Assembly: GCA_017645905.1 (NCBI GenBank)
Contig: JAGCNO010000027.1
Span: 1-64,000, forward strand
Direction: 5' to 3'
From: Prevotella sp.
GTDB taxonomy: Bacteria > Bacteroidota > Bacteroidia > Bacteroidales > Bacteroidaceae
Length of the DNA stretch: 64,000 nucleotides
Below the pieces are notes generated by a model. That model had not been told where the DNA came from. It was given only the letters and a program-made list of their open reading frames with translations, and made no database searches. This document shows positions 1 to 64,000 of this stretch, one piece after another. The number at the start of each line of letters is the position of its first letter. The stretch's first letter is position 1. A program made the translations under genes and the position numbers.

Positions 1-2266
1 AGGCAACGACGTTGATGGTCAGCTGGAACATGACGAAGCGCTGGATATTCTTGTAGAGCGAACGGCCCCACATCACGGCATTGGCGATGGTCGAGAACGA
101 GTTGTCCTGTATGGTCATGTCGCTGGCTTCCTTGGCCACTGCCGTCCCGTCGCCCATAGAGAGGCCCACGTCGGCGGCATTGAGGGCTGGGGCGTCGGTA
201 GTGCCGTCGCCGGTCACCGCCACCACCTGTCCCTGGGCTTTGAGCATACGCACAAGACGTTCCTTGTCGTTGGGCCGCGCCCGGGCAAGGATTTTCATGT
301 CTATGATGCGCTCCTGGAGCTGTTCGTCGGTCATGGCGGCAAACTCCGTACCGGTCAAGATGTTGAGGTCGGTGTCGGCATCCGTCCAGAGACCTATCTG
401 GCGGCCTATCTCCTTTGCTGTGCCGGGGGTGTCGCCCGTGACGATTTTTATTCCGATGCCCGCATTGATACACTCGCTGATAGCGGCGGGTACCTCTTTA
501 CGAACGGGGTCGGAGATGGCGAAGATGCCGACGAAACGAAGACCCTTTCCCTGCGGAATCAGAGAAGCTAAATTCCCTATAGGAGAGGGGTCGGAGGTGG
601 GGTTATCAAGCTCCAGATAGGCCAGGGCAAGGGTGCGCATGGCCTTGCGCTGATAGGAGAGGAGGACGCTTTGAAAGTGCTTGCGCTCGTCGTCGTCGGA
701 GAGGACGGAGAAACCCATCAGAATCTCAGGGGCACCCTTGACGTAGAGCACGCGACGGCCGAGGATGTCAGACTGAACTACCGTAGCCATGTACTTGTTT
801 TCCGTAGAAAAAGGCAGCCGGTCGACGATAGTTGTCCGCTCTCGAATTGCCTGATAGTCAATGCCCTGGGTGTGGAGCCACAGCAGAAGGGCGCCCTCGG
901 TGGGGTTACCGATGGCCTTTGGGTGGGCAGGGTCGGAGAAGTCGAGATTAGCGGTTGTGTTCATGGCAATCATCTCGGCAAGGAGAGGGGAGGGCTGCGC
1001 AGATAGCGCAGCATACGGGACAATGTTCACCTCTGCCACCTGCATCTGGTTTTGGGTGAGGGTGCCGGTCTTGTCGGTGCAGATGACCGAGGCGGCACCC
1101 ATCGTCTCGCAGGAGTGCATGGTGCGGGGCAGTGTGTTCTGCTTCATCAGCTTTCGCATGGAGAAGGCCAGGCTGAGGGTGACACTCATGGGCAAGCCCT
1201 CAGGCACGGCCACAACGATGAGCGTCACGGCAATCATGAGAGTCTGGAGCAGATAGGAGATGAAGTGAAGCCAGTCGAAGGCCCCAACCCCCGACCCCTC
1301 TCCGAAGGTGGAGAAAAGGAAGTAGGAGATGACGCGGCCCACAACGACAAGAGCAGCGATGAAGTAACTGCCCGCCGTTATCCATCGGGCCAGGGTGTTG
1401 AGCTTTCGGCTCAGCGGTGTGGGGTCTCCCTCCTCCACCTGCGCGGCCTCAAACACCTTTCCGCTCTCCGTACGGTCGCCGACGGCAAAGACACGGGCGG
1501 TGCAGTAACCCTCAATGACGGTAGTGCCCTTCATGATGTGGTTGCTGGGGTAGGTAGCGTCGGCGTCGAAGTCTTTCTCAACGGTAGTCTTGGTGGCCTG
1601 TGGCTCTCCCGTAAGCGATGACTCGTTGACGAGCAGGTTCAGCGACTCAAGCAGCTCGCAGTCGGCTGGGACTTCCTCACCGGTTTCCACGATGACGATG
1701 TCGCCCACGACGATGTCGCGCCGAGGTACTTGGCAGACGTTGTCGTTGCGGACGACCTTCACGGGCGTATCGTCGTTCACTTTGTTCAGGCTCTGGAAAG
1801 TCTTCTCGTTGCTCCGCTCCAAGAAAAAGGCAACACTTGTGGCCAGCAGTAGGGCGACAATGATGCCAATCGGTTCGAAGAAGGTGGAGAAACTGGCTCC
1901 CGCCCATTCGAACTCATAGATGCTGATGCCGATAGAAAGGACGAAGGCCATGATGAGTATACGGAACAGCGGGTCCTTAAAGCCTCCGAAGAATCCCACC
2001 AATATAATAAATAATGTGGCCAGCAGCATGATGGCTGGCATGATCCATATCACCTGCCCCATGCTGGTTGTGAGCAATGCCGCAGCCACAACCGCTATGC
2101 CCACCAATGCTACCATGCTGAAGGAAATCCAGTGGGTACAGGTCTTGCGCAGCCTGTCCCATAGCGTCTCTTTCTCTGGCGGGGTAAGGATGTTTACACC
2201 ATATTTCTGCCTGCTCGCGAGCACTTCCGCGTCAGTCAAACCGGTGTAATGATGTCTTTCGTTCAT
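1..2266 (-). CDS. Calcium-translocating P-type ATPase (3' end outside window)
   Basis: The gene reads from ATG at 2266 leftwards and is open to base 1, giving about 755 residues without the last membrane helices. It would pump Ca2+ or a related cation out of the cytoplasm using ATP. Seen: the PEGLP calcium-site motif near residue 353, the phosphorylation motif DKTGTLT with Asp398, an N-domain with NPTEGALLLWL, and the hinge TGDGTTDAPAL near 685. The start is 14 nt after the stop of the PAP2-like gene, so it is the last known member of the rpoN operon. Oddity: three repeat-derived in-frame inserts, at about residues 322-329, 417-427 and 555-562, in otherwise ordinary linkers. The family is clear; the exact ion is inferred. 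Confidence 0.93.
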   Translation of the reverse strand, partial: MNERHHYTGLTDAEVLASRQKYGVNILTPPEKETLWDRLRKTCTHWISFSMVALVGIAVVAAALLTTSMGQVIWIMPAIMLLATLFIILVGFFGGFKDPLFRILIMAFVLSIGISIYEFEWAGASFSTFFEPIGIIVALLLATSVAFFLERSNEKTFQSLNKVNDDTPVKVVRNDNVCQVPRRDIVVGDIVIVETGEEVPADCELLESLNLLVNESSLTGEPQATKTTVEKDFDADATYPSNHIMKGTTVIEGYCTARVFAVGDRTESGKVFEAAQVEEGDPTPLSRKLNTLARWITAGSYFIAALVVVGRVISYFLFSTFGEGSGVGAFDWLHFISYLLQTLMIAVTLIVVAVPEGLPMSVTLSLAFSMRKLMKQNTLPRTMHSCETMGAASVICTDKTGTLTQNQMQVAEVNIVPYAALSAQPSPLLAEMIAMNTTANLDFSDPAHPKAIGNPTEGALLLWLHTQGIDYQAIRERTTIVDRLPFSTENKYMATVVQSDILGRRVLYVKGAPEILMGFSVLSDDDERKHFQSVLLSYQRKAMRTLALAYLELDNPTSDPSPIGNLASLIPQGKGLRFVGIFAISDPVRKEVPAAISECINAGIGIKIVTGDTPGTAKEIGRQIGLWTDADTDLNILTGTEFAAMTDEQLQERIIDMKILARARPNDKERLVRMLKAQGQVVAVTGDGTTDAPALNAADVGLSMGDGTAVAKEASDMTIQDNSFSTIANAVMWGRSLYKNIQRFVMFQLTINVVA
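583..604. repeat. Intragenic ACCTCCGACCCCTCTCC element (ATPase)
   Basis: On the coding strand CCCACCTCCGACCCCTCTCC encodes NPTSDPSP within LELDNPTSDPSPIGNLASL, just before the conserved GLRFVGIFAISDPVR. The same GC-rich motif recurs at 1281-1303 in the opposite orientation. Confidence 0.7.
987..1015. repeat. Intragenic hairpin element in Ca2+ ATPase gene
   Basis: GGGGAGGGCTGCGC then AGATA then GCGCAGCATA: stem GCTGCGC / GCGCAGC. Encodes YAALSAQPSP in the N-domain linker. Same family as 45912-45941. Confidence 0.8.
1281..1303. repeat. Intragenic ACCCCCGACCCCTCTCC element (ATPase), opposite orientation
   Basis: On the plus strand CCAACCCCCGACCCCTCTCC; on the coding strand it gives GEGSGVGA in the loop between two membrane helices (SYFLFSTF and FDWLHFISY). 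Confidence 0.7.
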
Positions 2267-2280
2267 TTTTGGAAAAAGAT

Positions 2281-2919
2281 TCAGAAGATAAGGATTCCCG
2301 CTCCAGCGCAGAAGAATCCGATACCAAAGCCGGCCACTACCTGTGGCAAGGTGTGCTGCCGCACCATCATGCTACCCGAGCCCAGGATGCCAGCCACCAA
2401 TAGTGTGGCGCAGAGCCACCACACAGGGTTAAAGCCCAGTATCTCGGCAAAGGCCACCAGCGCACCGGCAATGCCACCGATGGCTGCGGTGTGGGTGGAG
2501 ATGTTCCACCATATATTAATTATGGTACATGCCACCTGCACTACCATCGTGGCAATGACGATGGAGAGGATGAAGTGGAACACGTTCATGGAATGGAGCA
2601 CCCAAACACAGGCGCCATATCCAGCAAGACTGAAGGCATAGGGCACCATGCGCAGATGCTTCTGCCCCAGTTCACGGGCCGTCCACTGCTCCAGTCGCAT
2701 AGCTAAATGGGTAATGACGAAGAACATGGGCAGGGCGATAGTGAAGAATACCACCACAGCCAGTACCATAAGTTTGTAGGGCAGCGGCAGGAGGCTGAGA
2801 TAGCTCATGGTGAACAGTGCGGTGAGCACCAACACGCACACCAGCGGCAGGTAGAACGAGGTGAGCACCAGGCTCACAAGCCTCGCAGTGTAGATGATGC
2901 TTTTTCTTCCTATTTTCAA
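2281..2919 (-). CDS. PAP2-superfamily-like integral membrane protein
   Basis: A 212-residue protein with about six hydrophobic segments. The second half carries motifs that resemble the PAP2 phosphatase core: a Ser/Thr-His stretch (WNISTHTAAIGG) and RQHTLPQVVAGFGIG near the C-terminus, which matches the usual HxxxQVxxG signature. The first PAP2 motif (KxxxxxxRP) is not obvious, so lipid phosphatase activity is uncertain. It lies between rpoN (33-nt gap, filled by an AT-rich direct repeat of the type AATTACGAATT) and the Ca2+ ATPase (14-nt gap), and is probably co-transcribed with both. Confidence 0.7.
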   Translation of the reverse strand: MKIGRKSIIYTARLVSLVLTSFYLPLVCVLVLTALFTMSYLSLLPLPYKLMVLAVVVFFTIALPMFFVITHLAMRLEQWTARELGQKHLRMVPYAFSLAGYGACVWVLHSMNVFHFILSIVIATMVVQVACTIINIWWNISTHTAAIGGIAGALVAFAEILGFNPVWWLCATLLVAGILGSGSMMVRQHTLPQVVAGFGIGFFCAGAGILIF

Positions 2920-2952
2920 TGAATTACGAATTATGAATTACAATTACGAATG

Positions 2953-4449
2953 TCATTTCCTTAGTCTTGCCACGGGCAGCCCCAGCTGTTCGCGGTATTT
3001 CGCCACTGTTCGGCGCGCTATGGGGAAACCCTTTTCGGCCAGCATGGCACTCAAGGCCTCGTCGCTCAGTGGTTTGTGTTTGTCCTCGTTGTCTATCAGT
3101 TCTTTCAGGACAGCTTTTATCTTGCGGGTGGACAGCTCCTCGCCGCTCTCGGTAACGTAGCCGTCGCTGAAAAAGAACTTCAGGGGGAATGTTCCCCAAC
3201 GGGTCTGCACGTACTTTGAGTTGCTTACACGAGAAATAGTGCTCAGGTCTAAGCCTGTGCGCTCAGCCACGTCCTTGAGAATCATGGGTCGCAGCAAGCT
3301 CTCGTCGCCCTCCTCAAAGAACTGCCGCTGTATGTTGATGATGGCCTTCATGGTGAGCGTCAGCGTTCGACGGCGCGTCAGTATGGCATCGATGAAGTTC
3401 TGAGCAGCATCCACCTTCTGCTTTGTGTAGAGCAGCGCCTCCTTCATCTGGCGAGAGAGTCCCTCGCGGTTGTTCTGATATTCGCGCATCAGGTCGGCAA
3501 ACGACTGCGACACCTGCAGTCGGGGCACGTCCCCACCGTTTAGCGAGAAGGTCACCGTGCCGTCGTCGTGCGTGTCAACGATGAAGTCGGGGACGATGTG
3601 GTGCATTGAACGGCCCAAAACTTCGCCCATCGATGCTCCTGGCTTGGGGTTCAAATGGCGAAGTTCTCGTAGAACCGCCTCCATAGTTGCGTCGTCAAGC
3701 CCCATTGACTGCTGTATCTTGTCCCAGTGCTTCTTGGTGAACTCGTCGAAGTGGTCGGCGATAATCTCGTGTGCAAGCGGGTTAGGACTTCTTCTGTCTA
3801 TCTGTAGCAACAGGCATTCCTGTAGTGAGCGGGCACCTATGCCTGGCGGGTCAAGCTGTTGCAGCTTATGGAGCAAGACCTCCATCTGGTTGGTGGTGAG
3901 GTCGATGTTATGGTAGATGGCCAGTTCTTCGCAGATAGAGTCGAGAGGTGTGCGGAGCAGCCCGTCGTCGTCGAGCGAGCGGATGAGATACTCCATGACG
4001 TAGCGGTCCTGCTCCGTCAGTTCCATCTCGCCCACCTGTTCGAGCAGACTGTCGTAGAACGACTGTGTGTCGCCTAACTGCATCTCACGTTCGTCGGTGT
4101 CGGCCACGTTCATGCCTCCCTGATACACAGGAAGTTCCTCATCGTCGCGTCCTATGCTTTCCAGGGCAGCATCGAGAGCATCGCGACGGTCTTCCTCTTC
4201 CCGCTGACTGTCATAGTCATCAGCGGCATCGTCACCGCTGCCGACACTTCCGCCGTCGTCATAAAGAGGGAAATCGTCTTCGTCAGAAGAGGGTTCCAGT
4301 GCTGGGTTATCATGCATCTCAGTCTCCACGCGCTCCGCAAGCTGCTGTATGGGCAACTCCACAAGCTGTGCCCGCAGCAGTTGCTGTTGGGAGATGCTCT
4401 GTTGCAGTCGTTGCTCCTGCCGCTGTTCCTGTATCTGAGATTGGGCCAT
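2953..4449 (-). CDS. rpoN: RNA polymerase sigma-54 factor RpoN
   Basis: 498 residues. It directs RNA polymerase to -24/-12 promoters that need an enhancer-binding ATPase. Seen: a Gln-rich region I at the start (MAQSQIQEQRQEQRLQQSIS), an acidic region II rich in Asp/Glu (about residues 50-110), the core-binding and helix-turn-helix regions, and the RpoN box ARRTVAKYR near residue 478. The frame stays open to 4536, but the ATG at 4449 is chosen because it begins the family's conserved region I and leaves a 31-nt gap to the upstream gene instead of an overlap. No enhancer-binding protein is visible in the window. Confidence 0.97.
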   Translation of the reverse strand: MAQSQIQEQRQEQRLQQSISQQQLLRAQLVELPIQQLAERVETEMHDNPALEPSSDEDDFPLYDDGGSVGSGDDAADDYDSQREEEDRRDALDAALESIGRDDEELPVYQGGMNVADTDEREMQLGDTQSFYDSLLEQVGEMELTEQDRYVMEYLIRSLDDDGLLRTPLDSICEELAIYHNIDLTTNQMEVLLHKLQQLDPPGIGARSLQECLLLQIDRRSPNPLAHEIIADHFDEFTKKHWDKIQQSMGLDDATMEAVLRELRHLNPKPGASMGEVLGRSMHHIVPDFIVDTHDDGTVTFSLNGGDVPRLQVSQSFADLMREYQNNREGLSRQMKEALLYTKQKVDAAQNFIDAILTRRRTLTLTMKAIINIQRQFFEEGDESLLRPMILKDVAERTGLDLSTISRVSNSKYVQTRWGTFPLKFFFSDGYVTESGEELSTRKIKAVLKELIDNEDKHKPLSDEALSAMLAEKGFPIARRTVAKYREQLGLPVARLRK

Positions 4450-4480
4450 TTTAAGGAGTGAAAGTGGAGTAAAGGGGATG

Positions 4481-5161
4481 TTACTTGAAGTATTCTTTGA
4501 GTTCTGCTGCGAAGGTCTGCAGTTCGGTTGGCTCATGATTGCCGAAGCGCTGCCACATCTGCTGGCAGGGCAGCAGCAACGGGGAAATGACCATTTCGTT
4601 GCGGCTCAGGTAGGGGTCGCAGGTCTGATAGATGTCCATCACCTGAACCACTTCTGATGCTTTCATATCCAAAAGCCTTGCCAGTGATTTCACCTCTGGC
4701 GTGCTGCTGACCATTGTCGAGGGTGTGAGCTGGAAGTAGAGATTGAGAATCATGGCGAGCATGGCCGGTGTGGTGCGCTGCTCTATGGGCATGTCCTTCG
4801 TCGGTTTCCCGCTGGCAGGGGAGGGGACGACAGGCCGGAAGTCTTTCTCGAAAGTCTCCTGCACCTCTACACCGTCGTAGAACTGGCTGGCATCGCCGAA
4901 TCCCCTCATGTTGCGCAACAGGCGTACGGCCCGTTTCAGCCGCTGCGGGTCGTTGCTATAGGTCTTCCAGAGCCGTTCTATGCGAGGCGTCTCCAGCCGA
5001 GCCAGCTGCTGCATGCGCGCCCGTAGTACCTGCGGCGATATGTGTAGTTCCAGGCTCAGGTCTACCAGCATGCGGCTGTATAGAGGTTTCACGCCTGTGG
5101 GCTTGCGCAGGTAGAGTTGCATGAGCAGAAGCCAGTAGTCATCGTGCCAATATTGCTTCAT
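4481..5161 (-). CDS. Conserved hypothetical protein, first gene of the rpoN operon
   Basis: 226 residues, no signal peptide or membrane helix; rich in Leu, Arg and Met, probably soluble and helical. I do not recognise a named domain. It is the promoter-proximal gene: a TACTTTTG box lies about 40 nt upstream and rpoN follows after 31 nt, so the two are likely produced together. A Pro-rich linker at about residues 110-120 (VVPSPASGKP) is encoded by a CCCCTCCCCTG stretch resembling other GC-rich repeat remnants in this window, so this segment may be acquired. Function unknown. Confidence 0.75.
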   Translation of the reverse strand: MKQYWHDDYWLLLMQLYLRKPTGVKPLYSRMLVDLSLELHISPQVLRARMQQLARLETPRIERLWKTYSNDPQRLKRAVRLLRNMRGFGDASQFYDGVEVQETFEKDFRPVVPSPASGKPTKDMPIEQRTTPAMLAMILNLYFQLTPSTMVSSTPEVKSLARLLDMKASEVVQVMDIYQTCDPYLSRNEMVISPLLLPCQQMWQRFGNHEPTELQTFAAELKEYFK

Positions 5162-5201
5162 AGCTCCACAATAAATTTAGATATATGTTGGAATGACGAT
5201 G

Positions 5202-5233
5202 CAAAAGTAATGAAAATGGCATTACTGACCAAA
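5202..5233 (-). promoter_or_regulatory. Bacteroidota promoter for hypothetical-rpoN operon
   Basis: On the minus strand TACTTTTG (5202-5209) is preceded by TTTG (5230-5233) with a 20-bp spacer, which fits the Bacteroidota -7/-33 consensus. The predicted leader to the start at 5161 is about 35 nt. Confidence 0.75.
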
Positions 5234-5318
5234 TTTTCGGCCCATTTTTTTATCGCTGTAGCGCCAAATGGCCGCAAACGGCCGCATGAATTAAGGGTTT
5301 GGGCCGTTCAGCGATTTT

Positions 5319-5428
5319 GAAAGAACGGCTCTTTCCCGTTGAAAGAACGGCTTATTCGAATGGAAAGAACGGCTCTTTCCCATCGAAAGAACGGCTTTTT
5401 CGAATGGAAAGAACGGCTCAATCTCCGG
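5319..5428 (+). repeat. 22-bp repeat array A (5 units)
   Basis: Units start at 5319, 5341, 5363, 5385 and 5407, exactly 22 bp apart. Core GAAAGAACGGCT followed by two variable bases and TTC, then a 5-nt spacer. Odd and even units alternate (CTTTC ends versus ATTCGAATG or TTTCGAATG ends). The fifth unit degenerates after GGCT. It lies between two divergent promoters. Confidence 0.9.
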
Positions 5429-5477
5429 GTGCCCTTCGAGATTCTTTTTCACAATGCGTTAATCTTCCCAAAATTAC

Positions 5478-5508
5478 TTTGCCAGTTGCACTTTTTTTTG
5501 TACCTTTG
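5478..5508 (+). promoter_or_regulatory. gyrB promoter
   Basis: TTTG at 5478-5481, 19-bp spacer, TACCTTTG at 5501-5508. Predicted leader of about 40 nt to the gyrB ATG. Confidence 0.8.
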
Positions 5509-5555
5509 CACCCTCAATACGTAAATAGAAAATCCGTAAATCGAAAATCTACTTG

Positions 5556-7532
5556 ATGGAAGACGAACTGATACAGCAAGAGGCGGAGCAGAACTACTCC
5601 GCGAGTAACATCCAGGTGCTTGAAGGCTTAGAGGCCGTGCGCAAGCGCCCCGCCATGTATATTGGCGACATTAGTGAGAAAGGACTTCACCACTTGGTGA
5701 ACGAGACGGTGGATAACTCTATCGACGAAGCCATGGCTGGCTTCTGTACCCATATCGAGGTGACCATCAACGAGGACAACTCGATTACCGTGCAGGACAA
5801 TGGCCGCGGTATTCCCGTCGACGAGCACGAGAAGATGCACAAGAGCGCCCTGGAGGTGGTCATGACCGTTCTCCATGCTGGCGGTAAGTTCGACAAGGGC
5901 TCATACAAGGTGTCCGGCGGTCTTCACGGTGTGGGTGTTTCGTGTGTGAACGCATTGTCTACCCGCATGAAGTCGCAGGTGTTCCGCAACGGGCATATCT
6001 ACCAGCAGGAATACGAAAAGGGCAAGCCGCTCTACGACGTAAAAATCGTGGGCGATACCGACAAGACTGGAACACGCCAGCAGTTCTGGCCAGACCCCAC
6101 CATCTTCACGACGACGGAGTATAAGTATGACATCATTGCCCGTCGTATGCGCGAACTGGCCTATCTGAACGCCGGCATCACCATCACGCTCACCGACCTC
6201 CGTCCTGGTGAGGATGGCACCCTGCGGCAGCCTGAGGTGTTCCACGCCAAGGACGGACTGAAGGAGTTCGTGCGCTATGTGGACCGTCACCGCACCCATC
6301 TTGTCGATGATGTCATCTACCTCAAGACCGAGAAGCAGGGTATTCCTATCGAGGTGGCCGTGATGTACAACACCGACTACTCGGAGAATATCCACTCCTA
6401 CGTGAACAATATCAATACGATAGAAGGTGGTACGCATCTCGCTGGCTTCCGTGCTGCCCTAACACGCACGCTGAAGAAATATGCCGACAGCGACCCTCAG
6501 ATTTCCAAACAGATTGAGAAGGCCAAGATAGAAATTGCCCCCGAGGACTTCCGCGAGGGTCTTACCGCCGTCATCAGCATCAAGGTGGCCGAACCTCAGT
6601 TCGAGGGACAGACCAAGACGAAGCTTGGTAACTCAGAAGTAGCAGGTGCCGTCCAACAGGCTGTCGGCGAAGCATTGGCCAACTACCTGGAGGAACATCC
6701 TAAGGAGGCCCGCCTCATCTGCGACAAGGTGGTGCTCGCCGCTACGGCCCGTATCGCCGCCCGCAAGGCCCGCGAGAGCGTGCAGCGCAAGAACCCCATG
6801 ACCGGCGGCGGACTGCCCGGCAAGCTGGCCGACTGCTCGAACAAAGACCCGAAGAACAGCGAGATATTCCTCGTCGAGGGTGACTCTGCAGGAGGTTCGG
6901 CCAAGCAGGGCCGCGACCGCCATTTCCAGGCTATCCTGCCTCTGCGCGGAAAGATTCTGAACGTGGAGAAGGTGCAGTGGCACAGAGTGTTCGAGGCCGA
7001 ATCAGTGATGAACATTATCCAGAGCATCGGCGTGCGCTTCGGCGTTGACGGCGAGGGCGATCGCGAGGCCAATGTCGACAAGCTGCGCTATGATAAGATT
7101 ATCATCATGACCGATGCCGATGTCGATGGCAGCCACATCGACACGCTCATCATGACGCTCTTCTACCGCTTCATGCCGAAGGTGATTCAGGAGGGACACC
7201 TCTACATCGCTACCCCACCATTATATAAATGTACGTATAAGAAGGTCTCCGAGTACTGCTACACCGACCAGCAGCGCCAGATGTTCATCGATAAATATGC
7301 CGCCGGCGACGAGCGCACCGTTCACACACAGCGCTACAAAGGCTTGGGCGAGATGAACCCCGAGCAGCTCTGGGAGACGACGATGAATCCCGATAACCGT
7401 CTGCTGAAGCAGGTGACGATTGAGAACGCCGCCGAGGCCGATGAGATATTCTCCATGCTCATGGGCGACGACGTGGAACCACGCCGTGAGTTCATAGAAA
7501 AGAACGCCACCTACGCGAATATTGACGCGTAA
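5556..7532 (+). CDS. gyrB: DNA gyrase subunit B
   Basis: 658 residues. With GyrA it introduces negative supercoils using ATP. Seen: the GHKL ATPase domain ([14 protein letters not shown], then DNGRGIPVD and [15 protein letters not shown]), the transducer domain, the Toprim motif EGDSAGGSA near residue 440 and [11 protein letters not shown] near 518, and the [19 protein letters not shown] tail typical of the short GyrB form without the ~170-residue insert of E. coli. ATG at 5556 is preferred over the in-frame TTG at 5553. ParE is the main alternative; the C-terminal tail favours GyrB. It converges on the pyridoxamine kinase gene across a long perfect hairpin. Confidence 0.95.
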
Positions 7533-7536
7533 AGAG

Positions 7537-7608
7537 TTAGGAGTTAAAAGTTAGGAGTTAGGAGTTGACCGTCACATCAACTCCTAACTCCTAACTTTTA
7601 ACTCCTAA
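7537..7608. terminator. Bidirectional terminator-like 32-bp inverted repeat made of TTAGGAGTTA units
   Basis: Arms 7537-7568 and 7577-7608 are perfectly complementary over 32 bp with an 8-nt loop. Each arm consists of tandem TTAGGAGTTA-type decamers. It begins 5 nt after the gyrB stop and ends 11 bp before the end of the pyridoxamine kinase gene, as expected for a shared terminator of convergent genes. Confidence 0.75.
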
Positions 7609-7618
7609 TTCCTAACTC

Positions 7619-8437
7619 CTAACTAATAAGGTCAAGGCACCGCTCTATGAAGATGCCGCATTTCAGGTCTTTCACGTCGCGGTTGCGCATAATCATCGCG
7701 CTAACCACATCCATAGCCTTTCGCGTGCTCTGCTTCAGCGGTTCACCTTTCATCAGGTGGGCAATGAGCACGGCGGAGAAAATGTCGCCCGTGCCGTGGA
7801 ACAGGCCGGGAATCTCTTGATATTCGAGGAAGAACTTGTGACCTTCGGTGCCCTCTGTGGTTCCGCACACTTGGTGCTTGCCCTCAATAATACAACTTGT
7901 GATGACTGCCGAACGGGCACCGATAGTTGTCAGACGGTCGAGCAGCTGACAGGCTTCCTCACAACTGAGTCCCTGCGGCTTGTACTGCACGCCGGCAAGG
8001 TAGCACGCCTCGGTGTAGTTAGGAATAGTGAGATGTGCCACAGAGACCATCTGGCGCATCAGCTCCACCTGCCGCTTACCGATGCCATTGTAGAGGTGGC
8101 CGCCATCGCCCATCACGGGGTCTACGAAGACCGTGCAGCCTGCTTGTGACTGCTCATAACAGAAACGTGACACAAGCTTCGCCTGCTCCTCGCTAAACAT
8201 CAGTCCCGTACAGATAGCATCGAAGTGGAAACCTAAATGCTGCCAAATGGGCAGCGTGCGCCGCATGTACTCAGTGGTGTCGAGCTGGGTGAACTCACCA
8301 TAGTCCAGCGTGTTGGACACCAACGCCGTGGGCAGGCAGAACGCAGGGATGCCTAAGTACGACAAGATGGGCAACATCGCTGCCATGCCCACCTTGCCAT
8401 AACCGGCAATGTCGTTTACCAAAAGAATCTGTTTCAC
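7619..8437 (-). CDS. pdxY: Pyridoxamine/pyridoxal kinase (PfkB-like ribokinase fold)
   Basis: 272 residues. It phosphorylates pyridoxal or pyridoxamine in vitamin B6 salvage. Seen: start KQILLVNDIAGYGKVGMAA, VDPVMGDGGHLYNG (metal and phosphate binding) and HGTGDIFSAVL with the catalytic Asp near residue 216. The start codon is GTG at 8437, directly abutting a TTAGGAGT repeat, so the ordinary ATG may have been replaced by repeat sequence. The upstream gene ends only 16 nt away and no separate promoter is seen, so it is probably translated from the aldo/keto reductase transcript. The symbol is by family; PdxK-like naming is equally possible. Confidence 0.88.
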   Translation of the reverse strand: MKQILLVNDIAGYGKVGMAAMLPILSYLGIPAFCLPTALVSNTLDYGEFTQLDTTEYMRRTLPIWQHLGFHFDAICTGLMFSEEQAKLVSRFCYEQSQAGCTVFVDPVMGDGGHLYNGIGKRQVELMRQMVSVAHLTIPNYTEACYLAGVQYKPQGLSCEEACQLLDRLTTIGARSAVITSCIIEGKHQVCGTTEGTEGHKFFLEYQEIPGLFHGTGDIFSAVLIAHLMKGEPLKQSTRKAMDVVSAMIMRNRDVKDLKCGIFIERCLDLIS

Positions 8438-8462
8438 TCCTAATTCTTAACTCCTAACCCTT
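8438..8462 (-). repeat. TTAGGAGTTA repeat at the AKR/pdxY junction
   Basis: Two to three degenerate decamers (TTAGGAGTTA, GAATTAGGAG) supply the stop codon of the upstream reductase and abut the GTG start of pdxY. The same decamer builds the hairpin at 7537-7608. Confidence 0.75.
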
Positions 8463-9395
8463 CACGCACTTCAGGTTCTTCTCCAGCTGTCCTGTGCTGC
8501 TGGCTCCGACAAGTACAGAGGTGACACCACGTTGCTCCAGAATCCATCGGAGGGCATGCTCAGCAAGCGTCTCTCCACGGTCGCGGGCCTGCTGGTTGTA
8601 GAGGCGGATACGGCCGAGCAGCTCGTCGGTGAGCATCTCCTTCTTCAGGAACTTCCCCTGAGCCATGCGCGAGTCAGCAGGAATGCCATTGAGGTATCGG
8701 TCGGTGAGCAGTCCCTGCGCCAGAGGCGAGAACGAAATGAAGCCCACACCGTTGTCAGCACAGAAGTCCATGATGCCCTCCTCTTGTGGCTCGCGGTCGA
8801 GCATGTTCAGGCGACCCTGATAGATGAGCAGGGGCACGTCGCGCTCCTTCAAATAATTGTAGGCCGTGCGGGTAGCCTCCAGCGGCCAGCGCGAGATGCC
8901 TACGTAGAGTGCCTTTCCTTGGCGAACCACGTCGACGAGTGCCTGAAGCGTCTCCTCCAGCGGTGTCTCCGGGTCGTAGCGATGGCTGTAGAAAAGGTCC
9001 ACATAGTCTAAGTGCATGCGCTTCAGACTCTGGTCGAGGCTTGCCATGAGATACTTTCGCGAACCCCAGTTGCCGTAAGGGCCAGGCCACATGTCGTAGC
9101 CCGCCTTCGTGGCGATGAAGAGCTCGTCGCGGTAAGGGCGGAAGGAGTCGTCCATCAGCCGGCCCATGGTCTCCTCGGCCGAGCCGTATACCGGGCCATA
9201 GTTGTTGGCCAGATCGAAATGGGTGATGCCGTGGTCGAAAGCATAATGGGTAATCTCACGCGAACGCTCATAGCTGTCCACACTGCCGAAATTATGCCAG
9301 AAACCCAGGCTTACACGAGGCAGGAGCACACCGCTGTGCCCGCATCTGTTGTACTTCATGCCGCTGTCGTAGCGGTCGTCTGCTGCTTTATACAT
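8454..9395 (-). CDS. Aldo/keto reductase, YghZ/Gpr type, C-terminally shortened
   Basis: 313 residues, NADPH-dependent reductase of small aldehydes by family (E. coli YghZ reduces L-glyceraldehyde 3-phosphate). Seen: DLANNYG with the Asp and Tyr of the catalytic tetrad, TKAGYDMWPGPYG with the Lys, YSHR with the His, and SVLVGASSTGQLEKN near the end. The ATG at 9395 is chosen because the promoter TACCTTTG lies at 9418-9425 and because DDRYDSGMKYNRCGHSG then aligns with the start of YghZ. The protein stops at KCVKG, about 30 residues before the family's usual end, exactly where a TTAGGAGTTA repeat begins. The lost tail helps close the cofactor site in this family, so activity may be affected. 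Confidence 0.88.
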   Translation of the reverse strand: MYKAADDRYDSGMKYNRCGHSGVLLPRVSLGFWHNFGSVDSYERSREITHYAFDHGITHFDLANNYGPVYGSAEETMGRLMDDSFRPYRDELFIATKAGYDMWPGPYGNWGSRKYLMASLDQSLKRMHLDYVDLFYSHRYDPETPLEETLQALVDVVRQGKALYVGISRWPLEATRTAYNYLKERDVPLLIYQGRLNMLDREPQEEGIMDFCADNGVGFISFSPLAQGLLTDRYLNGIPADSRMAQGKFLKKEMLTDELLGRIRLYNQQARDRGETLAEHALRWILEQRGVTSVLVGASSTGQLEKNLKCVKG

Positions 9396-9417
9396 AATAA
9401 TCAAGATATATCGCGTG

Positions 9418-9425
9418 CAAAGGTA
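9418..9425 (-). promoter_or_regulatory. Promoter -7 element for AKR-pdxY operon
   Basis: TACCTTTG on the minus strand; the predicted transcript start is about 15 nt before the ATG at 9395. No clear -33 TTTG at the usual distance. Confidence 0.65.
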
Positions 9426-9500
9426 CATCAAAATAATTGAAAAGCGGCACGCAAATACTTAAAAAAGCAGAAAAACGTTGGTTAAATGGGAAAGATTGTA

Positions 9501-9508
9501 TACTTTTG
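9501..9508 (+). promoter_or_regulatory. Promoter -7 element for DUF4254-GT9 operon
   Basis: TACTTTTG with an imperfect -33 GTTG at 9477-9480 (20-bp spacer). Leader of about 40 nt. Confidence 0.65.
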
Positions 9509-9554
9509 CATTTGTAATACCGTTAATACGAAAAGTAATAAAACGAAAATCTGA

Positions 9555-10163
9555 ATGAGTACATTCACAGAACTGGCCAACCACATTTTCAACCAGGCCA
9601 TCAGCGACTATCACCTCATCGACAACGTAGACACGCCCATGCGCAATCCCTATGAGCGTGACTCCGTGGAGTACAGCCTTTACATGAAGTGCTGGATAGA
9701 CACCGTGCAGTGGCACTACGAGGACATCATCCGTGACCCGCACATCGACCCTTCCGAAGCACTGGCCCTAAAGCGCCGCATAGACCGCTCGAACCAAGAC
9801 CGTACTGACCTGGTGGAGGAGATAGACAGCTACTTCCGCCAGCTGTACAGCGACGTGACGCCCTTGCCCGATGCCCGGCTGAACACCGAGAGTCCTGCCT
9901 GGGCCGTTGACCGTCTGTCAATCCTTGCCCTGAAAATTTATCACATGCGAGAGCAGGCTATGCGTACCGACGCTTCTGAGGAGCACAAGGCTCGCTGCCA
10001 GATGAAGCTTGACGTGCTCCTTGAGCAGCAGAAAGACCTCTCGACGGCTATCGACCAGCTCCTCGACGATTACCAAGCTGGGCGCAAAGTGATGAAGGTC
10101 TACCGCCAGATGAAGATGTACAACGACCCGTCTACCAACCCCATCCTTTATAAGCAGTCTTAG
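9555..10163 (+). CDS. DUF4254 domain protein
   Basis: 202 residues, soluble and mostly helical. It matches my recollection of the Bacteroidota DUF4254 family: conserved N-terminal NPYERDSVEYSLYMKCWIDT, central WAVDRLSILALKIYHM and C-terminal YRQMKMYNDPSTNP. The biochemical role is not known. It is followed after 48 nt by a GT9 glycosyltransferase, a common pairing in this phylum, which suggests a role in surface polysaccharide or LPS-related synthesis; this is inference from context. It has its own promoter. Confidence 0.85.
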   Translation: MSTFTELANHIFNQAISDYHLIDNVDTPMRNPYERDSVEYSLYMKCWIDTVQWHYEDIIRDPHIDPSEALALKRRIDRSNQDRTDLVEEIDSYFRQLYSDVTPLPDARLNTESPAWAVDRLSILALKIYHMREQAMRTDASEEHKARCQMKLDVLLEQQKDLSTAIDQLLDDYQAGRKVMKVYRQMKMYNDPSTNPILYKQS

Positions 10164-10211
10164 TCTCTGTCCTGTATACTGCGGCATTTCTGCAGTACAC
10201 CTAACAGCCCC

Positions 10212-11270
10212 ATGAAGCACCAGCACATCCTCGTTATCCGTTTCTCGTCGCTCGGCGATGTCGCCATGACCGTTCCAGTGGTCTATGCTGTGGCCCGCCG
10301 TTATCCTGATGTGCGCATCACCGTGCTCAGCCGCAGCTATGCACGACCGCTGTTCGAGGACCTTGCACCTAACCTGAACTTCATGGTGGCTGACATCAAG
10401 GGCGAATACCGCGGTGTGCGAGGTCTCAACGCCCTCTATCGCCGGCTCGTGGCCAAGCAGTTCACCCACGTAGCCGACCTGCACTCCGTGCTCCGTTCTG
10501 ACTACCTGCGGTTGCGTTTCAACCTGGGCCGCTTCAAGGTAAACCACATCAACAAGCATCGCAAGAGCCGTCGCCGCCTGGTAGCTCAGAAAGGGAAGGT
10601 GCGCCGGCAGCTGCCCACGTCGTTTGAGAACTATTTCGAAGTATTCCGCCAGCTGGGTTTCCCTGTGGATCATTCCGACTTCACATCCATCTTCCCCGCT
10701 GAGGGCGGCAACCTCAACCTCCTACCCAAGGCCGTGGGGCCCAAGCGCTCGTGGGAGCAATGGATAGGCATTGCCCCCTTCGCTGCCCATCAGGGAAAGG
10801 TCTACCCCAAAGAGAAAATGTTCGAAGTGATACGTATGCTCGCCGCCCGCTACCCCAAAGCGCGTTTCTTCCTCTTTGGGCGTGGCAAGGAGGAGGAAGA
10901 GGTCTTCACGCAGTGGGAGAAACAGATGCCGCAGTGCCTCAACGTAGGCCAGCACTTAGAGACCCTCCATCAGGAGCTCATCCTGATGAGCCATCTTGAC
11001 GTGATGATTACCATGGACTCCGCCAACATGCACCTGGCATCGCTCACCGCCACACCCGTCGTCTCCGTTTGGGGAGCCACCGACCCTCTCGCCGGCTTCA
11101 TGGGATGGGGACAGAGCCGCGACAACGCTATCAGCCTCGACCTCGACTGCCGACCCTGCAGCATCTACGGGCAGAAGTCCTGCCGCTATGGCGACTATCG
11201 CTGCATGACCGGCATCAAACCCGAAACCATAGCTGAACGCGTGGCGGCAGTCATCAATCGCAACTCGTAA
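10212..11270 (+). CDS. Glycosyltransferase family 9 (heptosyltransferase-like)
   Basis: 352 residues with a GT-B fold typical of family 9, which transfers ADP-heptose or related sugars onto LPS core. Seen: N-terminal ILVIRFSSLGDVAMTVPVV, the middle IGIAPFAAHQGKVYPKEKM donor-domain start, and the C-terminal MDSANMHLASLTATPVVSVWGATDP signature. A Cys-rich segment near the end (DCRPCSIYGQKSCRYGDYRCM) is usual in these proteins. No signal peptide; it would work at the inner face of the inner membrane. Acceptor unknown. Confidence 0.92.
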   Translation: MKHQHILVIRFSSLGDVAMTVPVVYAVARRYPDVRITVLSRSYARPLFEDLAPNLNFMVADIKGEYRGVRGLNALYRRLVAKQFTHVADLHSVLRSDYLRLRFNLGRFKVNHINKHRKSRRRLVAQKGKVRRQLPTSFENYFEVFRQLGFPVDHSDFTSIFPAEGGNLNLLPKAVGPKRSWEQWIGIAPFAAHQGKVYPKEKMFEVIRMLAARYPKARFFLFGRGKEEEEVFTQWEKQMPQCLNVGQHLETLHQELILMSHLDVMITMDSANMHLASLTATPVVSVWGATDPLAGFMGWGQSRDNAISLDLDCRPCSIYGQKSCRYGDYRCMTGIKPETIAERVAAVINRNS

Positions 11271-11346
11271 TGACCAAATATAGTTATAACGTAATAACGT
11301 TATATCGTAATAACGAAAAATATAACCTCAAAAACAACAAACGACT
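11271..11346 (+). other. AT-rich leader between GT9 and rubredoxin
   Basis: Short gap with direct and inverted copies of TAACGTAATAACG (ATAACGT...ACGTTAT palindrome). It could fold in the mRNA; no consensus promoter is seen. Confidence 0.4.
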
Positions 11347-11505
11347 ATGAAGACCTACGTATGTGATGTTTGCGGCTACGTCTACGACCCTGCCGCTGGC
11401 GATCCCGACAACGGCATCGCTCCCGGAACCGCCTTTGAAGACCTCCCCGAGGACTGGGTTTGCCCCATCTGCGGTGTAGGAAAGGATGAGTTCTCAGCAA
11501 ACTAA
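11347..11505 (+). CDS. Rubredoxin
   Basis: 52 residues, small one-iron electron carrier. Two CxxC knuckles bind the iron: CDVC (Cys6, Cys9) and CPIC (Cys39, Cys42). The length and spacing are those of classical rubredoxin, including [18 protein letters not shown] and [11 protein letters not shown]. In anaerobes it donates electrons to peroxide- and superoxide-reducing enzymes; no partner gene is adjacent. It is followed by a bidirectional terminator. Confidence 0.97.
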
Positions 11506-11533
11506 ATCCCAAACCGCCCTTTTTGGCCCTAAA

Positions 11534-11576
11534 GACTATGAGCCGTTCAAACCTATTGTTTGGACGGCTCATAGTC
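11534..11576. terminator. Bidirectional terminator containing AGCCGTTC core
   Basis: Arms 11534-11552 and 11558-11576 pair over 19 positions (one T/G, a wobble in RNA) with a 5-nt loop. It lies between rubredoxin (+) and preA (-). The stem contains AGCCGTTC, the core of the 22-bp repeat family, suggesting a shared origin. Confidence 0.75.
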
Positions 11577-11633
11577 TTAGTTTGAACGGCTAAAACCCAT
11601 AGAGAGAACGGCTTTCTCTCAGGGATTGAACGT
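11577..11633. repeat. 22-bp repeat variant locus I
   Basis: A degenerate TTTGAACGGCT and one good unit (GAGAGAACGGCTTTCTCT, about 11602-11619) follow the terminator. It is the weakest member of the family. Confidence 0.55.
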
Positions 11634-13091
11634 CTATTCCTTTTTCGTCACCCGTTTGCTGAGATGAATGGCTCCGGCAGGGCAGACGAGACGGCAGAGA
11701 TGACAGCCTACGCACTTCGATCCGATGAGGCGTGGCTGGCGGGTCTCACGGTCGAAGGTGATGGCCTGATGGCCTCCGTCCATGCACGAAATCTCGCAGC
11801 GTCCGCAGCCAACACAGCGCTCACGGTCGATGATGGGATAGATAATCGTCGTGCGGTCGAGGTCCGTCGGCGTGGTGAAGGAAGAAAGCTGCGAACCGAC
11901 GAGGTCCTGGACGTGACTGACACCGTTCTTGGCCATATAGCGTTGCAGGCCCAGCACGAGGTCGTCGATGATGCGGTAGCCATACTGCATGACGGCGGTA
12001 CACACCTGCACATTGCTGCACCCTAACTGGATGAACTCCAGGGCGTCGCGCCAGGTCTCAATGCCTCCGATGCCACTCAGCGGGACACCTTTCATAACTG
12101 AGTTCTGTGACATCTCGAGGATGTATCGCAGGGCGATGGGTTTCACGGCCCGGCCTGAATATCCCGATATGGTGCGCTGGCCAGAAACCTCGGCATCGTC
12201 GGCCATGGTGACCGACTTGATGGTGTTGATGGCTGAGATGGCATCGGCTCCTGCAAAGTAGGCGGCCATGCCGGGATGGTGTATGTGGGTGATGTTGGGG
12301 GTCATCTTCGGGATGACGGGAATCTTCACAGTGTGCTTGACGACGGTGGTGTAGATGGCCACCAGTTCGGGGTTCTGTCCGACGTCGCTGCCCATTCCCG
12401 TCAGCCTCATCTGCGGGCATGAGAAGTTCAGCTCTACGGCGTCGCATCCTGCCTCTTCGGCCATGCGTGCCAGCTCCATCCACTGCTCCTCTGTCTGACC
12501 CATGATGCTGGCCACGATGACCTTTGTGGGGTAGTCCTTCTTCAGTCGCCGCAGGATGTCGAAATCCATGTCGGTGGGGTTCTCGCTCAGCTGCTCCATG
12601 TTGCGGAAGCCGTAGAAGTCGCCGTTGGGACCGTGGCTGTGGACAGCATCGAATCGTGGCGACACCTCCTTAATCTCCTGCAGGCAGATGGTCTTGTAGA
12701 ACACTCCGGCCCATCCGGCATCAAGGGCGCGTGCCACCATCTCATAGTTGGTGCAGACAGCGGACGAGGCGAGGAAGAAGGGATTCTCACAGTGTATGCC
12801 GCAGAAGTCAATCTCCAGGCTGGGGTAGGGTGCTGTGACATCGTCTGCTCTGATGCTGCGCAGCACTTCCCTCAGGCGAATAGGCCAGTTGAAGTGGATG
12901 CAGGCCTTCTCGGCAGCCTCAAGGTCGGCATCGGTGCAGTCGGCCACCCATTGTGGAGCCAGCTTGCTGTTGTCGAAACGGATGGCGCGGATGGCCCTGG
13001 CGGGGTCGCCGGTCTTACAAGCTTTGGTACAGGGTGCGTCTTGGCACAGGAGGCATCTGTCGGCCTCTTCGTAGATGTTTACTCGTTTCAT
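11634..13091 (-). CDS. preA: PreA-like dihydropyrimidine dehydrogenase subunit, fused ferredoxin domains
   Basis: 485 residues. The middle is a TIM-barrel flavoprotein of the dihydroorotate/dihydropyrimidine dehydrogenase type (FFLASSAVCTNYEMVARAL, ELNFSCPQM, KMTPNITHI, SGIGGIETWRDALEF). The N-terminus has CLLCQDAPCTKACKTGDP, a cysteine cluster normally found in the PreT partner, and the C-terminus has two [4Fe-4S] motifs, CVGCGRCEISC and CVGCHLCRLVC. It would reduce or oxidise pyrimidines with electrons from a ferredoxin-like chain. No PreT gene is adjacent. Upstream msrC ends 22 nt away. Confidence 0.88.
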   Translation of the reverse strand: MKRVNIYEEADRCLLCQDAPCTKACKTGDPARAIRAIRFDNSKLAPQWVADCTDADLEAAEKACIHFNWPIRLREVLRSIRADDVTAPYPSLEIDFCGIHCENPFFLASSAVCTNYEMVARALDAGWAGVFYKTICLQEIKEVSPRFDAVHSHGPNGDFYGFRNMEQLSENPTDMDFDILRRLKKDYPTKVIVASIMGQTEEQWMELARMAEEAGCDAVELNFSCPQMRLTGMGSDVGQNPELVAIYTTVVKHTVKIPVIPKMTPNITHIHHPGMAAYFAGADAISAINTIKSVTMADDAEVSGQRTISGYSGRAVKPIALRYILEMSQNSVMKGVPLSGIGGIETWRDALEFIQLGCSNVQVCTAVMQYGYRIIDDLVLGLQRYMAKNGVSHVQDLVGSQLSSFTTPTDLDRTTIIYPIIDRERCVGCGRCEISCMDGGHQAITFDRETRQPRLIGSKCVGCHLCRLVCPAGAIHLSKRVTKKE

Positions 13092-13113
13092 AGTTTTAGG
13101 TGTTGGGTGTTGG

Positions 13114-13566
13114 TTACTTTATAGTTATTTGGCAGATGTATTCCAGGTACTGGCGGTCCGTTTCGTCGAAGGTGGCCAGCTCGCGGCTGTCAATGTCGAG
13201 GACGGCGATGACGTCGCTGCCGTCGGCGGAGAACACGGGCACGACAATCTCTGAGCGTGAGAGGCTGCTGCACGCGATATGTCCAGGGAACTGCTCCACG
13301 TCGGGCACGACGAGCGTCCGTCGCTGTTGCCAGGCAGAGCCGCACACCCCTTTGCCAAAGGGAATGTGCATACAGGCGACAGGCCCCTGGAAAGGACCGA
13401 GCAGCAATTCGTTGTCCACCACGCGGTAAAAACCTGTCCAGAAAAAACCCATCGTCTCATGGATGGCCGCACAGACATTGGCCATGACGGCGATGCCGTC
13501 ACTCTCGCCCTCGACGAGGCTCCTCACCTGCTCGACGAGCAGCCGGTATTTCTCTTCTTTCTCCAT
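13114..13566 (-). CDS. msrC: Free methionine-(R)-sulfoxide reductase (GAF domain)
   Basis: 150 residues. It reduces free methionine-R-sulfoxide, repairing oxidised methionine. One GAF domain with the three conserved cysteines at the family's spacing: Cys65 (GPVACMHI), Cys75 (GKGVCGSA) and Cys99 (GHIACSS), plus the SEIVVPV and VLDIDS motifs. The ATG at 13566 is chosen because MEKEEKY aligns with the E. coli start and AGGAG sits just upstream; the frame is open to 13590. Likely co-transcribed with preA. Confidence 0.9.
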   Translation of the reverse strand: MEKEEKYRLLVEQVRSLVEGESDGIAVMANVCAAIHETMGFFWTGFYRVVDNELLLGPFQGPVACMHIPFGKGVCGSAWQQRRTLVVPDVEQFPGHIACSSLSRSEIVVPVFSADGSDVIAVLDIDSRELATFDETDRQYLEYICQITIK

Positions 13567-13590
13567 TTCTCCTGCGGTTTTACTTAGCAT

Positions 13591-13766
13591 AGAATCATCC
13601 CCGCCGTTTATTGTTATAACGGAATGATGCTCCGATTATTGCTTTCGAAACCATGCAGAGAAAGAACGGCTCTTTCACATCGAAAGAACGGCTTATTCGA
13701 ATAGAAAGAACGGCTTATTCGAATAGAAAGAACGGCTTATTCTATCATGGCCTCCGTGGAAACTAA
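13591..13766. other. Intergenic region msrC / cotH with array B
   Basis: It contains an imperfect stem (CCGTTATAAC...AAACGG) near 13605-13625 and array B. No recognisable promoter for msrC was found. Confidence 0.5.
13660..13747 (+). repeat. 22-bp repeat array B (4 units)
   Basis: Units at 13660, 13682, 13704 and 13726; the second and third are identical. The last ends 20 bp before the stop of the CotH gene. Confidence 0.9.
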
Positions 13767-15380
13767 TCACATCTTGGCAAACTCATCGCGCAGCCAGTCC
13801 ATGCGGTGGATGAGCCACTCTTTGAGCTTTTGCACCTCGTTGTGGTAATTGCCCCAAACATCATGGTTCTGCCAAGTTAGCTTGTAGAGCGTGCCCCATC
13901 GGTTATTGTTCTCCTCGGCTGCACGGCGCAGATATTGGGCATCCCCGTTGATGGCGGCAAGGATGTCGTCGCGGTGCGTGTAGAAATAGCCGAAGCGTTC
14001 CTTCACTCGTTCCAGGAAGGCGGGGTCGCGCAGGAGACGGGCGTACCAGGGCACGAACCTTATGTAAAAGCCTTCCGGCTCGAAGTTGCTGTTGTAGAGT
14101 ATGTTGCCGAAGGCCAGGTCGTAGTCCCACAGCGGCCCCATGCGCAGCTTTCCGCCGCGTCGGAGATTCATGAAGCAGCTGGCGAAGAAGTAGGCATCGT
14201 TGTTCTTGGCTATCTCGTTCACCACGTACCAGTCCGCGAATGAGTCCATGTCTAAGTATTTGCGCCATCCTCCGTCATGGTCTTTGAACCCATCGGAGAA
14301 GAGCGCCGAGTCGGCCTCGGCCAGGAAGCGGCTCACGTAGGCATAGTCCTCGCTGCCGGCTGTCACGTCGGGTTCCTTGACGACGATGGGCGCGCTGATG
14401 TGCTCCACCCTGACGAGCGGGCCGTCCTCCTGCGCCTTCGCCCGCTGGTCTGTCTCCAGCAGGAACCCGTCGCCGTCCACGTCGATGCGGTGGCGGGCCA
14501 GCTCCAACTTCTCATACAGCTGGTACGTGCCGTCATAGCGTCCGTTGAGCATCAGCTCCACGAAGTGCGACCGCGGCGTGTAGCCGATGTCGCTCATCTC
14601 GCCCATGCGCATGGCGGTGGCGTTGCGCAGCATCGTCTTGTCCGAGTAGTTGGCCAGCAGCACCCACGACTTGTCGGCGGGCATACCCAGCAGCGATGTC
14701 TTCGTGTCGAGCTTCAGGCGGTAGGGCTTCTTCGGCAGCGACCACGTGGAGTTGCCCCGCCCGCGTATCTGGCCCGTTATTTCCACGACATCGCCCGGCG
14801 AGCGCGTCACCACGTCCTCAGTCAGCCGGAAGGTGGCCCAGACATATTCCTCCTTCGATTCGATGGGCGCCTCGTCCTCGGTCTCTATCCACAGCACGGG
14901 CAGCCCCGTGAAGGCGTGCACGTAGACGGTGTAGTCACGTCTGATGGGGCGTAAGTCCTCTCCGACCATCTGCGACACGACCGTCAGCGCCACCGGCCTC
15001 GCGAAGTCCACGGCGGTCACGCCGCTCTCCATCCGCTCACCGTCGGCCAGCACCTCGGCAGAAGACAATGCCGTGTCTCCCAGAAGGACATTTGCAGTCC
15101 CCGAAACGGTAAAGCGCGCCACCAGCCACTTGCCGCTCATCACGTGGGGCACCCAGCACTCCGCCACGCTGTCGCCCGTGATGGTGCACACCACGTCGTC
15201 AACCAGCAGTTCCGGGTTGTCGGCGGCCAGGAACTCCAGGCGCGTCAGCCGTGGCTCTGCCGCTACCGAGTCCGTGCCGCCCCGCACCACGTTGTAAGTG
15301 ATGTGTTCCACGTTATCAGAGCAACCCGCGAGTAGCAGCCCTGAGAACATAAGTATTATTATGGTAAGGTGTTTACCCAT
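13767..15380 (-). CDS. CotH kinase family lipoprotein
   Basis: 537 residues. Signal peptide with lipobox LLAGC (Cys20) predicts an exported lipoprotein. CotH proteins are atypical protein kinases; characterised members phosphorylate spore-coat proteins, but the substrate in Bacteroidota is unknown. Seen: GRGNSTWSLPKKPYRLKLD, LLANYSDKTMLRNATAMRMG, DGTYQLYEKLELARHRI and the catalytic-region GPLWDYDLAFGN. The first ~200 residues are a beta-rich region. ATG at 15380 is preferred over GTG at 15386; the promoter at 15447-15478 leaves a leader of about 60 nt. Confidence 0.88.
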   Translation of the reverse strand: MGKHLTIIILMFSGLLLAGCSDNVEHITYNVVRGGTDSVAAEPRLTRLEFLAADNPELLVDDVVCTITGDSVAECWVPHVMSGKWLVARFTVSGTANVLLGDTALSSAEVLADGERMESGVTAVDFARPVALTVVSQMVGEDLRPIRRDYTVYVHAFTGLPVLWIETEDEAPIESKEEYVWATFRLTEDVVTRSPGDVVEITGQIRGRGNSTWSLPKKPYRLKLDTKTSLLGMPADKSWVLLANYSDKTMLRNATAMRMGEMSDIGYTPRSHFVELMLNGRYDGTYQLYEKLELARHRIDVDGDGFLLETDQRAKAQEDGPLVRVEHISAPIVVKEPDVTAGSEDYAYVSRFLAEADSALFSDGFKDHDGGWRKYLDMDSFADWYVVNEIAKNNDAYFFASCFMNLRRGGKLRMGPLWDYDLAFGNILYNSNFEPEGFYIRFVPWYARLLRDPAFLERVKERFGYFYTHRDDILAAINGDAQYLRRAAEENNNRWGTLYKLTWQNHDVWGNYHNEVQKLKEWLIHRMDWLRDEFAKM

Positions 15381-15446
15381 TATCACCGTGTCTTATAGGT
15401 ATAAAACGCCATCCCCCGTTCGGCTGGGTTTAGTTAATTCACGTTG

Positions 15447-15478
15447 CAAAAGTATTGCGAAAAAAAGTGCTGAACAAA
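15447..15478 (-). promoter_or_regulatory. cotH promoter
   Basis: Minus-strand TACTTTTG (15447-15454) with TTTG (15475-15478) at a 20-bp spacing. Confidence 0.75.
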
Positions 15479-15492
15479 TAAATGTCCAACAA

Positions 15493-15540
15493 ATAATAAA
15501 CCCAAAATAAACCAACAATAAACCAATAATAAACCAATAA
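15493..15540. repeat. AATAAACCAAT tandem repeat
   Basis: About four degenerate 10-11-bp units (AATAAACCAAT, AACAATAAACC) directly upstream of the cotH promoter and next to the REP cluster. Confidence 0.65.
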
Positions 15541-15562
15541 TCAGATATTCCCGTTCCCCGTT

Positions 15563-15669
15563 CGGCTGGATTTGCAATCCAGCCGCAGTGAATATAGGCA
15601 TTTGTAATGCCGTCTTTTCCAGGACTGTAAGTCCTTATATTCACTTCCGCAGGATTGCAAATCCTGCGG
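15563..15669. repeat. Symmetrical REP cluster (four palindromes)
   Basis: Two outer palindromes of 23 nt (15563-15585 and 15647-15669; arms CGGCTGGATT and CCGCAGGATT, loops TGC and GCA) enclose two inner 15-nt ones (15597-15611, arm GGCATT; 15621-15635, arm AGGACT). GTGAATATA after the first palindrome is mirrored by TATATTCAC before the last. The whole 107 bp is an inverted composite, like bacterial BIMEs. The right palindrome overlaps the 3' end of the next gene. Confidence 0.85.
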
Positions 15670-16258
15670 GGCGGAGTACATCAAGACTGGCCAGGTTACC
15701 GAGCGTGCTTCCTGAATAGCGCTCCTTTTCTGCCATGCGCACCACATTGCGCTTCAGCCTTATGTCAGAAACGTCGAAGAATCCTACCGTCGTGGTCACC
15801 CGGCCTTCAACACGTATGGGCCCATAGAAGAAACCAGCAAAATTGCTAAGAATGGTGAAAAAAGCATGGTCTTGATTAGCAGCATAGATGCCGGCTCCAA
15901 AGCGTCCGTCGTGCAACGTACCCGCCACGCCGTAGTTACGCCCGACTTTACCTCCACCTCCAACGCCCCATACACCCATACTGGCGTAATTTGTTCCGGT
16001 TGTCGAGTGCCTGGCCTCTCCGAAAAGGCCGATGGCATGGCCAGAGTCTGAAGTGTTATAGAATAAAGAGCGAAGGCCGGTATTATAGTCATTGAGCAGG
16101 GTCATGCTGTCAGCTAACTCTCCTATATTAACAAAAGTGTTGCCATTGCTGTAATCGCCTTTCATGTATATTCTGCCATTATTGGCCACCTTCAGCTGCG
16201 CGCTGGCAGAAAGTGAGGTGCCGAGGAGGCAAAGCCCGATGAAAACTATTATCTTCAT
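15641..16258 (-). CDS. Secreted protein with a cut-off S74-type chaperone motif
   Basis: 205 residues with signal peptide (cleavage after SASA). The middle is Gly-rich beta structure (GVWGVGGGGKVGRNYGVAGT). Near the end SDIRLKRNV matches the opening of the peptidase S74 intramolecular chaperone domain of tail-fibre-like proteins, which normally continues for 80-120 residues. Here it stops about 30 residues later, and the last residues (LRPAGFAILRK) are encoded by a REP palindrome. It is probably a truncated gene whose original C-terminus was lost when the REP cluster entered. Function unknown. Confidence 0.7.
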   Translation of the reverse strand: MKIIVFIGLCLLGTSLSASAQLKVANNGRIYMKGDYSNGNTFVNIGELADSMTLLNDYNTGLRSLFYNTSDSGHAIGLFGEARHSTTGTNYASMGVWGVGGGGKVGRNYGVAGTLHDGRFGAGIYAANQDHAFFTILSNFAGFFYGPIRVEGRVTTTVGFFDVSDIRLKRNVVRMAEKERYSGSTLGNLASLDVLRPAGFAILRK

Positions 16259-16302
16259 AATTGATTATTGGTTTTTTAATTATTTTGTATTGAATAAAAG
16301 TT

Positions 16303-16334
16303 GGCCATGAAAGCACAGTCCTGCCGCCATGGCC
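16303..16334 (-). terminator. Hairpin downstream of DUF3244-like gene
   Basis: GGCCATG (16303-16309) pairs with CATGGCC (16328-16334), extended by flanking A/T pairs; on the minus strand a CTTTTATT tail follows. Confidence 0.5.
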
Positions 16335-16344
16335 TTGAGAGAGT

Positions 16345-16710
16345 TTAGAACAAGACGTAGCCGTAGAAGTAGATGTTGCTGCCATCATTGGGTATCAGAC
16401 GGAGCTGGTACTCGCCGCTAAGGGTGGTAGGCAGATAAACGATGGTATGTGTTGATGGTACATAGGCTGAATAGACAATAATGTCATTCGCATCCACAAT
16501 GCAGAGAGTGTATCCGTCATGAACCTGGTCGAAGGTGATTACATTGTCATCTTGATATACACAAGGTTCTTCTTCGGGTCCTTTACTGGGATTAGGAATA
16601 ATTGGAGTGTCATCATCTCTGAACAATTCCAATTCGATTTTTAGGGGAGATGCATTTACGTCAACTCCGATGAGCATGAAGCCCATGATAATAGTTAGAA
16701 TCTTCTTCAT
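16345..16710 (-). CDS. Small secreted protein, DUF3244-like
   Basis: 121 residues with an N-terminal signal peptide (MKKILTIIMGFMLIG...NAS). The rest looks like a single Ig-like beta sandwich (NVITFDQVHDGYTLCIVDAND...SGEYQLRLI), resembling the small DUF3244 proteins common in Bacteroidota; this assignment is from memory of the pattern and is moderate. It has its own promoter. Confidence 0.65.
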   Translation of the reverse strand: MKKILTIIMGFMLIGVDVNASPLKIELELFRDDDTPIIPNPSKGPEEEPCVYQDDNVITFDQVHDGYTLCIVDANDIIVYSAYVPSTHTIVYLPTTLSGEYQLRLIPNDGSNIYFYGYVLF

Positions 16711-16741
16711 AGTACGAAAAACTTAAATAAATAAAACGCTG

Positions 16742-16774
16742 CAAATTTAAAAACAAACAGCGGTTTCATCCAAA
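16742..16774 (-). promoter_or_regulatory. Promoter of DUF3244-like gene
   Basis: Minus-strand TAAATTTG (16742-16749) with TTTG (16771-16774) at 21 bp. Confidence 0.6.
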
Positions 16775-16879
16775 TTTTTCGCCCACAAATAATTTACCCA
16801 AATTTTACTAAATAGAGATAATTCGCTTGAAATAAATAAGTTGGGAGAAATTCTACTAATAATATACTTGCGGTTTTGA

Positions 16880-18529
16880 CTAGCAATAATTACCCAAAAT
16901 GGCCATTAAGTCATCCTTGTCGCCATTCTCATCAAATAACTTCTTAAGCAAAGTCTTACTCAATTTCGTCACTGTAGACGGGGAAACCCCCATGAGTACA
17001 CTAATCGGCATGGGTTTTACGTGCAGTCTAAACAATACACAAGCCTCATACTCGTGTTCTGTCAGTGCGAATCTCTTTGCTGAAATGAATTCATGAAATT
17101 GCGGGAGTATATTGATAATCATAATGTTCAGTTCTTGCCATTCCTGCCACGTAAGTGGCTCACATCCATTGGCTTTTTTATGTAGCTTTATAAAAGTATC
17201 AGACATACCCAGCTTTTTCTCAGTTTCCTCGTTAGATACTTTTTTCTGGATTTTCAATATTTCTGCTCGAAGTCTGTCAGTTTCTTCTTCTTTCAGCTGA
17301 ATGAGACTTTTTAATTCTGTGCTCTCGGATGCGAAATCTTTGGCTGCCGTCCGAGCTTTTAGCAAATCCATTTGTGCATTGGCCAGTTGCTTTGAAATGT
17401 CCTTTCGCTTTTGTTTTTCCCTCTCCTTGTTTTTCACCCACATTCTCAAAAACACCGTGAATAACAAGATGACTGAGAACAGAATTATTATCAATGCATA
17501 AGATTTCTTTTCTTCGCGGTCTGCTCTCTGCTTCTCATTTGCTGCTATTTGCTGATGTCGGGTGTAATTATACATTCCATCAATATCTGCTACGGATTTG
17601 GTGGACATTACGTTATAAGCTGAGTCGTTCATGGCATAGCCATACATTGCATACTTAGTTGCAGAGTCTGGTTGCCCTATGAGCATGAAGAGGCGTGCAA
17701 GCCCCATGGCTCCCATATTCTGATTGTTATAGTCATTACCACTCTTGAGTTCTTTGCGGAAATAGTATTGTGCTGAGTCATATTGATGGATGCCTAAATA
17801 ATAACATCCCTTAGAGTTGTAATACGCCTCCCTTCCTATTACAATATTATGGTTTTCGTCAAATAAACCTGAGTATTTCTCATAAATATCAATGCACTTT
17901 TTGGCTTCTTCATAGTTGCCATTAGCAACAAGACCTTTGATGGAAAATCCATAATATTGGGCTCCTATGTCCTTGAAGCCCATGAGCGAATACTGTTCAT
18001 ATACCCTTCTGCAAATTGAGATAACGGAATCAGTCATTCCGAGTTGACGATAGGCAGACATTTTGTGCGCATAGGAGTTCAGTGCAACGAGGGTATCACC
18101 GGCTACCATCGCATAGTAAATGGACTTTTCGATGTTCTCAAGTTGATTGCTATAGAGATTCTGCTTATAGAAAATGTCTGCCATCTGCGCATATACCCTG
18201 CACAGCTGTCTATAGTTGCAGTCGGCGGCCGAGGTGTCGGCGCGGTCTATGGCGTCGTGGTAGGCGGCAAGGGCTGCGGGAGCCTCGCCGCGGTCGGCAT
18301 GGGTGCGGCCGAGGAGGTAGTGGGCCTCCATCTGCTCGTTGGGCGTGCCGTGGCGGTCGAACCAGTCGGCGAGGGCTTGGGCCAGCGAGTCGTCGGTGAG
18401 GACGCTGTCGGCCTGGTTCATGGCCTGCAGGGCGGCCAGCTGCTGCTGCATACGCTCATGGCGCTCACTGTTGCACGCGATGAGGAGCAGAAGGGAGGCG
18501 GTTAATAAAGTGCATAGTTTATAGTTCAT
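16880..18529 (-). CDS. TPR lipoprotein with membrane helix, coiled coil and C-terminal HTH-like region
   Basis: 549 residues. A lipobox (LLLLIAC) predicts export, tetratricopeptide-like helices fill residues ~60-350, a membrane helix lies at about 360-385 (SYALIIILFSVILLFTVFL), a charged coiled coil follows, and the C-terminus (LTEHEYEACVLFRLHVKPMPISVLMGVSPSTVTKLSKTLL split over two helices) looks like a LuxR-type DNA-binding helix-turn-helix. This architecture is a common Bacteroidota one-component regulator type that senses in the periplasm. The start at 18529 was chosen for the lipobox and for the promoter at 18567-18574; the frame is open to 18733. Confidence 0.78.
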   Translation of the reverse strand: MNYKLCTLLTASLLLLIACNSERHERMQQQLAALQAMNQADSVLTDDSLAQALADWFDRHGTPNEQMEAHYLLGRTHADRGEAPAALAAYHDAIDRADTSAADCNYRQLCRVYAQMADIFYKQNLYSNQLENIEKSIYYAMVAGDTLVALNSYAHKMSAYRQLGMTDSVISICRRVYEQYSLMGFKDIGAQYYGFSIKGLVANGNYEEAKKCIDIYEKYSGLFDENHNIVIGREAYYNSKGCYYLGIHQYDSAQYYFRKELKSGNDYNNQNMGAMGLARLFMLIGQPDSATKYAMYGYAMNDSAYNVMSTKSVADIDGMYNYTRHQQIAANEKQRADREEKKSYALIIILFSVILLFTVFLRMWVKNKEREKQKRKDISKQLANAQMDLLKARTAAKDFASESTELKSLIQLKEEETDRLRAEILKIQKKVSNEETEKKLGMSDTFIKLHKKANGCEPLTWQEWQELNIMIINILPQFHEFISAKRFALTEHEYEACVLFRLHVKPMPISVLMGVSPSTVTKLSKTLLKKLFDENGDKDDLMAILGNYC

Positions 18530-18566
18530 AGTGCATAGAGAATGGCTTAGGACGCTAAATCTGGTG

Positions 18567-18574
18567 CAAAGATA
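18567..18574 (-). promoter_or_regulatory. Promoter of TPR regulator gene
   Basis: Minus-strand TATCTTTG, about 30 nt before the predicted leader start. A TTTG lies 23 bp upstream, slightly far. Confidence 0.6.
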
Positions 18575-18604
18575 CGAATTATTATCATAAACTCCCACAA
18601 AAAC

Positions 18605-18644
18605 TCCCGCAAACTGCCACACGTGGGTGTTTTTGTTTGCGGGA
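18605..18644 (-). terminator. Hairpin after DUF2461 gene
   Basis: TCCCGCAAAC (18605-18614) and GTTTGCGGGA (18635-18644) are perfect 10-bp arms; on the minus strand GTTTTT follows. It separates DUF2461 from the TPR gene promoter. Confidence 0.6.
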
Positions 18645-18743
18645 GAGGTTTTTGTCAGTACCTTTGCGGCGTCAATCAGGCGAAACGATGCCTGGGACGA
18701 CACGAAAAGGCGGTCTTTGACTTGTTGATACACATAGGGTTTG

Positions 18744-19469
18744 TCACTCGTAGTCGTCGATGACGGAGTTCATGAAGTCCATCATGGGCTTGGCGGCGCG
18801 GAACATAGCTTCAGCTTCGTCGAGCCACTGGTCGCCGGCATAGAAATCATCGGCCACACGATGCCAACAGCAGTAGTCTTTCAGGCGAAGATACTCCACG
18901 TGCTCCCAGTCGCGGGGAAAGCCGGAGGGACAGGTCTTCAGCTTCTCCAGCCCAAAGCCCTGGGGCTGGTCCCAGCTCGACACGTCGGTGGGTGTCTGGA
19001 AGTTGCTGGCAACAGGGCTGCTGTAGTATTTCAGGAACTCAGGACTACGGACGCACTTGAGCCACTGCTCCGTGTTAGCCATGATTTCGTTTCGGCACGA
19101 CGTGAGGATGTTGGTGGGCAGCCAGTAGTTGCCACAGGCCACCATGCAGTGTCCCGGCTCCAGGTGGATGTAGTAGCCACCGTGAAGCGCCTTCTTTCCG
19201 TGAGCGGAGATATAGGCGCCGAGGTGGTTCTTGTATGGCGACTTGTCGGGCGAGAAGCGGGTGTCTCGATAGAAGCGGTAAGTACAGTCCTTGACCGTCA
19301 AGTGGGCCACCGACGGGTCGAACGTCACGATGCGCTCCAATGCCTGGCGGACACCGTCCTCAAAGTCCGCCCGCACGGCGTCATATTCGCCTTTGTGCTC
19401 CTGAAACCAGGGGCGGTTGTTGTTCTTCGTAACCTGCCGCAGGTAGTCTAAGATTCTTTTAGCATCCAT
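18744..19469 (-). CDS. DUF2461 family protein
   Basis: 241 residues, cytoplasmic. It matches the DUF2461/TIGR02453 family: NNNRPWFQEHKGEYD near the start, YRFYRDTRFSPDKSPYKNHLGAYIS in the middle and GGYYIHLEPG. Biochemical role unknown. ATG at 19469 chosen over the adjacent GTG at 19472. It follows dcp after 26 nt filled by a TCACTT-type short repeat, and is probably the last gene of that transcript. Confidence 0.9.
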   Translation of the reverse strand: MDAKRILDYLRQVTKNNNRPWFQEHKGEYDAVRADFEDGVRQALERIVTFDPSVAHLTVKDCTYRFYRDTRFSPDKSPYKNHLGAYISAHGKKALHGGYYIHLEPGHCMVACGNYWLPTNILTSCRNEIMANTEQWLKCVRSPEFLKYYSSPVASNFQTPTDVSSWDQPQGFGLEKLKTCPSGFPRDWEHVEYLRLKDYCCWHRVADDFYAGDQWLDEAEAMFRAAKPMMDFMNSVIDDYE

Positions 19470-19495
19470 CACTTTTCACTCATTACTTATCACTT

Positions 19496-21634
19496 CTACA
19501 GTCCGCGGGCCTTGAGCAGGCCGGAGGCATCGGGCTTGTCCATGCCTGTGAAGTCGGAGAACATCTTCATGAGGTCGCCGGTGTTTCCTCGGCTGAGGAT
19601 CTTGTCGCGCATGTCCTGTCCGGTCTCGGGCTTCAGCGGGCCGCGCTGGGCAAAGACATCGGCGATGTTGACGGCCAGCACCTCCGTCCAGAGGTAGCTG
19701 TAGTAGCCGGCGGCATAGCCGCTTCCCCAGACGTGGTTGAAATAGCTGGTGCTGTAGCGCGGCAGGATTTGCGGGTTGAGCAGTCCCACCTTCTGAAGCG
19801 CCTCAGTCTCAAAGGCGGGAGCCTGTTCCGGCGTGGGAACCTCGGCCGGAGTGAGCATGTGCCAAGCCATGTCGAGACAGGTAGCGGCCAGGTTCTCGCC
19901 GAGGGCATAGGCCGTCTGGAAGGTGATGCTCTTCAGCATGCGCTCCTTCAGGTCGGCGGGCATGGGCGCACCGGTCTCATAGTGACGGGCGTAGTGGTCG
20001 AAGATTTCAGGAATGGAGGCGAACGACTCGTTGAACTGCGAGGGCATCTCGACAAAGTCACGGGCCACGTCGGTGCTGCTCAGACGGTTGTAGTGGCAGT
20101 CGGAGAGGATGGCGTGGAGGGCGTGGCCGAACTCATGGAACATGGTGGTCACCTCGTCCCAGGTGAGCAGCGAGGGTTGTCCGTCAGGAGCCTTGGCACT
20201 GTTGCACACATTAAAGACGATGCACTGAGTGTTGCGCTGGCGGCTCTGCTTCTGGAACTCATCCATCCAGGCACCACCGCGCTTGGTGGGACGGCGGAAG
20301 TAGTCGCAGTAGAAGAGGGCGCGTGACTTGCCGTCCTTGTCGATGACCTCGAAGACACGCATGTCGGGATGGTAGGTAGGAACGTCGGCGGTGAGCTCCT
20401 TGAACGTCAGGCCATAGACACGGTTGGCAGCATAGAACACGCCGTTGAGGAGCACGCTGTCCACATTGAAGTAGGGCTTCACCTCGTCGTCGCTGACGTC
20501 GAGCAGCTGCTTCTTCATCTTGGCCGAGTAGTAGAAACGGTCGTAGGGCTGGAGCTGGAAGTCCGGTCCTTCGGTCTGGCGGGCAAAGTCCTCGATGGCC
20601 TTCGTCTCGGCGTCGGCCTTGGGCGTGTACTGGGCGATGAGGCTCTTCAGGAAGGCATAGACGTTCTCCGGCGTCTTGGCCATGGTGTTCTCTAACGAGT
20701 AGGCGGCATAGTTGGGATAGCCCATCAGCTCAGCCTGCTCGGCGCGCAGCTTGGCAATCTCACAGACAATGGGGAAGGTATTGTGCTCACCCGTACCGTC
20801 AGCACGGTGTACGGAAGCCTCGAACACCTTCCGGCGCAGCTCGCGGTTGTCAAGGTTGGCCAGGAGGGGCTGCTGCGTGGTGTTCACAATGACGATGGCA
20901 TACGGGGATTGCAAATCCCCTTCAGCACCCTTGCGGCTCTCGGCGTCCTTGGCACACTGGGCGATGTCGGCCTCGCTGAGTCCGGCCAGCTCCTCCTTGT
21001 TGTCTACCCACACCACGGCATCGTTAGTGGCTGCTGGCAGGGCATCGCCCCACTGCTGCTGCAGGTCGGCAATGCGCAGGTTAATCTGCTTCATACGCTC
21101 CATCTTGTCGTCGGGCAGCAGCGCTCCCTTGCGTACGAAGTCCTTGTAGATTTCCTCGAGCAGCTTCTGGTCTTCGCCCTGAAGGGTGTCGTGCTCGTTG
21201 TCGTAGACGGTGCGGATGCGCTCGAAGAGCTGCTTGTTGAACGAAATCTCGTTCTCCAGCTCGGTAATCATGGGCTGCACCTTCTTCTCTATTTCGGTAA
21301 TCTCAGGCGTCTTGTCGGCATTGGTCAGGGCGAAGAATACGCGGCCGACGCGCTCGAGCAGCTGTCCGCTCTCCTCGAAGGGCAGGATGGTGTTCTCGAA
21401 GGTAGCCGAGTCTGTACACTCCACAATCTTCTGGATGTTCTCCCGCTGCTGCTGCAGGGCAGCCTCGAAGGCGGGGAGGTAGTCCTCCGGCTGGATTTTG
21501 CTGAAGTCAGGGGCGCCGAAGGGCAGTGTGCTCTCTGCGAGCAGGGGGTTCTCACGCTGTGTCTGCTCCTGGCAGCCACAGAAAGTCATCGTCATGGCTG
21601 AAGCGATGGCAATAGTCATAATGGTCTGTTTCAT
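19496..21634 (-). CDS. dcp: Peptidyl-dipeptidase, M3 metallopeptidase family (Dcp-like)
   Basis: 712 residues. It removes dipeptides from peptide C-termini. Signal peptide with a Cys in MTFCGC suggests a lipoprotein or exported enzyme. Zinc motif HEFGHALH near residue 500 and downstream ligand region FVEMPSQFNESFA. The family segment that reads EGKWxIPLLNTTQQP in E. coli Dcp reads AEGDLQSPYAIVIVNTTQQP here: GDLQSP is encoded by a REP palindrome (20904-20920). Reading frame is intact, so the enzyme may tolerate the insert. Upstream tyrosine phosphatase gene is 22 nt away. Confidence 0.92.
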   Translation of the reverse strand: MKQTIMTIAIASAMTMTFCGCQEQTQRENPLLAESTLPFGAPDFSKIQPEDYLPAFEAALQQQRENIQKIVECTDSATFENTILPFEESGQLLERVGRVFFALTNADKTPEITEIEKKVQPMITELENEISFNKQLFERIRTVYDNEHDTLQGEDQKLLEEIYKDFVRKGALLPDDKMERMKQINLRIADLQQQWGDALPAATNDAVVWVDNKEELAGLSEADIAQCAKDAESRKGAEGDLQSPYAIVIVNTTQQPLLANLDNRELRRKVFEASVHRADGTGEHNTFPIVCEIAKLRAEQAELMGYPNYAAYSLENTMAKTPENVYAFLKSLIAQYTPKADAETKAIEDFARQTEGPDFQLQPYDRFYYSAKMKKQLLDVSDDEVKPYFNVDSVLLNGVFYAANRVYGLTFKELTADVPTYHPDMRVFEVIDKDGKSRALFYCDYFRRPTKRGGAWMDEFQKQSRQRNTQCIVFNVCNSAKAPDGQPSLLTWDEVTTMFHEFGHALHAILSDCHYNRLSSTDVARDFVEMPSQFNESFASIPEIFDHYARHYETGAPMPADLKERMLKSITFQTAYALGENLAATCLDMAWHMLTPAEVPTPEQAPAFETEALQKVGLLNPQILPRYSTSYFNHVWGSGYAAGYYSYLWTEVLAVNIADVFAQRGPLKPETGQDMRDKILSRGNTGDLMKMFSDFTGMDKPDASGLLKARGL
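20904..20920. repeat. Intragenic REP palindrome in dcp
   Basis: GGGGATT-GCA-AATCCCC, a perfect 7-bp palindrome with the same ATT-GCA-AAT core as the cluster at 15563-15669. It encodes GDLQS in frame. Confidence 0.85.
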
Positions 21635-21656
21635 ATATTAATAATGTATAAAGATA

Positions 21657-22118
21657 TCACTTATCTCTTGTCACTTCCAATAGTGCGTTGCAGCCTTCGA
21701 GGACGTCGCGCCAGGTGGCCTGGAAGTCGCCGGTGTACCAGGGGTCGGCCACGTCGCCGGGTCGGCGGGTAAAGTCGAGAAGCATGCGGATTTTCCCTTG
21801 CGGGTCGCCTCCGCAGATGCGGTTCATGTTGCGTATATTCCACGTGTCCATGCCGATGAGCAGGTCGAAGCGGTTGTAGTCGCCTCGTGTCATCTGCCGG
21901 GCTGTCTTGCCCTTGCACGTGATGCCATGCTCGGCCAGCTTACGGCGGGCAGGGGGATAGACCTCGTTACCGATTTCCTCCGTCGAGGTCGCCGCCGACT
22001 CGATATAGAACTCATCCTCGAGCCCCGCCTGCCGGACGAGGTCCTTCATCACGAACTCCGCCATCGGGCTGCGGCAGATGTTTCCGTGACAGACAAAGAG
22101 TATTCGAATCTTATTCAT
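21657..22118 (-). CDS. Low-molecular-weight protein-tyrosine phosphatase
   Basis: 153 residues. P-loop CHGNICRS with nucleophile Cys10 and Arg16; general acid Asp125 in DPWYTGDF. Length and motifs are those of the LMW-PTP family, which removes phosphate from tyrosines, often on BY-kinases of polysaccharide export; no kinase is adjacent. It starts 9 nt after the stop of the beta-helix/dockerin gene, so it may be read from that promoter. Confidence 0.95.
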   Translation of the reverse strand: MNKIRILFVCHGNICRSPMAEFVMKDLVRQAGLEDEFYIESAATSTEEIGNEVYPPARRKLAEHGITCKGKTARQMTRGDYNRFDLLIGMDTWNIRNMNRICGGDPQGKIRMLLDFTRRPGDVADPWYTGDFQATWRDVLEGCNALLEVTRDK

Positions 22119-22127
22119 TCTTTTCTT

Positions 22128-23831
22128 TTACTTCCCAGCCATCTTGTCGATAATGCGGGCGATGTCGGCCACGTCGATGACGCCGTCGCCGTTCACGTCG
22201 GCCCTGCCCACAAGTTCAGGCGCGTTCCCGGCCATGACGTCTATGATGGCGGCGATGTCGGCCACGTCGACGTTGCCGTCGTTGTTCACGTCGCAACTGT
22301 ATTCCACACTTATCTTCACGTCGCTGTCAGGCATGATGAAGGTCCAAGTCGGGGATTGCACCCCTCCTCCGACTGCAACCTCGATGGGGGTCAGTCTAAA
22401 TGAGGCGTATACAAAGGCATCGGTAGACGTTCCTTCGGGCATCTCACTCGATGAGGTGCCCTTTCCCGTGTAGGTGTAGGGGCTTTCGCTAATGGGGCCA
22501 GTCTCTTTGCCGCCGATGGTGACGGTGCCGCAGGTACCGTTTTTGCCTGGGCCAATGCTGTAGGGAGCATAGTTCCATCCTTTGCATGCTGTGATGCTTT
22601 TGACGTCATCCGTGATGGTGATATTGCCGCAATTACTGTCTAGGCCGCTGCCAATGCCCGCTGCGTAGAGACCTCCAGAAGCGACAATGGTGCCACCTTC
22701 AATGACAATGTTTCCGCAATTTATGGTGTAGCCTCCACCAATGCCTCCACCGAATAATAACACTGAAGATGGACGTGCTTCGAGTGAGCCATTCCCGCGG
22801 ATAGTCAGCGTATTTCCCTCAGGGACGAAGATACCTGGATAGTTTTTATGGAATCCCTGCACCTTGTTCGTACCGCTGAGGACGATGGTGGCATCGCCCT
22901 CGCAGGTGATGCCTGCCCAGGGGCAGATGTTCCAGTTCACGCCTTCGATGGTCACGTCGTGCAGCTTTACGGTGGCGCCGTCGGCGATGGATACCTTTAC
23001 GTAGTTACCTAATCTTCCAGTCAGCGTCATACCGTCGGGGACGGTCACATGGCTGGTCAGCGTGGAGAGGTCGCCATACCACCTTCCCTTGCTGACTGTG
23101 ACATTATCCACGACCTTCGTGCCTGAGTAGGTGAGGGTGACTTGTGTGCCTTCGTCGAATGTCGGGGATTGCAAATCCCCTCCAACTGGCGTGATGCTCC
23201 AATGAGCTGTATCTTCGGTTCCATCGGCGAAGGTTATAGCGTGTGAATGTATGGCCGTTTCGGTCGTGAGGTGCATGTAGATGTGTTTGCCTCCGGCTCC
23301 TTTGTTCAGGTCGTAGCCTGTTGTTCCTCCCTGTAAGCCCACGGCACCGCTTTGGGTATCGTTAAAGGTGATTTCCGTGATGGCGCGGGCGTCCGTGAAG
23401 TGGTTTTTGGTGTAATAGAGGTAGATGTAGTCTCCGCCGGCCCCTCTGTTCAGGTCGCCGTTGCTCTTCTTGAAGTTTGTGCCTCCGTCGCAGGGCACGG
23501 GGAAGTAGGTGCGGCCCTGGTAGGTGATGCAGGGCTTGTACTCGTTGTCGATGTAGAAGTCGGTGATGTAGCTGTGGTTAATGCCGTCGGTGTTGCTCTC
23601 CGCCTTGTAGAGCAGGAAGATGTAGTCGCCGCTGGCTCCTGTGTTCAGGTCCTTGGTGATGACCGTCCATCCCTGCTCCATGAGGGTAGACTTCAGGTTG
23701 TTCGTCTCGTCTTTAGAGCCTCCGATGACCATCACGTCCTTGATGAAGTCCGTGGCCCAGGCCGAGGCGGCAGCTATCATGGCCAGGAACAGGGTCATGG
23801 CCAGGCGTCTTTTTAATGTTGTAGTTCTCAT
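22128..23831 (-). CDS. Secreted MABP-like / beta-helix / dockerin-tailed protein
   Basis: 567 residues. Signal peptide ends at SAWA. Residues ~20-195 hold three repeats with the DLNxGAxGxYIYLxY motif of MABP beta-prism domains (DLNTGASGDYIFLLY, DLNRGAGGDYIYLYY, DLNKGAGGKHIYMHL). Residues ~203-463 form one beta-helix-type module with GDATIVLSGTNKV, LTIRGNGSLEA, CGNIVIEGGTI and CGNITITDDV rungs. The C-terminus has two dockerin-like calcium loops (DVNNDGNVDVADIAAIID and DVNGDGVIDVADIARIID). Two segments (GGDLQSP and GGGVQSP) derive from REP palindromes and are absent from the paralogous modules of the next gene. Ligand unknown; surface adhesion or glycan binding is plausible. Confidence 0.82.
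   Translation of the reverse strand: MRTTTLKRRLAMTLFLAMIAAASAWATDFIKDVMVIGGSKDETNNLKSTLMEQGWTVITKDLNTGASGDYIFLLYKAESNTDGINHSYITDFYIDNEYKPCITYQGRTYFPVPCDGGTNFKKSNGDLNRGAGGDYIYLYYTKNHFTDARAITEITFNDTQSGAVGLQGGTTGYDLNKGAGGKHIYMHLTTETAIHSHAITFADGTEDTAHWSITPVGGDLQSPTFDEGTQVTLTYSGTKVVDNVTVSKGRWYGDLSTLTSHVTVPDGMTLTGRLGNYVKVSIADGATVKLHDVTIEGVNWNICPWAGITCEGDATIVLSGTNKVQGFHKNYPGIFVPEGNTLTIRGNGSLEARPSSVLLFGGGIGGGYTINCGNIVIEGGTIVASGGLYAAGIGSGLDSNCGNITITDDVKSITACKGWNYAPYSIGPGKNGTCGTVTIGGKETGPISESPYTYTGKGTSSSEMPEGTSTDAFVYASFRLTPIEVAVGGGVQSPTWTFIMPDSDVKISVEYSCDVNNDGNVDVADIAAIIDVMAGNAPELVGRADVNGDGVIDVADIARIIDKMAGK
22351..22367. repeat. Degenerate intragenic REP palindrome
   Basis: GGGG-ATTGCA-CCCC followed by TCC; encodes GGGVQSP. 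Its right arm has diverged from the AATCCCC form. Confidence 0.7.
23164..23180. repeat. Intragenic REP palindrome
   Basis: Identical in its 17 nt to the copy in dcp (GGGGATT-GCA-AATCCCC); encodes GGDLQSP in frame. Confidence 0.85.
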
Positions 23832-23871
23832 AGTTGGTCTCCTTTCTTTATGATGTTAAGCAATTTGGGTG

Positions 23872-23879
23872 CAAATATA
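23872..23879 (-). promoter_or_regulatory. Promoter -7 element for the 22128-23831 gene
   Basis: Minus-strand TATATTTG about 40 nt before the start codon. Confidence 0.6.
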
Positions 23880-23957
23880 CAAATATTATTTGTAAATCCC
23901 AACATTTGCCTGCAGTTTTTTATTTCCCGGATTTAGACAAGCGAGATTCCCTACGGA

Positions 23958-24023
23958 GAAAGAACGGCAAATTCTCATAGAATTAACGGCAAATTCTCAT
24001 AGAAAGAACGGCAAATTCCTGGT
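23958..24023 (+). repeat. 22-bp repeat array C (3 units)
   Basis: Units at 23958, 23980 and 24002 with a subtype core GAACGGCAAATTC in place of GGCTNNTTC. It sits between the two dockerin genes. Confidence 0.88.
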
Positions 24024-24128
24024 GACGTATCCGCTCTTGCCCGGGAAGAGGCTGAAAAAACAGAGGAAGAGGATGTGTCAAAACACCCTCTTCCTCTCGC
24101 TTCATCGTGACTTATTCTCTAACGACGG

Positions 24129-27100
24129 TTATTCGGAATCAGCCGGGCGTAATTCCCTGCGACTGTTATTTGCCATGTAGTCGATGACGGTGGCGATGTC
24201 GGCTACGTCGACTCCCGTGTCGCCGTTGACGTCGGCTCTTTTCCTGTTATCGTCTCCCTCGATGACACCGGCCATGACATCGATGATGAAGCCTATGTCG
24301 GCCACATCGACGCCACCGTCGCCATTCACGTCGCAGGAGGAGGACTCATATTCTACGCTCACTATGACGTTGTCGCCAGGCATGGTAAAGGTCCACGTGC
24401 CATCGGTCTCGCCAGGAGTCAGTCCATACGGGATGTATACAACGGGGTTGGCGGGCACTCCGGCAGGCATCTCGCTGGTCGAGGTTCCCTTTCCTGTGTA
24501 GGTGTAGGAATTGCCGGAGATAGAACCTTCTGTCACGTTGCCTCCGATGGTGATGGTACCGATGGTGCCGTTGTCGCGTCCAGTACCGATGCAGTAGGGC
24601 GATTGCTGCCCTTTGGTGGATGTGACACTATTGACACCATCGGTGATGGTGATGTTGCCACAATTACTATTTCTACCACAACCGATGCCTGGTGAGTAGA
24701 CGCCTCCATTTGCAACAATGGTGCCACCCTCGATGACGATGTTGCCGCAATTCGTGTTGTTGTATCCGCCAATGGCTGGCTCCACGAGTGCAGTAGCCTC
24801 AAGTGAGCCGTTTCCTCGGATGGTCAGGGTCTTTCCCTCAGGCACGAAGATGGCGGAATAGGTAGAAGAGAAGCCTTTCACATAGTTCGTGCCGCTGAGG
24901 ATGATGGTGGCGTCGCCTTCGCAGGTGATGCCTGCCCAGGGGCAGATACTCCAGTTCACACCATCGATGGTTACGTCCTTTAGCATGACGGTGGCACCGT
25001 CGGCGATGGACACCTTTGTGTAGGAACCTAACTTTCCGGTCAGCGTCATGCCGTTGGTGGCGGTGAAGTCGCTGTTCACCGTGGAGAGGTCGCCATACCA
25101 CTGCTTCGCGGCGGTTACACTTTTCACGACCTTTGTGCCTGAGTAGGTGAGGGTGGCGATGGAATCGAAGGGCACGGGATTGGCGGGCGTGATGCTCCAG
25201 TGCTCTAAGTCTTCAGTACCTTCGGCGAAGGTGACGCGGCCTGCATTTTCGTATTCCACGTTCATCACTACGTCGGCGGCGGGCATGATGAAGGCCCACG
25301 TGCCTTCGGCCTCGCCAGCTCCCACTCCAAATGTGACGTGTGTAAAGGCGTCGGTAGGCACACCGGCGGGCATCTCGCTGGTCGATGTTCCCTTTCCTGT
25401 GTAGGTGTAGGTTTCATCGCTGATGGGACGTGTCACTGTGCCGCCGATGGTGATGGTGCCGCAGGATGTAGGTATATAAAAATTACTGCCTTGGCCGATG
25501 CTGTAGGGTGCACTTTGTCCTGCGTGGGCTGTGACGCTGTTGACACCGTCAGTGATAGTGATGTCGCCACAATCGCTTCCTAAACAACTACCGATTCCTG
25601 CTGCCATCCCGCCTCCATAAGCATTAATGGTTCCGCCCTCGATGACGATGTTGCCGCAACTTATGGTCATGCCTGCACCAATACCGGCACCAACTTCGTT
25701 TGAACGTGCTTCAAGCGAGCCATTGCCTCGGATGGTTAGCGTCTTTCCCCGAGGCACGAAGATGCCTGGATAATAGCTGTGGAATCCCTTCACATAGTTC
25801 GTGCCACTGAGGATGATGGTGGCGTCTCCCTCGCAGGTGATGCCTGCCCAGGGGCAGATGGCCCAGTTAACGCCGTCGATGGTCACGTCCTGCAGCTTCA
25901 CTGTGGCACCGTCGGCGATGGACACTTTCACGTTAGCACCCAGTCTTCCGGTCAGCACCATGCCGTTGGTGGCGGTGGCGTTGGCGTTGAGTGTGGCTAA
26001 GTTGCCGTCCCATTCCCTCGTGGCGGTGACGCTTTTCACGACCTTCGGTCCTGTGTAGGTGAGGGTGGCGTTAGAACCGTATGGCACGGGATTGTCAGGA
26101 GTGACACTCCAGTGCTCCACATCCTTGGTTCCTTCGGCGAAGGTGACAAAGCCTGCGGGTACGTATTCCGCGTTCACCACTACAGTGCTGTATGGCATGG
26201 TGAAGTTCCACGTGCCGTCGGCCTCGCCAGGGAATACCTCTACCGGTAAGGGAATATAGTTGTCGCTGGTAAATGCTGCGGCCGGCGATGGAGTAGCCAG
26301 TCCTGGAATTGAAACGCTTTGGGCGAGGGGGTCATACTTTTTATCGCCGATAGTGATGGTGCCGCAGGTACCGTTGTTGCCGGGGCCAATGCTGTAAGTA
26401 GAATTAGTGCTTCTGTAGGCAGTGACTATGTTGACGTCAGCATTTATGGTGATGTTGCCGCACTTACTTGCTGAACCGCCGCCGATGGCTGCTGCCTTAT
26501 AACCTGCATAAGCTTTGATGGTGCCGCTCTCGATGACGATGTTTCCGCAATTTACGCCTTCGCCTCCGCCAATAGCAGCACCATTTCCGTTCGAATGAGC
26601 TTCAAGTGAGCCGTTGCCTCGGATGGTCAGTGTCTTTCCCTCAGGAATGTAAATAGCTGGATAAGAAAAGTTGAAGCCTTTTACATAGTTCGTTCCGCTG
26701 AGGATGATGGTGGCATCGCCCTCGCAGTTGATGCCTCCCCATACGTATTTATCGTTATGCCCGCCCTTGATGTCCACATCGCGCAGCGTCACGGTGGCAC
26801 CGTCGGGGATGGACACCTTCACGATTTTATCTAGTTTTCCTGACAGAACCATGCCGTCGGTGACGGTAACGTTGCCGTTCAGGTCTGAAAGGTCGCCATA
26901 CCATTGCTTGACGGCAGAGATGTTATTCACATCATATACGCCTGAGTAAGTGAGGGTGACTGGCTCGCCTGGGCCGATGGGGCTTTCTGGTGAGTTGCTC
27001 CAGTTGTCAAAGTCTTTGCCTCCATCGTCAACGGCGACAAAACCGTCGGATCCTGCTGCATACCAGGTGCTGCCGTCGACAGCAATGACGTATGTTGTCC

Positions 27101-28295
27101 ATTCTCCGGGTACCCGGGTTTTATTGAGGGCATGGCCTAAGCCACCCTGCACGAGATTGGTCTGGGCCGTCGGGATGATGTCGTTCGAGTAGTAGACGCC
27201 CTCGGCGTCGGCATGGGCTTTGCCAGAGTTGTTGGTCAAGGCTATGGGATGGTAGAACCCTCCGCCCGACTCAAAAGTACCTGTTGTCAGGCAGTTGATG
27301 AGATTCATGGAGAGCCAGTCGCACCAGCCTACGAGTCCAGCGGCGCATTTGGTGAAGCCCGCGATGGAGCCGCTGAAGATACTGTTACGGATGGTCAGTC
27401 CTGTTCCGCCGCCGTGACCTACGATGCCGCCGCAATACATTTTGGCTTCGACACGTGTGGCAACGTTGCACCCGTCGACGAGCGTATTGCCGTCTTTGCA
27501 GTAGCCTACCAGTCCGCCAGCGTGGTTGTTGTGGGCATCGGTATTGACGGCGACGAGACCGCCCACGTTCAGGTTCTTGATGGTGGCTCCGTTGACGACG
27601 CGGAAGGGAGCGGCCTGCTCCCCGTCGGTGACGATATTCACTAAGAGCGTCTTGCCGTCGCCGTCGAACTCACCGCTGAAAGGATAGGCGGCGGTGCCCC
27701 ACATCGAGGTGACGGGAGCATTTGCGGTGCCTACGTCGGCAGTCATCTTGTAGTTACCGAGGCCGTAATAGAAGGCTGTGCCCGGGTTGGTCGTGAGTCG
27801 TGCGAACAGATCCCAGTCTTCCTTACTGCCGATGGTGAAAGGGTTAGAATAAGTTCCGTTTCCCTCGTGGGTTGTTACGGTCACTGCCGTGTAGGGGTTG
27901 TTCATCAGGGGATTAGTGTTGTCGCCCGACCCATCGAGGGCATAGACCCTCACGTAGTAGGTGCCCACATCGTCGATGGGAATAAAGGTTTGGAACCCGT
28001 GGCTGCCCGTAATGTTATACGCAGTGTTCACGTCAGGTCTGGGAACGTCGGCCGCACCGATGCTCACCGCTGTATATTCATACTGTTTACTGCAGGATGC
28101 GTCTGTGTAGATGTAGACATGAATTTCTATGGATGCTGCCGGAACGTCGGGGTCGAACGCCCATCCGGTTATGAGGATGTTGTTCAGTCCTCCCTCACAA
28201 AAGTCCAAGCAAAACTTTGGTTTATTGCCTGCCCACGCTGAGGCGGTGGTCATGATGGCCAGAAACAGCATCATGGCCTTAATAGTCCGTTTCAT
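24129..28295 (-). CDS. Large secreted GLUG / triple beta-helix / dockerin-tailed protein
   Basis: 1388 residues from ATG 28295 (28301 is also possible). After the signal peptide (ending SAWA) comes a beta domain, then a GLUG-like region (GGLVGYCKDG, CGGIVGHGG) near 240-330. Three long modules of ~300 residues follow (about 430-660, 715-965, 1015-1270), each with ITCEGDATIILSGTNYVKGF, LTIRGNGSLEA and CGNIVIEGGTI rungs; they are near-copies at DNA level about 900 bp apart. Two dockerin-like calcium repeats end the protein. Paralogue of the 22128-23831 gene, without its REP inserts. No catalytic motif seen; probably a surface binding protein. Confidence 0.82.
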   Translation of the reverse strand: MKRTIKAMMLFLAIMTTASAWAGNKPKFCLDFCEGGLNNILITGWAFDPDVPAASIEIHVYIYTDASCSKQYEYTAVSIGAADVPRPDVNTAYNITGSHGFQTFIPIDDVGTYYVRVYALDGSGDNTNPLMNNPYTAVTVTTHEGNGTYSNPFTIGSKEDWDLFARLTTNPGTAFYYGLGNYKMTADVGTANAPVTSMWGTAAYPFSGEFDGDGKTLLVNIVTDGEQAAPFRVVNGATIKNLNVGGLVAVNTDAHNNHAGGLVGYCKDGNTLVDGCNVATRVEAKMYCGGIVGHGGGTGLTIRNSIFSGSIAGFTKCAAGLVGWCDWLSMNLINCLTTGTFESGGGFYHPIALTNNSGKAHADAEGVYYSNDIIPTAQTNLVQGGLGHALNKTRVPGEWTTYVIAVDGSTWYAAGSDGFVAVDDGGKDFDNWSNSPESPIGPGEPVTLTYSGVYDVNNISAVKQWYGDLSDLNGNVTVTDGMVLSGKLDKIVKVSIPDGATVTLRDVDIKGGHNDKYVWGGINCEGDATIILSGTNYVKGFNFSYPAIYIPEGKTLTIRGNGSLEAHSNGNGAAIGGGEGVNCGNIVIESGTIKAYAGYKAAAIGGGSASKCGNITINADVNIVTAYRSTNSTYSIGPGNNGTCGTITIGDKKYDPLAQSVSIPGLATPSPAAAFTSDNYIPLPVEVFPGEADGTWNFTMPYSTVVVNAEYVPAGFVTFAEGTKDVEHWSVTPDNPVPYGSNATLTYTGPKVVKSVTATREWDGNLATLNANATATNGMVLTGRLGANVKVSIADGATVKLQDVTIDGVNWAICPWAGITCEGDATIILSGTNYVKGFHSYYPGIFVPRGKTLTIRGNGSLEARSNEVGAGIGAGMTISCGNIVIEGGTINAYGGGMAAGIGSCLGSDCGDITITDGVNSVTAHAGQSAPYSIGQGSNFYIPTSCGTITIGGTVTRPISDETYTYTGKGTSTSEMPAGVPTDAFTHVTFGVGAGEAEGTWAFIMPAADVVMNVEYENAGRVTFAEGTEDLEHWSITPANPVPFDSIATLTYSGTKVVKSVTAAKQWYGDLSTVNSDFTATNGMTLTGKLGSYTKVSIADGATVMLKDVTIDGVNWSICPWAGITCEGDATIILSGTNYVKGFSSTYSAIFVPEGKTLTIRGNGSLEATALVEPAIGGYNNTNCGNIVIEGGTIVANGGVYSPGIGCGRNSNCGNITITDGVNSVTSTKGQQSPYCIGTGRDNGTIGTITIGGNVTEGSISGNSYTYTGKGTSTSEMPAGVPANPVVYIPYGLTPGETDGTWTFTMPGDNVIVSVEYESSSCDVNGDGGVDVADIGFIIDVMAGVIEGDDNRKRADVNGDTGVDVADIATVIDYMANNSRRELRPADSE
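24480..27000 (-). repeat. Three tandem coding modules of about 900 bp
   Basis: Each module contains the same string of beta-helix codons; landmark CTTTCCTGTGTAGGTGTAGG (plus strand) recurs at about 24490 and 25391, and ATGATGGTGGC at ~24901, 25813 and 26702. A fourth copy is in the neighbouring gene at ~22440-23230. This indicates duplication of the module within and between genes. Confidence 0.8.
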
Positions 28296-28344
28296 AATCA
28301 TAGCTTTTAAGTTAAACAATAAATATTATATTCAAATGGATTCA

Positions 28345-29205
28345 TTACTTCCCTGCCATCTTGTCTATGATGGAGGCGATGTCGGCCACGTCGACATTGT
28401 TGTCGCCGTTCACGTCGGCCTTGTCTTTGTATTGGAGAGATTTTCCGGCCATGACGTCGATAACGGCGGCGATGTCGGCCACGTCGATGCTGCCGTCGTT
28501 GTTTACGTCGCCTGTAGGCTTCGGCTCAGGCATGTCGTACGACCCGATGGCATTGATTCTGAAGTGGTAACTGACCGGTTTTGTCTGATATTGAGAACCA
28601 TGAATCGTGAACTTGACTGCAGCAAGCCCAGCTACGGCATCAGCAATTTCAATTTTGCCCATGCCCCAGCCAGCCTGCTTGAATTGACTCCAAGGTATCC
28701 TGACGAAAGTGCCTTCTGGTGCCGCTTTTAAATAAACGGAAGGGTTATCGTATCCGAGCTGCCTGTCAACGTAATCCCCTAATCCGAGCTCGATGGTCAC
28801 CTGTTGTTCGCTTGCATACGAGATGGCTATACCATTCCAGGCGGTAGCATCGGCTGTAAACTGCTGATGGGTTATAGGGTCTGCTCCGGCAACGTTGAAG
28901 CCAACACCTATGAATGGGGCATAGTATAATTTACCTAAGTCGAGTACTGCCGTACCGCTTAATCCCCCACACTTTTTTACAAGATTGTCATTAATCTCGT
29001 CTGTTTCAATATCCCAGACAATTTTCGACTTTCCTCCGTCTGCATTGTCATTGAAAGAATACCATTCATTTTTGAGAACGGCATCTTCGAGCTCGAGACC
29101 TGTCTCAATCCTGGCTTTACCCTCTGAGCCATACCATGCAAACTGTGCCTTGGCTCCTGCGGGCAGGAGGAGCAACGTGGCGATAAGTAGATTGAAATGT
29201 TTCAT
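28345..29205 (-). CDS. Secreted dockerin-tailed protein, unknown N-terminal domain
   Basis: 286 residues. Signal peptide (MKHFNLLIATLLLLPAGAKA), then a ~200-residue beta-sandwich-like domain (WYSFNDNADGGKSKIVWD ... GVGFNVAG ... VRIPWSQFKQAGWG) reminiscent of carbohydrate-binding domains, then the linker PEPKPTGD and two dockerin-like repeats (DVNNDGSIDVADIAAVIDV, DVNGDNNVDVADIASIID). First of three dockerin genes in a row; the toxin gene ends 35 nt upstream. Ligand unknown. Confidence 0.78.
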   Translation of the reverse strand: MKHFNLLIATLLLLPAGAKAQFAWYGSEGKARIETGLELEDAVLKNEWYSFNDNADGGKSKIVWDIETDEINDNLVKKCGGLSGTAVLDLGKLYYAPFIGVGFNVAGADPITHQQFTADATAWNGIAISYASEQQVTIELGLGDYVDRQLGYDNPSVYLKAAPEGTFVRIPWSQFKQAGWGMGKIEIADAVAGLAAVKFTIHGSQYQTKPVSYHFRINAIGSYDMPEPKPTGDVNNDGSIDVADIAAVIDVMAGKSLQYKDKADVNGDNNVDVADIASIIDKMAGK

Positions 29206-29240
29206 GTGTGTAAGCGTTATTAAGAAAATTATGTTTATAG

Positions 29241-29516
29241 TTATTTTCCGAACAATTCAGCATGAGACCCCAGTCGGACTAACTCAACGATGTTGTTCAC
29301 CTCGTCCACCCAGATAAGCAGGAAGTTACCCTCGATGCGGCACTCCATACAGCCTTTGTAGTTACCGTAGAGCTTATGGGGGAAGTATTCACTGGGTATA
29401 GGGAGTCCCTCTTTTAAGAAATTAAGGATAGTCCTGAGAGCATCAAGTTTTTTGGGGTTGTTTTTATATCTCTTCAAGTCTTTCCTATACTGGGTAGTCG
29501 GTTGCAGCTCTCTCAT
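29241..29516 (-). CDS. YafQ/RelE-family mRNA interferase toxin
   Basis: 91 residues. Matches the YafQ branch of RelE toxins, which cut mRNA on the ribosome: YRKDLKRYKN at the start, LPxxYxxHKLxGxYKGCxECRI in the middle and LVRLGSHAELFGK at the end with the conserved catalytic His. Its ATG overlaps the antitoxin stop by 4 nt (ATGA), the usual coupling. Confidence 0.93.
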   Translation of the reverse strand: MRELQPTTQYRKDLKRYKNNPKKLDALRTILNFLKEGLPIPSEYFPHKLYGNYKGCMECRIEGNFLLIWVDEVNNIVELVRLGSHAELFGK

Positions 29517-29770
29517 TCTTCTTCATTCAAGATGTCATTGAACATTTCGTCAACGTCTTTGTATGTTTTATTACGGTTTTGCCCAGACATTGCTTCCCTA
29601 ATGGCGGCCTTGGTTGTCTCGTTAGGCTCGTCATACATGAATTCGAGCAGGACGCTCTCCACATAGTTGTTCAGGGTGCGGTTCTCGCGTGCAGCGTTAC
29701 GCTTCAGCCCCTCTAAAAGGTCGGCTCGCAAACGGAAAGATGCGGGTCGGCGAACGATAGTTGTTTCCAT
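29513..29770 (-). CDS. RelB/DinJ-like antitoxin
   Basis: 85 residues. The N-terminus (RRPASFRLRADLLEGLKRNAAR ... RTLNNYVESVLLE) looks like a ribbon-helix-helix DNA-binding fold, and the acidic C-terminal tail (YKDVDEMFNDILNEEE) is the kind that covers the toxin. Antitoxin first, toxin second, with a 4-nt overlap; expected to repress its own promoter at 29803-29834. Confidence 0.9.
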   Translation of the reverse strand: METTIVRRPASFRLRADLLEGLKRNAARENRTLNNYVESVLLEFMYDEPNETTKAAIREAMSGQNRNKTYKDVDEMFNDILNEEE

Positions 29771-29802
29771 AGTCTTGTAATTAGTTGTGATACTTTTCGC
29801 TG

Positions 29803-29834
29803 CAAAGATAATACTTTAGGTTGTAATTTGCAAA
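29803..29834 (-). promoter_or_regulatory. Toxin-antitoxin promoter
   Basis: Minus-strand TATCTTTG (29803-29810) with TTTG (29831-29834), 20-bp spacer; leader of about 30 nt. Confidence 0.8.
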
Positions 29835-30011
29835 CTTTTGGAGTGTTTTTTCTAAAGCCATTCCTTTTTCTACAGCTACGAAACTGTAGATGTGTGTGTC
29901 ATGCGGGTTGAAAAATGTTTACAGAAGCGTTATCATATCTTCAAAATTCTGACGGAGGACGGCCCACGACTCATCGGAGCGAGTTTTGAGGGGGCTTTAG
30001 GGGGTCAGGGA

Positions 30012-30090
30012 GAAAGAACGGCTTTTTCTCTGGTAAAGGATAGTTCTTTCTATGGGAAAAAGCCGTTCTTTCCCATAGAGAAAGCCGTCC
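30012..30090. repeat. 22-bp repeat array D (4 units, orientation flips)
   Basis: Units at 30012, 30034, 30056 and a partial at 30078. The first is in forward orientation and the last two in reverse, so 30012-30028 and 30056-30072 are perfect 17-bp inverted repeats around a near-palindromic pivot unit. Confidence 0.85.
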
Positions 30091-30267
30091 AAACTTCGGG
30101 CCTGATACGATGTGAAACTACATGTAAATAAATCGGAAATTGTTCATATACAGATGTTTACGACAAGCATTGGCGTAAAATCCTGGTGCTTTGTGGGAGG
30201 CGTTTTTCGCGCAAAAATTCTGTTCTACAGGCGAAAAAGCTTCAAATTTGCCGTTTCGCTGTGCAGA

Positions 30268-30348
30268 TTTCTGCACAAATGGGTTGATTTGTGCAGAAAT
30301 AAAAAAGTCAAAACCTGTACAAAAGGGGTGTTTTGTACAGGTTTTGAC
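30268..30348. other. Twin hairpin of element D
   Basis: Hairpin 1: TTTCTGCACAAAT / ATTTGTGCAGAAA, 13-bp perfect arms, 6-nt loop. Hairpin 2: arms 30307-30324 and 30331-30348 perfectly complementary over 18 bp, 6-nt loop GGGGTG, core CCTGTACA. Confidence 0.85.
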
Positions 30349-30403
30349 CTAATTGAAGACTTTTTCCGGGTGTGTTTTACTGTCAGTTTTCTTTACATTA
30401 CCT

Positions 30404-31474
30404 CTATTTGATGATGATCTTCTTGCCGTTGATCACATAGATGCCCTTTCTCAAAATCGGAGCTTTAGAATTGAAGACTGTGGATTCCATGCGGCGGCCT
30501 TGCAGGTCGTAGACAGGACTTCCAAGGATCAGTTTTCCATTTTCAATTTCAGAAATGCCCGTTGTGGTGTCGGTGATGAGCTTTGCTCCTTTTGAGTCGG
30601 CTGGGAAGTCGGTAATATAGGCTTGGTTGGCTGGAATTGTAGTGTCCGTATTAAGCCAGAATCCCAGCTCGTTTGTCTCCTCGGAATAACTGAAAGTAAG
30701 CACGCTGCTTGTCTCTGCTGTTGTCGGCTCTGTGGTGCCCTTGAGGATGGATGTCTGGTCTTTGAACAATGAAGAGGCCTCTGCAAGGGTCTTTTCGTCG
30801 ACGACAGCTGAGAGCCATTCACATGAAGCCTGGCCGTCGGACTGGAGCACCACCGGTGTGTCCTTCGGCAGAATGTCGGAATCGATTTCCTCCATCACCA
30901 GGTTTCCGTCTTCGATTCCAGTGACGACCCAGATGGTGACACCTTCGGGAACACGGGCATCGAAGGGCAGGCAGGTGGTAGCCCATCCATCCTCGTTGAA
31001 AGTGGTGGTGATGGGTGCCGGCAGGTTAATGTAATAGGGTTCCTTTGCCTTTCCATACCCGTCTTCAGTAAATGTCACACCTTGGTCTACCTCGATGACA
31101 TGTCCGTTGGTGAAGACCTTGAAATAGAGCTTGTCCTTGTTCTCGCCGTAGACGGTCAGCCTCAGCAGACTGATGTATTTATTATTGTTGAAGTTGGCAG
31201 GATTGCCTTTGCCGCGCAGCTCGTCGCCGCAGTAAGCGGCAACAACAGTCTCGTTGCCCAGCACCTCACCCTCGTTGACGGGAGTCCAGACTCCTTTGAC
31301 CAGTGTGACCATGCGCACATAGCCGGTGACGGTCATGTTGCTCTGGTACTTTGTATAGTCGAACTCATCGTTAAAGGGATCGTCACCCTGAGCCATGAGG
31401 TTGGGGACACAGAGAGCACAGAGCACACAGAGTGCACAGAGCTTGGCTAATAATTTCTTATAATAGATAGGCAT
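30404..31474 (-). CDS. Secreted protein with T9SS type A sorting tail
   Basis: 356 residues from ATG 31474. The signal peptide h-region (KLCALCVLCALCVPN) is unusually Cys-rich because it is encoded by a CTCTGTG tandem repeat. The body is beta-rich and similar in style to the C-terminal part of the upstream giant (GYVRMVTLVKGVWTPVNEGEVLGNETVVAAYCGDELRG). The last ~45 residues are a Prevotella-type sorting tail: VYDLQGRRM ... LRKGIYVINGKKIIIK. It lies 80 nt downstream of the giant gene with a hairpin between, so probably one transcription unit. Function unknown. Confidence 0.8.
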   Translation of the reverse strand: MPIYYKKLLAKLCALCVLCALCVPNLMAQGDDPFNDEFDYTKYQSNMTVTGYVRMVTLVKGVWTPVNEGEVLGNETVVAAYCGDELRGKGNPANFNNNKYISLLRLTVYGENKDKLYFKVFTNGHVIEVDQGVTFTEDGYGKAKEPYYINLPAPITTTFNEDGWATTCLPFDARVPEGVTIWVVTGIEDGNLVMEEIDSDILPKDTPVVLQSDGQASCEWLSAVVDEKTLAEASSLFKDQTSILKGTTEPTTAETSSVLTFSYSEETNELGFWLNTDTTIPANQAYITDFPADSKGAKLITDTTTGISEIENGKLILGSPVYDLQGRRMESTVFNSKAPILRKGIYVINGKKIIIK

Positions 31475-31495
31475 GATGTTCTCTTTTTTGTTGAA

Positions 31496-31542
31496 ACAAA
31501 TTAGCACTGATCAGGATGATGGCCCCGACAGTGCTAATTTGT
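31496..31542 (-). promoter_or_regulatory. Intercistronic hairpin between giant and T9SS gene
   Basis: ACAAATTAGCACTG (31496-31509) and CAGTGCTAATTTGT (31529-31542): perfect 14-bp arms, 19-nt loop. The stretch after it on the minus strand is A-rich, not a T tract, so it is more likely an mRNA stabiliser or partial attenuator than a full terminator. Confidence 0.55.
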
Positions 31543-31554
31543 ATCTAATCAGTT

Positions 31555-34500
31555 TTACTTAACCTTTTTCTGTCCGTCCACGATGTAGACACCCTTGCGG
31601 AGCTTGTGGCTCTGGTCGGTTGTCTTAACCTTACGGCCCTGGAGGTCATAGGTTGTAGACAAGCTGGAATCATCACCGTTGATGGAAGCAATGCCAGTTG
31701 CCTCGCCGAGGTTGATGATGAACGGGTGGCTCGGTGAACCGATGACGGCATCCGTCTTGTAGGTGATGGACTGTCCATTGACCATTGAAGTCTCACCGTC
31801 GATGGCCACACGGAAGGTCAGGGTAGTGGCGTTATCGCCAGGGATGGTGATGTAGACCATGCCGCGCTCATCGGTGATGGCAGCCTCGCGGCACTCGTCT
31901 CCGGCAAAGATGCCCAGTTCGGCTCCGCTGATGGCTGTACCGTCATTCACTACCTGTGCGATAAGTACCATGTTGTATGGATAATTGTGGTAGTCGACAG
32001 GAGTGAACTCTGAGGGTTGAGCGGTGAGCGGTGAGAAGTTGGAGGTTGCCCTGCGAGCACCGGCAGCTGTCTTCGTAGGATAGGAGAAGGTACGTGCTGC
32101 CTTACCCTGAATCTTGTAACCCAGACCAGGAGCGAGCTGCTTCAGGTTGCCCCACCAGGTGCCAGTGTCGAAGTAAGCCACTCCGCGCTGTCCCTTGATG
32201 ATCTCGTCAGTGTTGGGCTGCATATCGGCCAGAGCGTCGTCAAGACTCATCACTGACATGCAGTTGAAGGCAACCCAGCTCCATCCGTTATTCACGGAAA
32301 TGACATCCACGTCGGGCTTCACACGGTGTCCGGTAACGCTGAGCGTGAAGGCCTCGCCAGTCTGAACGACATACATCTCGCTGTTGTTCATATCGCCGAT
32401 GCCGTCGAGCCACTCCTCGTCGTCAAACTCGGAAGAGTTCGTCTGGCTCTTCACCATCTTTGCCTTGCCTGAGACTTTGCTGAACACGTTCTCCACGTCG
32501 AATACGTTGGGCTTGACGGCGAACGACATCCAGTTCCAGCCCTTACCCAGGTCAATGTTCTGCTCAATCTCGTCGGTAGCCGAGAGAATCACAGGCGCAT
32601 TGTAACGGCCGTAGAGGTTGCTCGGGTCGAAGGAGGTTTCGAGCAGTTGCGGAGTAGTAGAGGTAGCGGTGTAGGCCTTAACGACAGGATAGATAATGCC
32701 CGAAGAAGCATCGTATGCCTTGAACTCAACAGGCTTGTCTTTCTCGCTGTTGTTGCCATAGATGTTCATGGTTACGAAGAAGCTGTCGAAGGTCTTGTCG
32801 TACTCGGGATGAGCCACACCACGACACTCACCGTCGATGAATGCACCTACCAGGTCGTCCTCGTCCTCGCTCTGTATGTCAAGAACGTAGAGACCACCAA
32901 TCAGGTTCATCATCTCCTCATAGTCACCCACGATGACGCTCCACAGCGGTTTCTCGCCGGTGACCTTCACCTTGATGGTGAGCGGAGTCTCGATACCGTT
33001 GTTACCCTTCAGGTAGACGGTCTCCTCATACTTGCCGATAGGCGTTGCCGGGCTGATGGTGAAGGTCACCTGGCTCTCGCTCCTCGGGTTCGTCGTGCCA
33101 TACTCGCTGTTGGCCTTCAGCCATGACGGCATGCCTTCGAGGGTCCACATCTGCTGCTTGCCGCCCTTGTTGACGATGGTGGCGGTAACGCTGCTGCTGG
33201 TCTCTACAGGCAGCTCCACGCTCAGCTCGTCGTCGGCCCACACCAGCTCCTTGCGGTTGATGAAGGCACTCCAAATAGCAGATACGGAGTTGTTGCCATT
33301 CTCGTCGACAACATCACGCACGGTGAAGTTGATGGTGCAGCCTTCGAGGGCGGCGGCATCCTCTTCCTCGTTGAGTTCGATGACAATCTTATTGTCAGAT
33401 GCCGTGAAGCTATAGCCAACGTTGGTCTCGGTTGGCTTAGTGCGCAATGCAGGTGCATTGTCCGTGTAAACTATTGATGACGGAGCACCGGCAATCGTCC
33501 ATACCTCTGCGGTATGTCCGCTCTTAACGAGGTCATTTGCATATCCGACGGTCTGTACCTGGTTGCCACTGTCAAGTTGTTTCATCTCGAAGGGATAGTA
33601 GGCTACAAGGCCATCCTCCTTGCCTGTAAGGCGTACTTTACGGTCGCCAGAAAGCTTTTCGGCATTGAGTGTGGCATTCCATACGCGGATTTCATCGATT
33701 TGTCCGTTGAAAGCGCGGTCGTAGGAATAATTAGCAAGATCAGGATTAACCGTGATACGGCGTGCGCCTACGATGATGTTGTTTGTAGCAATGTTGCCTA
33801 CGTTGGCGGCATCGGTTGTCAGGCAACGTTTGCCGTCCACGTATACAGCGGCAGCACCCTGACGTAGCACGTTCAGCGCAATGTGGTGCCATGCGTTGTT
33901 GGTCAGCACTGGACTGTTTGTTGCCACTGAGTTTTCGTTCGTGGGATCGTAGGCTGAACTGGTAGTCAGTTGCAGTTGTCCGTTAGCGTTTGTCCACAGT
34001 GCAATCTGACCGGCCTGTAGCAGCTGGGTCTCTTTCGCCTGAGCGTCACCGCGCATCCAGAACTCGATGGCATAGTCATCGTCGGTGCAGTAAGTCATGT
34101 CGCTGACATTAAAAGTCATATAGCTGTTATTCAGGCTGACAGCTTTATTCACATTATTCATATACCAGGTCTCGGCTGGCATGGTCATGTTGCGGCTGCG
34201 AGCGTAGTCGCGGATGGTGGTACCCTCGCCCTCATTCATCTTCCAGTAGCCGATGAGGTGGCGCGTCGACGGACTCTTTGTCTTTGAGCGGTTCAACAGG
34301 GCGGTGGTCATGTCGTGGGCCTCATCCCAGAGCAGCAGCTCATGGATGGCACCCGTCATCTGCTTACCTACACTTAGCGGACCGTTGCCGTTGTATTTTA
34401 CAACTGACTTGCTACCACTGTCTTTGAAGAGATCAATTGTAGCCTCGTCGTAGGCTACGGTGGCACTTATTACGCCGTCTGTGCCGTTGTTCTTGTAACA

Positions 34501-37500
34501 CAGGGTCAGGAAAGACCATTTACCGAAAGGAATTGCATAATCAGAGGTGTAGGGGGTGCCGGCGATTGTCACCACAAGCTTTCCTTCGGAGTTGGTTTCC
34601 ACGGTCAGTTGGTTGGTTCCCTTTCCGTGGGTCAACAGTGTGCCTTCACCGCTAATATTCAACCATGTATCTATCGAGAAATCTTTCTCAATCAGGTTGA
34701 TGTCGGCTTCAGTCTGGGCAGTAACATCAACGTTTTGCATGCTCAGGGCGGTTTCGTGGGCTATCTCTGCTCCGTTGAGCACGCCGGTCACTTTGAAGTT
34801 TGCCTCCTTGGTAAGCATGCCCTTGAGTATGGCCTCGTTGAAGGTAACGCTTAACTGGTCGCCGATGTCGAGCACACCATCTGCAGGCTCAGGCTGACCG
34901 AGCGGACGTGGTTTCTGCATGTCCTTTGTCAGGGCAATCTCGTTACTATAGCGATATACTTCACTAGTGCCATAAGTGCTGGCCGAAACCACGCGGAAGA
35001 GGTAGTTGCCGTCGCTGAACTGTGCCATGGGCAGCGTATATGTTACGCTGGCTCCCGTGGCAGGCAGCAGCAAGTTGTTCTTGGTCGTATCGCTTGCGTT
35101 GACCACATACTCCTTCAACTGTGTCCAGTCGGTAGCACCCTGCCTCTTGTACTGCAGGCGGAATGCCTTCAGACCATTATAGTTGCGGTCGAAGCCTGAG
35201 AATGTCAGTCTTAGGTCAGAGCCTGTCAGAGTGTTTATCGTCGTGTTGCTCAGAGCCAAATCAACGGGTGACGATGAGGGCACATAGTAGGCCTTAATGA
35301 AGATGGTATCGGCAATTTCCTCGGGCTGTGACTCTGAGGCGAACACAATACCAATTCCCTTGTGGTAGAGGTCGTGACCTTCCACCTTGTTACCCTCATA
35401 ATCGAGCACGCTGGTGTTAGTCTGTCTGAGCTGTAGGCTCTTGGTGAGCATTTGGTTACCAGGCACCTTGATGAGGCGACCCTCAGTAAGAGGCATGCCG
35501 TCAATGCTAATCAGAGCACCGTCGGGGTTGGTCTCGTTGAGAACGAAGAGTTTATAGGCCACGTCGGCACCAATCTCTGAAATGTTGCCCAGTCGGATTG
35601 TGTAGTTGGCTGGCGAGCCGTTAGGAATGTCACTTATGATGGGGGCGTCAACGTCAATCTGCGGCACCTCAATCTGCATTGTAGCTTCCATGATGATGGG
35701 ATAATCGCCGTTCTTCTTGTAGAAGTTCGTCCGTACCTCGCCCTCGTAGGGGTTGCTGGTTTGTCCGGCACGTGTACGGAAGATGGGACTGAATGCACCA
35801 TACTCATAGACGTCAACCGTCAGTGCGTCTTCACCCTCTTCGGCCAAAGTGTAGCTGTAGTGGGTCTTATTTGTCGTACTGTTCTCTGTCGTACGGTGGT
35901 AGCCCGCCGATGTCTCGGTACCGACATCAAAGATAACACCGGTATTGTTAAGCATTACGCCCCATGCTCGGTTGAGGTGTACGCCTGCGGACACCTGAAC
36001 TTCGTATGAAGAGCCGTGCTCCTCTTCCATATCAGAGCTTTCGTTGACACTGGTGCCGCCATCGAACGAGAGATTCTTGGCATCTTGTGAACGGTTTTCA
36101 AAGGCCTTGACCTTTTCTTCCTCATTGAACGCGAGGTATCTCTTCCAGGTGTCAATCTGGTTGTTGCACCATTCCACGCTGTCCTGATAGTCCTGCGTTT
36201 CGTCGGGAACAATCATTCTGTATGACGGTCCTTCGGGGCAAGCCGACTTGGTGGCTTCGTCACCCCAAACAGGATCATAGTTAGAAAGTCCGAACCTTGG
36301 GTCATCGGGTTGAATGGTTGTCACATATATAGGATATTTTCCATCTGCTGTGTGTCCTGCGGTGTCGGTTACGCACTTCAGCATGGAGTTGCGCAAGCTC
36401 TCCAGATTGGGCAGCAGCGTGTTAATAATGTGGCTCTGAGTATAGCTGAATGCTGTGCCGAATGTCAGGCCAGTTGTAATAGCATCGTCGACGTTCAGCT
36501 CCCAATCTTCAGATGAACCTACACGATGGAATCCCAGATTGCGGGCCTTGCCGAACACGACGTTGGTAGCTGTGCCAATGAACACGTCGCCGTCAGCACC
36601 TACAAAGCCAGGATCATCACTTGTCGAAATGGTTCTCATCGTCTCTATGGAGCGACTCCAACTATTGCCAGCCTCACCCTCAATGTTGATCATGATGCCA
36701 ACTTCAAGGTCACTTATAGATTTTGCATCATCAATCTTTGCCACACCAATACCAGTGGCAGTCTTAATTGTAGCACCAAGCTTTGATGTAGTGGTCAGAT
36801 GAGTCTCACTATTCCAGGTACCGAGGTTTGATGTTGACTTGCTCGTCACAACGCCTGAACCCCATTCGGCTGATGAGCCTGTTCCAGGAGGATCGCGCAA
36901 AATCATATCAACCATATCGGGACCACTGGTCACGAAGTTGCTTCCAGTAGGCAACGAGCCTACGACGACACCCGGCATGCCATCTTTTGATATCCACTGA
37001 TATGGGCGTCCTTCTATATCGTAGTTCATAGTGATGGTTCGCGTATAGGGATAAGTGATGTTGGGCAATCCTGCAGTCCAAGTATAAGTGGCACGGCCGA
37101 GACTGTCCAGTGGCAACTGGTTATCCTGAAGTTCGGCCACCTCACCGGCCTTCACTTCATTGCCCTCCACCGTGCAGTCCTTGTTGTAGACTGGCTGCTG
37201 GTCGGACAGGGCATTGTTGATAGTCACAATAAGGTCGGCCAGGGGTACATGGTCGGTAACTTCCTCGTTAGCGTCCTTGTTCACGTATTCCTCGTAGGCT
37301 TCCAGGTTGAATGTATAGCGTTCATCCATCTCAAACACTGGACCACCATATTTATAAGTCACCACGTTGGTCACAGGGTCTTTAGAATAGATGTCTTTGA
37401 CGGTCATTTTCCCGTTCTCGTCGTTTATCTCATAGCTGCTGATACCGAATGCACCGTCCTTCTGACCTTCCTGCACCACATTGAAGTGGGGATCGGAATG

Positions 37501-40500
37501 GAATATCTGCTTCAGCAAGGTGTTGTAGGAGAAGAGTTGTTGCGTTCCGTCATCGTTGTAGAGTGTATCGCTGTATGATGAAACGATGTCGGTAAGGTTT
37601 ACGGTAGGCAATACGCCAAAGTCGATTTCGGGGTTGCTGAGCACATTCATTCTGAAAATCTTGTATTCCAGCGGCGGCAATAGGGCGGAGAACTCACCCG
37701 TCAAGGAGTCGGTCTGGATGAAGATCATTTTGCACTCATCGTTGGCTCCACGCCACGACCTGCTGTTAATCGACGTAGTGTCAGAAGCTATGGGGAGGGT
37801 TACCATTCTGGTATCATATCTGAAGGTGGTTCCCTCCTCAATCTTCTCCACGTTCATGCGCGGAGTTTCATTTGTTGGCGTGAGCACCATCTCGGTGATA
37901 CCGATGTTGTTATTGCTCTTGCGGAAGCCTACAGGCTTGTCGCCCTCGATGTTACCACCGACCACACGTCCGGCGAAGTTCACCAGTGTCTCGTCGTAGA
38001 AGTCAAGGTTCTCTAACTTGCTGTTGAAGGTTTGTCTCAGACCTACGCCATTGGGATCCTTAGGATAGCGTCCGCCATCTTTAAACACGTGCTTGTTCTT
38101 ACTCACGGAAATAAAGTGGTCACCAATGGGCACGCTGATTTCATACTCACCCAGTGAATTAGTCATCACGGGTTCTCCATCTTTGGAGCAGGTGATGCCG
38201 TCAATCAAGAGGCTTACTCCCACGACGGGATAGTCTGTGTCGGCGTAGAACACCTTACCCCTGACGGGGAACGATGAGACGTCCTCAAAGTCCACGCCGC
38301 TGTGAACGAGTGAGCTGCTGCTCACGTAGACCGTCTTATAGACAGGCGAGAATTCATGGATGCCCAACTGCGGGGTGATGATGTAGCTTATGCCCTCACC
38401 AGAGAAAGGAACGCCGTTCACCTCGTAACTGCCCAGTGAGTCGGTATAAGCCATCAGGCTCAGCTGATCAGAAGAAGGTGTGGAAGAAGAACTGATAGCT
38501 GAAACGTTGGCCCTTGCATGTCGGCCGTTAGGAACACCGCCCGTCTTAGAGAAGTCGTAGGCCATAGTCTGGCCGTAAATGCCTTCGTCAAGGGGATAGT
38601 AGACGGCCAGCTCGGACTCGTTACCCACCAAGGTATGGTTGTAGTTGTGCAGGATTTCCTCCTCATTCAAGGCCTTGGTGAAGAAGCGGAACTCATCGAT
38701 ATAGCCAGAATAGTTGTTGCTTTGTGGGGCTGACAATGATCCGTAGTTTCCTATTGCAAAGTTGGCGGTTCTTTTACTCACATCACCCCATGCGAGGGGC
38801 TTGTTAGTCCACACCTGTGATGACTGTAGGGTGTCTGCAACGGGTACATAGAATGTCGTGGTGCCAGTAGCGTGTTTGTGTACCACTGTCACATGGCTCC
38901 ATTGGTTGGCAGGAATATAAAGATTGGAAGCTCCGCGTCCTGCAATCCATGCGCCCAGCTTATATCGGTCTTTACTGGGTTCGTAGTCCAATCCTATGTG
39001 GAATATTTGATTCGCGTCTAACACGATATAACGCGTTGAGTCAGACATGACTTTGCTGTCGGGATTAATATAGAGTTGTATGGAGAAATCTCCCTCAAAC
39101 AGCTTTTGAATGTCCTCTTTTGTCGTAGTACAGGAGAAGCCTGTTCCTGAACCACCCTCTAATTTCAAGCTGCGCAGTCCTGCTGTCTCGTCGTTGGGAG
39201 TCAGCACGACTTTCACATCCTTCACGGCTGTTCCCGTTCCGTAGGTAATGCGTCCACTGACGTTACCCGACGAGCGGCTGTAACCGTCGGTAATGACATT
39301 TTTTCCATAGACAATGTTGCCGTCGTTTTTGAGGAGACTTGGTGTCACGCTATACTCGTAGAAGTCGCCAGGCATCGCCGTCACGTCGTCATAGCTATAG
39401 ACAGCTCCCGTGCCAGAAGTACTATAAATCTCACTCCACACATTATTAGTACTGTTGTCCAACCGCTTTCGCTTGATGGTGAAATAGGTAGTAGAGGTAC
39501 CTATTTGGTCGGCTTCCCACTTCAGTTTCACCATGCTGCTGAACATACCACGCGAGGCTGTGAACGACTTGATGGTTGTAATGCCCTTCAATACACCATT
39601 GGCTGGCTCTGAGATAAACATCTGGCCCATAGCCGTGGTCTTGACCCTATAATAATAGGTTGTCAAGTTTTGTACGTTTGTGTCGTCGTATGCCCCCTTT
39701 GTAGTATCGTTAACTATTTCGAATCGGGCAATTTCCGACCAGTTGCTTTCATCTAACGACCGTTCAAGGATAACGGTATATTTGTTAGTGGGACTTGCAT
39801 CGCCGAACGCTGTGTTAGTCCAAGATACGGAGATTTTATTCGTCAGCGTATCAGTAGCAGTTATATTAAAACTAAAGGATGGTTTAATTGATATAGAGGT
39901 TGAAGCCTTAAGCTCTGAAGGTAAACTGCTTACATCTGTAGGCACGAAATAGACCTCAAAGGTGTTAGTCTTATTATATCCATCGATGGTCGCCTCGTAA
40001 CTCCTTTTCTCGTATGTCAGGACGTTTTGAGACAAAACTTCACCCGTGGTACTATTCCTGACAGCCCATTTACCTTCCGTACAGCGGTTGTTGGCTGCAT
40101 CGACAGTCCAAGTAAGGGTCGTCTTCCTTGTCCACTGATTGGGCTCAGAGCATTTAACATCAACTGGATAGACAAATCCAGGCACATTAGGAGTAAACCA
40201 TCTGTAGATGTGCATATCACCACTAACGTCGCCAGTAGTAATAGTCCTGCTCAGCTGAACGGGTAAGTTCAAGGTATTCTTGTAATTGTTTCGATCTACA
40301 GAGCACGTCATATTGCTAAATGACGTTGTATAGTTGCTGTTCTTGCTGAAGCACCCATCGGCAACATCCTTGTATTCAGAAGGAGCTGAGCCGAAGCTGG
40401 CATAGAGCGCCACGTTTGTCGACTTACTCCCCAAATTACTGCCGCTCACAGTCACTGAACTCCTGCCAGTAGTTAAAGCCGTGATGGAGGTATTCTTCCA

Positions 40501-41112
40501 GTCTTCAAAGCCTTTGATGTTGCTGAAGACTTTTTCCTCATAACCTTCTCCTTTATTGCAGTTGAGTCTCCACCAACCCTTAATTTTTACAGTGTGCGTC
40601 TGGGCAGTGTTCCAGTTTTTCAAGTAGATACGCATTTCAATGTAGGTGCGGTAATATCCTTCATTGCCCTTTTTGGCTTCGTGGTAAGGATTCCAAAAGC
40701 GGATGGTACAGTATTCGTGATTGTAAGTATTGCCATACCATCCATCCTTACCGCAGGCAGACTCGGCACCACTCCAGTTACCCTCTTCGCTGCCTTCAGC
40801 CTTGCCTCCTGGCCATGCCAGCTCGTTGTCGGGAGAGCAGATGTATTTACCGTCCACGTAAACGGCGGGACCGGGGTTGCCACCTTCTGTCTTCTTGTGG
40901 GTGAAATAGCTGTCGCAGTCATTCGCATCATAATAAAGCACACTAACGCCAATGAAAGGCTCTGTCTCGGTCGGTTCATGAAAGACACTCATGCGAGTAT
41001 TGTCTTTAAAATGCATAACAGCCCACGTCGGGCTGCTGCCTCCGATGAGGCACGCGAGAAGCAATAGCGGCACCCGCCACCACGACTTCGAAAGTTTCGT
41101 CTTCTTTTCCAT
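31555..41112 (-). CDS. Giant secreted multidomain LamG protein with T9SS tail
   Basis: 3185 residues, one open frame. Signal peptide (RVPLLLLACLIGGSSPTWA). Recognisable parts: fibronectin III-like domains ~410-560, a LamG/concanavalin-like domain ~645-870, two carboxypeptidase regulatory-like domains ~930-1080, LamG domains at ~2130-2290 and ~2335-2480, a BACON/Ig-like domain ~2625-2720, and a sorting tail (YDLQGRKVK ... LRKGVYIVDGQKKVK) at the end. The region ~1250-1950 is unassigned. LamG pairs usually bind glycans or proteins, so an adhesin-like surface role is likely; this is inference. A short repeat insert is present at about residue 3020 (SNFSPLTAQPSEF). Flanked by structured elements D and E. 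Confidence 0.85.
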   Translation of the reverse strand: MEKKTKLSKSWWRVPLLLLACLIGGSSPTWAVMHFKDNTRMSVFHEPTETEPFIGVSVLYYDANDCDSYFTHKKTEGGNPGPAVYVDGKYICSPDNELAWPGGKAEGSEEGNWSGAESACGKDGWYGNTYNHEYCTIRFWNPYHEAKKGNEGYYRTYIEMRIYLKNWNTAQTHTVKIKGWWRLNCNKGEGYEEKVFSNIKGFEDWKNTSITALTTGRSSVTVSGSNLGSKSTNVALYASFGSAPSEYKDVADGCFSKNSNYTTSFSNMTCSVDRNNYKNTLNLPVQLSRTITTGDVSGDMHIYRWFTPNVPGFVYPVDVKCSEPNQWTRKTTLTWTVDAANNRCTEGKWAVRNSTTGEVLSQNVLTYEKRSYEATIDGYNKTNTFEVYFVPTDVSSLPSELKASTSISIKPSFSFNITATDTLTNKISVSWTNTAFGDASPTNKYTVILERSLDESNWSEIARFEIVNDTTKGAYDDTNVQNLTTYYYRVKTTAMGQMFISEPANGVLKGITTIKSFTASRGMFSSMVKLKWEADQIGTSTTYFTIKRKRLDNSTNNVWSEIYSTSGTGAVYSYDDVTAMPGDFYEYSVTPSLLKNDGNIVYGKNVITDGYSRSSGNVSGRITYGTGTAVKDVKVVLTPNDETAGLRSLKLEGGSGTGFSCTTTKEDIQKLFEGDFSIQLYINPDSKVMSDSTRYIVLDANQIFHIGLDYEPSKDRYKLGAWIAGRGASNLYIPANQWSHVTVVHKHATGTTTFYVPVADTLQSSQVWTNKPLAWGDVSKRTANFAIGNYGSLSAPQSNNYSGYIDEFRFFTKALNEEEILHNYNHTLVGNESELAVYYPLDEGIYGQTMAYDFSKTGGVPNGRHARANVSAISSSSTPSSDQLSLMAYTDSLGSYEVNGVPFSGEGISYIITPQLGIHEFSPVYKTVYVSSSSLVHSGVDFEDVSSFPVRGKVFYADTDYPVVGVSLLIDGITCSKDGEPVMTNSLGEYEISVPIGDHFISVSKNKHVFKDGGRYPKDPNGVGLRQTFNSKLENLDFYDETLVNFAGRVVGGNIEGDKPVGFRKSNNNIGITEMVLTPTNETPRMNVEKIEEGTTFRYDTRMVTLPIASDTTSINSRSWRGANDECKMIFIQTDSLTGEFSALLPPLEYKIFRMNVLSNPEIDFGVLPTVNLTDIVSSYSDTLYNDDGTQQLFSYNTLLKQIFHSDPHFNVVQEGQKDGAFGISSYEINDENGKMTVKDIYSKDPVTNVVTYKYGGPVFEMDERYTFNLEAYEEYVNKDANEEVTDHVPLADLIVTINNALSDQQPVYNKDCTVEGNEVKAGEVAELQDNQLPLDSLGRATYTWTAGLPNITYPYTRTITMNYDIEGRPYQWISKDGMPGVVVGSLPTGSNFVTSGPDMVDMILRDPPGTGSSAEWGSGVVTSKSTSNLGTWNSETHLTTTSKLGATIKTATGIGVAKIDDAKSISDLEVGIMINIEGEAGNSWSRSIETMRTISTSDDPGFVGADGDVFIGTATNVVFGKARNLGFHRVGSSEDWELNVDDAITTGLTFGTAFSYTQSHIINTLLPNLESLRNSMLKCVTDTAGHTADGKYPIYVTTIQPDDPRFGLSNYDPVWGDEATKSACPEGPSYRMIVPDETQDYQDSVEWCNNQIDTWKRYLAFNEEEKVKAFENRSQDAKNLSFDGGTSVNESSDMEEEHGSSYEVQVSAGVHLNRAWGVMLNNTGVIFDVGTETSAGYHRTTENSTTNKTHYSYTLAEEGEDALTVDVYEYGAFSPIFRTRAGQTSNPYEGEVRTNFYKKNGDYPIIMEATMQIEVPQIDVDAPIISDIPNGSPANYTIRLGNISEIGADVAYKLFVLNETNPDGALISIDGMPLTEGRLIKVPGNQMLTKSLQLRQTNTSVLDYEGNKVEGHDLYHKGIGIVFASESQPEEIADTIFIKAYYVPSSSPVDLALSNTTINTLTGSDLRLTFSGFDRNYNGLKAFRLQYKRQGATDWTQLKEYVVNASDTTKNNLLLPATGASVTYTLPMAQFSDGNYLFRVVSASTYGTSEVYRYSNEIALTKDMQKPRPLGQPEPADGVLDIGDQLSVTFNEAILKGMLTKEANFKVTGVLNGAEIAHETALSMQNVDVTAQTEADINLIEKDFSIDTWLNISGEGTLLTHGKGTNQLTVETNSEGKLVVTIAGTPYTSDYAIPFGKWSFLTLCYKNNGTDGVISATVAYDEATIDLFKDSGSKSVVKYNGNGPLSVGKQMTGAIHELLLWDEAHDMTTALLNRSKTKSPSTRHLIGYWKMNEGEGTTIRDYARSRNMTMPAETWYMNNVNKAVSLNNSYMTFNVSDMTYCTDDDYAIEFWMRGDAQAKETQLLQAGQIALWTNANGQLQLTTSSAYDPTNENSVATNSPVLTNNAWHHIALNVLRQGAAAVYVDGKRCLTTDAANVGNIATNNIIVGARRITVNPDLANYSYDRAFNGQIDEIRVWNATLNAEKLSGDRKVRLTGKEDGLVAYYPFEMKQLDSGNQVQTVGYANDLVKSGHTAEVWTIAGAPSSIVYTDNAPALRTKPTETNVGYSFTASDNKIVIELNEEEDAAALEGCTINFTVRDVVDENGNNSVSAIWSAFINRKELVWADDELSVELPVETSSSVTATIVNKGGKQQMWTLEGMPSWLKANSEYGTTNPRSESQVTFTISPATPIGKYEETVYLKGNNGIETPLTIKVKVTGEKPLWSVIVGDYEEMMNLIGGLYVLDIQSEDEDDLVGAFIDGECRGVAHPEYDKTFDSFFVTMNIYGNNSEKDKPVEFKAYDASSGIIYPVVKAYTATSTTPQLLETSFDPSNLYGRYNAPVILSATDEIEQNIDLGKGWNWMSFAVKPNVFDVENVFSKVSGKAKMVKSQTNSSEFDDEEWLDGIGDMNNSEMYVVQTGEAFTLSVTGHRVKPDVDVISVNNGWSWVAFNCMSVMSLDDALADMQPNTDEIIKGQRGVAYFDTGTWWGNLKQLAPGLGYKIQGKAARTFSYPTKTAAGARRATSNFSPLTAQPSEFTPVDYHNYPYNMVLIAQVVNDGTAISGAELGIFAGDECREAAITDERGMVYITIPGDNATTLTFRVAIDGETSMVNGQSITYKTDAVIGSPSHPFIINLGEATGIASINGDDSSLSTTYDLQGRKVKTTDQSHKLRKGVYIVDGQKKVK
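32012..32045 (-). repeat. In-frame TCACCGCTCACCGCTCA repeat in giant gene
   Basis: Minus-strand CTTCTCACCGCTCACCGCTC encodes FSPLTAQP in a linker between a beta domain and the next module; it resembles the simple octamer repeats found between genes. Confidence 0.55.
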
Positions 41113-41221
41113 AGGTTTTTTAATTATTAGTTAGACATTATGTTAAGTTATTAGTATTATGCGATGCTTCCGTAGCATAGCGGATTGTGTCAAAAAATAG
41201 GTTTGTGTCAGTTAACAGCTG

Positions 41222-41253
41222 CAAAGATAATGCTTTTGTCTGAATTCTGCAAA
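41222..41253 (-). promoter_or_regulatory. Promoter of the giant LamG gene
   Basis: Minus-strand TATCTTTG (41222-41229), TTTG (41250-41253), 20-bp spacer. Leader of about 100 nt including a small ATGCT...AGCAT stem. Confidence 0.78.
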
Positions 41254-41449
41254 CTTTATGGGACTTTTTTTTCGTCTACAATAACAAAATGTTACAAATA
41301 CCGTCTGGCAACCACTCGGACTGGCACAGTACTTGTCTTATAAAAGTGGGAAAAATATTTACAACGACCCCGTTGTGTCTTCAAAATTCTGACGGAGGAT
41401 GATCCGTGGCAACGGAGCGAGTTTTGAGAGGGCTTCAGGGGGTCTGGGA

Positions 41450-41550
41450 GGGAAAACGGCTTTTTCTATGGGAAAGAATAGTTCTTTCTATGGGGAAAAG
41501 CCGTTCTTTCTCAGAGAAAAAGCCGTTCTTTCCCATAGAGAAAGCCGTCC
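41450..41550. repeat. 22-bp repeat array E (5 units, orientation flips)
   Basis: Units at 41450, 41472, 41494, 41516 and 41538. The second unit is the pivot, GAAAGAA-TAG-TTCTTTC, itself a perfect palindrome; the first is forward, the last three reverse. Confidence 0.87.
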
Positions 41551-41738
41551 AGATTTCGGGCCTGATACGTTGTGATTTGGAGGAAAACCAAAGACGAAGA
41601 ATTTTGAAATCGCTAACACACAGACACTTGCGACAAACACCAACAAAAAGGCTCAGAACTTTGGGGGACGAACAAAGGAAACAAAAATCTCATTCTGGAG
41701 GCAAAAAAGCACCGAAACAGGGGTGGTTTCTCCTGTTT

Positions 41739-41820
41739 TCCTGCACAAATCTACTCATTTGTGCAGGATTTTGACGGTCAAATCCTGCACAGAACCGATG
41801 TTTTGTGCAGGTTTTCGACC
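41739..41820. other. Twin hairpin of element E
   Basis: Hairpin 1: TCCTGCACAAAT / ATTTGTGCAGGA with a 6-nt loop. Hairpin 2: core CCTGCACA / TGTGCAGG with flanking GGTC / GACC. Relative to copy D, T-A pairs have become C-G pairs on both sides of each stem. Confidence 0.82.
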
Positions 41821-42003
41821 TAAAACAAGTCTTTTCCATGATGCATTTTACTGTCATTTTTCTTTACAATTTTCACGTCTAATACCGCCTGTTGATTATT
41901 TCTGCCCGATAAAGGCAGCAGCTGCGTACAGTTCAATAGCGCTTTCTTTTATTGAGCGACATCATGGATTAAGCTCATTTTATCACTTTCCTCAAAAATG
42001 GGG

Positions 42004-42035
42004 ATTGCGGGAACGCAGAAAAGCCCGTACCTTTG
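42004..42035 (+). promoter_or_regulatory. TonB receptor promoter, almost no leader
   Basis: TACCTTTG at 42028-42035 with ATTG at 42004-42007 (20-bp spacer). The ATG follows 8 nt after the -7 box, so the transcript should start at or within a few bases of the start codon. Confidence 0.7.
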
Positions 42036-42043
42036 CAGCCGTT

Positions 42044-44452
42044 ATGAAGAGAATGATTTTATCGGGCCTGACATTGCTCGCCACGATGGCGGCACAGGCC
42101 ACTGGTTTAACACCAGAGAATAGTATCTTACCGGAGGACAGCGAGGTGGAAGTGAATGACACCGCCCGCATGGTAGACCTCGACGAGGTGATTGTCGTGG
42201 CGCAGCCCAAGGAGCAGCTGCTCATGCGCCAGCAACCCCTGAGCAGCTCGGCCTTCTCGGCTGAAGACCTCCAACAACTTAATGTGCGTGACGTGCGCGA
42301 GCTCTCCAGCTTCGTGCCGACATTCGTCATGCCTGTCTACGGCTCGCGCTACACGTCGTCGATGTATATCCGCGGCATCGGCTCGCGTGTGAACAGCCCC
42401 GCCGTAGGCCTCTACGTCGACAATATACCCTTGGTGAGCAAGTCGATGCTCAACTTCCACGTTTACGAGGCAGACCGCATCGACGTGCTGCGCGGTCCGC
42501 AGGGCACGCTCTACGGACAGAACACCGAGGGCGGCCTCATTCGCTTGTTCACCCGCCAGCCCCTCAGCTATCAAGGCACGAACGTGAACCTGAGCTTTGG
42601 CACGGGCCTCTATCGCAAGGCCGAGGTGGCACATTATAATAAGGTGAACGACAAGCTGGGCTTCTCGCTGGCCGGCTTCTACGAGGGTCAGCAGGGATTC
42701 TTCGACAACACCACCACCGGCGGACATGCCGACAAGGGCGACGAGGCCGGCGGACGGGCTCGTCTGCAGTGGCAACCCTCAGAGCCGTTCCGACTGGACC
42801 TGTCGGCCGACTACCAGTATACCAAGCAGAACGGCTTCCCCTACGGCGAGATGGACCTGCAGACGGGCGACACCAAAGACCCCTACTCTAACCGTCAGGG
42901 CGACTACAAGCGCCATGCGCTCGTCACGGGCCTGTCGATGAGCCTGCGAGGCAGTCAGGCCGAGGTGGGCTACAGCGCCTCGTGGCAGTATCTGAAGGAC
43001 GACATGCTCATGGACATCGACTACCGTCCGCTGGACTATCTGCACATGACGCAGGCACAGCTGCAGAACGCCCTCACACAGGAGCTGACGCTGAAGACCG
43101 TGGGCGACGGCCCCTGGCACTCTACCTCCGGAGCATTCTTCGCCTACCAGGCGCTGAAGACCAACGCCCCGATATACTTCGACCCGGCGATGAACGACTA
43201 CCTGTCGCAGACCATCCAGGACTATGCCTACTACGGCATGCTCAACTCTATGGCCAAGCGCATGGGCATGGAGGCCGCCGCTGCCATGATTGAGCGGGCC
43301 GGAGGCTGCCACATCCGTATGGAGATGGAGACCGTGCCCGGAATGTTCCGCACACCGACCTACAACTACGCCCTGTTCCACCAGTCGGACATCGACATCA
43401 CCTCTCGCCTGAAGGCAACCCTGGGCTTGCGCTACGACCTGTCGCAGGTGTCGATAGACTATAGCACGTTGGGCGTCGTGGCGCTCGACGAGAACGTCAT
43501 GGGTACTAACGTGAAGGCTAACGTCAGGTCGCTCCTGGAGCATAAGGACAAGACCAGCTTCGAGCAGTTCCTGCCAAAGGTGGGACTCACCTACAGGATT
43601 GACCAGAAGGGCAGCAACATCTATGCACTTGTGGCGAAAGGCTACCGTGCTGGAGGCTATAACATCCAGATGTTCAGCGACATCCTTCAGACCGAACTGC
43701 AGGGTGTGGCCCAGACAGCCCGTGGCAACATGGAGATAACCCACACGGAGCAGGACTACGAAAACATTCGCGAGACCATCGCCTTCAAGCCCGAGGAGAG
43801 CTGGAACTATGAGTTCGGCACCCACCTGAACCTCTTCGACTCGAAGGTACATTTCGATTTCTCAGGCTATTACATGCAGATACGCAACCAGCAGCTCTCC
43901 GTCATGGCCGGCAACTATGGCTTTGGCCGCGTGATGGTCAATGCCGGCAAGAGCTACAGCTGCGGCGTGGAGGCCTCGCTGCGTGGCAAGCTGCTCGACG
44001 GTCATCTGGGCTGGGGCGTGAGCTATGGCTATACGCGGGCCGTCTTCAAGGAGTATACCGACAGTGTGAAGGGAGAGCAGGGCATGGTGGCCGTGGACTA
44101 TAAGGACAAGCGAGTGCCCTATGTACCCGAACATTCGCTCTCGGCCAATGCCGACTACCGCATAGACTTCTCGGGGGCGCTGAAGAGCATCACCCTGGGA
44201 GCCAACCTGTCCATGCTCGGCAAGACCTACTGGGACAACGAGAATCTGTACTCACAGAAACTCTACGGCCTGCTCGGCGCCCATGCCGATGCCGACTTCG
44301 GGACTTTCACCGTCAGCCTTTGGGGCCGCAACCTCACGGCAAAGAAGTACAACACCTTCGCCACCGAAAGTCCGATGGCGGGAGAGACCCTCTACTTCGC
44401 CCAGCAGGGCAATCCCCTGCAAGTGGGCTGCGACTTGAGGATTCACTTCTAA
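42044..44452 (+). CDS. TonB-dependent outer-membrane receptor
   Basis: 802 residues. Signal peptide (MKRMILSGLTLLATMAAQATG), a possible TonB box (DEVIVVA near residue 45), the plug domain (SMYIRGIGSRVN, DNIPLVSKSM, RIDVLRGPQGTLYGQN, GGLIRLFTRQP) and a beta-barrel ending in an aromatic residue (RIHF). It lacks the N-terminal carboxypeptidase-like domain of SusC proteins and no SusD gene is near, so uptake of an iron or cofactor complex is more likely than a glycan; the substrate is not known. ATG at 42044 is set by the signal peptide and promoter. Confidence 0.9.
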   Translation: MKRMILSGLTLLATMAAQATGLTPENSILPEDSEVEVNDTARMVDLDEVIVVAQPKEQLLMRQQPLSSSAFSAEDLQQLNVRDVRELSSFVPTFVMPVYGSRYTSSMYIRGIGSRVNSPAVGLYVDNIPLVSKSMLNFHVYEADRIDVLRGPQGTLYGQNTEGGLIRLFTRQPLSYQGTNVNLSFGTGLYRKAEVAHYNKVNDKLGFSLAGFYEGQQGFFDNTTTGGHADKGDEAGGRARLQWQPSEPFRLDLSADYQYTKQNGFPYGEMDLQTGDTKDPYSNRQGDYKRHALVTGLSMSLRGSQAEVGYSASWQYLKDDMLMDIDYRPLDYLHMTQAQLQNALTQELTLKTVGDGPWHSTSGAFFAYQALKTNAPIYFDPAMNDYLSQTIQDYAYYGMLNSMAKRMGMEAAAAMIERAGGCHIRMEMETVPGMFRTPTYNYALFHQSDIDITSRLKATLGLRYDLSQVSIDYSTLGVVALDENVMGTNVKANVRSLLEHKDKTSFEQFLPKVGLTYRIDQKGSNIYALVAKGYRAGGYNIQMFSDILQTELQGVAQTARGNMEITHTEQDYENIRETIAFKPEESWNYEFGTHLNLFDSKVHFDFSGYYMQIRNQQLSVMAGNYGFGRVMVNAGKSYSCGVEASLRGKLLDGHLGWGVSYGYTRAVFKEYTDSVKGEQGMVAVDYKDKRVPYVPEHSLSANADYRIDFSGALKSITLGANLSMLGKTYWDNENLYSQKLYGLLGAHADADFGTFTVSLWGRNLTAKKYNTFATESPMAGETLYFAQQGNPLQVGCDLRIHF

Positions 44453-44469
44453 GAGAAAGGAGAAATTAT

Positions 44470-44548
44470 AAATGAGAGATGAGAAATATGATTACCTTTA
44501 GAGCGTTTATTTCGCCTCGAAGGTAATCATATTTCTCATCTCTCATTT
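44470..44548. terminator. Bidirectional terminator: perfect 29-bp inverted repeat
   Basis: Arms 44470-44498 and 44520-44548, perfectly complementary, 21-nt loop. Built from ATGAGAGATGAGAAAT-type repeats. The DPP IV stop codon (TGA at 44550-44552) comes from the same repeat; a TTTTTT tract follows on the plus strand. Confidence 0.8.
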
Positions 44549-44549
44549 C

Positions 44550-46754
44550 TCATTTTTTCAGGTAATCTTCGAAATACTGGGTTATGCGTTCGTGCAAGTG
44601 TACGCTCGCATGACCCCTCATGTTGTGACCCTCGCCGGGATAGACGTAGAAGTCGGGCTGGGTGCCGGCATCGTTACAGGCCTTGATGAAGGAAAGGGCA
44701 TGCTGGGGAACGACGGTGGGGTCGTTATAGCCGATGATGATCTGTAGCTTGCCCTTCAAGTCCTTTGCCTTGCTGATGAGACTGGTCTTGGCGTAGCCTT
44801 CGGGATTTGTCTGTGGGGTGTCCATGTAGCGCTCGCCGTACATCACCTCGTACCACTGCCAGTCAATGACGGGGCCGCCGGCCACGCCAACCTTGAAGAC
44901 ATCAGGATAGTTGGTCATCAGCGAGATGGTCATAAAACCTCCGAAGCTCCAGCCGTGTACGCCAAGGCGGTTGCTGTCGACGTAGGGCAGGCTCTTGAGG
45001 AATTCCACGCCCTTCATCTGGTCCTGCATCTCTATCTGCCCGAGCTGGCGGAAGGTGGCCTGCTCAAAGTCACGGCCGCGGTTTTCAGAGCCTCGGTTGT
45101 CGAGGATGAAGACGATGTAACCTTTCTGAGCCATGTAGGTCTCCCAGGTACGGCTCTGCCAGTGCCAGGAGGCTTCGACGTTATGGGCATGAGGACCGCC
45201 GTAGACATAGACCACAGTGGGGTATTTCTTGGCAGGGTCGAAGTCATTGGGCTTCACCATGCGGTAGAACAGGTCTGTCGTTCCGTCGGCCGCCTTGATA
45301 CTGCCACTCTCAAAGATAGGCTGTACGTAGTCGGCCCAGGGGTCGGGGGATTCCAGGATGTTTGTGACGGAGGGACGGGAGGAAAGCCTTACCACATCAA
45401 TGGTGTTGGACTGCGTAGGCGTAGTCCATTTGTCATATAGCAGCACGCCAGTCTTGGAGAGGCTGGCACGGTGGACGCCCTTGCCATTATCGAGTGGCAT
45501 ACGCTTGCCCGTCTGGATGTCAACGCTGTAGAGGTTGCGATGCAGTGGGAACTTCTCGTTCGAGGCGATAATGACAGACTTGGCCTTTTCGCAGAACCCC
45601 AGCAGTTCCATCACCACCCACGGGCCGCTGGTCAGCTGGCGCTGCAGCTCGCCTTTAATATTATAAAGGTAGAGGTGGTTATAACCGTCGCGCTGGCTCT
45701 GGAGGATGAACTTGCTGCTGTCCCAGGGGAGGAACACGATGGGGTGGAGCGGCTCGACGTACTTCTCGCTGGTCTCGCGGTAAAGCTCGGCGAGGCGCTG
45801 GCCGGTGGCGGCATCGTAGGAGACGAGGCGGCAGTCGTTCTGGTCGCGGTTCAGCTCCTGTAGGTAGATGGTGCTGCCGTCGGGCGAGAAGGCGAGGTTG
45901 GTAAAGAAGCAGGGGGAGGGCTGCGACGATGTCGCAGCATAGGAGACAGGAGGAGTCTGGAGGTAGACGGTCTTGGCTGTGCGGAGGTCATAGACACCGA
46001 CGGTGACGAGGTGGGTGTTCGTGCCAGCCATGGGGTATTTGTCGGGCTCCATGGTGGCGATGCGCGGGTCGATGTTCACCTGAGGATAGTCGGTGACCAT
46101 CGACTGGTCCATGCGGTAGAAGGCGAGGCGCTGGCCGTCGGGACTCCAGAAGGTTCCCTTCTCTATGCCCCATTCGTCGCGGTGAACGCTCTGCCCGTAG
46201 ACAATGTCGCGGGAGCCGTCGGTGGTAAGCTGGTGCTTGTGGCTGTCGGCATCGATGACCCAAAGCTGGTTATCCTCCACGTAGGCCGTGGCCCGCGACT
46301 GGGGGTTCCAGTCGTTGGCCTCCTGGCCTGAAAGGCTGTCTTGCCAGACAATGCATTTCTTCTTGAAGTCAACGAGGGTGAAGGCTTTCTTGTTGCCCAC
46401 AGCGACGATGGGCTGGTCGGGATAGGGGAACGTGGCCGACGAGAGGTGGCGCACGTAATGATTGTCGTCGCTCTCGGCCCAGCGGTTGATCTCGTCGAGG
46501 GTAAAGAGCACCGTCTCCTTGCCCGTCTTGGGGTCGATGAGCGAGCATTGCTCCACGTCGGTATGTACCAGCTGGTCGCCCCACCACGTCAGGAACATGT
46601 TCTTCGGCCGGAGGTTGTGGTAATTCGTGCCGCCGAAGTTGAGGTCCTCAAGGGTGAAGAGCTTCTTTTCCAAGGGATTAGAAGCAGGAAGCTGCTGGGC
46701 AATCATGGGAAGTGTGAACAGAATAATGGATAGTAAAGCGATTCCTTTTTTCAT
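44550..46754 (-). CDS. Dipeptidyl peptidase IV-type serine peptidase (S9B)
   Basis: 734 residues. It would release Xaa-Pro dipeptides, probably in the periplasm (signal peptide MKKGIALLSIILFTLPMIA). N-terminal beta-propeller and C-terminal alpha/beta hydrolase with GWSFGGF (Ser near 603), YNDPTV (Asp near 677) and GEGHNMRG (His near 709). The segment VYLQTPPVSYAATSSQPSPC inside the propeller carries about ten extra residues relative to the family, encoded by a GC-rich hairpin at 45912-45941 also found in the Ca2+ ATPase. Convergent with the TonB receptor. Confidence 0.93.
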   Translation of the reverse strand: MKKGIALLSIILFTLPMIAQQLPASNPLEKKLFTLEDLNFGGTNYHNLRPKNMFLTWWGDQLVHTDVEQCSLIDPKTGKETVLFTLDEINRWAESDDNHYVRHLSSATFPYPDQPIVAVGNKKAFTLVDFKKKCIVWQDSLSGQEANDWNPQSRATAYVEDNQLWVIDADSHKHQLTTDGSRDIVYGQSVHRDEWGIEKGTFWSPDGQRLAFYRMDQSMVTDYPQVNIDPRIATMEPDKYPMAGTNTHLVTVGVYDLRTAKTVYLQTPPVSYAATSSQPSPCFFTNLAFSPDGSTIYLQELNRDQNDCRLVSYDAATGQRLAELYRETSEKYVEPLHPIVFLPWDSSKFILQSQRDGYNHLYLYNIKGELQRQLTSGPWVVMELLGFCEKAKSVIIASNEKFPLHRNLYSVDIQTGKRMPLDNGKGVHRASLSKTGVLLYDKWTTPTQSNTIDVVRLSSRPSVTNILESPDPWADYVQPIFESGSIKAADGTTDLFYRMVKPNDFDPAKKYPTVVYVYGGPHAHNVEASWHWQSRTWETYMAQKGYIVFILDNRGSENRGRDFEQATFRQLGQIEMQDQMKGVEFLKSLPYVDSNRLGVHGWSFGGFMTISLMTNYPDVFKVGVAGGPVIDWQWYEVMYGERYMDTPQTNPEGYAKTSLISKAKDLKGKLQIIIGYNDPTVVPQHALSFIKACNDAGTQPDFYVYPGEGHNMRGHASVHLHERITQYFEDYLKK
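45912..45941. repeat. Intragenic hairpin element in DPP IV gene
   Basis: GGGGGAGGGCTGCGAC-GAT-GTCGCAGCATA region: stem GCTGCGAC / GTCGCAGC, 3-nt loop. On the coding strand it gives YAATSSQPSP. Matches 987-1015 with a compensatory A-T to C-G pair change. Confidence 0.8.
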
Positions 46755-46775
46755 CGTTCAATATTGGGTCTTGTA

Positions 46776-46863
46776 GTTTGAACGGTTCTTTCTAAACGAA
46801 AAAGCCGTTCTTTCGCTTTGAAAAAGCCGTTCTTTCTAATCGAAAAAGCCGTTCTTTCTATTC
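46776..46863 (-). repeat. 22-bp repeat array F (about 4 units)
   Basis: A degenerate unit at 46776 and full units at 46798, 46820 and 46842 (GAAAAAGCCGTTCTTTC on the plus strand). The last unit supplies the stop codon of the THUMP methyltransferase. Confidence 0.88.
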
Positions 46864-48336
46864 GGGTCTTTTCTTGCGTCCTCCTCCGCTGCGGTCGAAC
46901 CGCTCGTGTCCGCCTCGGTTTTCGGTGCTTTGGTACTTGGGTTTTCCGCCACGCTTGTCAAAGCGGTCGCGGCCTTCGCGTCGTTCAGCCTTGAACTCCT
47001 TCCGCTCGCCTCTCGGCTCTTTCCTCTCGCTTTTCAGGTCGTGGCGGTGGAAGGTGAACGAGCGTATGTCGCCATCCTCGTTGTCCACCTGCTCGTCGCG
47101 TCGCTGCTTGAACTCGCGCATCTTCTTGAAGCGGTGGTGCTCGGCCATCTGACGCTTCTCCTCCTCGGTCTTCACCTCGCCGCCTTCGCTGCGGAACTCA
47201 CGCAGCTTGCCGTCGAACATCTGGTACTTGCGCAGCTCGCACTCCAAGGAACCGTTGTATAGCGGAATCTTGATGCTGGGCTTCAGGCCTATCTGCTCGA
47301 AGCACTCCTCGCGGTAGCTGAGTACCCAGGCCTCGCCGCCGGTGAACTGATGCTTCAGGCGTTCGCCGATCATGCGGTAAGTGTCCAGCAGATTGGGCGT
47401 GGAGATTCGCTCACCGTAGGGCGGGTTGGTCACGATGATGCTCTTCTCCTTGGGCTGGGTGAAGTCCTTGAAGTCCTGCTGCTCGATGGTGATGTCGTTG
47501 GTGAGTCCTGCGGCACGCACATTCTGACGGGCGGTGTTCACGGCCTTCATATCCACGTCGTAGCCGTAGATGTGGTGGGTAAAATCCCGCTCCTGCGAAT
47601 CGTCGTTGTAGATTTCGTCGAAGAGTTCGGAGTCAAAGTCGGGCCATTTCTCGAAGGCATACTCCTTGCGGAACACGCCCGGCGCCATGTTACGGGCGAT
47701 AAGGGCTGCCTCGATGAGGAACGTACCACTACCGCACATGGGGTCGATGAAGTCGGTCTCGCCCTGCCAGCCCGTCATCAAGATAATGCCGGCAGCGAGC
47801 ACCTCGTTAAGGGGTGCTTCGACGCTGTCCTGACGATAGCCGCGACGGTGCAGGCTCTCTCCGCTGCTGTCCAAGCAGAGGGTGGCGTCGGTCTCGGCTA
47901 TGTGTATGTGCAATCGCAGGTCGGGGTTGGAGACCGAGATGTTGGGCCGCTTGCCCGTCTTCTCGCGCAGCTGGTCGACGATGGCGTCCTTCACCTTGTA
48001 GCTCACAAACTTAGAGTGTCGGAACTCCTCGCTGAACACTACGCTGTCTACGGCAAACGTGCGGTCGTCGGAGAGATACTCTGACCAGTCTATCTTGCCC
48101 ACCTCGGTATACACGTCATCAGCGCACGTAGCCTTGAAATGGGCTATGGGCTTCAGAATCTTGATGGCCGTGTGAAGTTGGAAGTTGGCGCGGTACATGG
48201 TTTCCTTGTCTCCCCGAAACGACACCATGCGCCTACCTATCTGAATGTCGTTTGCCCCCATCTGGGTGAGTTCCTTCGCCAGGACAGGCTCGAGGCCCAT
48301 AAAGGTCTTGGCGATGAGTTCAAATTGCTGTTCCAT
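46858..48336 (-). CDS. THUMP-domain class I RNA methyltransferase (RlmL N-terminal type)
   Basis: 492 residues. It would methylate guanine in rRNA (RlmL makes m2G2445 in 23S rRNA). N-terminal ferredoxin-like/THUMP region (~1-160), then a Rossmann methyltransferase with DPMCGSGTFLIEAA (~196) and catalytic NPPYGER (~303). After residue ~400 comes a long basic tail rich in Arg, Lys and Gly (FDKRGGKPKYQS, GGGRKKRPE), unusual in length and probably RNA-binding. It starts at 48336 from its own promoter. The stop overlaps array F. Confidence 0.92.
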   Translation of the reverse strand: MEQQFELIAKTFMGLEPVLAKELTQMGANDIQIGRRMVSFRGDKETMYRANFQLHTAIKILKPIAHFKATCADDVYTEVGKIDWSEYLSDDRTFAVDSVVFSEEFRHSKFVSYKVKDAIVDQLREKTGKRPNISVSNPDLRLHIHIAETDATLCLDSSGESLHRRGYRQDSVEAPLNEVLAAGIILMTGWQGETDFIDPMCGSGTFLIEAALIARNMAPGVFRKEYAFEKWPDFDSELFDEIYNDDSQERDFTHHIYGYDVDMKAVNTARQNVRAAGLTNDITIEQQDFKDFTQPKEKSIIVTNPPYGERISTPNLLDTYRMIGERLKHQFTGGEAWVLSYREECFEQIGLKPSIKIPLYNGSLECELRKYQMFDGKLREFRSEGGEVKTEEEKRQMAEHHRFKKMREFKQRRDEQVDNEDGDIRSFTFHRHDLKSERKEPRGERKEFKAERREGRDRFDKRGGKPKYQSTENRGGHERFDRSGGGRKKRPE

Positions 48337-48359
48337 GAAATAAAATGTGTTTCAAGGTG

Positions 48360-48390
48360 CAAAATTACATTAAGTTTGTGAAACGGCAAA
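48360..48390 (-). promoter_or_regulatory. THUMP methyltransferase promoter
   Basis: Minus-strand TAATTTTG (48360-48367) and TTTG (48387-48390), 19-bp spacer. Confidence 0.75.
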
Positions 48391-48432
48391 ATAAAAAGCC
48401 GAAAAACTTTTCGGCATTTCAAAAATTCTTAG

Positions 48433-48440
48433 TAATTTTG
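48433..48440 (+). promoter_or_regulatory. slyD-aroC promoter -7 element
   Basis: TAATTTTG, about 22 nt before the slyD ATG. No clean -33 TTTG. Confidence 0.6.
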
Positions 48441-48462
48441 CAGTTCACAAAACACATACGAT

Positions 48463-49044
48463 ATGGACAGTAAAGAGAGCAAGTACATCACCGTGAGCTA
48501 TCAGCTCTATTCCATCAACGCCCAAGGCGAGAAGCACCTCGAGGAACAGACCCAGCAGGGTCAGCCGTTCCAGTTCGTCACCGGCTTTGGTTTCACCCTC
48601 GATGCCTTCGAGCAGCGTATTGCTGACCTGCCGCAGGGCAGCAAGTTCGACTTCACCCTGCAGCCCGCTGAGGCTTTTGGCGAGTACGACCCCGAAGGGG
48701 TTCACAAGATGAAGCGCGAGGCGTTTACCATCAACGGCCATTTCGACCATGAGAACATCTACCCTGATGCCGTCATCACCCTCATGGACGAGGAGGAAAA
48801 GCGCTTTATGGCCCGCGTGTTGAAGGTCGACGAAGAGGCCGTGACCATCGACACCAACCACCCGCTTGCCGGCCTGACGCTGCAGTTCATGGGTCTTGTG
48901 CTGGAGAACCGCGATGCCACTAAAGAGGAAATCCAGAACCTCATCAACCAGATTAGCCACGAGTGCTGCGGCTGCGACGACTGCGAAGGCGGTCATGAGG
49001 GCCATGAGGGTCATGAGTGTGGCTGTGGTCACTGCCACCATTAA
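48463..49044 (+). CDS. slyD: SlyD-like FKBP-type peptidyl-prolyl isomerase
   Basis: 193 residues. It speeds proline isomerisation and acts as a chaperone. Seen: FKBP start KYITVSYQLYS, FVTGFGFTLDAFEQRI, the insert-in-flap chaperone segment (~70-130) and NHPLAGLTLQFMGLVL. The C-terminal tail is rich in His and Cys (ECCGCDDCEGGHEGHEGHEC...CHH), a metal-binding tail as in E. coli SlyD; GHE triplets are tandem. aroC follows after 12 nt in the same direction. Confidence 0.93.
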   Translation: MDSKESKYITVSYQLYSINAQGEKHLEEQTQQGQPFQFVTGFGFTLDAFEQRIADLPQGSKFDFTLQPAEAFGEYDPEGVHKMKREAFTINGHFDHENIYPDAVITLMDEEEKRFMARVLKVDEEAVTIDTNHPLAGLTLQFMGLVLENRDATKEEIQNLINQISHECCGCDDCEGGHEGHEGHECGCGHCHH

Positions 49045-49056
49045 TCTCCTATCTGG

Positions 49057-50157
49057 ATGCGTAATACTTTCGGAACACTCTTCACGCTGACGACGTTCGG
49101 CGAGAGTCACGGTGCCGGTGTCGGTGGCGTGGTGGACGGCATGCCCGCCGGCATTGAGGTGGACCTGTCGTTCATTCAGCATGAGCTCGACCGCCGACGC
49201 CCAGGACAGAGCGCCATCACCACTTCGCGTCAGGAGGGCGACCGCGTGGAACTGCTAAGCGGTGTCTTCGAGGGTCGTACTACAGGAGCTCCCATCGGAT
49301 TTTTCGTGCGCAACGAGAACCAGCACTCGCAGGACTACGAGAACCTGCGAACACTCTTCCGCCCTTCGCACGCCGACTACACCTATCATTATAAATATGG
49401 TATACGCGACCACCGTGGCGGAGGCCGTTCCTCGGCACGCATCACCATCAGCCGTGTCGTGGGTGGTGCATTGGCCAAGCTGGCCCTCCGGCAGTTAGGC
49501 ATCAGTGTCTGTGCCTACACCACGCAAGTGGGGCACATCGCCTTGGAGCGCGACTACCACCTTTACGACCTTTCGCTGACGGAGCAGAACGCCGTGCGCT
49601 GTCCCGACCCTGAGAAAGCTCGCGAGATGGAGCAGCTCATCGCTCAAGTAAAGGCCGAGGGTGACACCATTGGCGGTGTCATCGCCTGTGTCGTTCGTGG
49701 CTGTCCGCCGGGCATCGGCGAGCCGGAATTCGGCAAACTCCACGCCCAACTGGGTCAGGCAATGCTTTCTATCAATGCTGTAAAAGGCTTTGAGATTGGT
49801 GAAGGTTTCGAAGGAGTGACGCAAAGAGGCTCCGAGCAGAACGATATTTTTCTATCGGAAGAAGATTCTTCAATCTCAACGCTCAACACTAAACTCTCAA
49901 CACTCACCAACCATAGCGGTGGCATACAGGGCGGAATCTCCAACGGTCAGGACATTTTCTTCCGCGTGGCCTTCAAGCCTGTGGCCACGTTGCTGCGTGA
50001 ACAGCAGACGGTAGACCTGGAGGGAAATCCCACGACCTTCACCGCCCGTGGGCGCCACGACCCTTGTGTGCTGCCGCGTGCCGTGCCCGTAGTCGAGGCG
50101 ATGGCCGCTATGACCATCCTCGACCACTGGCTTTATGCCCGCACGGTCAGCCTCTAA
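49057..50157 (+). CDS. aroC: Chorismate synthase
   Basis: 366 residues. It converts EPSP to chorismate, last common step to aromatic amino acids, using reduced FMN. Seen: [20 protein letters not shown] at the start, GPSH-type [27 protein letters not shown] in the middle (given in parts), [14 protein letters not shown] and [14 protein letters not shown]. Residues ~271-284 ([14 protein letters not shown]) lie where the family usually passes directly from the acidic loop to xNxSGGIQGG; this insert is encoded by a CTCAACAC-type tandem repeat. The gene ends tail-to-tail with asd, stop codons overlapping by 2 nt. Confidence 0.96.
49869..49907 (+). repeat. In-frame CTCAACAC tandem repeat within aroC
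   Basis: Four degenerate units (CTCAACG, CTCAACA, CTAAACT, CTCAACACT) in a row, coding [12 protein letters not shown]. Confidence 0.75.
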
Positions 50158-51161
50158 AGTCCCTGCTTCACTAAATATTCGCCAATCTGCACGGCGTTAA
50201 GGGCAGCGCCCTTGCGAATCTGGTCGCCTGAGAGCCAGAAGGTCAGGCCGTTGTCATCGGCCAGGTCCTTGCGCACGCGGCCCACGAAGACGTTGTCCTT
50301 GCCGGCGGTGTGGAGCGGCATGGGGTAGGTCAGTGTCGACGGGTCGTCGACAAGTGTGCAACCAGGAGCGGCGGCGATGGCCTGCTGGGCCTCCTCAACG
50401 CTGAGCGGACGCTCGGTCTCTATCCACACACTCTCGGAGTGGCTGCGCAGCGAGCTCACCCGAACGCACATGGCCGAACAACGGGCATCGGTGTGCATAA
50501 TCTTGCGTGTCTCGTTGAACATCTTCATCTCCTCCTTCGTATAGCCGTTGGGCTGGAACACGTCAATCTGCGGGATGACGTTGTAGGCCAGTTGGTGAGG
50601 GAACTTCTTGACGGTCTTCACCTCGCCCGTCTCCACGATTTCCTTGTATTGCTGCTGTAGTTCAGCCATTGCGGCAGCACCGGCTCCCGAGGCGCTCTGG
50701 TAGCTGGCCACGTGGATGCGCTTGATATGGCTGAGCTGCTCCAAGGGCTGCAGGACGACGACCATCATGATGGTGGTGCAGTTGGGGTTGGCAATGATGC
50801 CACGCGGACGGTTCAGCGCGTCCTCGGCATTGCACTCGGGCACCACAAGGGGCACATCGTCGTCCATGCGGAAGGCGCTCGAGTTGTCAATCATCACACA
50901 GCCATACTTCGTGATGGTCTCGGCAAACTCCTTCGACGTGCCGGCACCGGCCGAAGTAAAGGCGATGTCGATGTCGCGGAAGTCGTCGTTGTGCTGCAAC
51001 AGCTTCACTTCCAGCTCCTTGCCTCGGAACGTGTACTTGCGGCCGGCAGAACGCTCAGAACCAAAGAGTACAAGCTCGTCCATCGGGAAATTTCTCTCGT
51101 CTAAAATGCGCAGGAATTCCTGCCCTACGGCGCCGCTGGCGCCAACAATTGCTACTTTCAT
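50154..51161 (-). CDS. asd: Aspartate-semialdehyde dehydrogenase
   Basis: 335 residues. It reduces aspartyl phosphate to aspartate semialdehyde for Lys, Thr, Met and cell-wall diaminopimelate. Seen: NADPH motif [40 protein letters not shown], the catalytic Cys in NPNCTT (near 127) and [15 protein letters not shown] with active-site residues. Own promoter TACCTTTG at 51189-51196. Convergent with aroC. Confidence 0.96.
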
Positions 51162-51188
51162 CTTTGTGTGGAATCAAAATTTTGGCTG

Positions 51189-51196
51189 CAAAGGTA
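51189..51196 (-). promoter_or_regulatory. asd promoter -7 element
   Basis: Minus-strand TACCTTTG, 28 nt before the start codon; the -33 element is not clear. Confidence 0.65.
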
Positions 51197-51244
51197 CGTA
51201 TTTTTATTCATTCGCACACAACGAATTGCAAAAAAATAAGCAAA

Positions 51245-51281
51245 AGGCTCAGATTTTGTGACTTTTTCCCGGCCTGAGCCT
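51245..51281 (+). terminator. Small hairpin upstream of antiporter promoter
   Basis: AGGCTCAG (51245-51252) and CTGAGCCT (51274-51281), followed by ACTTTTTGG. It may insulate the antiporter promoter. Confidence 0.4.
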
Positions 51282-51298
51282 ACTTTTTGGCCCTATTT

Positions 51299-51330
51299 TT
51301 TGCCATACTCAGTTTTTATGTCTACCTTTG
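51299..51330 (+). promoter_or_regulatory. Antiporter-lolD promoter
   Basis: TTTG 51299-51302, 20-bp spacer, TACCTTTG 51323-51330. The upstream in-frame ATG (51318) lies inside this promoter, so translation must begin at 51345. Confidence 0.78.
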
Positions 51331-51344
51331 CAGAAAAATTTGCG

Positions 51345-53510
51345 ATGTCCTCATTGCTTCTCGCAGCGACTCCCCTGATTACCGACCCCACGCTGATTTT
51401 CTTCGTGGTGTTGCTCATCATCCTCTTTGCGCCGATTGTGATGAGCAAGCTGCGCATCCCCCACATCATCGGCATGGTGCTGGCGGGCATCGTTGTGGGT
51501 CCCTACGGACTGAACCTCCTGGCCCACGGTTCGTCGTTTGAGATTTTCGGACAGGTGGGCCTTTATTATATCCTGTTCCTTGCCGGACTGGAAATGGACC
51601 TCGAGAGTGTGCGGCGCAGCACCCGCAACTTCCTCATCTTCGGACTGCTGACGTGCCTCGTGCCTTTCGGCATGACCTACGCCGTAGCGCAGCTTTTGCT
51701 CGACTACAGTCACCCCACGGCCTTCCTTTTAGGATGTATTATGGCGTCGAACACCCTTATTGCCTACCCTGTCATCGGTCGCTACGGCCTGCAGAAGCAC
51801 CCTTCAGTGGCGCTGAGCGTCGGCTCATCAATGATTTCGCTCTTCCTGGCGCTGGTCATGCTCGCCGCACTTGCTGCCATGTACACCAACTCCATCGAAG
51901 GCCAAAAGCTATTCACCTTCTCCACTCCCTTACCTTCCCAACTTCTTTTCTGGCTCTTCTTCCTGGTCAAGCTCTCCGCCTTCCTCGTGGGCAGCATCAT
52001 GCTCATTCCCAGGCTGACACGCCTGTTTCTGCGCCGATACTCCGACGCCGTCATGCAGTACATTTTTGTCATGTCGGTGATGTTCCTTTCGGCAGCACTG
52101 ACAGTCCTCATCGGACTGGAGGGCATCGTGGGAGCCTTCATCTCGGGACTTATCCTCAACCGATATATACCTCGCGTCTCGCCCTTGATGAACCGTATTG
52201 AGTTCATCGGCAACGCCCTGTTTATCCCCTATTTCCTCATCGGCGTGGGCATGCTTATCAACGTTCAGGCGCTGTTCAACGGCGGTGGCGTGGTGTGGGT
52301 GGTGCTGCTCATCGCCTTCATCGGAACCTTTGGCAAGGCTGTAGCAGCCTACTTCAGCAGCCTGCTCTTTCGCCTGTCCCAGCAAGACGGAAATATGATG
52401 TTCGGCCTCACCTCCGCACATGCCGCCGGCGCCATAGCTATGGTAATGGTGGGCGTAAGGCTCGACCTTGTCAACGATGACATGCTCAACGGCGTTGTGC
52501 TGATGATTCTCGTGACGTGCATTATCTCCACCTTGCTTACCGAGCACGCCGCTCAGAAGATAACGCTTAGTAACTACTCCCCCTCCTCTCAGGGCGTGGC
52601 CGGTGGTGTGGCCGCCTCCGACGACGAGAAAATCCTGCTCTGCGTGAAATATCCAGAGATTGCCCCGCAGCTGCTCGACCTCTCCATCCTCATCCGCAAC
52701 CAGAGCCTGAACCGAGGGGTCGTGGCCCTAAACGTGGTCTACGACGACGAGCATGCTTCCACCCTTAGGGAACAAGGCCTGCGGCTGTTAGAGACGCTGA
52801 AGCAACAGGCCGTAGCATCGGATGTGCGTCTGCAGACCCAGGTGCGCCTGGCATCGAACATTGCCAACGGCATCAAGCATGCCTTCCGCGAGTTTGCCTG
52901 CTCCGAAATTGTCATGGGAATGCACGTTCACACCGACGTGAACCCCAAGTTCTGGGGAGAATTCATACAGAGTCTCTACAACGGCCTTAACCGCCAGATT
53001 ATCCTCATGCGCTTCGTGCAGCCCATGACCACGCTGCGCCGCATACAGGTGGCCGTTCCCTCAAGGGCGGAGTACGAGCCGGGCTTCCACCGCTGGTTAG
53101 AACGGCTGTGCCGCTTTGCTACCCAACTCGACTGCCGCACCGTCTTTCACGGAAGGCAGGAGTCGCTCGACCTCATTGAAAACTACATCTGGACGCACCA
53201 CAAGAGCATGAAAGCCGAGTACTTGCCCATGAAGCATTGGAATGAGCTGCCCCGTCTGGCATCGTCCATCTCGCCTGACCATCTCTTCGTTGTCGTCACC
53301 GCCCGTAAGGGAACCATCTCTTACAAGAACGCGCTGGAACGTCTGCCCGACGAGCTGCAGCACCACTTCTCGGGCACTAACCTCATGATTATCTTCCCCG
53401 ATCAGTATGGCGGAACACTGAAGGAAGAGGGCATGAGCTTCACTGAGGCACAGCATCACGAAGAGACCAGCTTCTACGACACCATCCTCAGACTAATACA
53501 CCGAAAATGA
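51345..53510 (+). CDS. CPA2-family cation:proton antiporter with C-terminal USP-like domain
   Basis: 721 residues. About twelve membrane helices in the first ~410 residues ([54 protein letters not shown]) identify a Kef/NapA-type Na+(K+)/H+ exchanger. The remaining ~290 residues are cytoplasmic with features of universal stress protein-like domains ([29 protein letters not shown]), probably regulatory. ATG at 51345 is fixed by the promoter. The stop overlaps the lolD ATG (ATGA), so the two are translationally coupled. Confidence 0.88.
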
Positions 53511-54172
53511 TAACCCTCACACAAATCACCAAGAGCTTCGGCTCGCTACAAGTCCTCAAGGGCATCGACCTCCATATTGACCGTGGTGAGGTCGTCAGTA
53601 TCGTTGGCCCCAGTGGCGCCGGCAAGACCACGCTGCTGCAGATTATCGGCACCCTTGACCGTCCCGACAGCGGATCGGTATGTGTCGATGGCATCGACAC
53701 CACCACCCTTTCCCAGAAGGCCCTTGCCGACTTCCGCAACCGTCATCTGGGCTTCGTATTCCAGTTTCACCAGCTGCTGCCGGAGTTTACCGCGCTGGAG
53801 AACATTATGATTCCGGCCTACATCGGTGGCAAGGGCAGCAAGCAGGCGAAGGAGCGAGCCATAGAGCTGCTTCAGTTCATGGGTCTCAGCGACCGCGCCT
53901 CACACAAGCCCGCAGAGCTCTCTGGCGGCGAGAAACAGCGCGTAGCCGTTGCCCGTGCACTTATCAACAGCCCCGCCGTTATCCTTGCCGACGAGCCTTC
54001 CGGAAGTCTTGACACACGCAATAAGCAGGAGTTGCACCAGCTCTTCTTCGATCTCCGTGACCGCTACGGCCAGACCTTCGTCATCGTTACCCACGACGAG
54101 GAACTGGCAGCGCTTACCGACAGGACGCTGCACATGCGCGATGGGAAATGGGTAACATCCCCAAACCCCTAA
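53507..54172 (+). CDS. lolD: ABC transporter ATP-binding protein, LolD-like
   Basis: 221 residues. Walker [10 protein letters not shown] (35-43), signature LSGGEKQR (~138), Walker B VILADEP (~158), switch VIVTHDEE. The length and sequence fit the MacB/LolD group that energises lipoprotein release or efflux; no permease gene is adjacent, so naming is by similarity. Coupled to the antiporter by a 4-nt overlap. Its last residues (TSPNP) and stop lie in a CCACCAA-type repeat shared with the convergent DUF554 gene. Confidence 0.85.
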
Positions 54173-54210
54173 ACCACCAATCCCCCAAACCACCAATCCA
54201 CCAAAAACCA
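54150..54210. repeat. CCACCAATC tandem repeat at a convergent 3' overlap
   Basis: Degenerate units (CCCCAAACCCC, AACCACCAATC, CCACCAAAAACC) encode the ends of lolD on one strand and the [13 protein letters not shown] tail of DUF554 on the other; the stop codons overlap. Confidence 0.7.
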
Positions 54211-54876
54211 AACAACGGGTACGAGCAAGGCGGGCAGCAGGTTAAGAGTCTTGCAGTCTTTCAGGTTGAGCAGCGAAAGGCCGCTGCCCGTGATGAGCAG
54301 TCCGCCTACGATGAGCAGTTCAGCCATGAGGGCATCGCTAATGGCGGTGCTCGATATGCGTGCCGTGAGCCAGAACAGGCCCTGCCAGCAGAACAAGACA
54401 GGAGCAGCCAGAATCATGCCGATGCCGTAGGTCGAGGCAAAGACCATCGACGAGACAAAGTCGAGCGTGGCATTGGTGAAGAGGAAGGTGTGATCGCCCT
54501 TCAGTGCCGAGATGACCGGCCCGAGCATGGACAACGGCCCGATGCAGTAGAGCAGGATGGCCGTAGCCAGTCCGTCGGCCAGCCGATTGTCGCCCTGCCC
54601 GCTTTTCTTCAGGCGGTCGACAAGCCTCTTAAACCTTCCGTCAATGTCAAGAGCCGTGCCAGCCACGCCGCCGATGGCCAGCGAGATGATGAAGAGCACA
54701 GGATATTCTGACTTTGGGAGGTAGCTGATGGTAGCGTTCAGGCCGATGGCCAGCGAGGCCAGCCCCAGGCCCGTGTAGAGCACCTCCTTGTATTTCTCTT
54801 TCACGCCCCGGTGCAGCAGGGTGCCGATAATGGTACCAGCAATGATGGTGGCGGTATTGACGATGGTTCCTATCAT
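54169..54876 (-). CDS. DUF554 family membrane protein
   Basis: 235 residues with about six to seven membrane helices. [21 protein letters not shown] at the start, [19 protein letters not shown] and [19 protein letters not shown] in the middle match the DUF554 (YdfK) family, a predicted transporter of unknown substrate. The last 13 residues are unusually Trp- and Gly-rich because they are read from the CCACCAATC repeat. Convergent with lolD, 4-nt overlap. Confidence 0.88.
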
Positions 54877-54917
54877 AATTCTTTTTTACAAAAAAACAGT
54901 CTTAGGGCACTCTCAGA

Positions 54918-55005
54918 GAAAGAACGGCTTTTTCTGATAGAAAGAACGGCTTATTCTATGGGAAAGAACGGCTTTTTCTATGGGAAAGAACGGCTTATTC
55001 TCAGA
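54918..55005 (+). repeat. 22-bp repeat array G (4 units)
   Basis: Units at 54918, 54940, 54962 and 54984, with TTTTTC and TTATTC ends alternating. It lies between the DUF554 start and the CDP-alcohol transferase stop. Confidence 0.9.
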
Positions 55006-55013
55006 CATCCCTT

Positions 55014-55655
55014 TCACCCCTCCTTATGGCAGTGGATGATTCGCCATACGGCGGTCAGGTTGGCCAGCAAGGCGATGACGGCCATGCCTATGGCTATCCA
55101 GAGAAGGTCTTCGGCAAATCCTGTGGCGATAGCGGCCACAGCCGTGACCACTACCCGTTCGGGGCGCTGCATGAGCCCCACCTTGCAACTGATGCCCAGA
55201 CCCTCGGCCCTTGCACGTACATAGCTCACCATCATAGAGCCGATGATGGCGGCAAAGGTGATGATACCTGCCCAAAGCCAGTCGTCGCCGCTGCGGAGCA
55301 GCAGTACGGCAATGCCCGAGAGGGTGAGCAGCTCGCTGTAGCGGTCGAGGGAGGAGTCGAGCAGCGCGCCGAATCGTGACGACAGGCCTCCGAGGCGTGC
55401 CAGCCGGCCGTCCATCATGTCGAGCAGTCCGGCAAGGAGAATAACTACGCCGCCCCACGTCACTAAGGAATAAGCCCGCACCGTGTCATCGTCTATGCAC
55501 CGTGCCGCCAGCACAAAAAGCCACGCTGCCAAAGCGTTTCCCACAAGGCCGGCAACGGTCACCACATTAGGAGTGACCCGCAGCCGCAGCAGAAGCTGCA
55601 GCAGCGGGTCAATCACGGTGTAAATCAGGCGTTGTATGACGTCCCGGTAATTCAT
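55014..55655 (-). CDS. CDP-alcohol phosphatidyltransferase family protein
   Basis: 213 residues, about six membrane helices. The family signature DxxDGxxAR(8x)GxxxDxxxD is complete: Asp79, Asp82-Gly83, Ala86-Arg87, Asp100 and Asp104. It joins a CDP-activated lipid to an alcohol (inositol, glycerol phosphate, serine or similar); the alcohol is not evident. Its ATG overlaps the stop of the upstream secreted DUF4465 gene (ATGA), so translation is coupled. PgpA, the phosphatase of the PG pathway, is two genes upstream. Confidence 0.92.
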   Translation of the reverse strand: MNYRDVIQRLIYTVIDPLLQLLLRLRVTPNVVTVAGLVGNALAAWLFVLAARCIDDDTVRAYSLVTWGGVVILLAGLLDMMDGRLARLGGLSSRFGALLDSSLDRYSELLTLSGIAVLLLRSGDDWLWAGIITFAAIIGSMMVSYVRARAEGLGISCKVGLMQRPERVVVTAVAAIATGFAEDLLWIAIGMAVIALLANLTAVWRIIHCHKEG

Positions 55656-58600
55656 TTCACTACGACAATCTTTTTGTTACGTCCTTCGGCAGAGCGGACG
55701 ATGTACATGCCACCCTTCTTCACGGAGTTGACGCGACGGCCGCTGAGGTCGAAGAACATCTTCTCAGCCGAGTTGTTCTGGTCTGCGAAGGTGGTCTCAA
55801 TCGGAGTTGTGTTTTCATCGGGAGTCTCGGAAGTCCGGTAGAGTTCCCATCCGCCGATAGGAGCATAGTCGCTGTCGTAGGTACGTTCTTCGGTGTGGGT
55901 GATACCAATCTTAACGGGGCCGGCCTCGGTGATGTTGAGGATGAGGTCGTTGCGATATTCACCTGCTATGAAGAAAGAGCGTGAGTCAACGGCGCCGTCC
56001 GGGCAGTAGCGGTCTTGGTAACCTTCTACCATCGGATGGAAGTCCTTGCCAATGACGTTTTCTTCAGTAGCACCTTCGTACAGGTTCATGATGTCCTGTG
56101 TGTAGATGCCGTCGCCGAATTCAGCAAACATCTGGAGGTTGTGAACAGGATCACCGTTAGCCACGCGGGTTGCTTCATCTTCCAAAGAGCCTGGACGATA
56201 GAAGCCATAGACGCTGAGACGATACTGACCAATAGGAACTTCGGGAATGATCTGGTAGAACGAGAAGTTGACGTTGCCGCTGTAGGTGACGAGGTTCATC
56301 GGTTCACCATAGTTACGATACTTCCATCCGCTCTCGCCTGGAGCAGGATTCCATGTCCAGCCAGCATAGTCAGCAGTGCCGCCATCGCCCTTGTGCAGAT
56401 AAGCGGGATTCTCAATGAGGTACGTGAAGTCGTTCGGGTCTTCCACGATTTCTTCAACAGGCTTGTACATCACGTTCTGGAACGACAGCCAGCTGACGTT
56501 GTTCTCAGCAGCCACATCGAACGAGAAGGTCAGGACACCGTCTTCGCCAACAACACCTTCTGCGGTGAACTCACCGATGTAGAACTGTGAGTTGTCAACG
56601 GATGTGCCAGCGCAGACGTTAACTGCCTCGCCGTCGCCCACCTTCATGCTGATGCCGTAAGGAGCATCGGTAGAGCCATCGGTGTAGCGTACACGTACCC
56701 ATGCGGTCACTTTGTATGTACCGGGATCCATATTTGTCATGGTGGCGGTCAGGCTTTTTTCACCAAGAGTGTCGCCTTCGCGAGTCCAGTACTCGAAGAA
56801 CGGGACGAGGAAGTTCGTGCCGTCCCCTTCACCTTCGTGCGACCATGTGTTGATATAGTAGGCAACGCCATTTGGGAAGTCGGGGTTGGTGTCCCAGGCA
56901 GAGAGCAGGAAGTTGTCAACCGTGACGCTATCGTGCCAGCCAGTGGCCACGAACGGGTCTTGCAGTGCGTTGGCCTCTTCGGTGGTGAGCGTTCTTGCCT
57001 CGTACTTCTGGTTCCACTGTCCGTAGTAGTCCTCGTAATCCTCTTCTGTGTAGAAGTTGGTCGTCTCGGCGAGCCGCTTCATGGCAGCGAGGTTATTGTT
57101 GGCCGTAGCGTATGAACTGACGGAAGCCGCTGCTGCGCTGGTAGCCTCTTGCAGAGCAAGGGTAGCATTGATGATTTCATCCTTCGTAGCGGCATCGTCG
57201 TTGTAGACACTGACAGCAGCTTGGTAGGCGCTGGCAAACGATTCACTTACAGTACCGTTCATCGGAGCGCTGGTATTCACTTCGTCTGCTGAGCTAATGG
57301 CATCGGCGAGTGCAGCCTTGTCGTCAACCTTTCCTAAGTAGGAGAGAACTGCATCGTCAAGACCCATCCATTCGTTGATGGGAGCATCCTGCATCAGACC
57401 AATCTCAATCTTGTTGTCGATGACGATGGTGCGCACGGTGTACTCTTTCGGAGCACCTTGGGTCAGCGCTGTCTTATCGCCATTGGCGAAGACAAACTGG
57501 TGAGCACCGTCAAAATGGTTTGAGAAGGCCCACATCTTAAGCTCATACAAGCCGTTGGGAACGCCGAGGATTTCCTGATACATCTTGCCCGTGTAGTTGC
57601 TGGGGTTCCAGTTCTCATAGAAGGGCAGGTTGGGGAACGCCGTCTGGTTGTTGGCCAGCGCCTGGTTCTGAGCTCCAGTCGTTGACTTCCACGGAGCGAT
57701 GCCGTCATTGAACGACGGGTTGACCACGAAGTCGGTCACCATCGGGTTGTCTTCCGAAGCGTCGGCGTATGCTGCTTCACGTTCTACCAGCAGGGCAGCA
57801 GCGTCGGCCTCGGCCTTGGCGGCGTAGAATGTAGGAACGGCTGCGAGGAGTTCCTGCTCGTTGGTAGCTGCTTCAACAGCTGCCCGTTCGTCGCCCTGAA
57901 CGTTTACGTAGGCTTCGAGGGCGAGGATGTCGTCGCGGACGCCCTGCCAGTAAGCAGTAGCGGCTTCTTCATCGGGTATAGCTTCGGGGCTTTCCCATGT
58001 GAGGCCTGTAATCTGGATGGTGTGCCAGTTTGTTCCGCCGATGTCCTTGCGCATACCAAGTTCGAGTATGCCGTCATCACCAACGACTACGTTGGCGAGT
58101 TCAACAATGTTGTTCGTGCCAACAGCTGTCTGGATGATGGTAGGAATGGTCTTCTCGACATCGTTGGCATAAACCTGTACGCGGGCAAGGTCGCCGCTGA
58201 CGGTAATCTTACCAGCGATGTTGTCACGGGAACCTGTACTTGAAGCATTAGCCTCGAGTGTGACAGTGTAGGTGCCTGCATCCAGATCTGTGATGGTCTG
58301 ATAAAGAACCTTGCCCAGATCTTCTGCCGTCGAGCCATTGTACTGCTCCTTGTGTGTACTATAGTTGCCCACGTTACCCAGGTCACTCTTCCATGCACCA
58401 GTGTACGGTGTTACGTCGATGACGACAGGTTCAAAAACCTTCACCTGGAACTTGTCCATGCAGAAGTAGGCTGCGGTGTTCATGCCCCAGTCTCCTACGT
58501 CAGTAGAGTTCAAGGTGAAATAGACCGACTTCACCTTGCCCAGCGATGAGAGGTCAAAGAATGTCCAGTCGTTAACGGCAATGAACTCGCCATTGGTGAA

Positions 58601-59242
58601 CGTTGCCAGGTTCATCTTGACCGTCTTCTCGCTGCCGTCAGCAGCTACGCCATGAGCAACAATCTCGAAGTAGTCGCCCTCTTGATCTAAGGCACGGGCC
58701 GCACCTTCGCCTTCCAGACAATCGTAATAGGCCCAAGGGTGGTTGCAGATATAAACGCCGACGGGTTCAAACTCCTCGTTGCCGTCTTTGTCGACAAACT
58801 TCACCTGGTTACTGGGCCCTTCCTGTGCCCATGAGCTGTAGTATGCCACGAAGTAGGGCTTCGAGGCATCTGCCGATACGGTGCCGTCGTTATTGAGAAC
58901 ACAACCGCCACCAGCCATGCAGCCGCCGAAGTTTTCAGTCCAGCCGTCGTTGACATGATTGGATGTGTCACCACCCATGGCTGGCGTAAAACCATCCCAA
59001 TAATAGCCTCCCCACGAGGCTCCCTCGCCGTCGATGAGATGAGACAGGAGAAACTCGCCGCTCTCACCGCCAAACTCAAGCCAGGTGTAGTCTACGTCGT
59101 TGTAACAGCCAGTCCACACGCCGTTTTCTCCATATTCAATGCTCGCAGGATTTAGCGGCTTGCTCATGTCTAACGTCACAACGTCAGCCCATGCGGCAGA
59201 AGCCAGCAGGACACTCGTTAATAAAGTCAGAATTTTTTTCAT
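55652..59242 (-). CDS. Secreted DUF4465 / FIVAR-like protein with T9SS tail
   Basis: 1196 residues. Signal peptide (MKKILTLLTSVLLASAAWA). Residues ~25-270 match DUF4465 (LNPASIEYGENGVWTGCYND ... VYFTLNSTDVGDWGMNTAAYFCMDKFQV, given in parts). Several beta-sandwich carbohydrate-binding-like domains follow, with a FIVAR-like helical repeat near 655-735 (LADAISSADEV ... LALQEATSAAAASV). The C-terminus ends in a sorting tail (FFDLSGRRVNSVKKGGMYIV ... KKIVVVK). No catalytic motif seen; a surface binding protein is likely. Own promoter at 59288-59295; stop overlaps the CDP-alcohol transferase start. Confidence 0.8.
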   Translation of the reverse strand: MKKILTLLTSVLLASAAWADVVTLDMSKPLNPASIEYGENGVWTGCYNDVDYTWLEFGGESGEFLLSHLIDGEGASWGGYYWDGFTPAMGGDTSNHVNDGWTENFGGCMAGGGCVLNNDGTVSADASKPYFVAYYSSWAQEGPSNQVKFVDKDGNEEFEPVGVYICNHPWAYYDCLEGEGAARALDQEGDYFEIVAHGVAADGSEKTVKMNLATFTNGEFIAVNDWTFFDLSSLGKVKSVYFTLNSTDVGDWGMNTAAYFCMDKFQVKVFEPVVIDVTPYTGAWKSDLGNVGNYSTHKEQYNGSTAEDLGKVLYQTITDLDAGTYTVTLEANASSTGSRDNIAGKITVSGDLARVQVYANDVEKTIPTIIQTAVGTNNIVELANVVVGDDGILELGMRKDIGGTNWHTIQITGLTWESPEAIPDEEAATAYWQGVRDDILALEAYVNVQGDERAAVEAATNEQELLAAVPTFYAAKAEADAAALLVEREAAYADASEDNPMVTDFVVNPSFNDGIAPWKSTTGAQNQALANNQTAFPNLPFYENWNPSNYTGKMYQEILGVPNGLYELKMWAFSNHFDGAHQFVFANGDKTALTQGAPKEYTVRTIVIDNKIEIGLMQDAPINEWMGLDDAVLSYLGKVDDKAALADAISSADEVNTSAPMNGTVSESFASAYQAAVSVYNDDAATKDEIINATLALQEATSAAAASVSSYATANNNLAAMKRLAETTNFYTEEDYEDYYGQWNQKYEARTLTTEEANALQDPFVATGWHDSVTVDNFLLSAWDTNPDFPNGVAYYINTWSHEGEGDGTNFLVPFFEYWTREGDTLGEKSLTATMTNMDPGTYKVTAWVRVRYTDGSTDAPYGISMKVGDGEAVNVCAGTSVDNSQFYIGEFTAEGVVGEDGVLTFSFDVAAENNVSWLSFQNVMYKPVEEIVEDPNDFTYLIENPAYLHKGDGGTADYAGWTWNPAPGESGWKYRNYGEPMNLVTYSGNVNFSFYQIIPEVPIGQYRLSVYGFYRPGSLEDEATRVANGDPVHNLQMFAEFGDGIYTQDIMNLYEGATEENVIGKDFHPMVEGYQDRYCPDGAVDSRSFFIAGEYRNDLILNITEAGPVKIGITHTEERTYDSDYAPIGGWELYRTSETPDENTTPIETTFADQNNSAEKMFFDLSGRRVNSVKKGGMYIVRSAEGRNKKIVVVK

Positions 59243-59287
59243 ACAGTTAGTATTAGGTTAATAATATAAGAATTGTTGTTTCGGGTG

Positions 59288-59295
59288 CAAAGGTA
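59288..59295 (-). promoter_or_regulatory. Promoter -7 element, DUF4465 gene
   Basis: Minus-strand TACCTTTG, about 45 nt before the start codon. Confidence 0.7.
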
Positions 59296-59383
59296 CGAAA
59301 AGTTTTGGAATAAAGCACAATTTCCCCCGTTAAATGTGCATAATATCCGCCGGAACGAAAAGGACGCTCCGGGCAAGCGCTGA

Positions 59384-59471
59384 GAAAAAGCCGTTCTTTC
59401 GATTCGAATAAGCCGTTCTTTCGATGGGAAAAAGCCGTTCTTTCGATTCGAATAAGCCGTTCTTTGCCGCT
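59384..59471 (-). repeat. 22-bp repeat array H (4 units)
   Basis: Units at 59384, 59406, 59428 and 59450 in reverse orientation (AGCCGTTCTTTC on the plus strand), with GAAAAAG and GAATAAG starts alternating. Confidence 0.9.
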
Positions 59472-59555
59472 ACGCGGCCAAGTTGCTCACGCTCGGGAAA
59501 GAAATTTTTCCTCTCGCTTAATCGCAACTTTCGATGAGGAAAGCCGCGCAAAGTC

Positions 59556-60059
59556 TCAGAAAACCCGTATCAGGAGGATGATTACTGCCGAATAAAGTCC
59601 GGCCAGGAGGTCGTCGGCCATGACCCAGAAGGGGCCTTGGCGGCGGTCAAGGGCACGTATGCCCAATGGTTTCACGATATCGAAGAAGCGGAAGAGGAGC
59701 AGGGCTGCGAGGGCCATCGGCCAGACGTCGGCCGAGAGCTGCGTTGCCTGCCAGCCGGCGACAGGCAGCAGGGCCACCCAAACGCCTACCATCTCGTCGA
59801 CCACCACACGGCTGGGGTCGTCGCCCCAGTAGGGTGTCAGCCGTCGCGTGGCCCAGGTTCCCAAGAGGGTGAACAGCAGGATGAGCACGACGGTCGTGAC
59901 TTCCAGCGCAACAAAAGTGAGCAGGGCGTGGAGCGCAAGCCAGACGGCCGTTGCCAAAACGGCACCGGCCGTGCCCGGTCCCCAGGGCCAGAACCCAGAC
60001 CCGAACCCTGTGCCGATGATGACAGGTAATAATGAAGGTCTGCTCTTCACGACGGGCAT
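59556..60059 (-). CDS. pgpA: Phosphatidylglycerophosphatase A
   Basis: 167 residues with about four membrane helices. It removes phosphate from phosphatidylglycerol phosphate to give PG. Seen: GTGFGSGFWPWGPGTAG (16-32), DDPSRVVVDEMVG (80-92) and FRFFDIVKPLGIRALDR. Length and motifs are typical. It is read with mscL (gap 86 nt, containing the mscL terminator), so it may have reduced read-through from the mscL promoter. Confidence 0.94.
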   Translation of the reverse strand: MPVVKSRPSLLPVIIGTGFGSGFWPWGPGTAGAVLATAVWLALHALLTFVALEVTTVVLILLFTLLGTWATRRLTPYWGDDPSRVVVDEMVGVWVALLPVAGWQATQLSADVWPMALAALLLFRFFDIVKPLGIRALDRRQGPFWVMADDLLAGLYSAVIILLIRVF

Positions 60060-60082
60060 TTATTAAAAAATAAAAAAAGAAC

Positions 60083-60124
60083 AAGGAGTTGAGGAGGTAA
60101 CAAACATCGTCTCCTCAACTCCTT
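60083..60124 (-). terminator. mscL terminator
   Basis: AAGGAGTTGAGGAG (60083-60096) and CTCCTCAACTCCTT (60111-60124), perfect 14-bp arms, 14-nt loop; on the minus strand CTTTTTTTATTTTTT follows. Good rho-independent form. Confidence 0.8.
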
Positions 60125-60145
60125 ACTCATAAACAGCAAAAAAGA

Positions 60146-60529
60146 TTACTTGGCCTTCAGCAGGTCGCGAATCTCGCCCAGCAGCTCCTCCTGTGTGGGT
60201 CCTGCGGGAGCGGCGGGTGCGGCTTCCTCTTCCTTCTTCTTGTTGAGCTTGTTCATTCCCTTAATCATCAGGAAGATACAGAAGGCTACAATCAGGAAGT
60301 CAATGATGTTCTGGATGAACACGCCGTACTTCACCTCTGCGTCGCCCACCTTGGCTACCAGTGTAGTGAAGTCGACACCGCCGGTAATCATACCGATAAT
60401 CGGCATGAGCACGTCGTCGACCAGTGAGCTGACAATTTTTCCAAATGCACCGCCGATGATGACACCGACTGCCATGTCCATTACGTTGCCCTTCATGGCA
60501 AACTCCTTGAATTCTTTAATAAATCCCAT
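60146..60529 (-). CDS. mscL: Large-conductance mechanosensitive channel MscL
   Basis: 127 residues. It opens under membrane tension to release solutes in osmotic shock. Seen: amphipathic N-terminus [20 protein letters not shown], pore helix [23 protein letters not shown], second helix [23 protein letters not shown] and a cytoplasmic helix [14 protein letters not shown] after an AAPAAPAG linker. Typical length. Confidence 0.97.
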
Positions 60530-60596
60530 AGTTGTAATAATTGTTTGATGATTAAAAATTGTTACGTTTAATCTTTATTAAGAACGTTTCAGTGTG

Positions 60597-60604
60597 CAAA
60601 TATA
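60597..60604 (-). promoter_or_regulatory. mscL promoter -7 element
   Basis: Minus-strand TATATTTG, about 65 nt upstream of the start. It lies only 12 bp from the gapA -7 box on the other strand. Confidence 0.6.
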
Positions 60605-60615
60605 AGAATTATTTT

Positions 60616-60623
60616 TAACTTTG
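60616..60623 (+). promoter_or_regulatory. gapA promoter -7 element
   Basis: TAACTTTG; leader of about 75 nt, A-rich, typical of a highly expressed Bacteroidota gene. No clear -33 TTTG. Confidence 0.6.
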
Positions 60624-60706
60624 CACACGAAAAAGCAAAAAAAATGCATTTGGGCATAAAATTTAATGAATTTTTTCTTTAACTTGTTAAATAAACAACA
60701 AAAATC

Positions 60707-61732
60707 ATGACAAAAGTTGCAATTAACGGCTTCGGCCGTATCGGTCGCCTCGCATTCCGTCAGATGTTCGAGGCTGAAGGTTATGAAGTAGTAGCAATCA
60801 ACGACCTGACCAGCCCGAAGATGCTGGCTCACCTGCTGAAGTATGACACCGCTCAGGGCGGTTTCTGCGGCAAGTTCGGTGAGGGCAAGCACACTGTGGA
60901 CTGCACCGACAACTCCATCATCGTCGATGGCAAGGAGATTACCATCTACGCTGTTCCCAACGCTGCTGAGCTGCCTTGGGGCGAGCTGGGTGTTGACGTC
61001 GTTCTGGAGTGCACAGGTTTCTACACTTCTAAGGAGAAGTCAATGGCTCACATCAAGGCTGGTGCCAAGAAGGTTGTGATCTCTGCTCCTGCCGGCAACG
61101 ACCTGCCCACCATCGTTTACAACGTTAACCACAAGACACTGACTCCTGCTGATACTGTTATCTCAGCTGCTTCTTGCACCACGAACTGTCTGGCTCCCAT
61201 GACCAAGGCTCTGAATGACTTCGCTCCCATCCAGAGCGGTATCATGACCACCGTTCACGCCTACACTGGCGACCAGATGATTCTCGACGGTCCTCAGCGC
61301 AAGGGTGATGTTCAGCGTGCCCGTGCCGGTGCCCAGAACATCGTTCCTAACTCAACTGGTGCTGCCAAGGCTATCGGTCTCGTTATCCCCGAGCTGAACG
61401 GTAAGCTGATTGGTGCTGCACAGCGCGTTCCGACACCCACAGGTTCTACCACTATCCTGCACGCTGTTGTGAAGGGTGAGGTGACTGTTGAGGGCATCAA
61501 CGCCGCCATGAAGGCTGCTACCAACGAGTCGTTCGGTTACACCGAGGAGAAGCTTGTCTCGAGCGACATCATCGGCATGAAGTTCGGTTCACTCTTCGAT
61601 GCTAACCAGACTATGGTCAGCAAGATTGGTGACGGCAACTCACTCGTACAGGTTGTGAGCTGGTACGACAACGAGAACAGCTACACTTCACAGATGGTCC
61701 GCACCATCAAGTACCTCGCCGAGCTGAAGTAA
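60707..61732 (+). CDS. gapA: Glyceraldehyde-3-phosphate dehydrogenase
   Basis: 341 residues. Glycolytic oxidation of glyceraldehyde 3-phosphate with NAD and phosphate. Seen: [17 protein letters not shown], the catalytic SCTTNCLAP with Cys157, the [12 protein letters not shown] segment and [17 protein letters not shown]. Codon choice is visibly more uniform (GCT, GGT, AAG, AAC) than in neighbours, fitting a highly expressed gene. Followed by a terminator. Confidence 0.98.
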
Positions 61733-61757
61733 GAGTTAAGTTTCGGAAAAGTAAGAA

Positions 61758-61796
61758 AGACCGTCTGGAGACATTACTCCGGGCGGTCTCTTTTTT
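61758..61796 (+). terminator. gapA terminator
   Basis: AGACCG (61758-61763) with CGGTCT (61784-61789), inner GGAG/CTCC, then TTTTTT at 61791-61796. It overlaps the last codons of the convergent GH78-like gene, whose RDRPE tail is read from the stem. Confidence 0.75.
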
Positions 61797-63813
61797 GTAG
61801 GAGTGTTACTGTTTTGTTCGCTGGTATGTTGATGCTCTTGCCACCGACGATGAGGCGTCCCTGGCCTCCGTCGCTGTGTACCGTTACCGAGGTCTTGTCC
61901 ATCCTTACATGAATCTTGCCGAAGGGCGTGGGCACATCACCTTCCATCCACTCCAGGCCGGCAAGCTCGGGACGCACCTCGTATTCCTCATAGCCGGGCT
62001 TCACGGGACGCACGCCGAGAAAGTATTTACCTATTATATATATAGGAGAGGCGCCCCAGGCATGGCAAAGGCTCTTGCCGTAGGGTCGGCCATACATGGC
62101 CAGGTGCTCCGTGCCCTGCTCCTCGGGATTGTACTTCTCCCAAAAGGTGGTGGCCCCAAGGCGAAGCATGCCACCCCAGTAGGACTTCATCTCGGAGAGC
62201 ACATGGTCTTGAAGACCCATCTGGCAGAGGGCCTCCAGCTCGTAGAAGCGCATATAAGGCGTGGTGATGGCAGGGACGGCGGGGTTGAGCAGCACGTTTT
62301 GGGCAATAGGTGGTTTCTCGCTCTCATCGGCGAAGTCATAGATAATGGCGAAGATGTTGGGAAACTTGGTGACCTGGGCGTTGAGCTGTCCGTCCTCAAG
62401 GGCGTGGAGGTAAGTATTGCAGGGGTTACTCCAGAACAGCGTTTTGGTCTTTTCATGGAGAGCGTTGGCAAGAGCGGCGTAGTCCTTTCCGTTTGTTGAA
62501 GAGAGAAGGCGGGCACAGAGGACCATGGTCTCAAGGGCTTTCCAGAAGAGGATTTGCTCAAAAGCCAGAGCGCCGCGCTTGTGCATAGGGAAGTCTACCC
62601 AGTCGACAAAAATCCAGTCGTCGGGCTTGCCCTCGGCCATGCCGTCGGCGTTAGTGCGTGAGAGCACGTAATCCATGAGGGTAACCATCTTCGGCCACAT
62701 CTCTCGGATGAAGTCGCGGTCGCCGGTGTAGGCGTAGTAGTCAGCAATGGACTTGAACCAATAGAAGGTGTAGTCCATGATGGTGTTTACATGAGCGGTG
62801 ACGGGGTCTTTGCCTCGGAGCTGTCGGATGGTGCGCTTTACGCACTCGGTGTCAAAGCGCAAGTAGTAGTTCATCAGGTAGCTCTGTATGGCGTCGCCGC
62901 TCCAGGTCCAGCGGTCGCGCTTAATGCCGTCGCAGAAGAACTCACGGGTGGTGAGGTCGAGGGTGTAAGCAGACACTTCCCAAATCTTGTTTAGTTCATC
63001 GTCACTGCAGCGGAAGGTGCCGCTCCTCTTCAGGTCAAAAGGTGCGTACTCGAAATCTATAGTCACGTCGTCGTAGCTGGCACCGTCCTCCTTCACAACT
63101 AAGACAAAGCGGAAAGCCTTGCTACCCGGCGTTTCACCTACATGCAGGATATCAAGTGTCTCGCAGTGGCCGGTGTCGAGGGCTTCCTCTCGGCTCTCGC
63201 CATAGTAGACACGCAGCATACCCTCGCCACGCAAACCGTGGAAATGAAGATATCCAAAGGTCTCCTGGCCGAAGTCATAGAGAACAGCATTGGTTCCTAC
63301 AGACTCACAACATACGGGAGTTAGGGACTTCGTGGGGAGGCGGAACTGTGAAGGCGGCGTGACATGACTGTCAGAACCATGCCCCACTGGCACGTAGATG
63401 CCTGAACCATGAGCAACGCCCAGCTCGTCAATCCAGATTTTGTCCTCGTAGGTCACCTCCCAGCTCGCATCGGTCTTTATCGTAGGCCCGTCGATGAAAA
63501 GGGCTGGCGGCGTGGACTGGTTCCAGACCTTTAGAGCCAGACTATGCTTGCCGGAGGGGAGGGTAACGGTGCGAAGTCCTCCTTGCAGTTTCCCGTCAAT
63601 GCTTAGGTTGAACTGTCCCTCGACGGCAATGCTGACGGTCTCCGGCTCGAAGAGTTCGATGTCGCGGATGAAGACTACGGTGGGCCAATGGCTGTCCTGC
63701 TTCCAGAAGGGTGGAAACATTGCGCCGCGCTCCGTACGACGGTTATTGAACTTGTTGCCCAGCCATATCTCAAAGTCGCCGGGATACCATATCCATGTTG
63801 CTCGTTTTTCCAT
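61774..63813 (-). CDS. Alpha-L-rhamnosidase-like protein (GH78)
   Basis: 679 residues from ATG 63813. An N-terminal beta-sandwich and a central (alpha/alpha)6 barrel with the family's DGIKRDRWTWSGDA segment (near 317, acidic residues of the active site) and FWEKYNPEEQGTEHL region, then a C-terminal beta domain. It would cleave terminal alpha-L-rhamnose. No signal peptide, so it probably acts in the cytoplasm on imported oligosaccharides. The promoter at 63835-63866 fixes the start; the longer frame to 63837 is excluded. Confidence 0.87.
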   Translation of the reverse strand: MEKRATWIWYPGDFEIWLGNKFNNRRTERGAMFPPFWKQDSHWPTVVFIRDIELFEPETVSIAVEGQFNLSIDGKLQGGLRTVTLPSGKHSLALKVWNQSTPPALFIDGPTIKTDASWEVTYEDKIWIDELGVAHGSGIYVPVGHGSDSHVTPPSQFRLPTKSLTPVCCESVGTNAVLYDFGQETFGYLHFHGLRGEGMLRVYYGESREEALDTGHCETLDILHVGETPGSKAFRFVLVVKEDGASYDDVTIDFEYAPFDLKRSGTFRCSDDELNKIWEVSAYTLDLTTREFFCDGIKRDRWTWSGDAIQSYLMNYYLRFDTECVKRTIRQLRGKDPVTAHVNTIMDYTFYWFKSIADYYAYTGDRDFIREMWPKMVTLMDYVLSRTNADGMAEGKPDDWIFVDWVDFPMHKRGALAFEQILFWKALETMVLCARLLSSTNGKDYAALANALHEKTKTLFWSNPCNTYLHALEDGQLNAQVTKFPNIFAIIYDFADESEKPPIAQNVLLNPAVPAITTPYMRFYELEALCQMGLQDHVLSEMKSYWGGMLRLGATTFWEKYNPEEQGTEHLAMYGRPYGKSLCHAWGASPIYIIGKYFLGVRPVKPGYEEYEVRPELAGLEWMEGDVPTPFGKIHVRMDKTSVTVHSDGGQGRLIVGGKSINIPANKTVTLLQKRDRPE

Positions 63814-63834
63814 TGTTACGGCGTTTTTCCTGCC

Positions 63835-63866
63835 CAAAGGTAGGTAAAAGAAAGGGAACGGACAAA
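63835..63866 (-). promoter_or_regulatory. GH78 gene promoter
   Basis: Minus-strand TACCTTTG (63835-63842) and TTTG (63863-63866), 20-bp spacer; leader about 15 nt. Confidence 0.75.
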
Positions 63867-63918
63867 GAATTAATGGTATTTAATATTTCGGGAAGAAATG
63901 TAAAAGTTTGTCAAATAA

Positions 63919-63949
63919 TTTGGGAATTCATATTTTTTGTATACCTTTG
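63919..63949 (+). promoter_or_regulatory. Plus-strand promoter for a gene right of the window
   Basis: TTTG 63919-63922, 19-bp spacer, TACCTTTG 63942-63949. Only ~50 nt of transcript lie in the window and no start codon with an open frame is seen before base 64000. Confidence 0.6.
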
Positions 63950-64000
63950 CATCGCCTTTCCAAGGTTTGAGAAAATCAGGATGGGTAATAGTTAAGTCTA

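Follow-up and report, generated by a model that had tools for sequence, protein, structure and literature searches.

Dispersed intergenic elements with direct TTKACA ends in Prevotella: a family that has probably spread as non-autonomous mobile DNA

Two copies of a structured element, D (positions 29918-30397, 480 nt) and E (41358-41868, 511 nt), lie on the same strand of the window, the whole 64,000-nt stretch of Prevotella DNA analysed here. They are two of this genome's 11 complete copies of a family that has probably spread as non-autonomous mobile DNA, probably recognised through its hairpins and served by an enzyme still to be found; the copies would be moving now, or have moved in the past, and the family is seemingly undescribed so far. 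If this is right, one genus harbors an abundant intergenic family whose divergent sequence hides it from plain sequence searches, its ends and layout being preserved.

D and E are 72% identical over aligned columns and present the same blocks in the same order: left end, leader, 22-nt repeat region, spacer, two tail hairpins and right end (Table 1). The hexamer TTTACA closes each of them on both sides (29918-29923 and 30392-30397 in D; 41358-41363 and 41863-41868 in E). The original prediction of two co-oriented copies is borne out, with exact ends that are sharper than first noted, and the twin tail hairpins that it described are real in both copies, by sequence and by folding. It was also correct about paired changes in the stems: the core of hairpin 2 is TGTACA/TGTACA in D and TGCACA/TGTGCA in E, D being the odd one out when more copies are compared. 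Hairpin 2 stops 42-43 nt short of the right hexamer in both copies; in D its A-rich and T-rich flanks resemble those of a two-way terminator. Relative to 60 dinucleotide shuffles, D folds with a z score of -7.6 and E with -8.6. The window contains no Rfam family at the gathering score and no tRNA, which agrees with the expectation that the element is unlike described families. A coding origin is rejected: no frame is common to the 11 copies, as had been claimed for D and E, and their longest open stretches lie in different frames.

Table 1. Positions of the parts of copies D and E, in window coordinates.
Feature	Position	Strand	Basis or remark
D left end GAAAAATG-TTTACA	29910..29923	+	read, with boundary information profile of 11 copies
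D leader	29924..30008	+	homologous to leaders of other species in the genus; R3 match 29908-30000
D internal 22-nt repeat region	30009..30095	+	GAAAGAACGGCTTTTTC-type units in both orientations; 21-bp inverted repeat
D tail hairpin 1 ATTTCTGCACAAAT-GGGTTG-ATTTGTGCAGAAAT	30267..30300	+	14 bp, 6-nt loop
D tail hairpin 2 GTCAAAACCTGTACAAAA-GGGGTG-TTTTGTACAGGTTTTGAC	30307..30348	+	18 bp, 6-nt loop
D right end TGTTTTACTGTCAGTTTTC-TTTACA	30373..30397	+	information profile, pattern search
E left end GAAAAATA-TTTACA	41350..41363	+	read, with information profile
E leader	41364..41452	+	alignment; R3 match 41348-41438
E 22-nt tandem array	41453..41548	+	repeat analysis
E tail hairpin 1 TCCTGCACAAAT-CTACTC-ATTTGTGCAGGA	41739..41768	+	read, folded, aligned
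E tail hairpin 2 GGTCAAATCCTGCACAGAA...TTTTGTGCAGGTTTTCGACC	41776..41820	+	read, folded, aligned
E right end CATTTTACTGTCATTTTTC-TTTACA	41844..41868	+	information profile, pattern search

A blastn search of the own genome (G000) with D returns 76 matches: D itself, E, two more long ones (C59 and C130) and a tail match (C181) that belongs to a full copy. Dozens of others are short and fall on the 22-nt repeat. R1, a covariance model of the tail built from five copies, finds 12 right-end loci, 11 of which also have the left end; the genome thus holds 11 complete copies and a truncated one (C6). The left hexamer is TTTACA in all 11 complete copies and the right hexamer is TTTACA in 10 and TTGACA in C32, always in direct orientation. 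Information per position across these copies drops to about zero outside the element: on the left beyond ~7 nt 5' of TTTACA, which is immediately preceded by the short A-rich run GAAAAAT, and on the right past the ~1-4 weakly biased bases that follow the hexamer. At lengths of 459-535 nt and pairwise identities of 46-73%, the own copies look, by their sequences, like an old, strongly diverged family with preserved ends.

The defined ends and further copies that the original prediction anticipated are found in this genome and in the genus; of the outcomes that it named as refuting, neither a lack of further copies nor a lack of covariation was seen. How far the family appears to extend depends on the probe. 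Allowing up to 3 mismatches, a 25-base pattern of the right end finds only the own genome among 120 genomes of the genus, so that an observer relying on sequence search would take the element to be confined to one species. The right-end model R2 has matches in 15 of 200 genus genomes, mostly weak and strong in G000, G014 and G140; the left-end model R3 (sequence only, E <= 0.001) has matches in 55 of the 200, with at least 5 matches in 20 genomes and at least 20 in 8. Across the family (251 genomes of 30 genera, E <= 1e-5) R3 matches five genomes, all of this genus. A scan of a genome-contig collection for the right end gave five contigs (four of Flavobacteriaceae, one gammaproteobacterial), none with a left-end match. 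The R1 match in G030 was rejected by eye as a terminator after a gene. At the gathering score, the only Rfam matches in the window and 18 loci are two tRNAs beside one copy.

Both ends are seen in eight genomes, the own one included. Five relatives contribute 34 loci, of which 32 have TTKACA and 2 have TTAACA as the left hexamer; a right TTKACA follows 345-417 nt after it in 29 (10/10 loci of G090, 7/8 of G099, 5/6 of G016, 4/6 of G209 and 3/4 of G029), being missing in the other 5. In the last four of these genomes 15 of 19 hexamer distances are 357-358, 378-381 or 400-401 nt, that is, they differ by 22-nt steps. Both ends are also present at three loci of G014 (388-411 nt) and at one of G012 (373 nt). 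Three loci of G137 and G070 have no clear right end, so a left-end match by itself is no proof of a complete element. In G090 a 17-18-nt sequence, TATGAATWWTYTTKACAA, stands at both ends, again in direct orientation; a within-element comparison of these end repeats (permutation p 0.03) was set aside, one of its 15 rows (L267) having been misparsed with left equal to right. The elements can be dense: 305 kb of G090 contain 15 copies with both ends (332-444 nt), a density that is unrepresentative because the contigs were picked for matches, and 400 kb of G099 contain 9 left ends (E <= 1).

Between its ends the element carries an insert, either an array of 22-nt units or a long hairpin, that is a separate, fast-changing part differing among species; the ends and the layout persist. 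The unit in D and E consists of GAAAGAACGGCTTWTTC and 5 variable bases and is abundant by itself: its two-unit form matches 327 + 305 times in the own genome and nowhere in the 119 others. Among 15-30-nt arrays, a period of 22 is the most frequent in the 400 kb of G099 (25 of 53 rows) and barely leads in G090 (5 rows vs 4 of period 21); in other genomes, 7 of 29 loci show it. The repeat units themselves differ from genome to genome. G099 elements contain G099's own unit (judged by eye), the elements of G014 and G012 have a period-22 repeat inside, and a 22-nt repeat was read by eye in one G016 copy (L216). Near-perfect insert stems measure 42-55 nt in G090, 40 in G209 and ~20 in G099.

The stems were compared with versions of themselves in which the partner had been slid along the alignment, a comparison in which all three tested structures are favored, since they were read off member sequences (the leader stem off the single row L224): paired cells amount to 89.7% for the tail stems of 5 copies vs 22-55% with the partner slid 1-3 columns, to 82.9% for hairpin 2 in 15 copies (12 own, 3 from G014) vs 24-51%, and to 73.1% for the leader stem, in a structure-free model alignment of 44 rows from 7 genomes, vs 31-50%. 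That leader stem, AACTCGCGTATTTG ... CAAATACGCGAGTT, is present in other species. Measured from hairpin 2 up to the right end, the tail spans 91-93 nt in each of the 15 aligned copies (the 3 from G014 among them), and G012 has a sequence-unrelated hairpin, ATCCGGCAAAAG...CTTTTGCCGGAT, at the equivalent position of its tail.

The notion that selection acts on RNA or single-stranded DNA structure, which was part of the original prediction, retains the compensatory stem changes as signs in its favor, but the support from shuffles is mixed. In the tail stems of 5 copies, 6 pairs are changed on both sides, a number matched by 17 of 500 shuffles. For hairpin 2 in 15 copies, 3 of 500 shuffles attain the observed covariation score, and the count of double-changed pairs is within the shuffle range (118/500). 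The leader stem has 41 cells changed on both sides, which 0 of 500 shuffles reach, with 31 and 36 such cells, near the true 41, when its partner is slid by +2 or +3; the count of its pairs with a double change is within the shuffle range (129/500), and RNAalifold predicts no pair on the leader alignment, A7. Some relatives fold weakly relative to shuffles (z 0.0 and -1.5 in G029, -2.1 and -0.6 in G016); of the 17 elements in the folding set, the z of G209_L218 was left unused, its sequence having been cut too long (842 nt); that element ends in TTTACG. A7 comprises 44 rows from 41 sources, two of the rows being reverse-strand matches inside the same leaders that were counted in the leader-stem test; it lacks 2 of the 11 own copies (C32 and C16), 4 of 10 G090 loci, G012 and three G137/G070 loci. 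Alignment A4 lacks G012 (L044, its hairpin in another register) and L049, hairpin alignment A6 has 11 of the 15 G090 copies (4 were dropped with the search string unmatched), and L208, L210 and L223 are absent from the alignments.

A mechanism can be sketched from these features. Ordinary transposons bear inverted repeats at their ends; the TTKACA hexamers, or TATGAATWWTYTTKACAA in G090, are direct at both ends and for that reason are proposed as the sites at which cutting or joining would take place. The leader and tail stems would then serve as recognition structures, more likely in single-stranded DNA. A bolder version, possible but doubtful as it stands, would make the family a new class of bacterial mini-transposon with direct TTKACA ends, recognised by shape and not by sequence, its stems rewritten by compensatory change, its inner part changing length in 22-nt steps and exchanged for another 'brick' in each species, and its enzyme other than a known Y1 transposase. 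Direct ends without inverted repeats, in genomes with no Y1 gene detected, would suggest that small DNA can be moved by a route so far unrecognised, and the species-specific inserts would offer a ready system for following the genome-wide spread and replacement of a minisatellite.

In the wide sense (dispersed multi-copy DNA with defined ends and no transposase gene) these are MITEs or non-autonomous mobile elements; at 332-535 nt, the examined copies are too short for a transposase gene. Direct traces of movement were sought in several places. None of 33 joined-flank queries spanned an empty junction in the sequence searched, and no target-site duplication is apparent apart from the hexamer. 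Neither D nor the one G090 copy used as a query has a match in phage and plasmid collections; viral contigs have no match to exact patterns of the G090-type left end or the 22-nt array, and their single right-end match, which has neither a left end nor an intact tail hairpin, was dismissed as chance. At C181 a conserved gene, present in 110 of 120 genomes, takes its final codons and its stop from the right end of the element. Among 30 loci of this gene, R3 matches within the ~1.5-kb flanks at the own one and at none of the 29 from relatives, where the following gene differs; with the next gene unconserved at the locus, the missing match in relatives is not proof of insertion. Of 32 copies placed on an approximate ORF map (14 in G090, 7 in G099, 11 in G000), 26 can be classed: they lie on either strand, with neighbors in tandem, convergent or divergent arrangement, and a neighboring mapped ORF overlaps the copy by 14-146 nt in 6 of them. 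The overlap at E is due to an ORF started at GTG; a likelier ATG, at 42044, lies outside E. ORFs extend over half of a copy in 5 of 11 cases in G000 and 1 of 7 in G099.

Other accounts of the same facts differ in what they make of structure and ends. A cellular function, with duplication giving rise to paralogous structured RNAs or cis-regulatory regions, is rather unlikely to explain the copies. Three stems with compensatory changes, the conserved tail spacing and the terminator-like flanks of D hairpin 2 would fit such a role, but the copies occur on either strand in every kind of gene context just described, their matches range from none detected to at least 20 per genome within one genus, their inserts vary among species, and they have no Rfam match. 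Unlikely, too, is an IS200/IS605 or REP-RAYT element whose single strand a Y1 HUH transposase would cleave at TTAC-like sites. TTAC is the target of IS608 and is contained in the end hexamer, the ends are direct without inverted repeats, stem-loops lie towards both of them, and the own genome has a RAYT-like ORF; against this, PF01797 occurs in 12 of the 20 element-rich genomes (at least 5 R3 matches) vs 111 of 200 overall, and is not detected (E <= 0.001) in the rich genomes G012, G070, G099, G137, G152, G188, G209 and G215, some genomes being incomplete. RAYT/Y1 as the general mobilizer is rejected because PF01797 does not track element richness. Nor is there an element end, by eye, in the 1.2 kb around the own RAYT-like gene; the RAYT-like gene that adjoins a copy in G169 bears long repeats of its own; and the 42-43 nt separating tail hairpin 2 from the right hexamer in D and E also speak against Y1. 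None of the 15 G090 copies (305 kb) or the 34 loci of five relatives is a TnpA-bearing copy with matching ends.

Direct end repeats of 17-18 nt in G090 and direct hexamers elsewhere could also be attachment sites left by a tyrosine-type recombinase integrating small circles at a short core; the hexamer is short and no circle or single-site locus was seen, which makes this quite improbable. That D and E merely go back to an ancient duplication local to the giant gene is hardly credible: their 72% likeness does exceed that of either to other copies (46-67%), but the idea is refuted by ten more loci of this genome and by many others across the genus, all with ends of this kind.

Placing the putatively mobile family among known systems depends largely on its ends. 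PATE-like non-autonomous derivatives of IS200/IS605 have direct ends, stem-loops towards the ends and no inverted repeats, and the present elements share all of these; they differ in that no matching TnpA partner or parent IS was found and in that the tail hairpin lies >40 nt from the right end. A MITE in the strict sense is rejected, there being no terminal inverted repeats (reading inward, left TTTACAACGACC and right AATGTAAAGAAAAATGAC). BrickBuilt, a MITE of Porphyromonas gingivalis, consists of a leader, a spacer-less tandem array of a 23-nt unit and a tail, with IS5-like terminal inverted repeats of GAGACCTTTGCA / TGCAAAGGTCTC types, and is found by BLASTn in P. gingivalis only, with homologues in P. 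gulae (PMC4596501). The two families share intergenic location, multiple copies, the leader/minisatellite/tail layout, predicted long hairpins, the lack of a transposase remnant and of an Rfam match, and a limited host range; unlike BrickBuilt, the present family has a 22-nt unit, direct TTKACA ends and covarying stems and extends across several species of one genus (PMC4596501). Membership in BrickBuilt is rejected, the ends being TTTACA-type and direct in 11 copies and the period 22 rather than 23. REP/REPIN elements with RAYT (TnpA-REP) genes are likewise short structured intergenic repeats in high copy (PMC6006769); the elements described here are unlike them at ~330-535 nt, with a fixed leader, tail and ends, and occur also in genomes with no detectable Y1 gene, 8 of the 20 rich ones. 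BrickBuilt is the nearest system in layout and REP/RAYT the nearest in spirit. Searches of open-licence literature for Prevotella or Bacteroidetes elements of this kind listed nothing closer than BrickBuilt.

The position of D and E on either side of the giant gene is probably chance. The original prediction suggested that these repeats could mediate deletion, duplication or transfer of the enclosed gene pair as cargo, an idea that is not supported: they are two of 12 dispersed copies, at an unremarkable spacing. Random placement often gives such a pair, so that D and E are no sign of anything particular in the genes that they enclose, and the placement simulation rejects a special meaning for the two enclosed genes: when 12 copies are placed at random, ignoring contig structure, a pair falls within 11.5 kb in 37% of cases, and in the same orientation in 20%.

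Element lengths in four relatives (loci L211-L215, L201-L209, L217-L221 and L225-L227) form a 22-nt ladder of 357, 379 and 401, with two copies in the relative G029 falling off it at the half-step length of 368. Tandem arrays of 22-nt units also occur outside the element, in the window and at loci elsewhere in the genus (see table). The six window arrays are all intergenic, save for a 7-nt overlap of 46785-46864 with an ORF end. Across genomes the 22-nt array period is constant and the unit sequence is genome-specific; the arrays appear to be a minisatellite found across the genus, with units particular to each species. By eye, several units have a palindromic look.

At the left end of the element, three copies in the relative G090 have a further ~100-120 nt directly upstream in common, which is either a separate repeat abutting the element or part of a longer element subtype. 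The right end of the full copy C181 (L011 1937-1950) contributes the stop codon, and the codons just before it, to a conserved gene, presumably DUF3109.

Features associated with 22-nt arrays, G090 element copies and RAYT-like genes
Feature	Location	Strand	Remark
22-nt tandem arrays	window 5319-5419, 13659-13742, 23957-24018, 46785-46864, 54916-55001, 59384-59465		outside element
22-nt tandem arrays	L284, L289, L290, L298, L301, L303, L308; G099 L231-L250		outside element
Common upstream stretch (G090)	L266 about 17225-17342; L269 1-92; L154	L154 reverse
RAYT-like ORF, single	L060 987-1724 (G000:C40)	(-)	MPDHLHG motif; PF01797 match below cut-off
REP-like long repeats either side of RAYT gene	L261 400-600 and 1350-1490 (G169:C80)		GTAGGGGCAGGCCCTGTGCCAGCCCG...

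An imperfect palindrome lies immediately upstream of the L060 RAYT-like ORF, around which no element ends were recognised. Minus-strand genes at window 22128-28516 carry repeated modules spaced about 0.9 kb apart, and a 79-nt end motif recurs in three adjacent genes there; window ORF 28345-29205 has a Dockerin_1 Pfam match.
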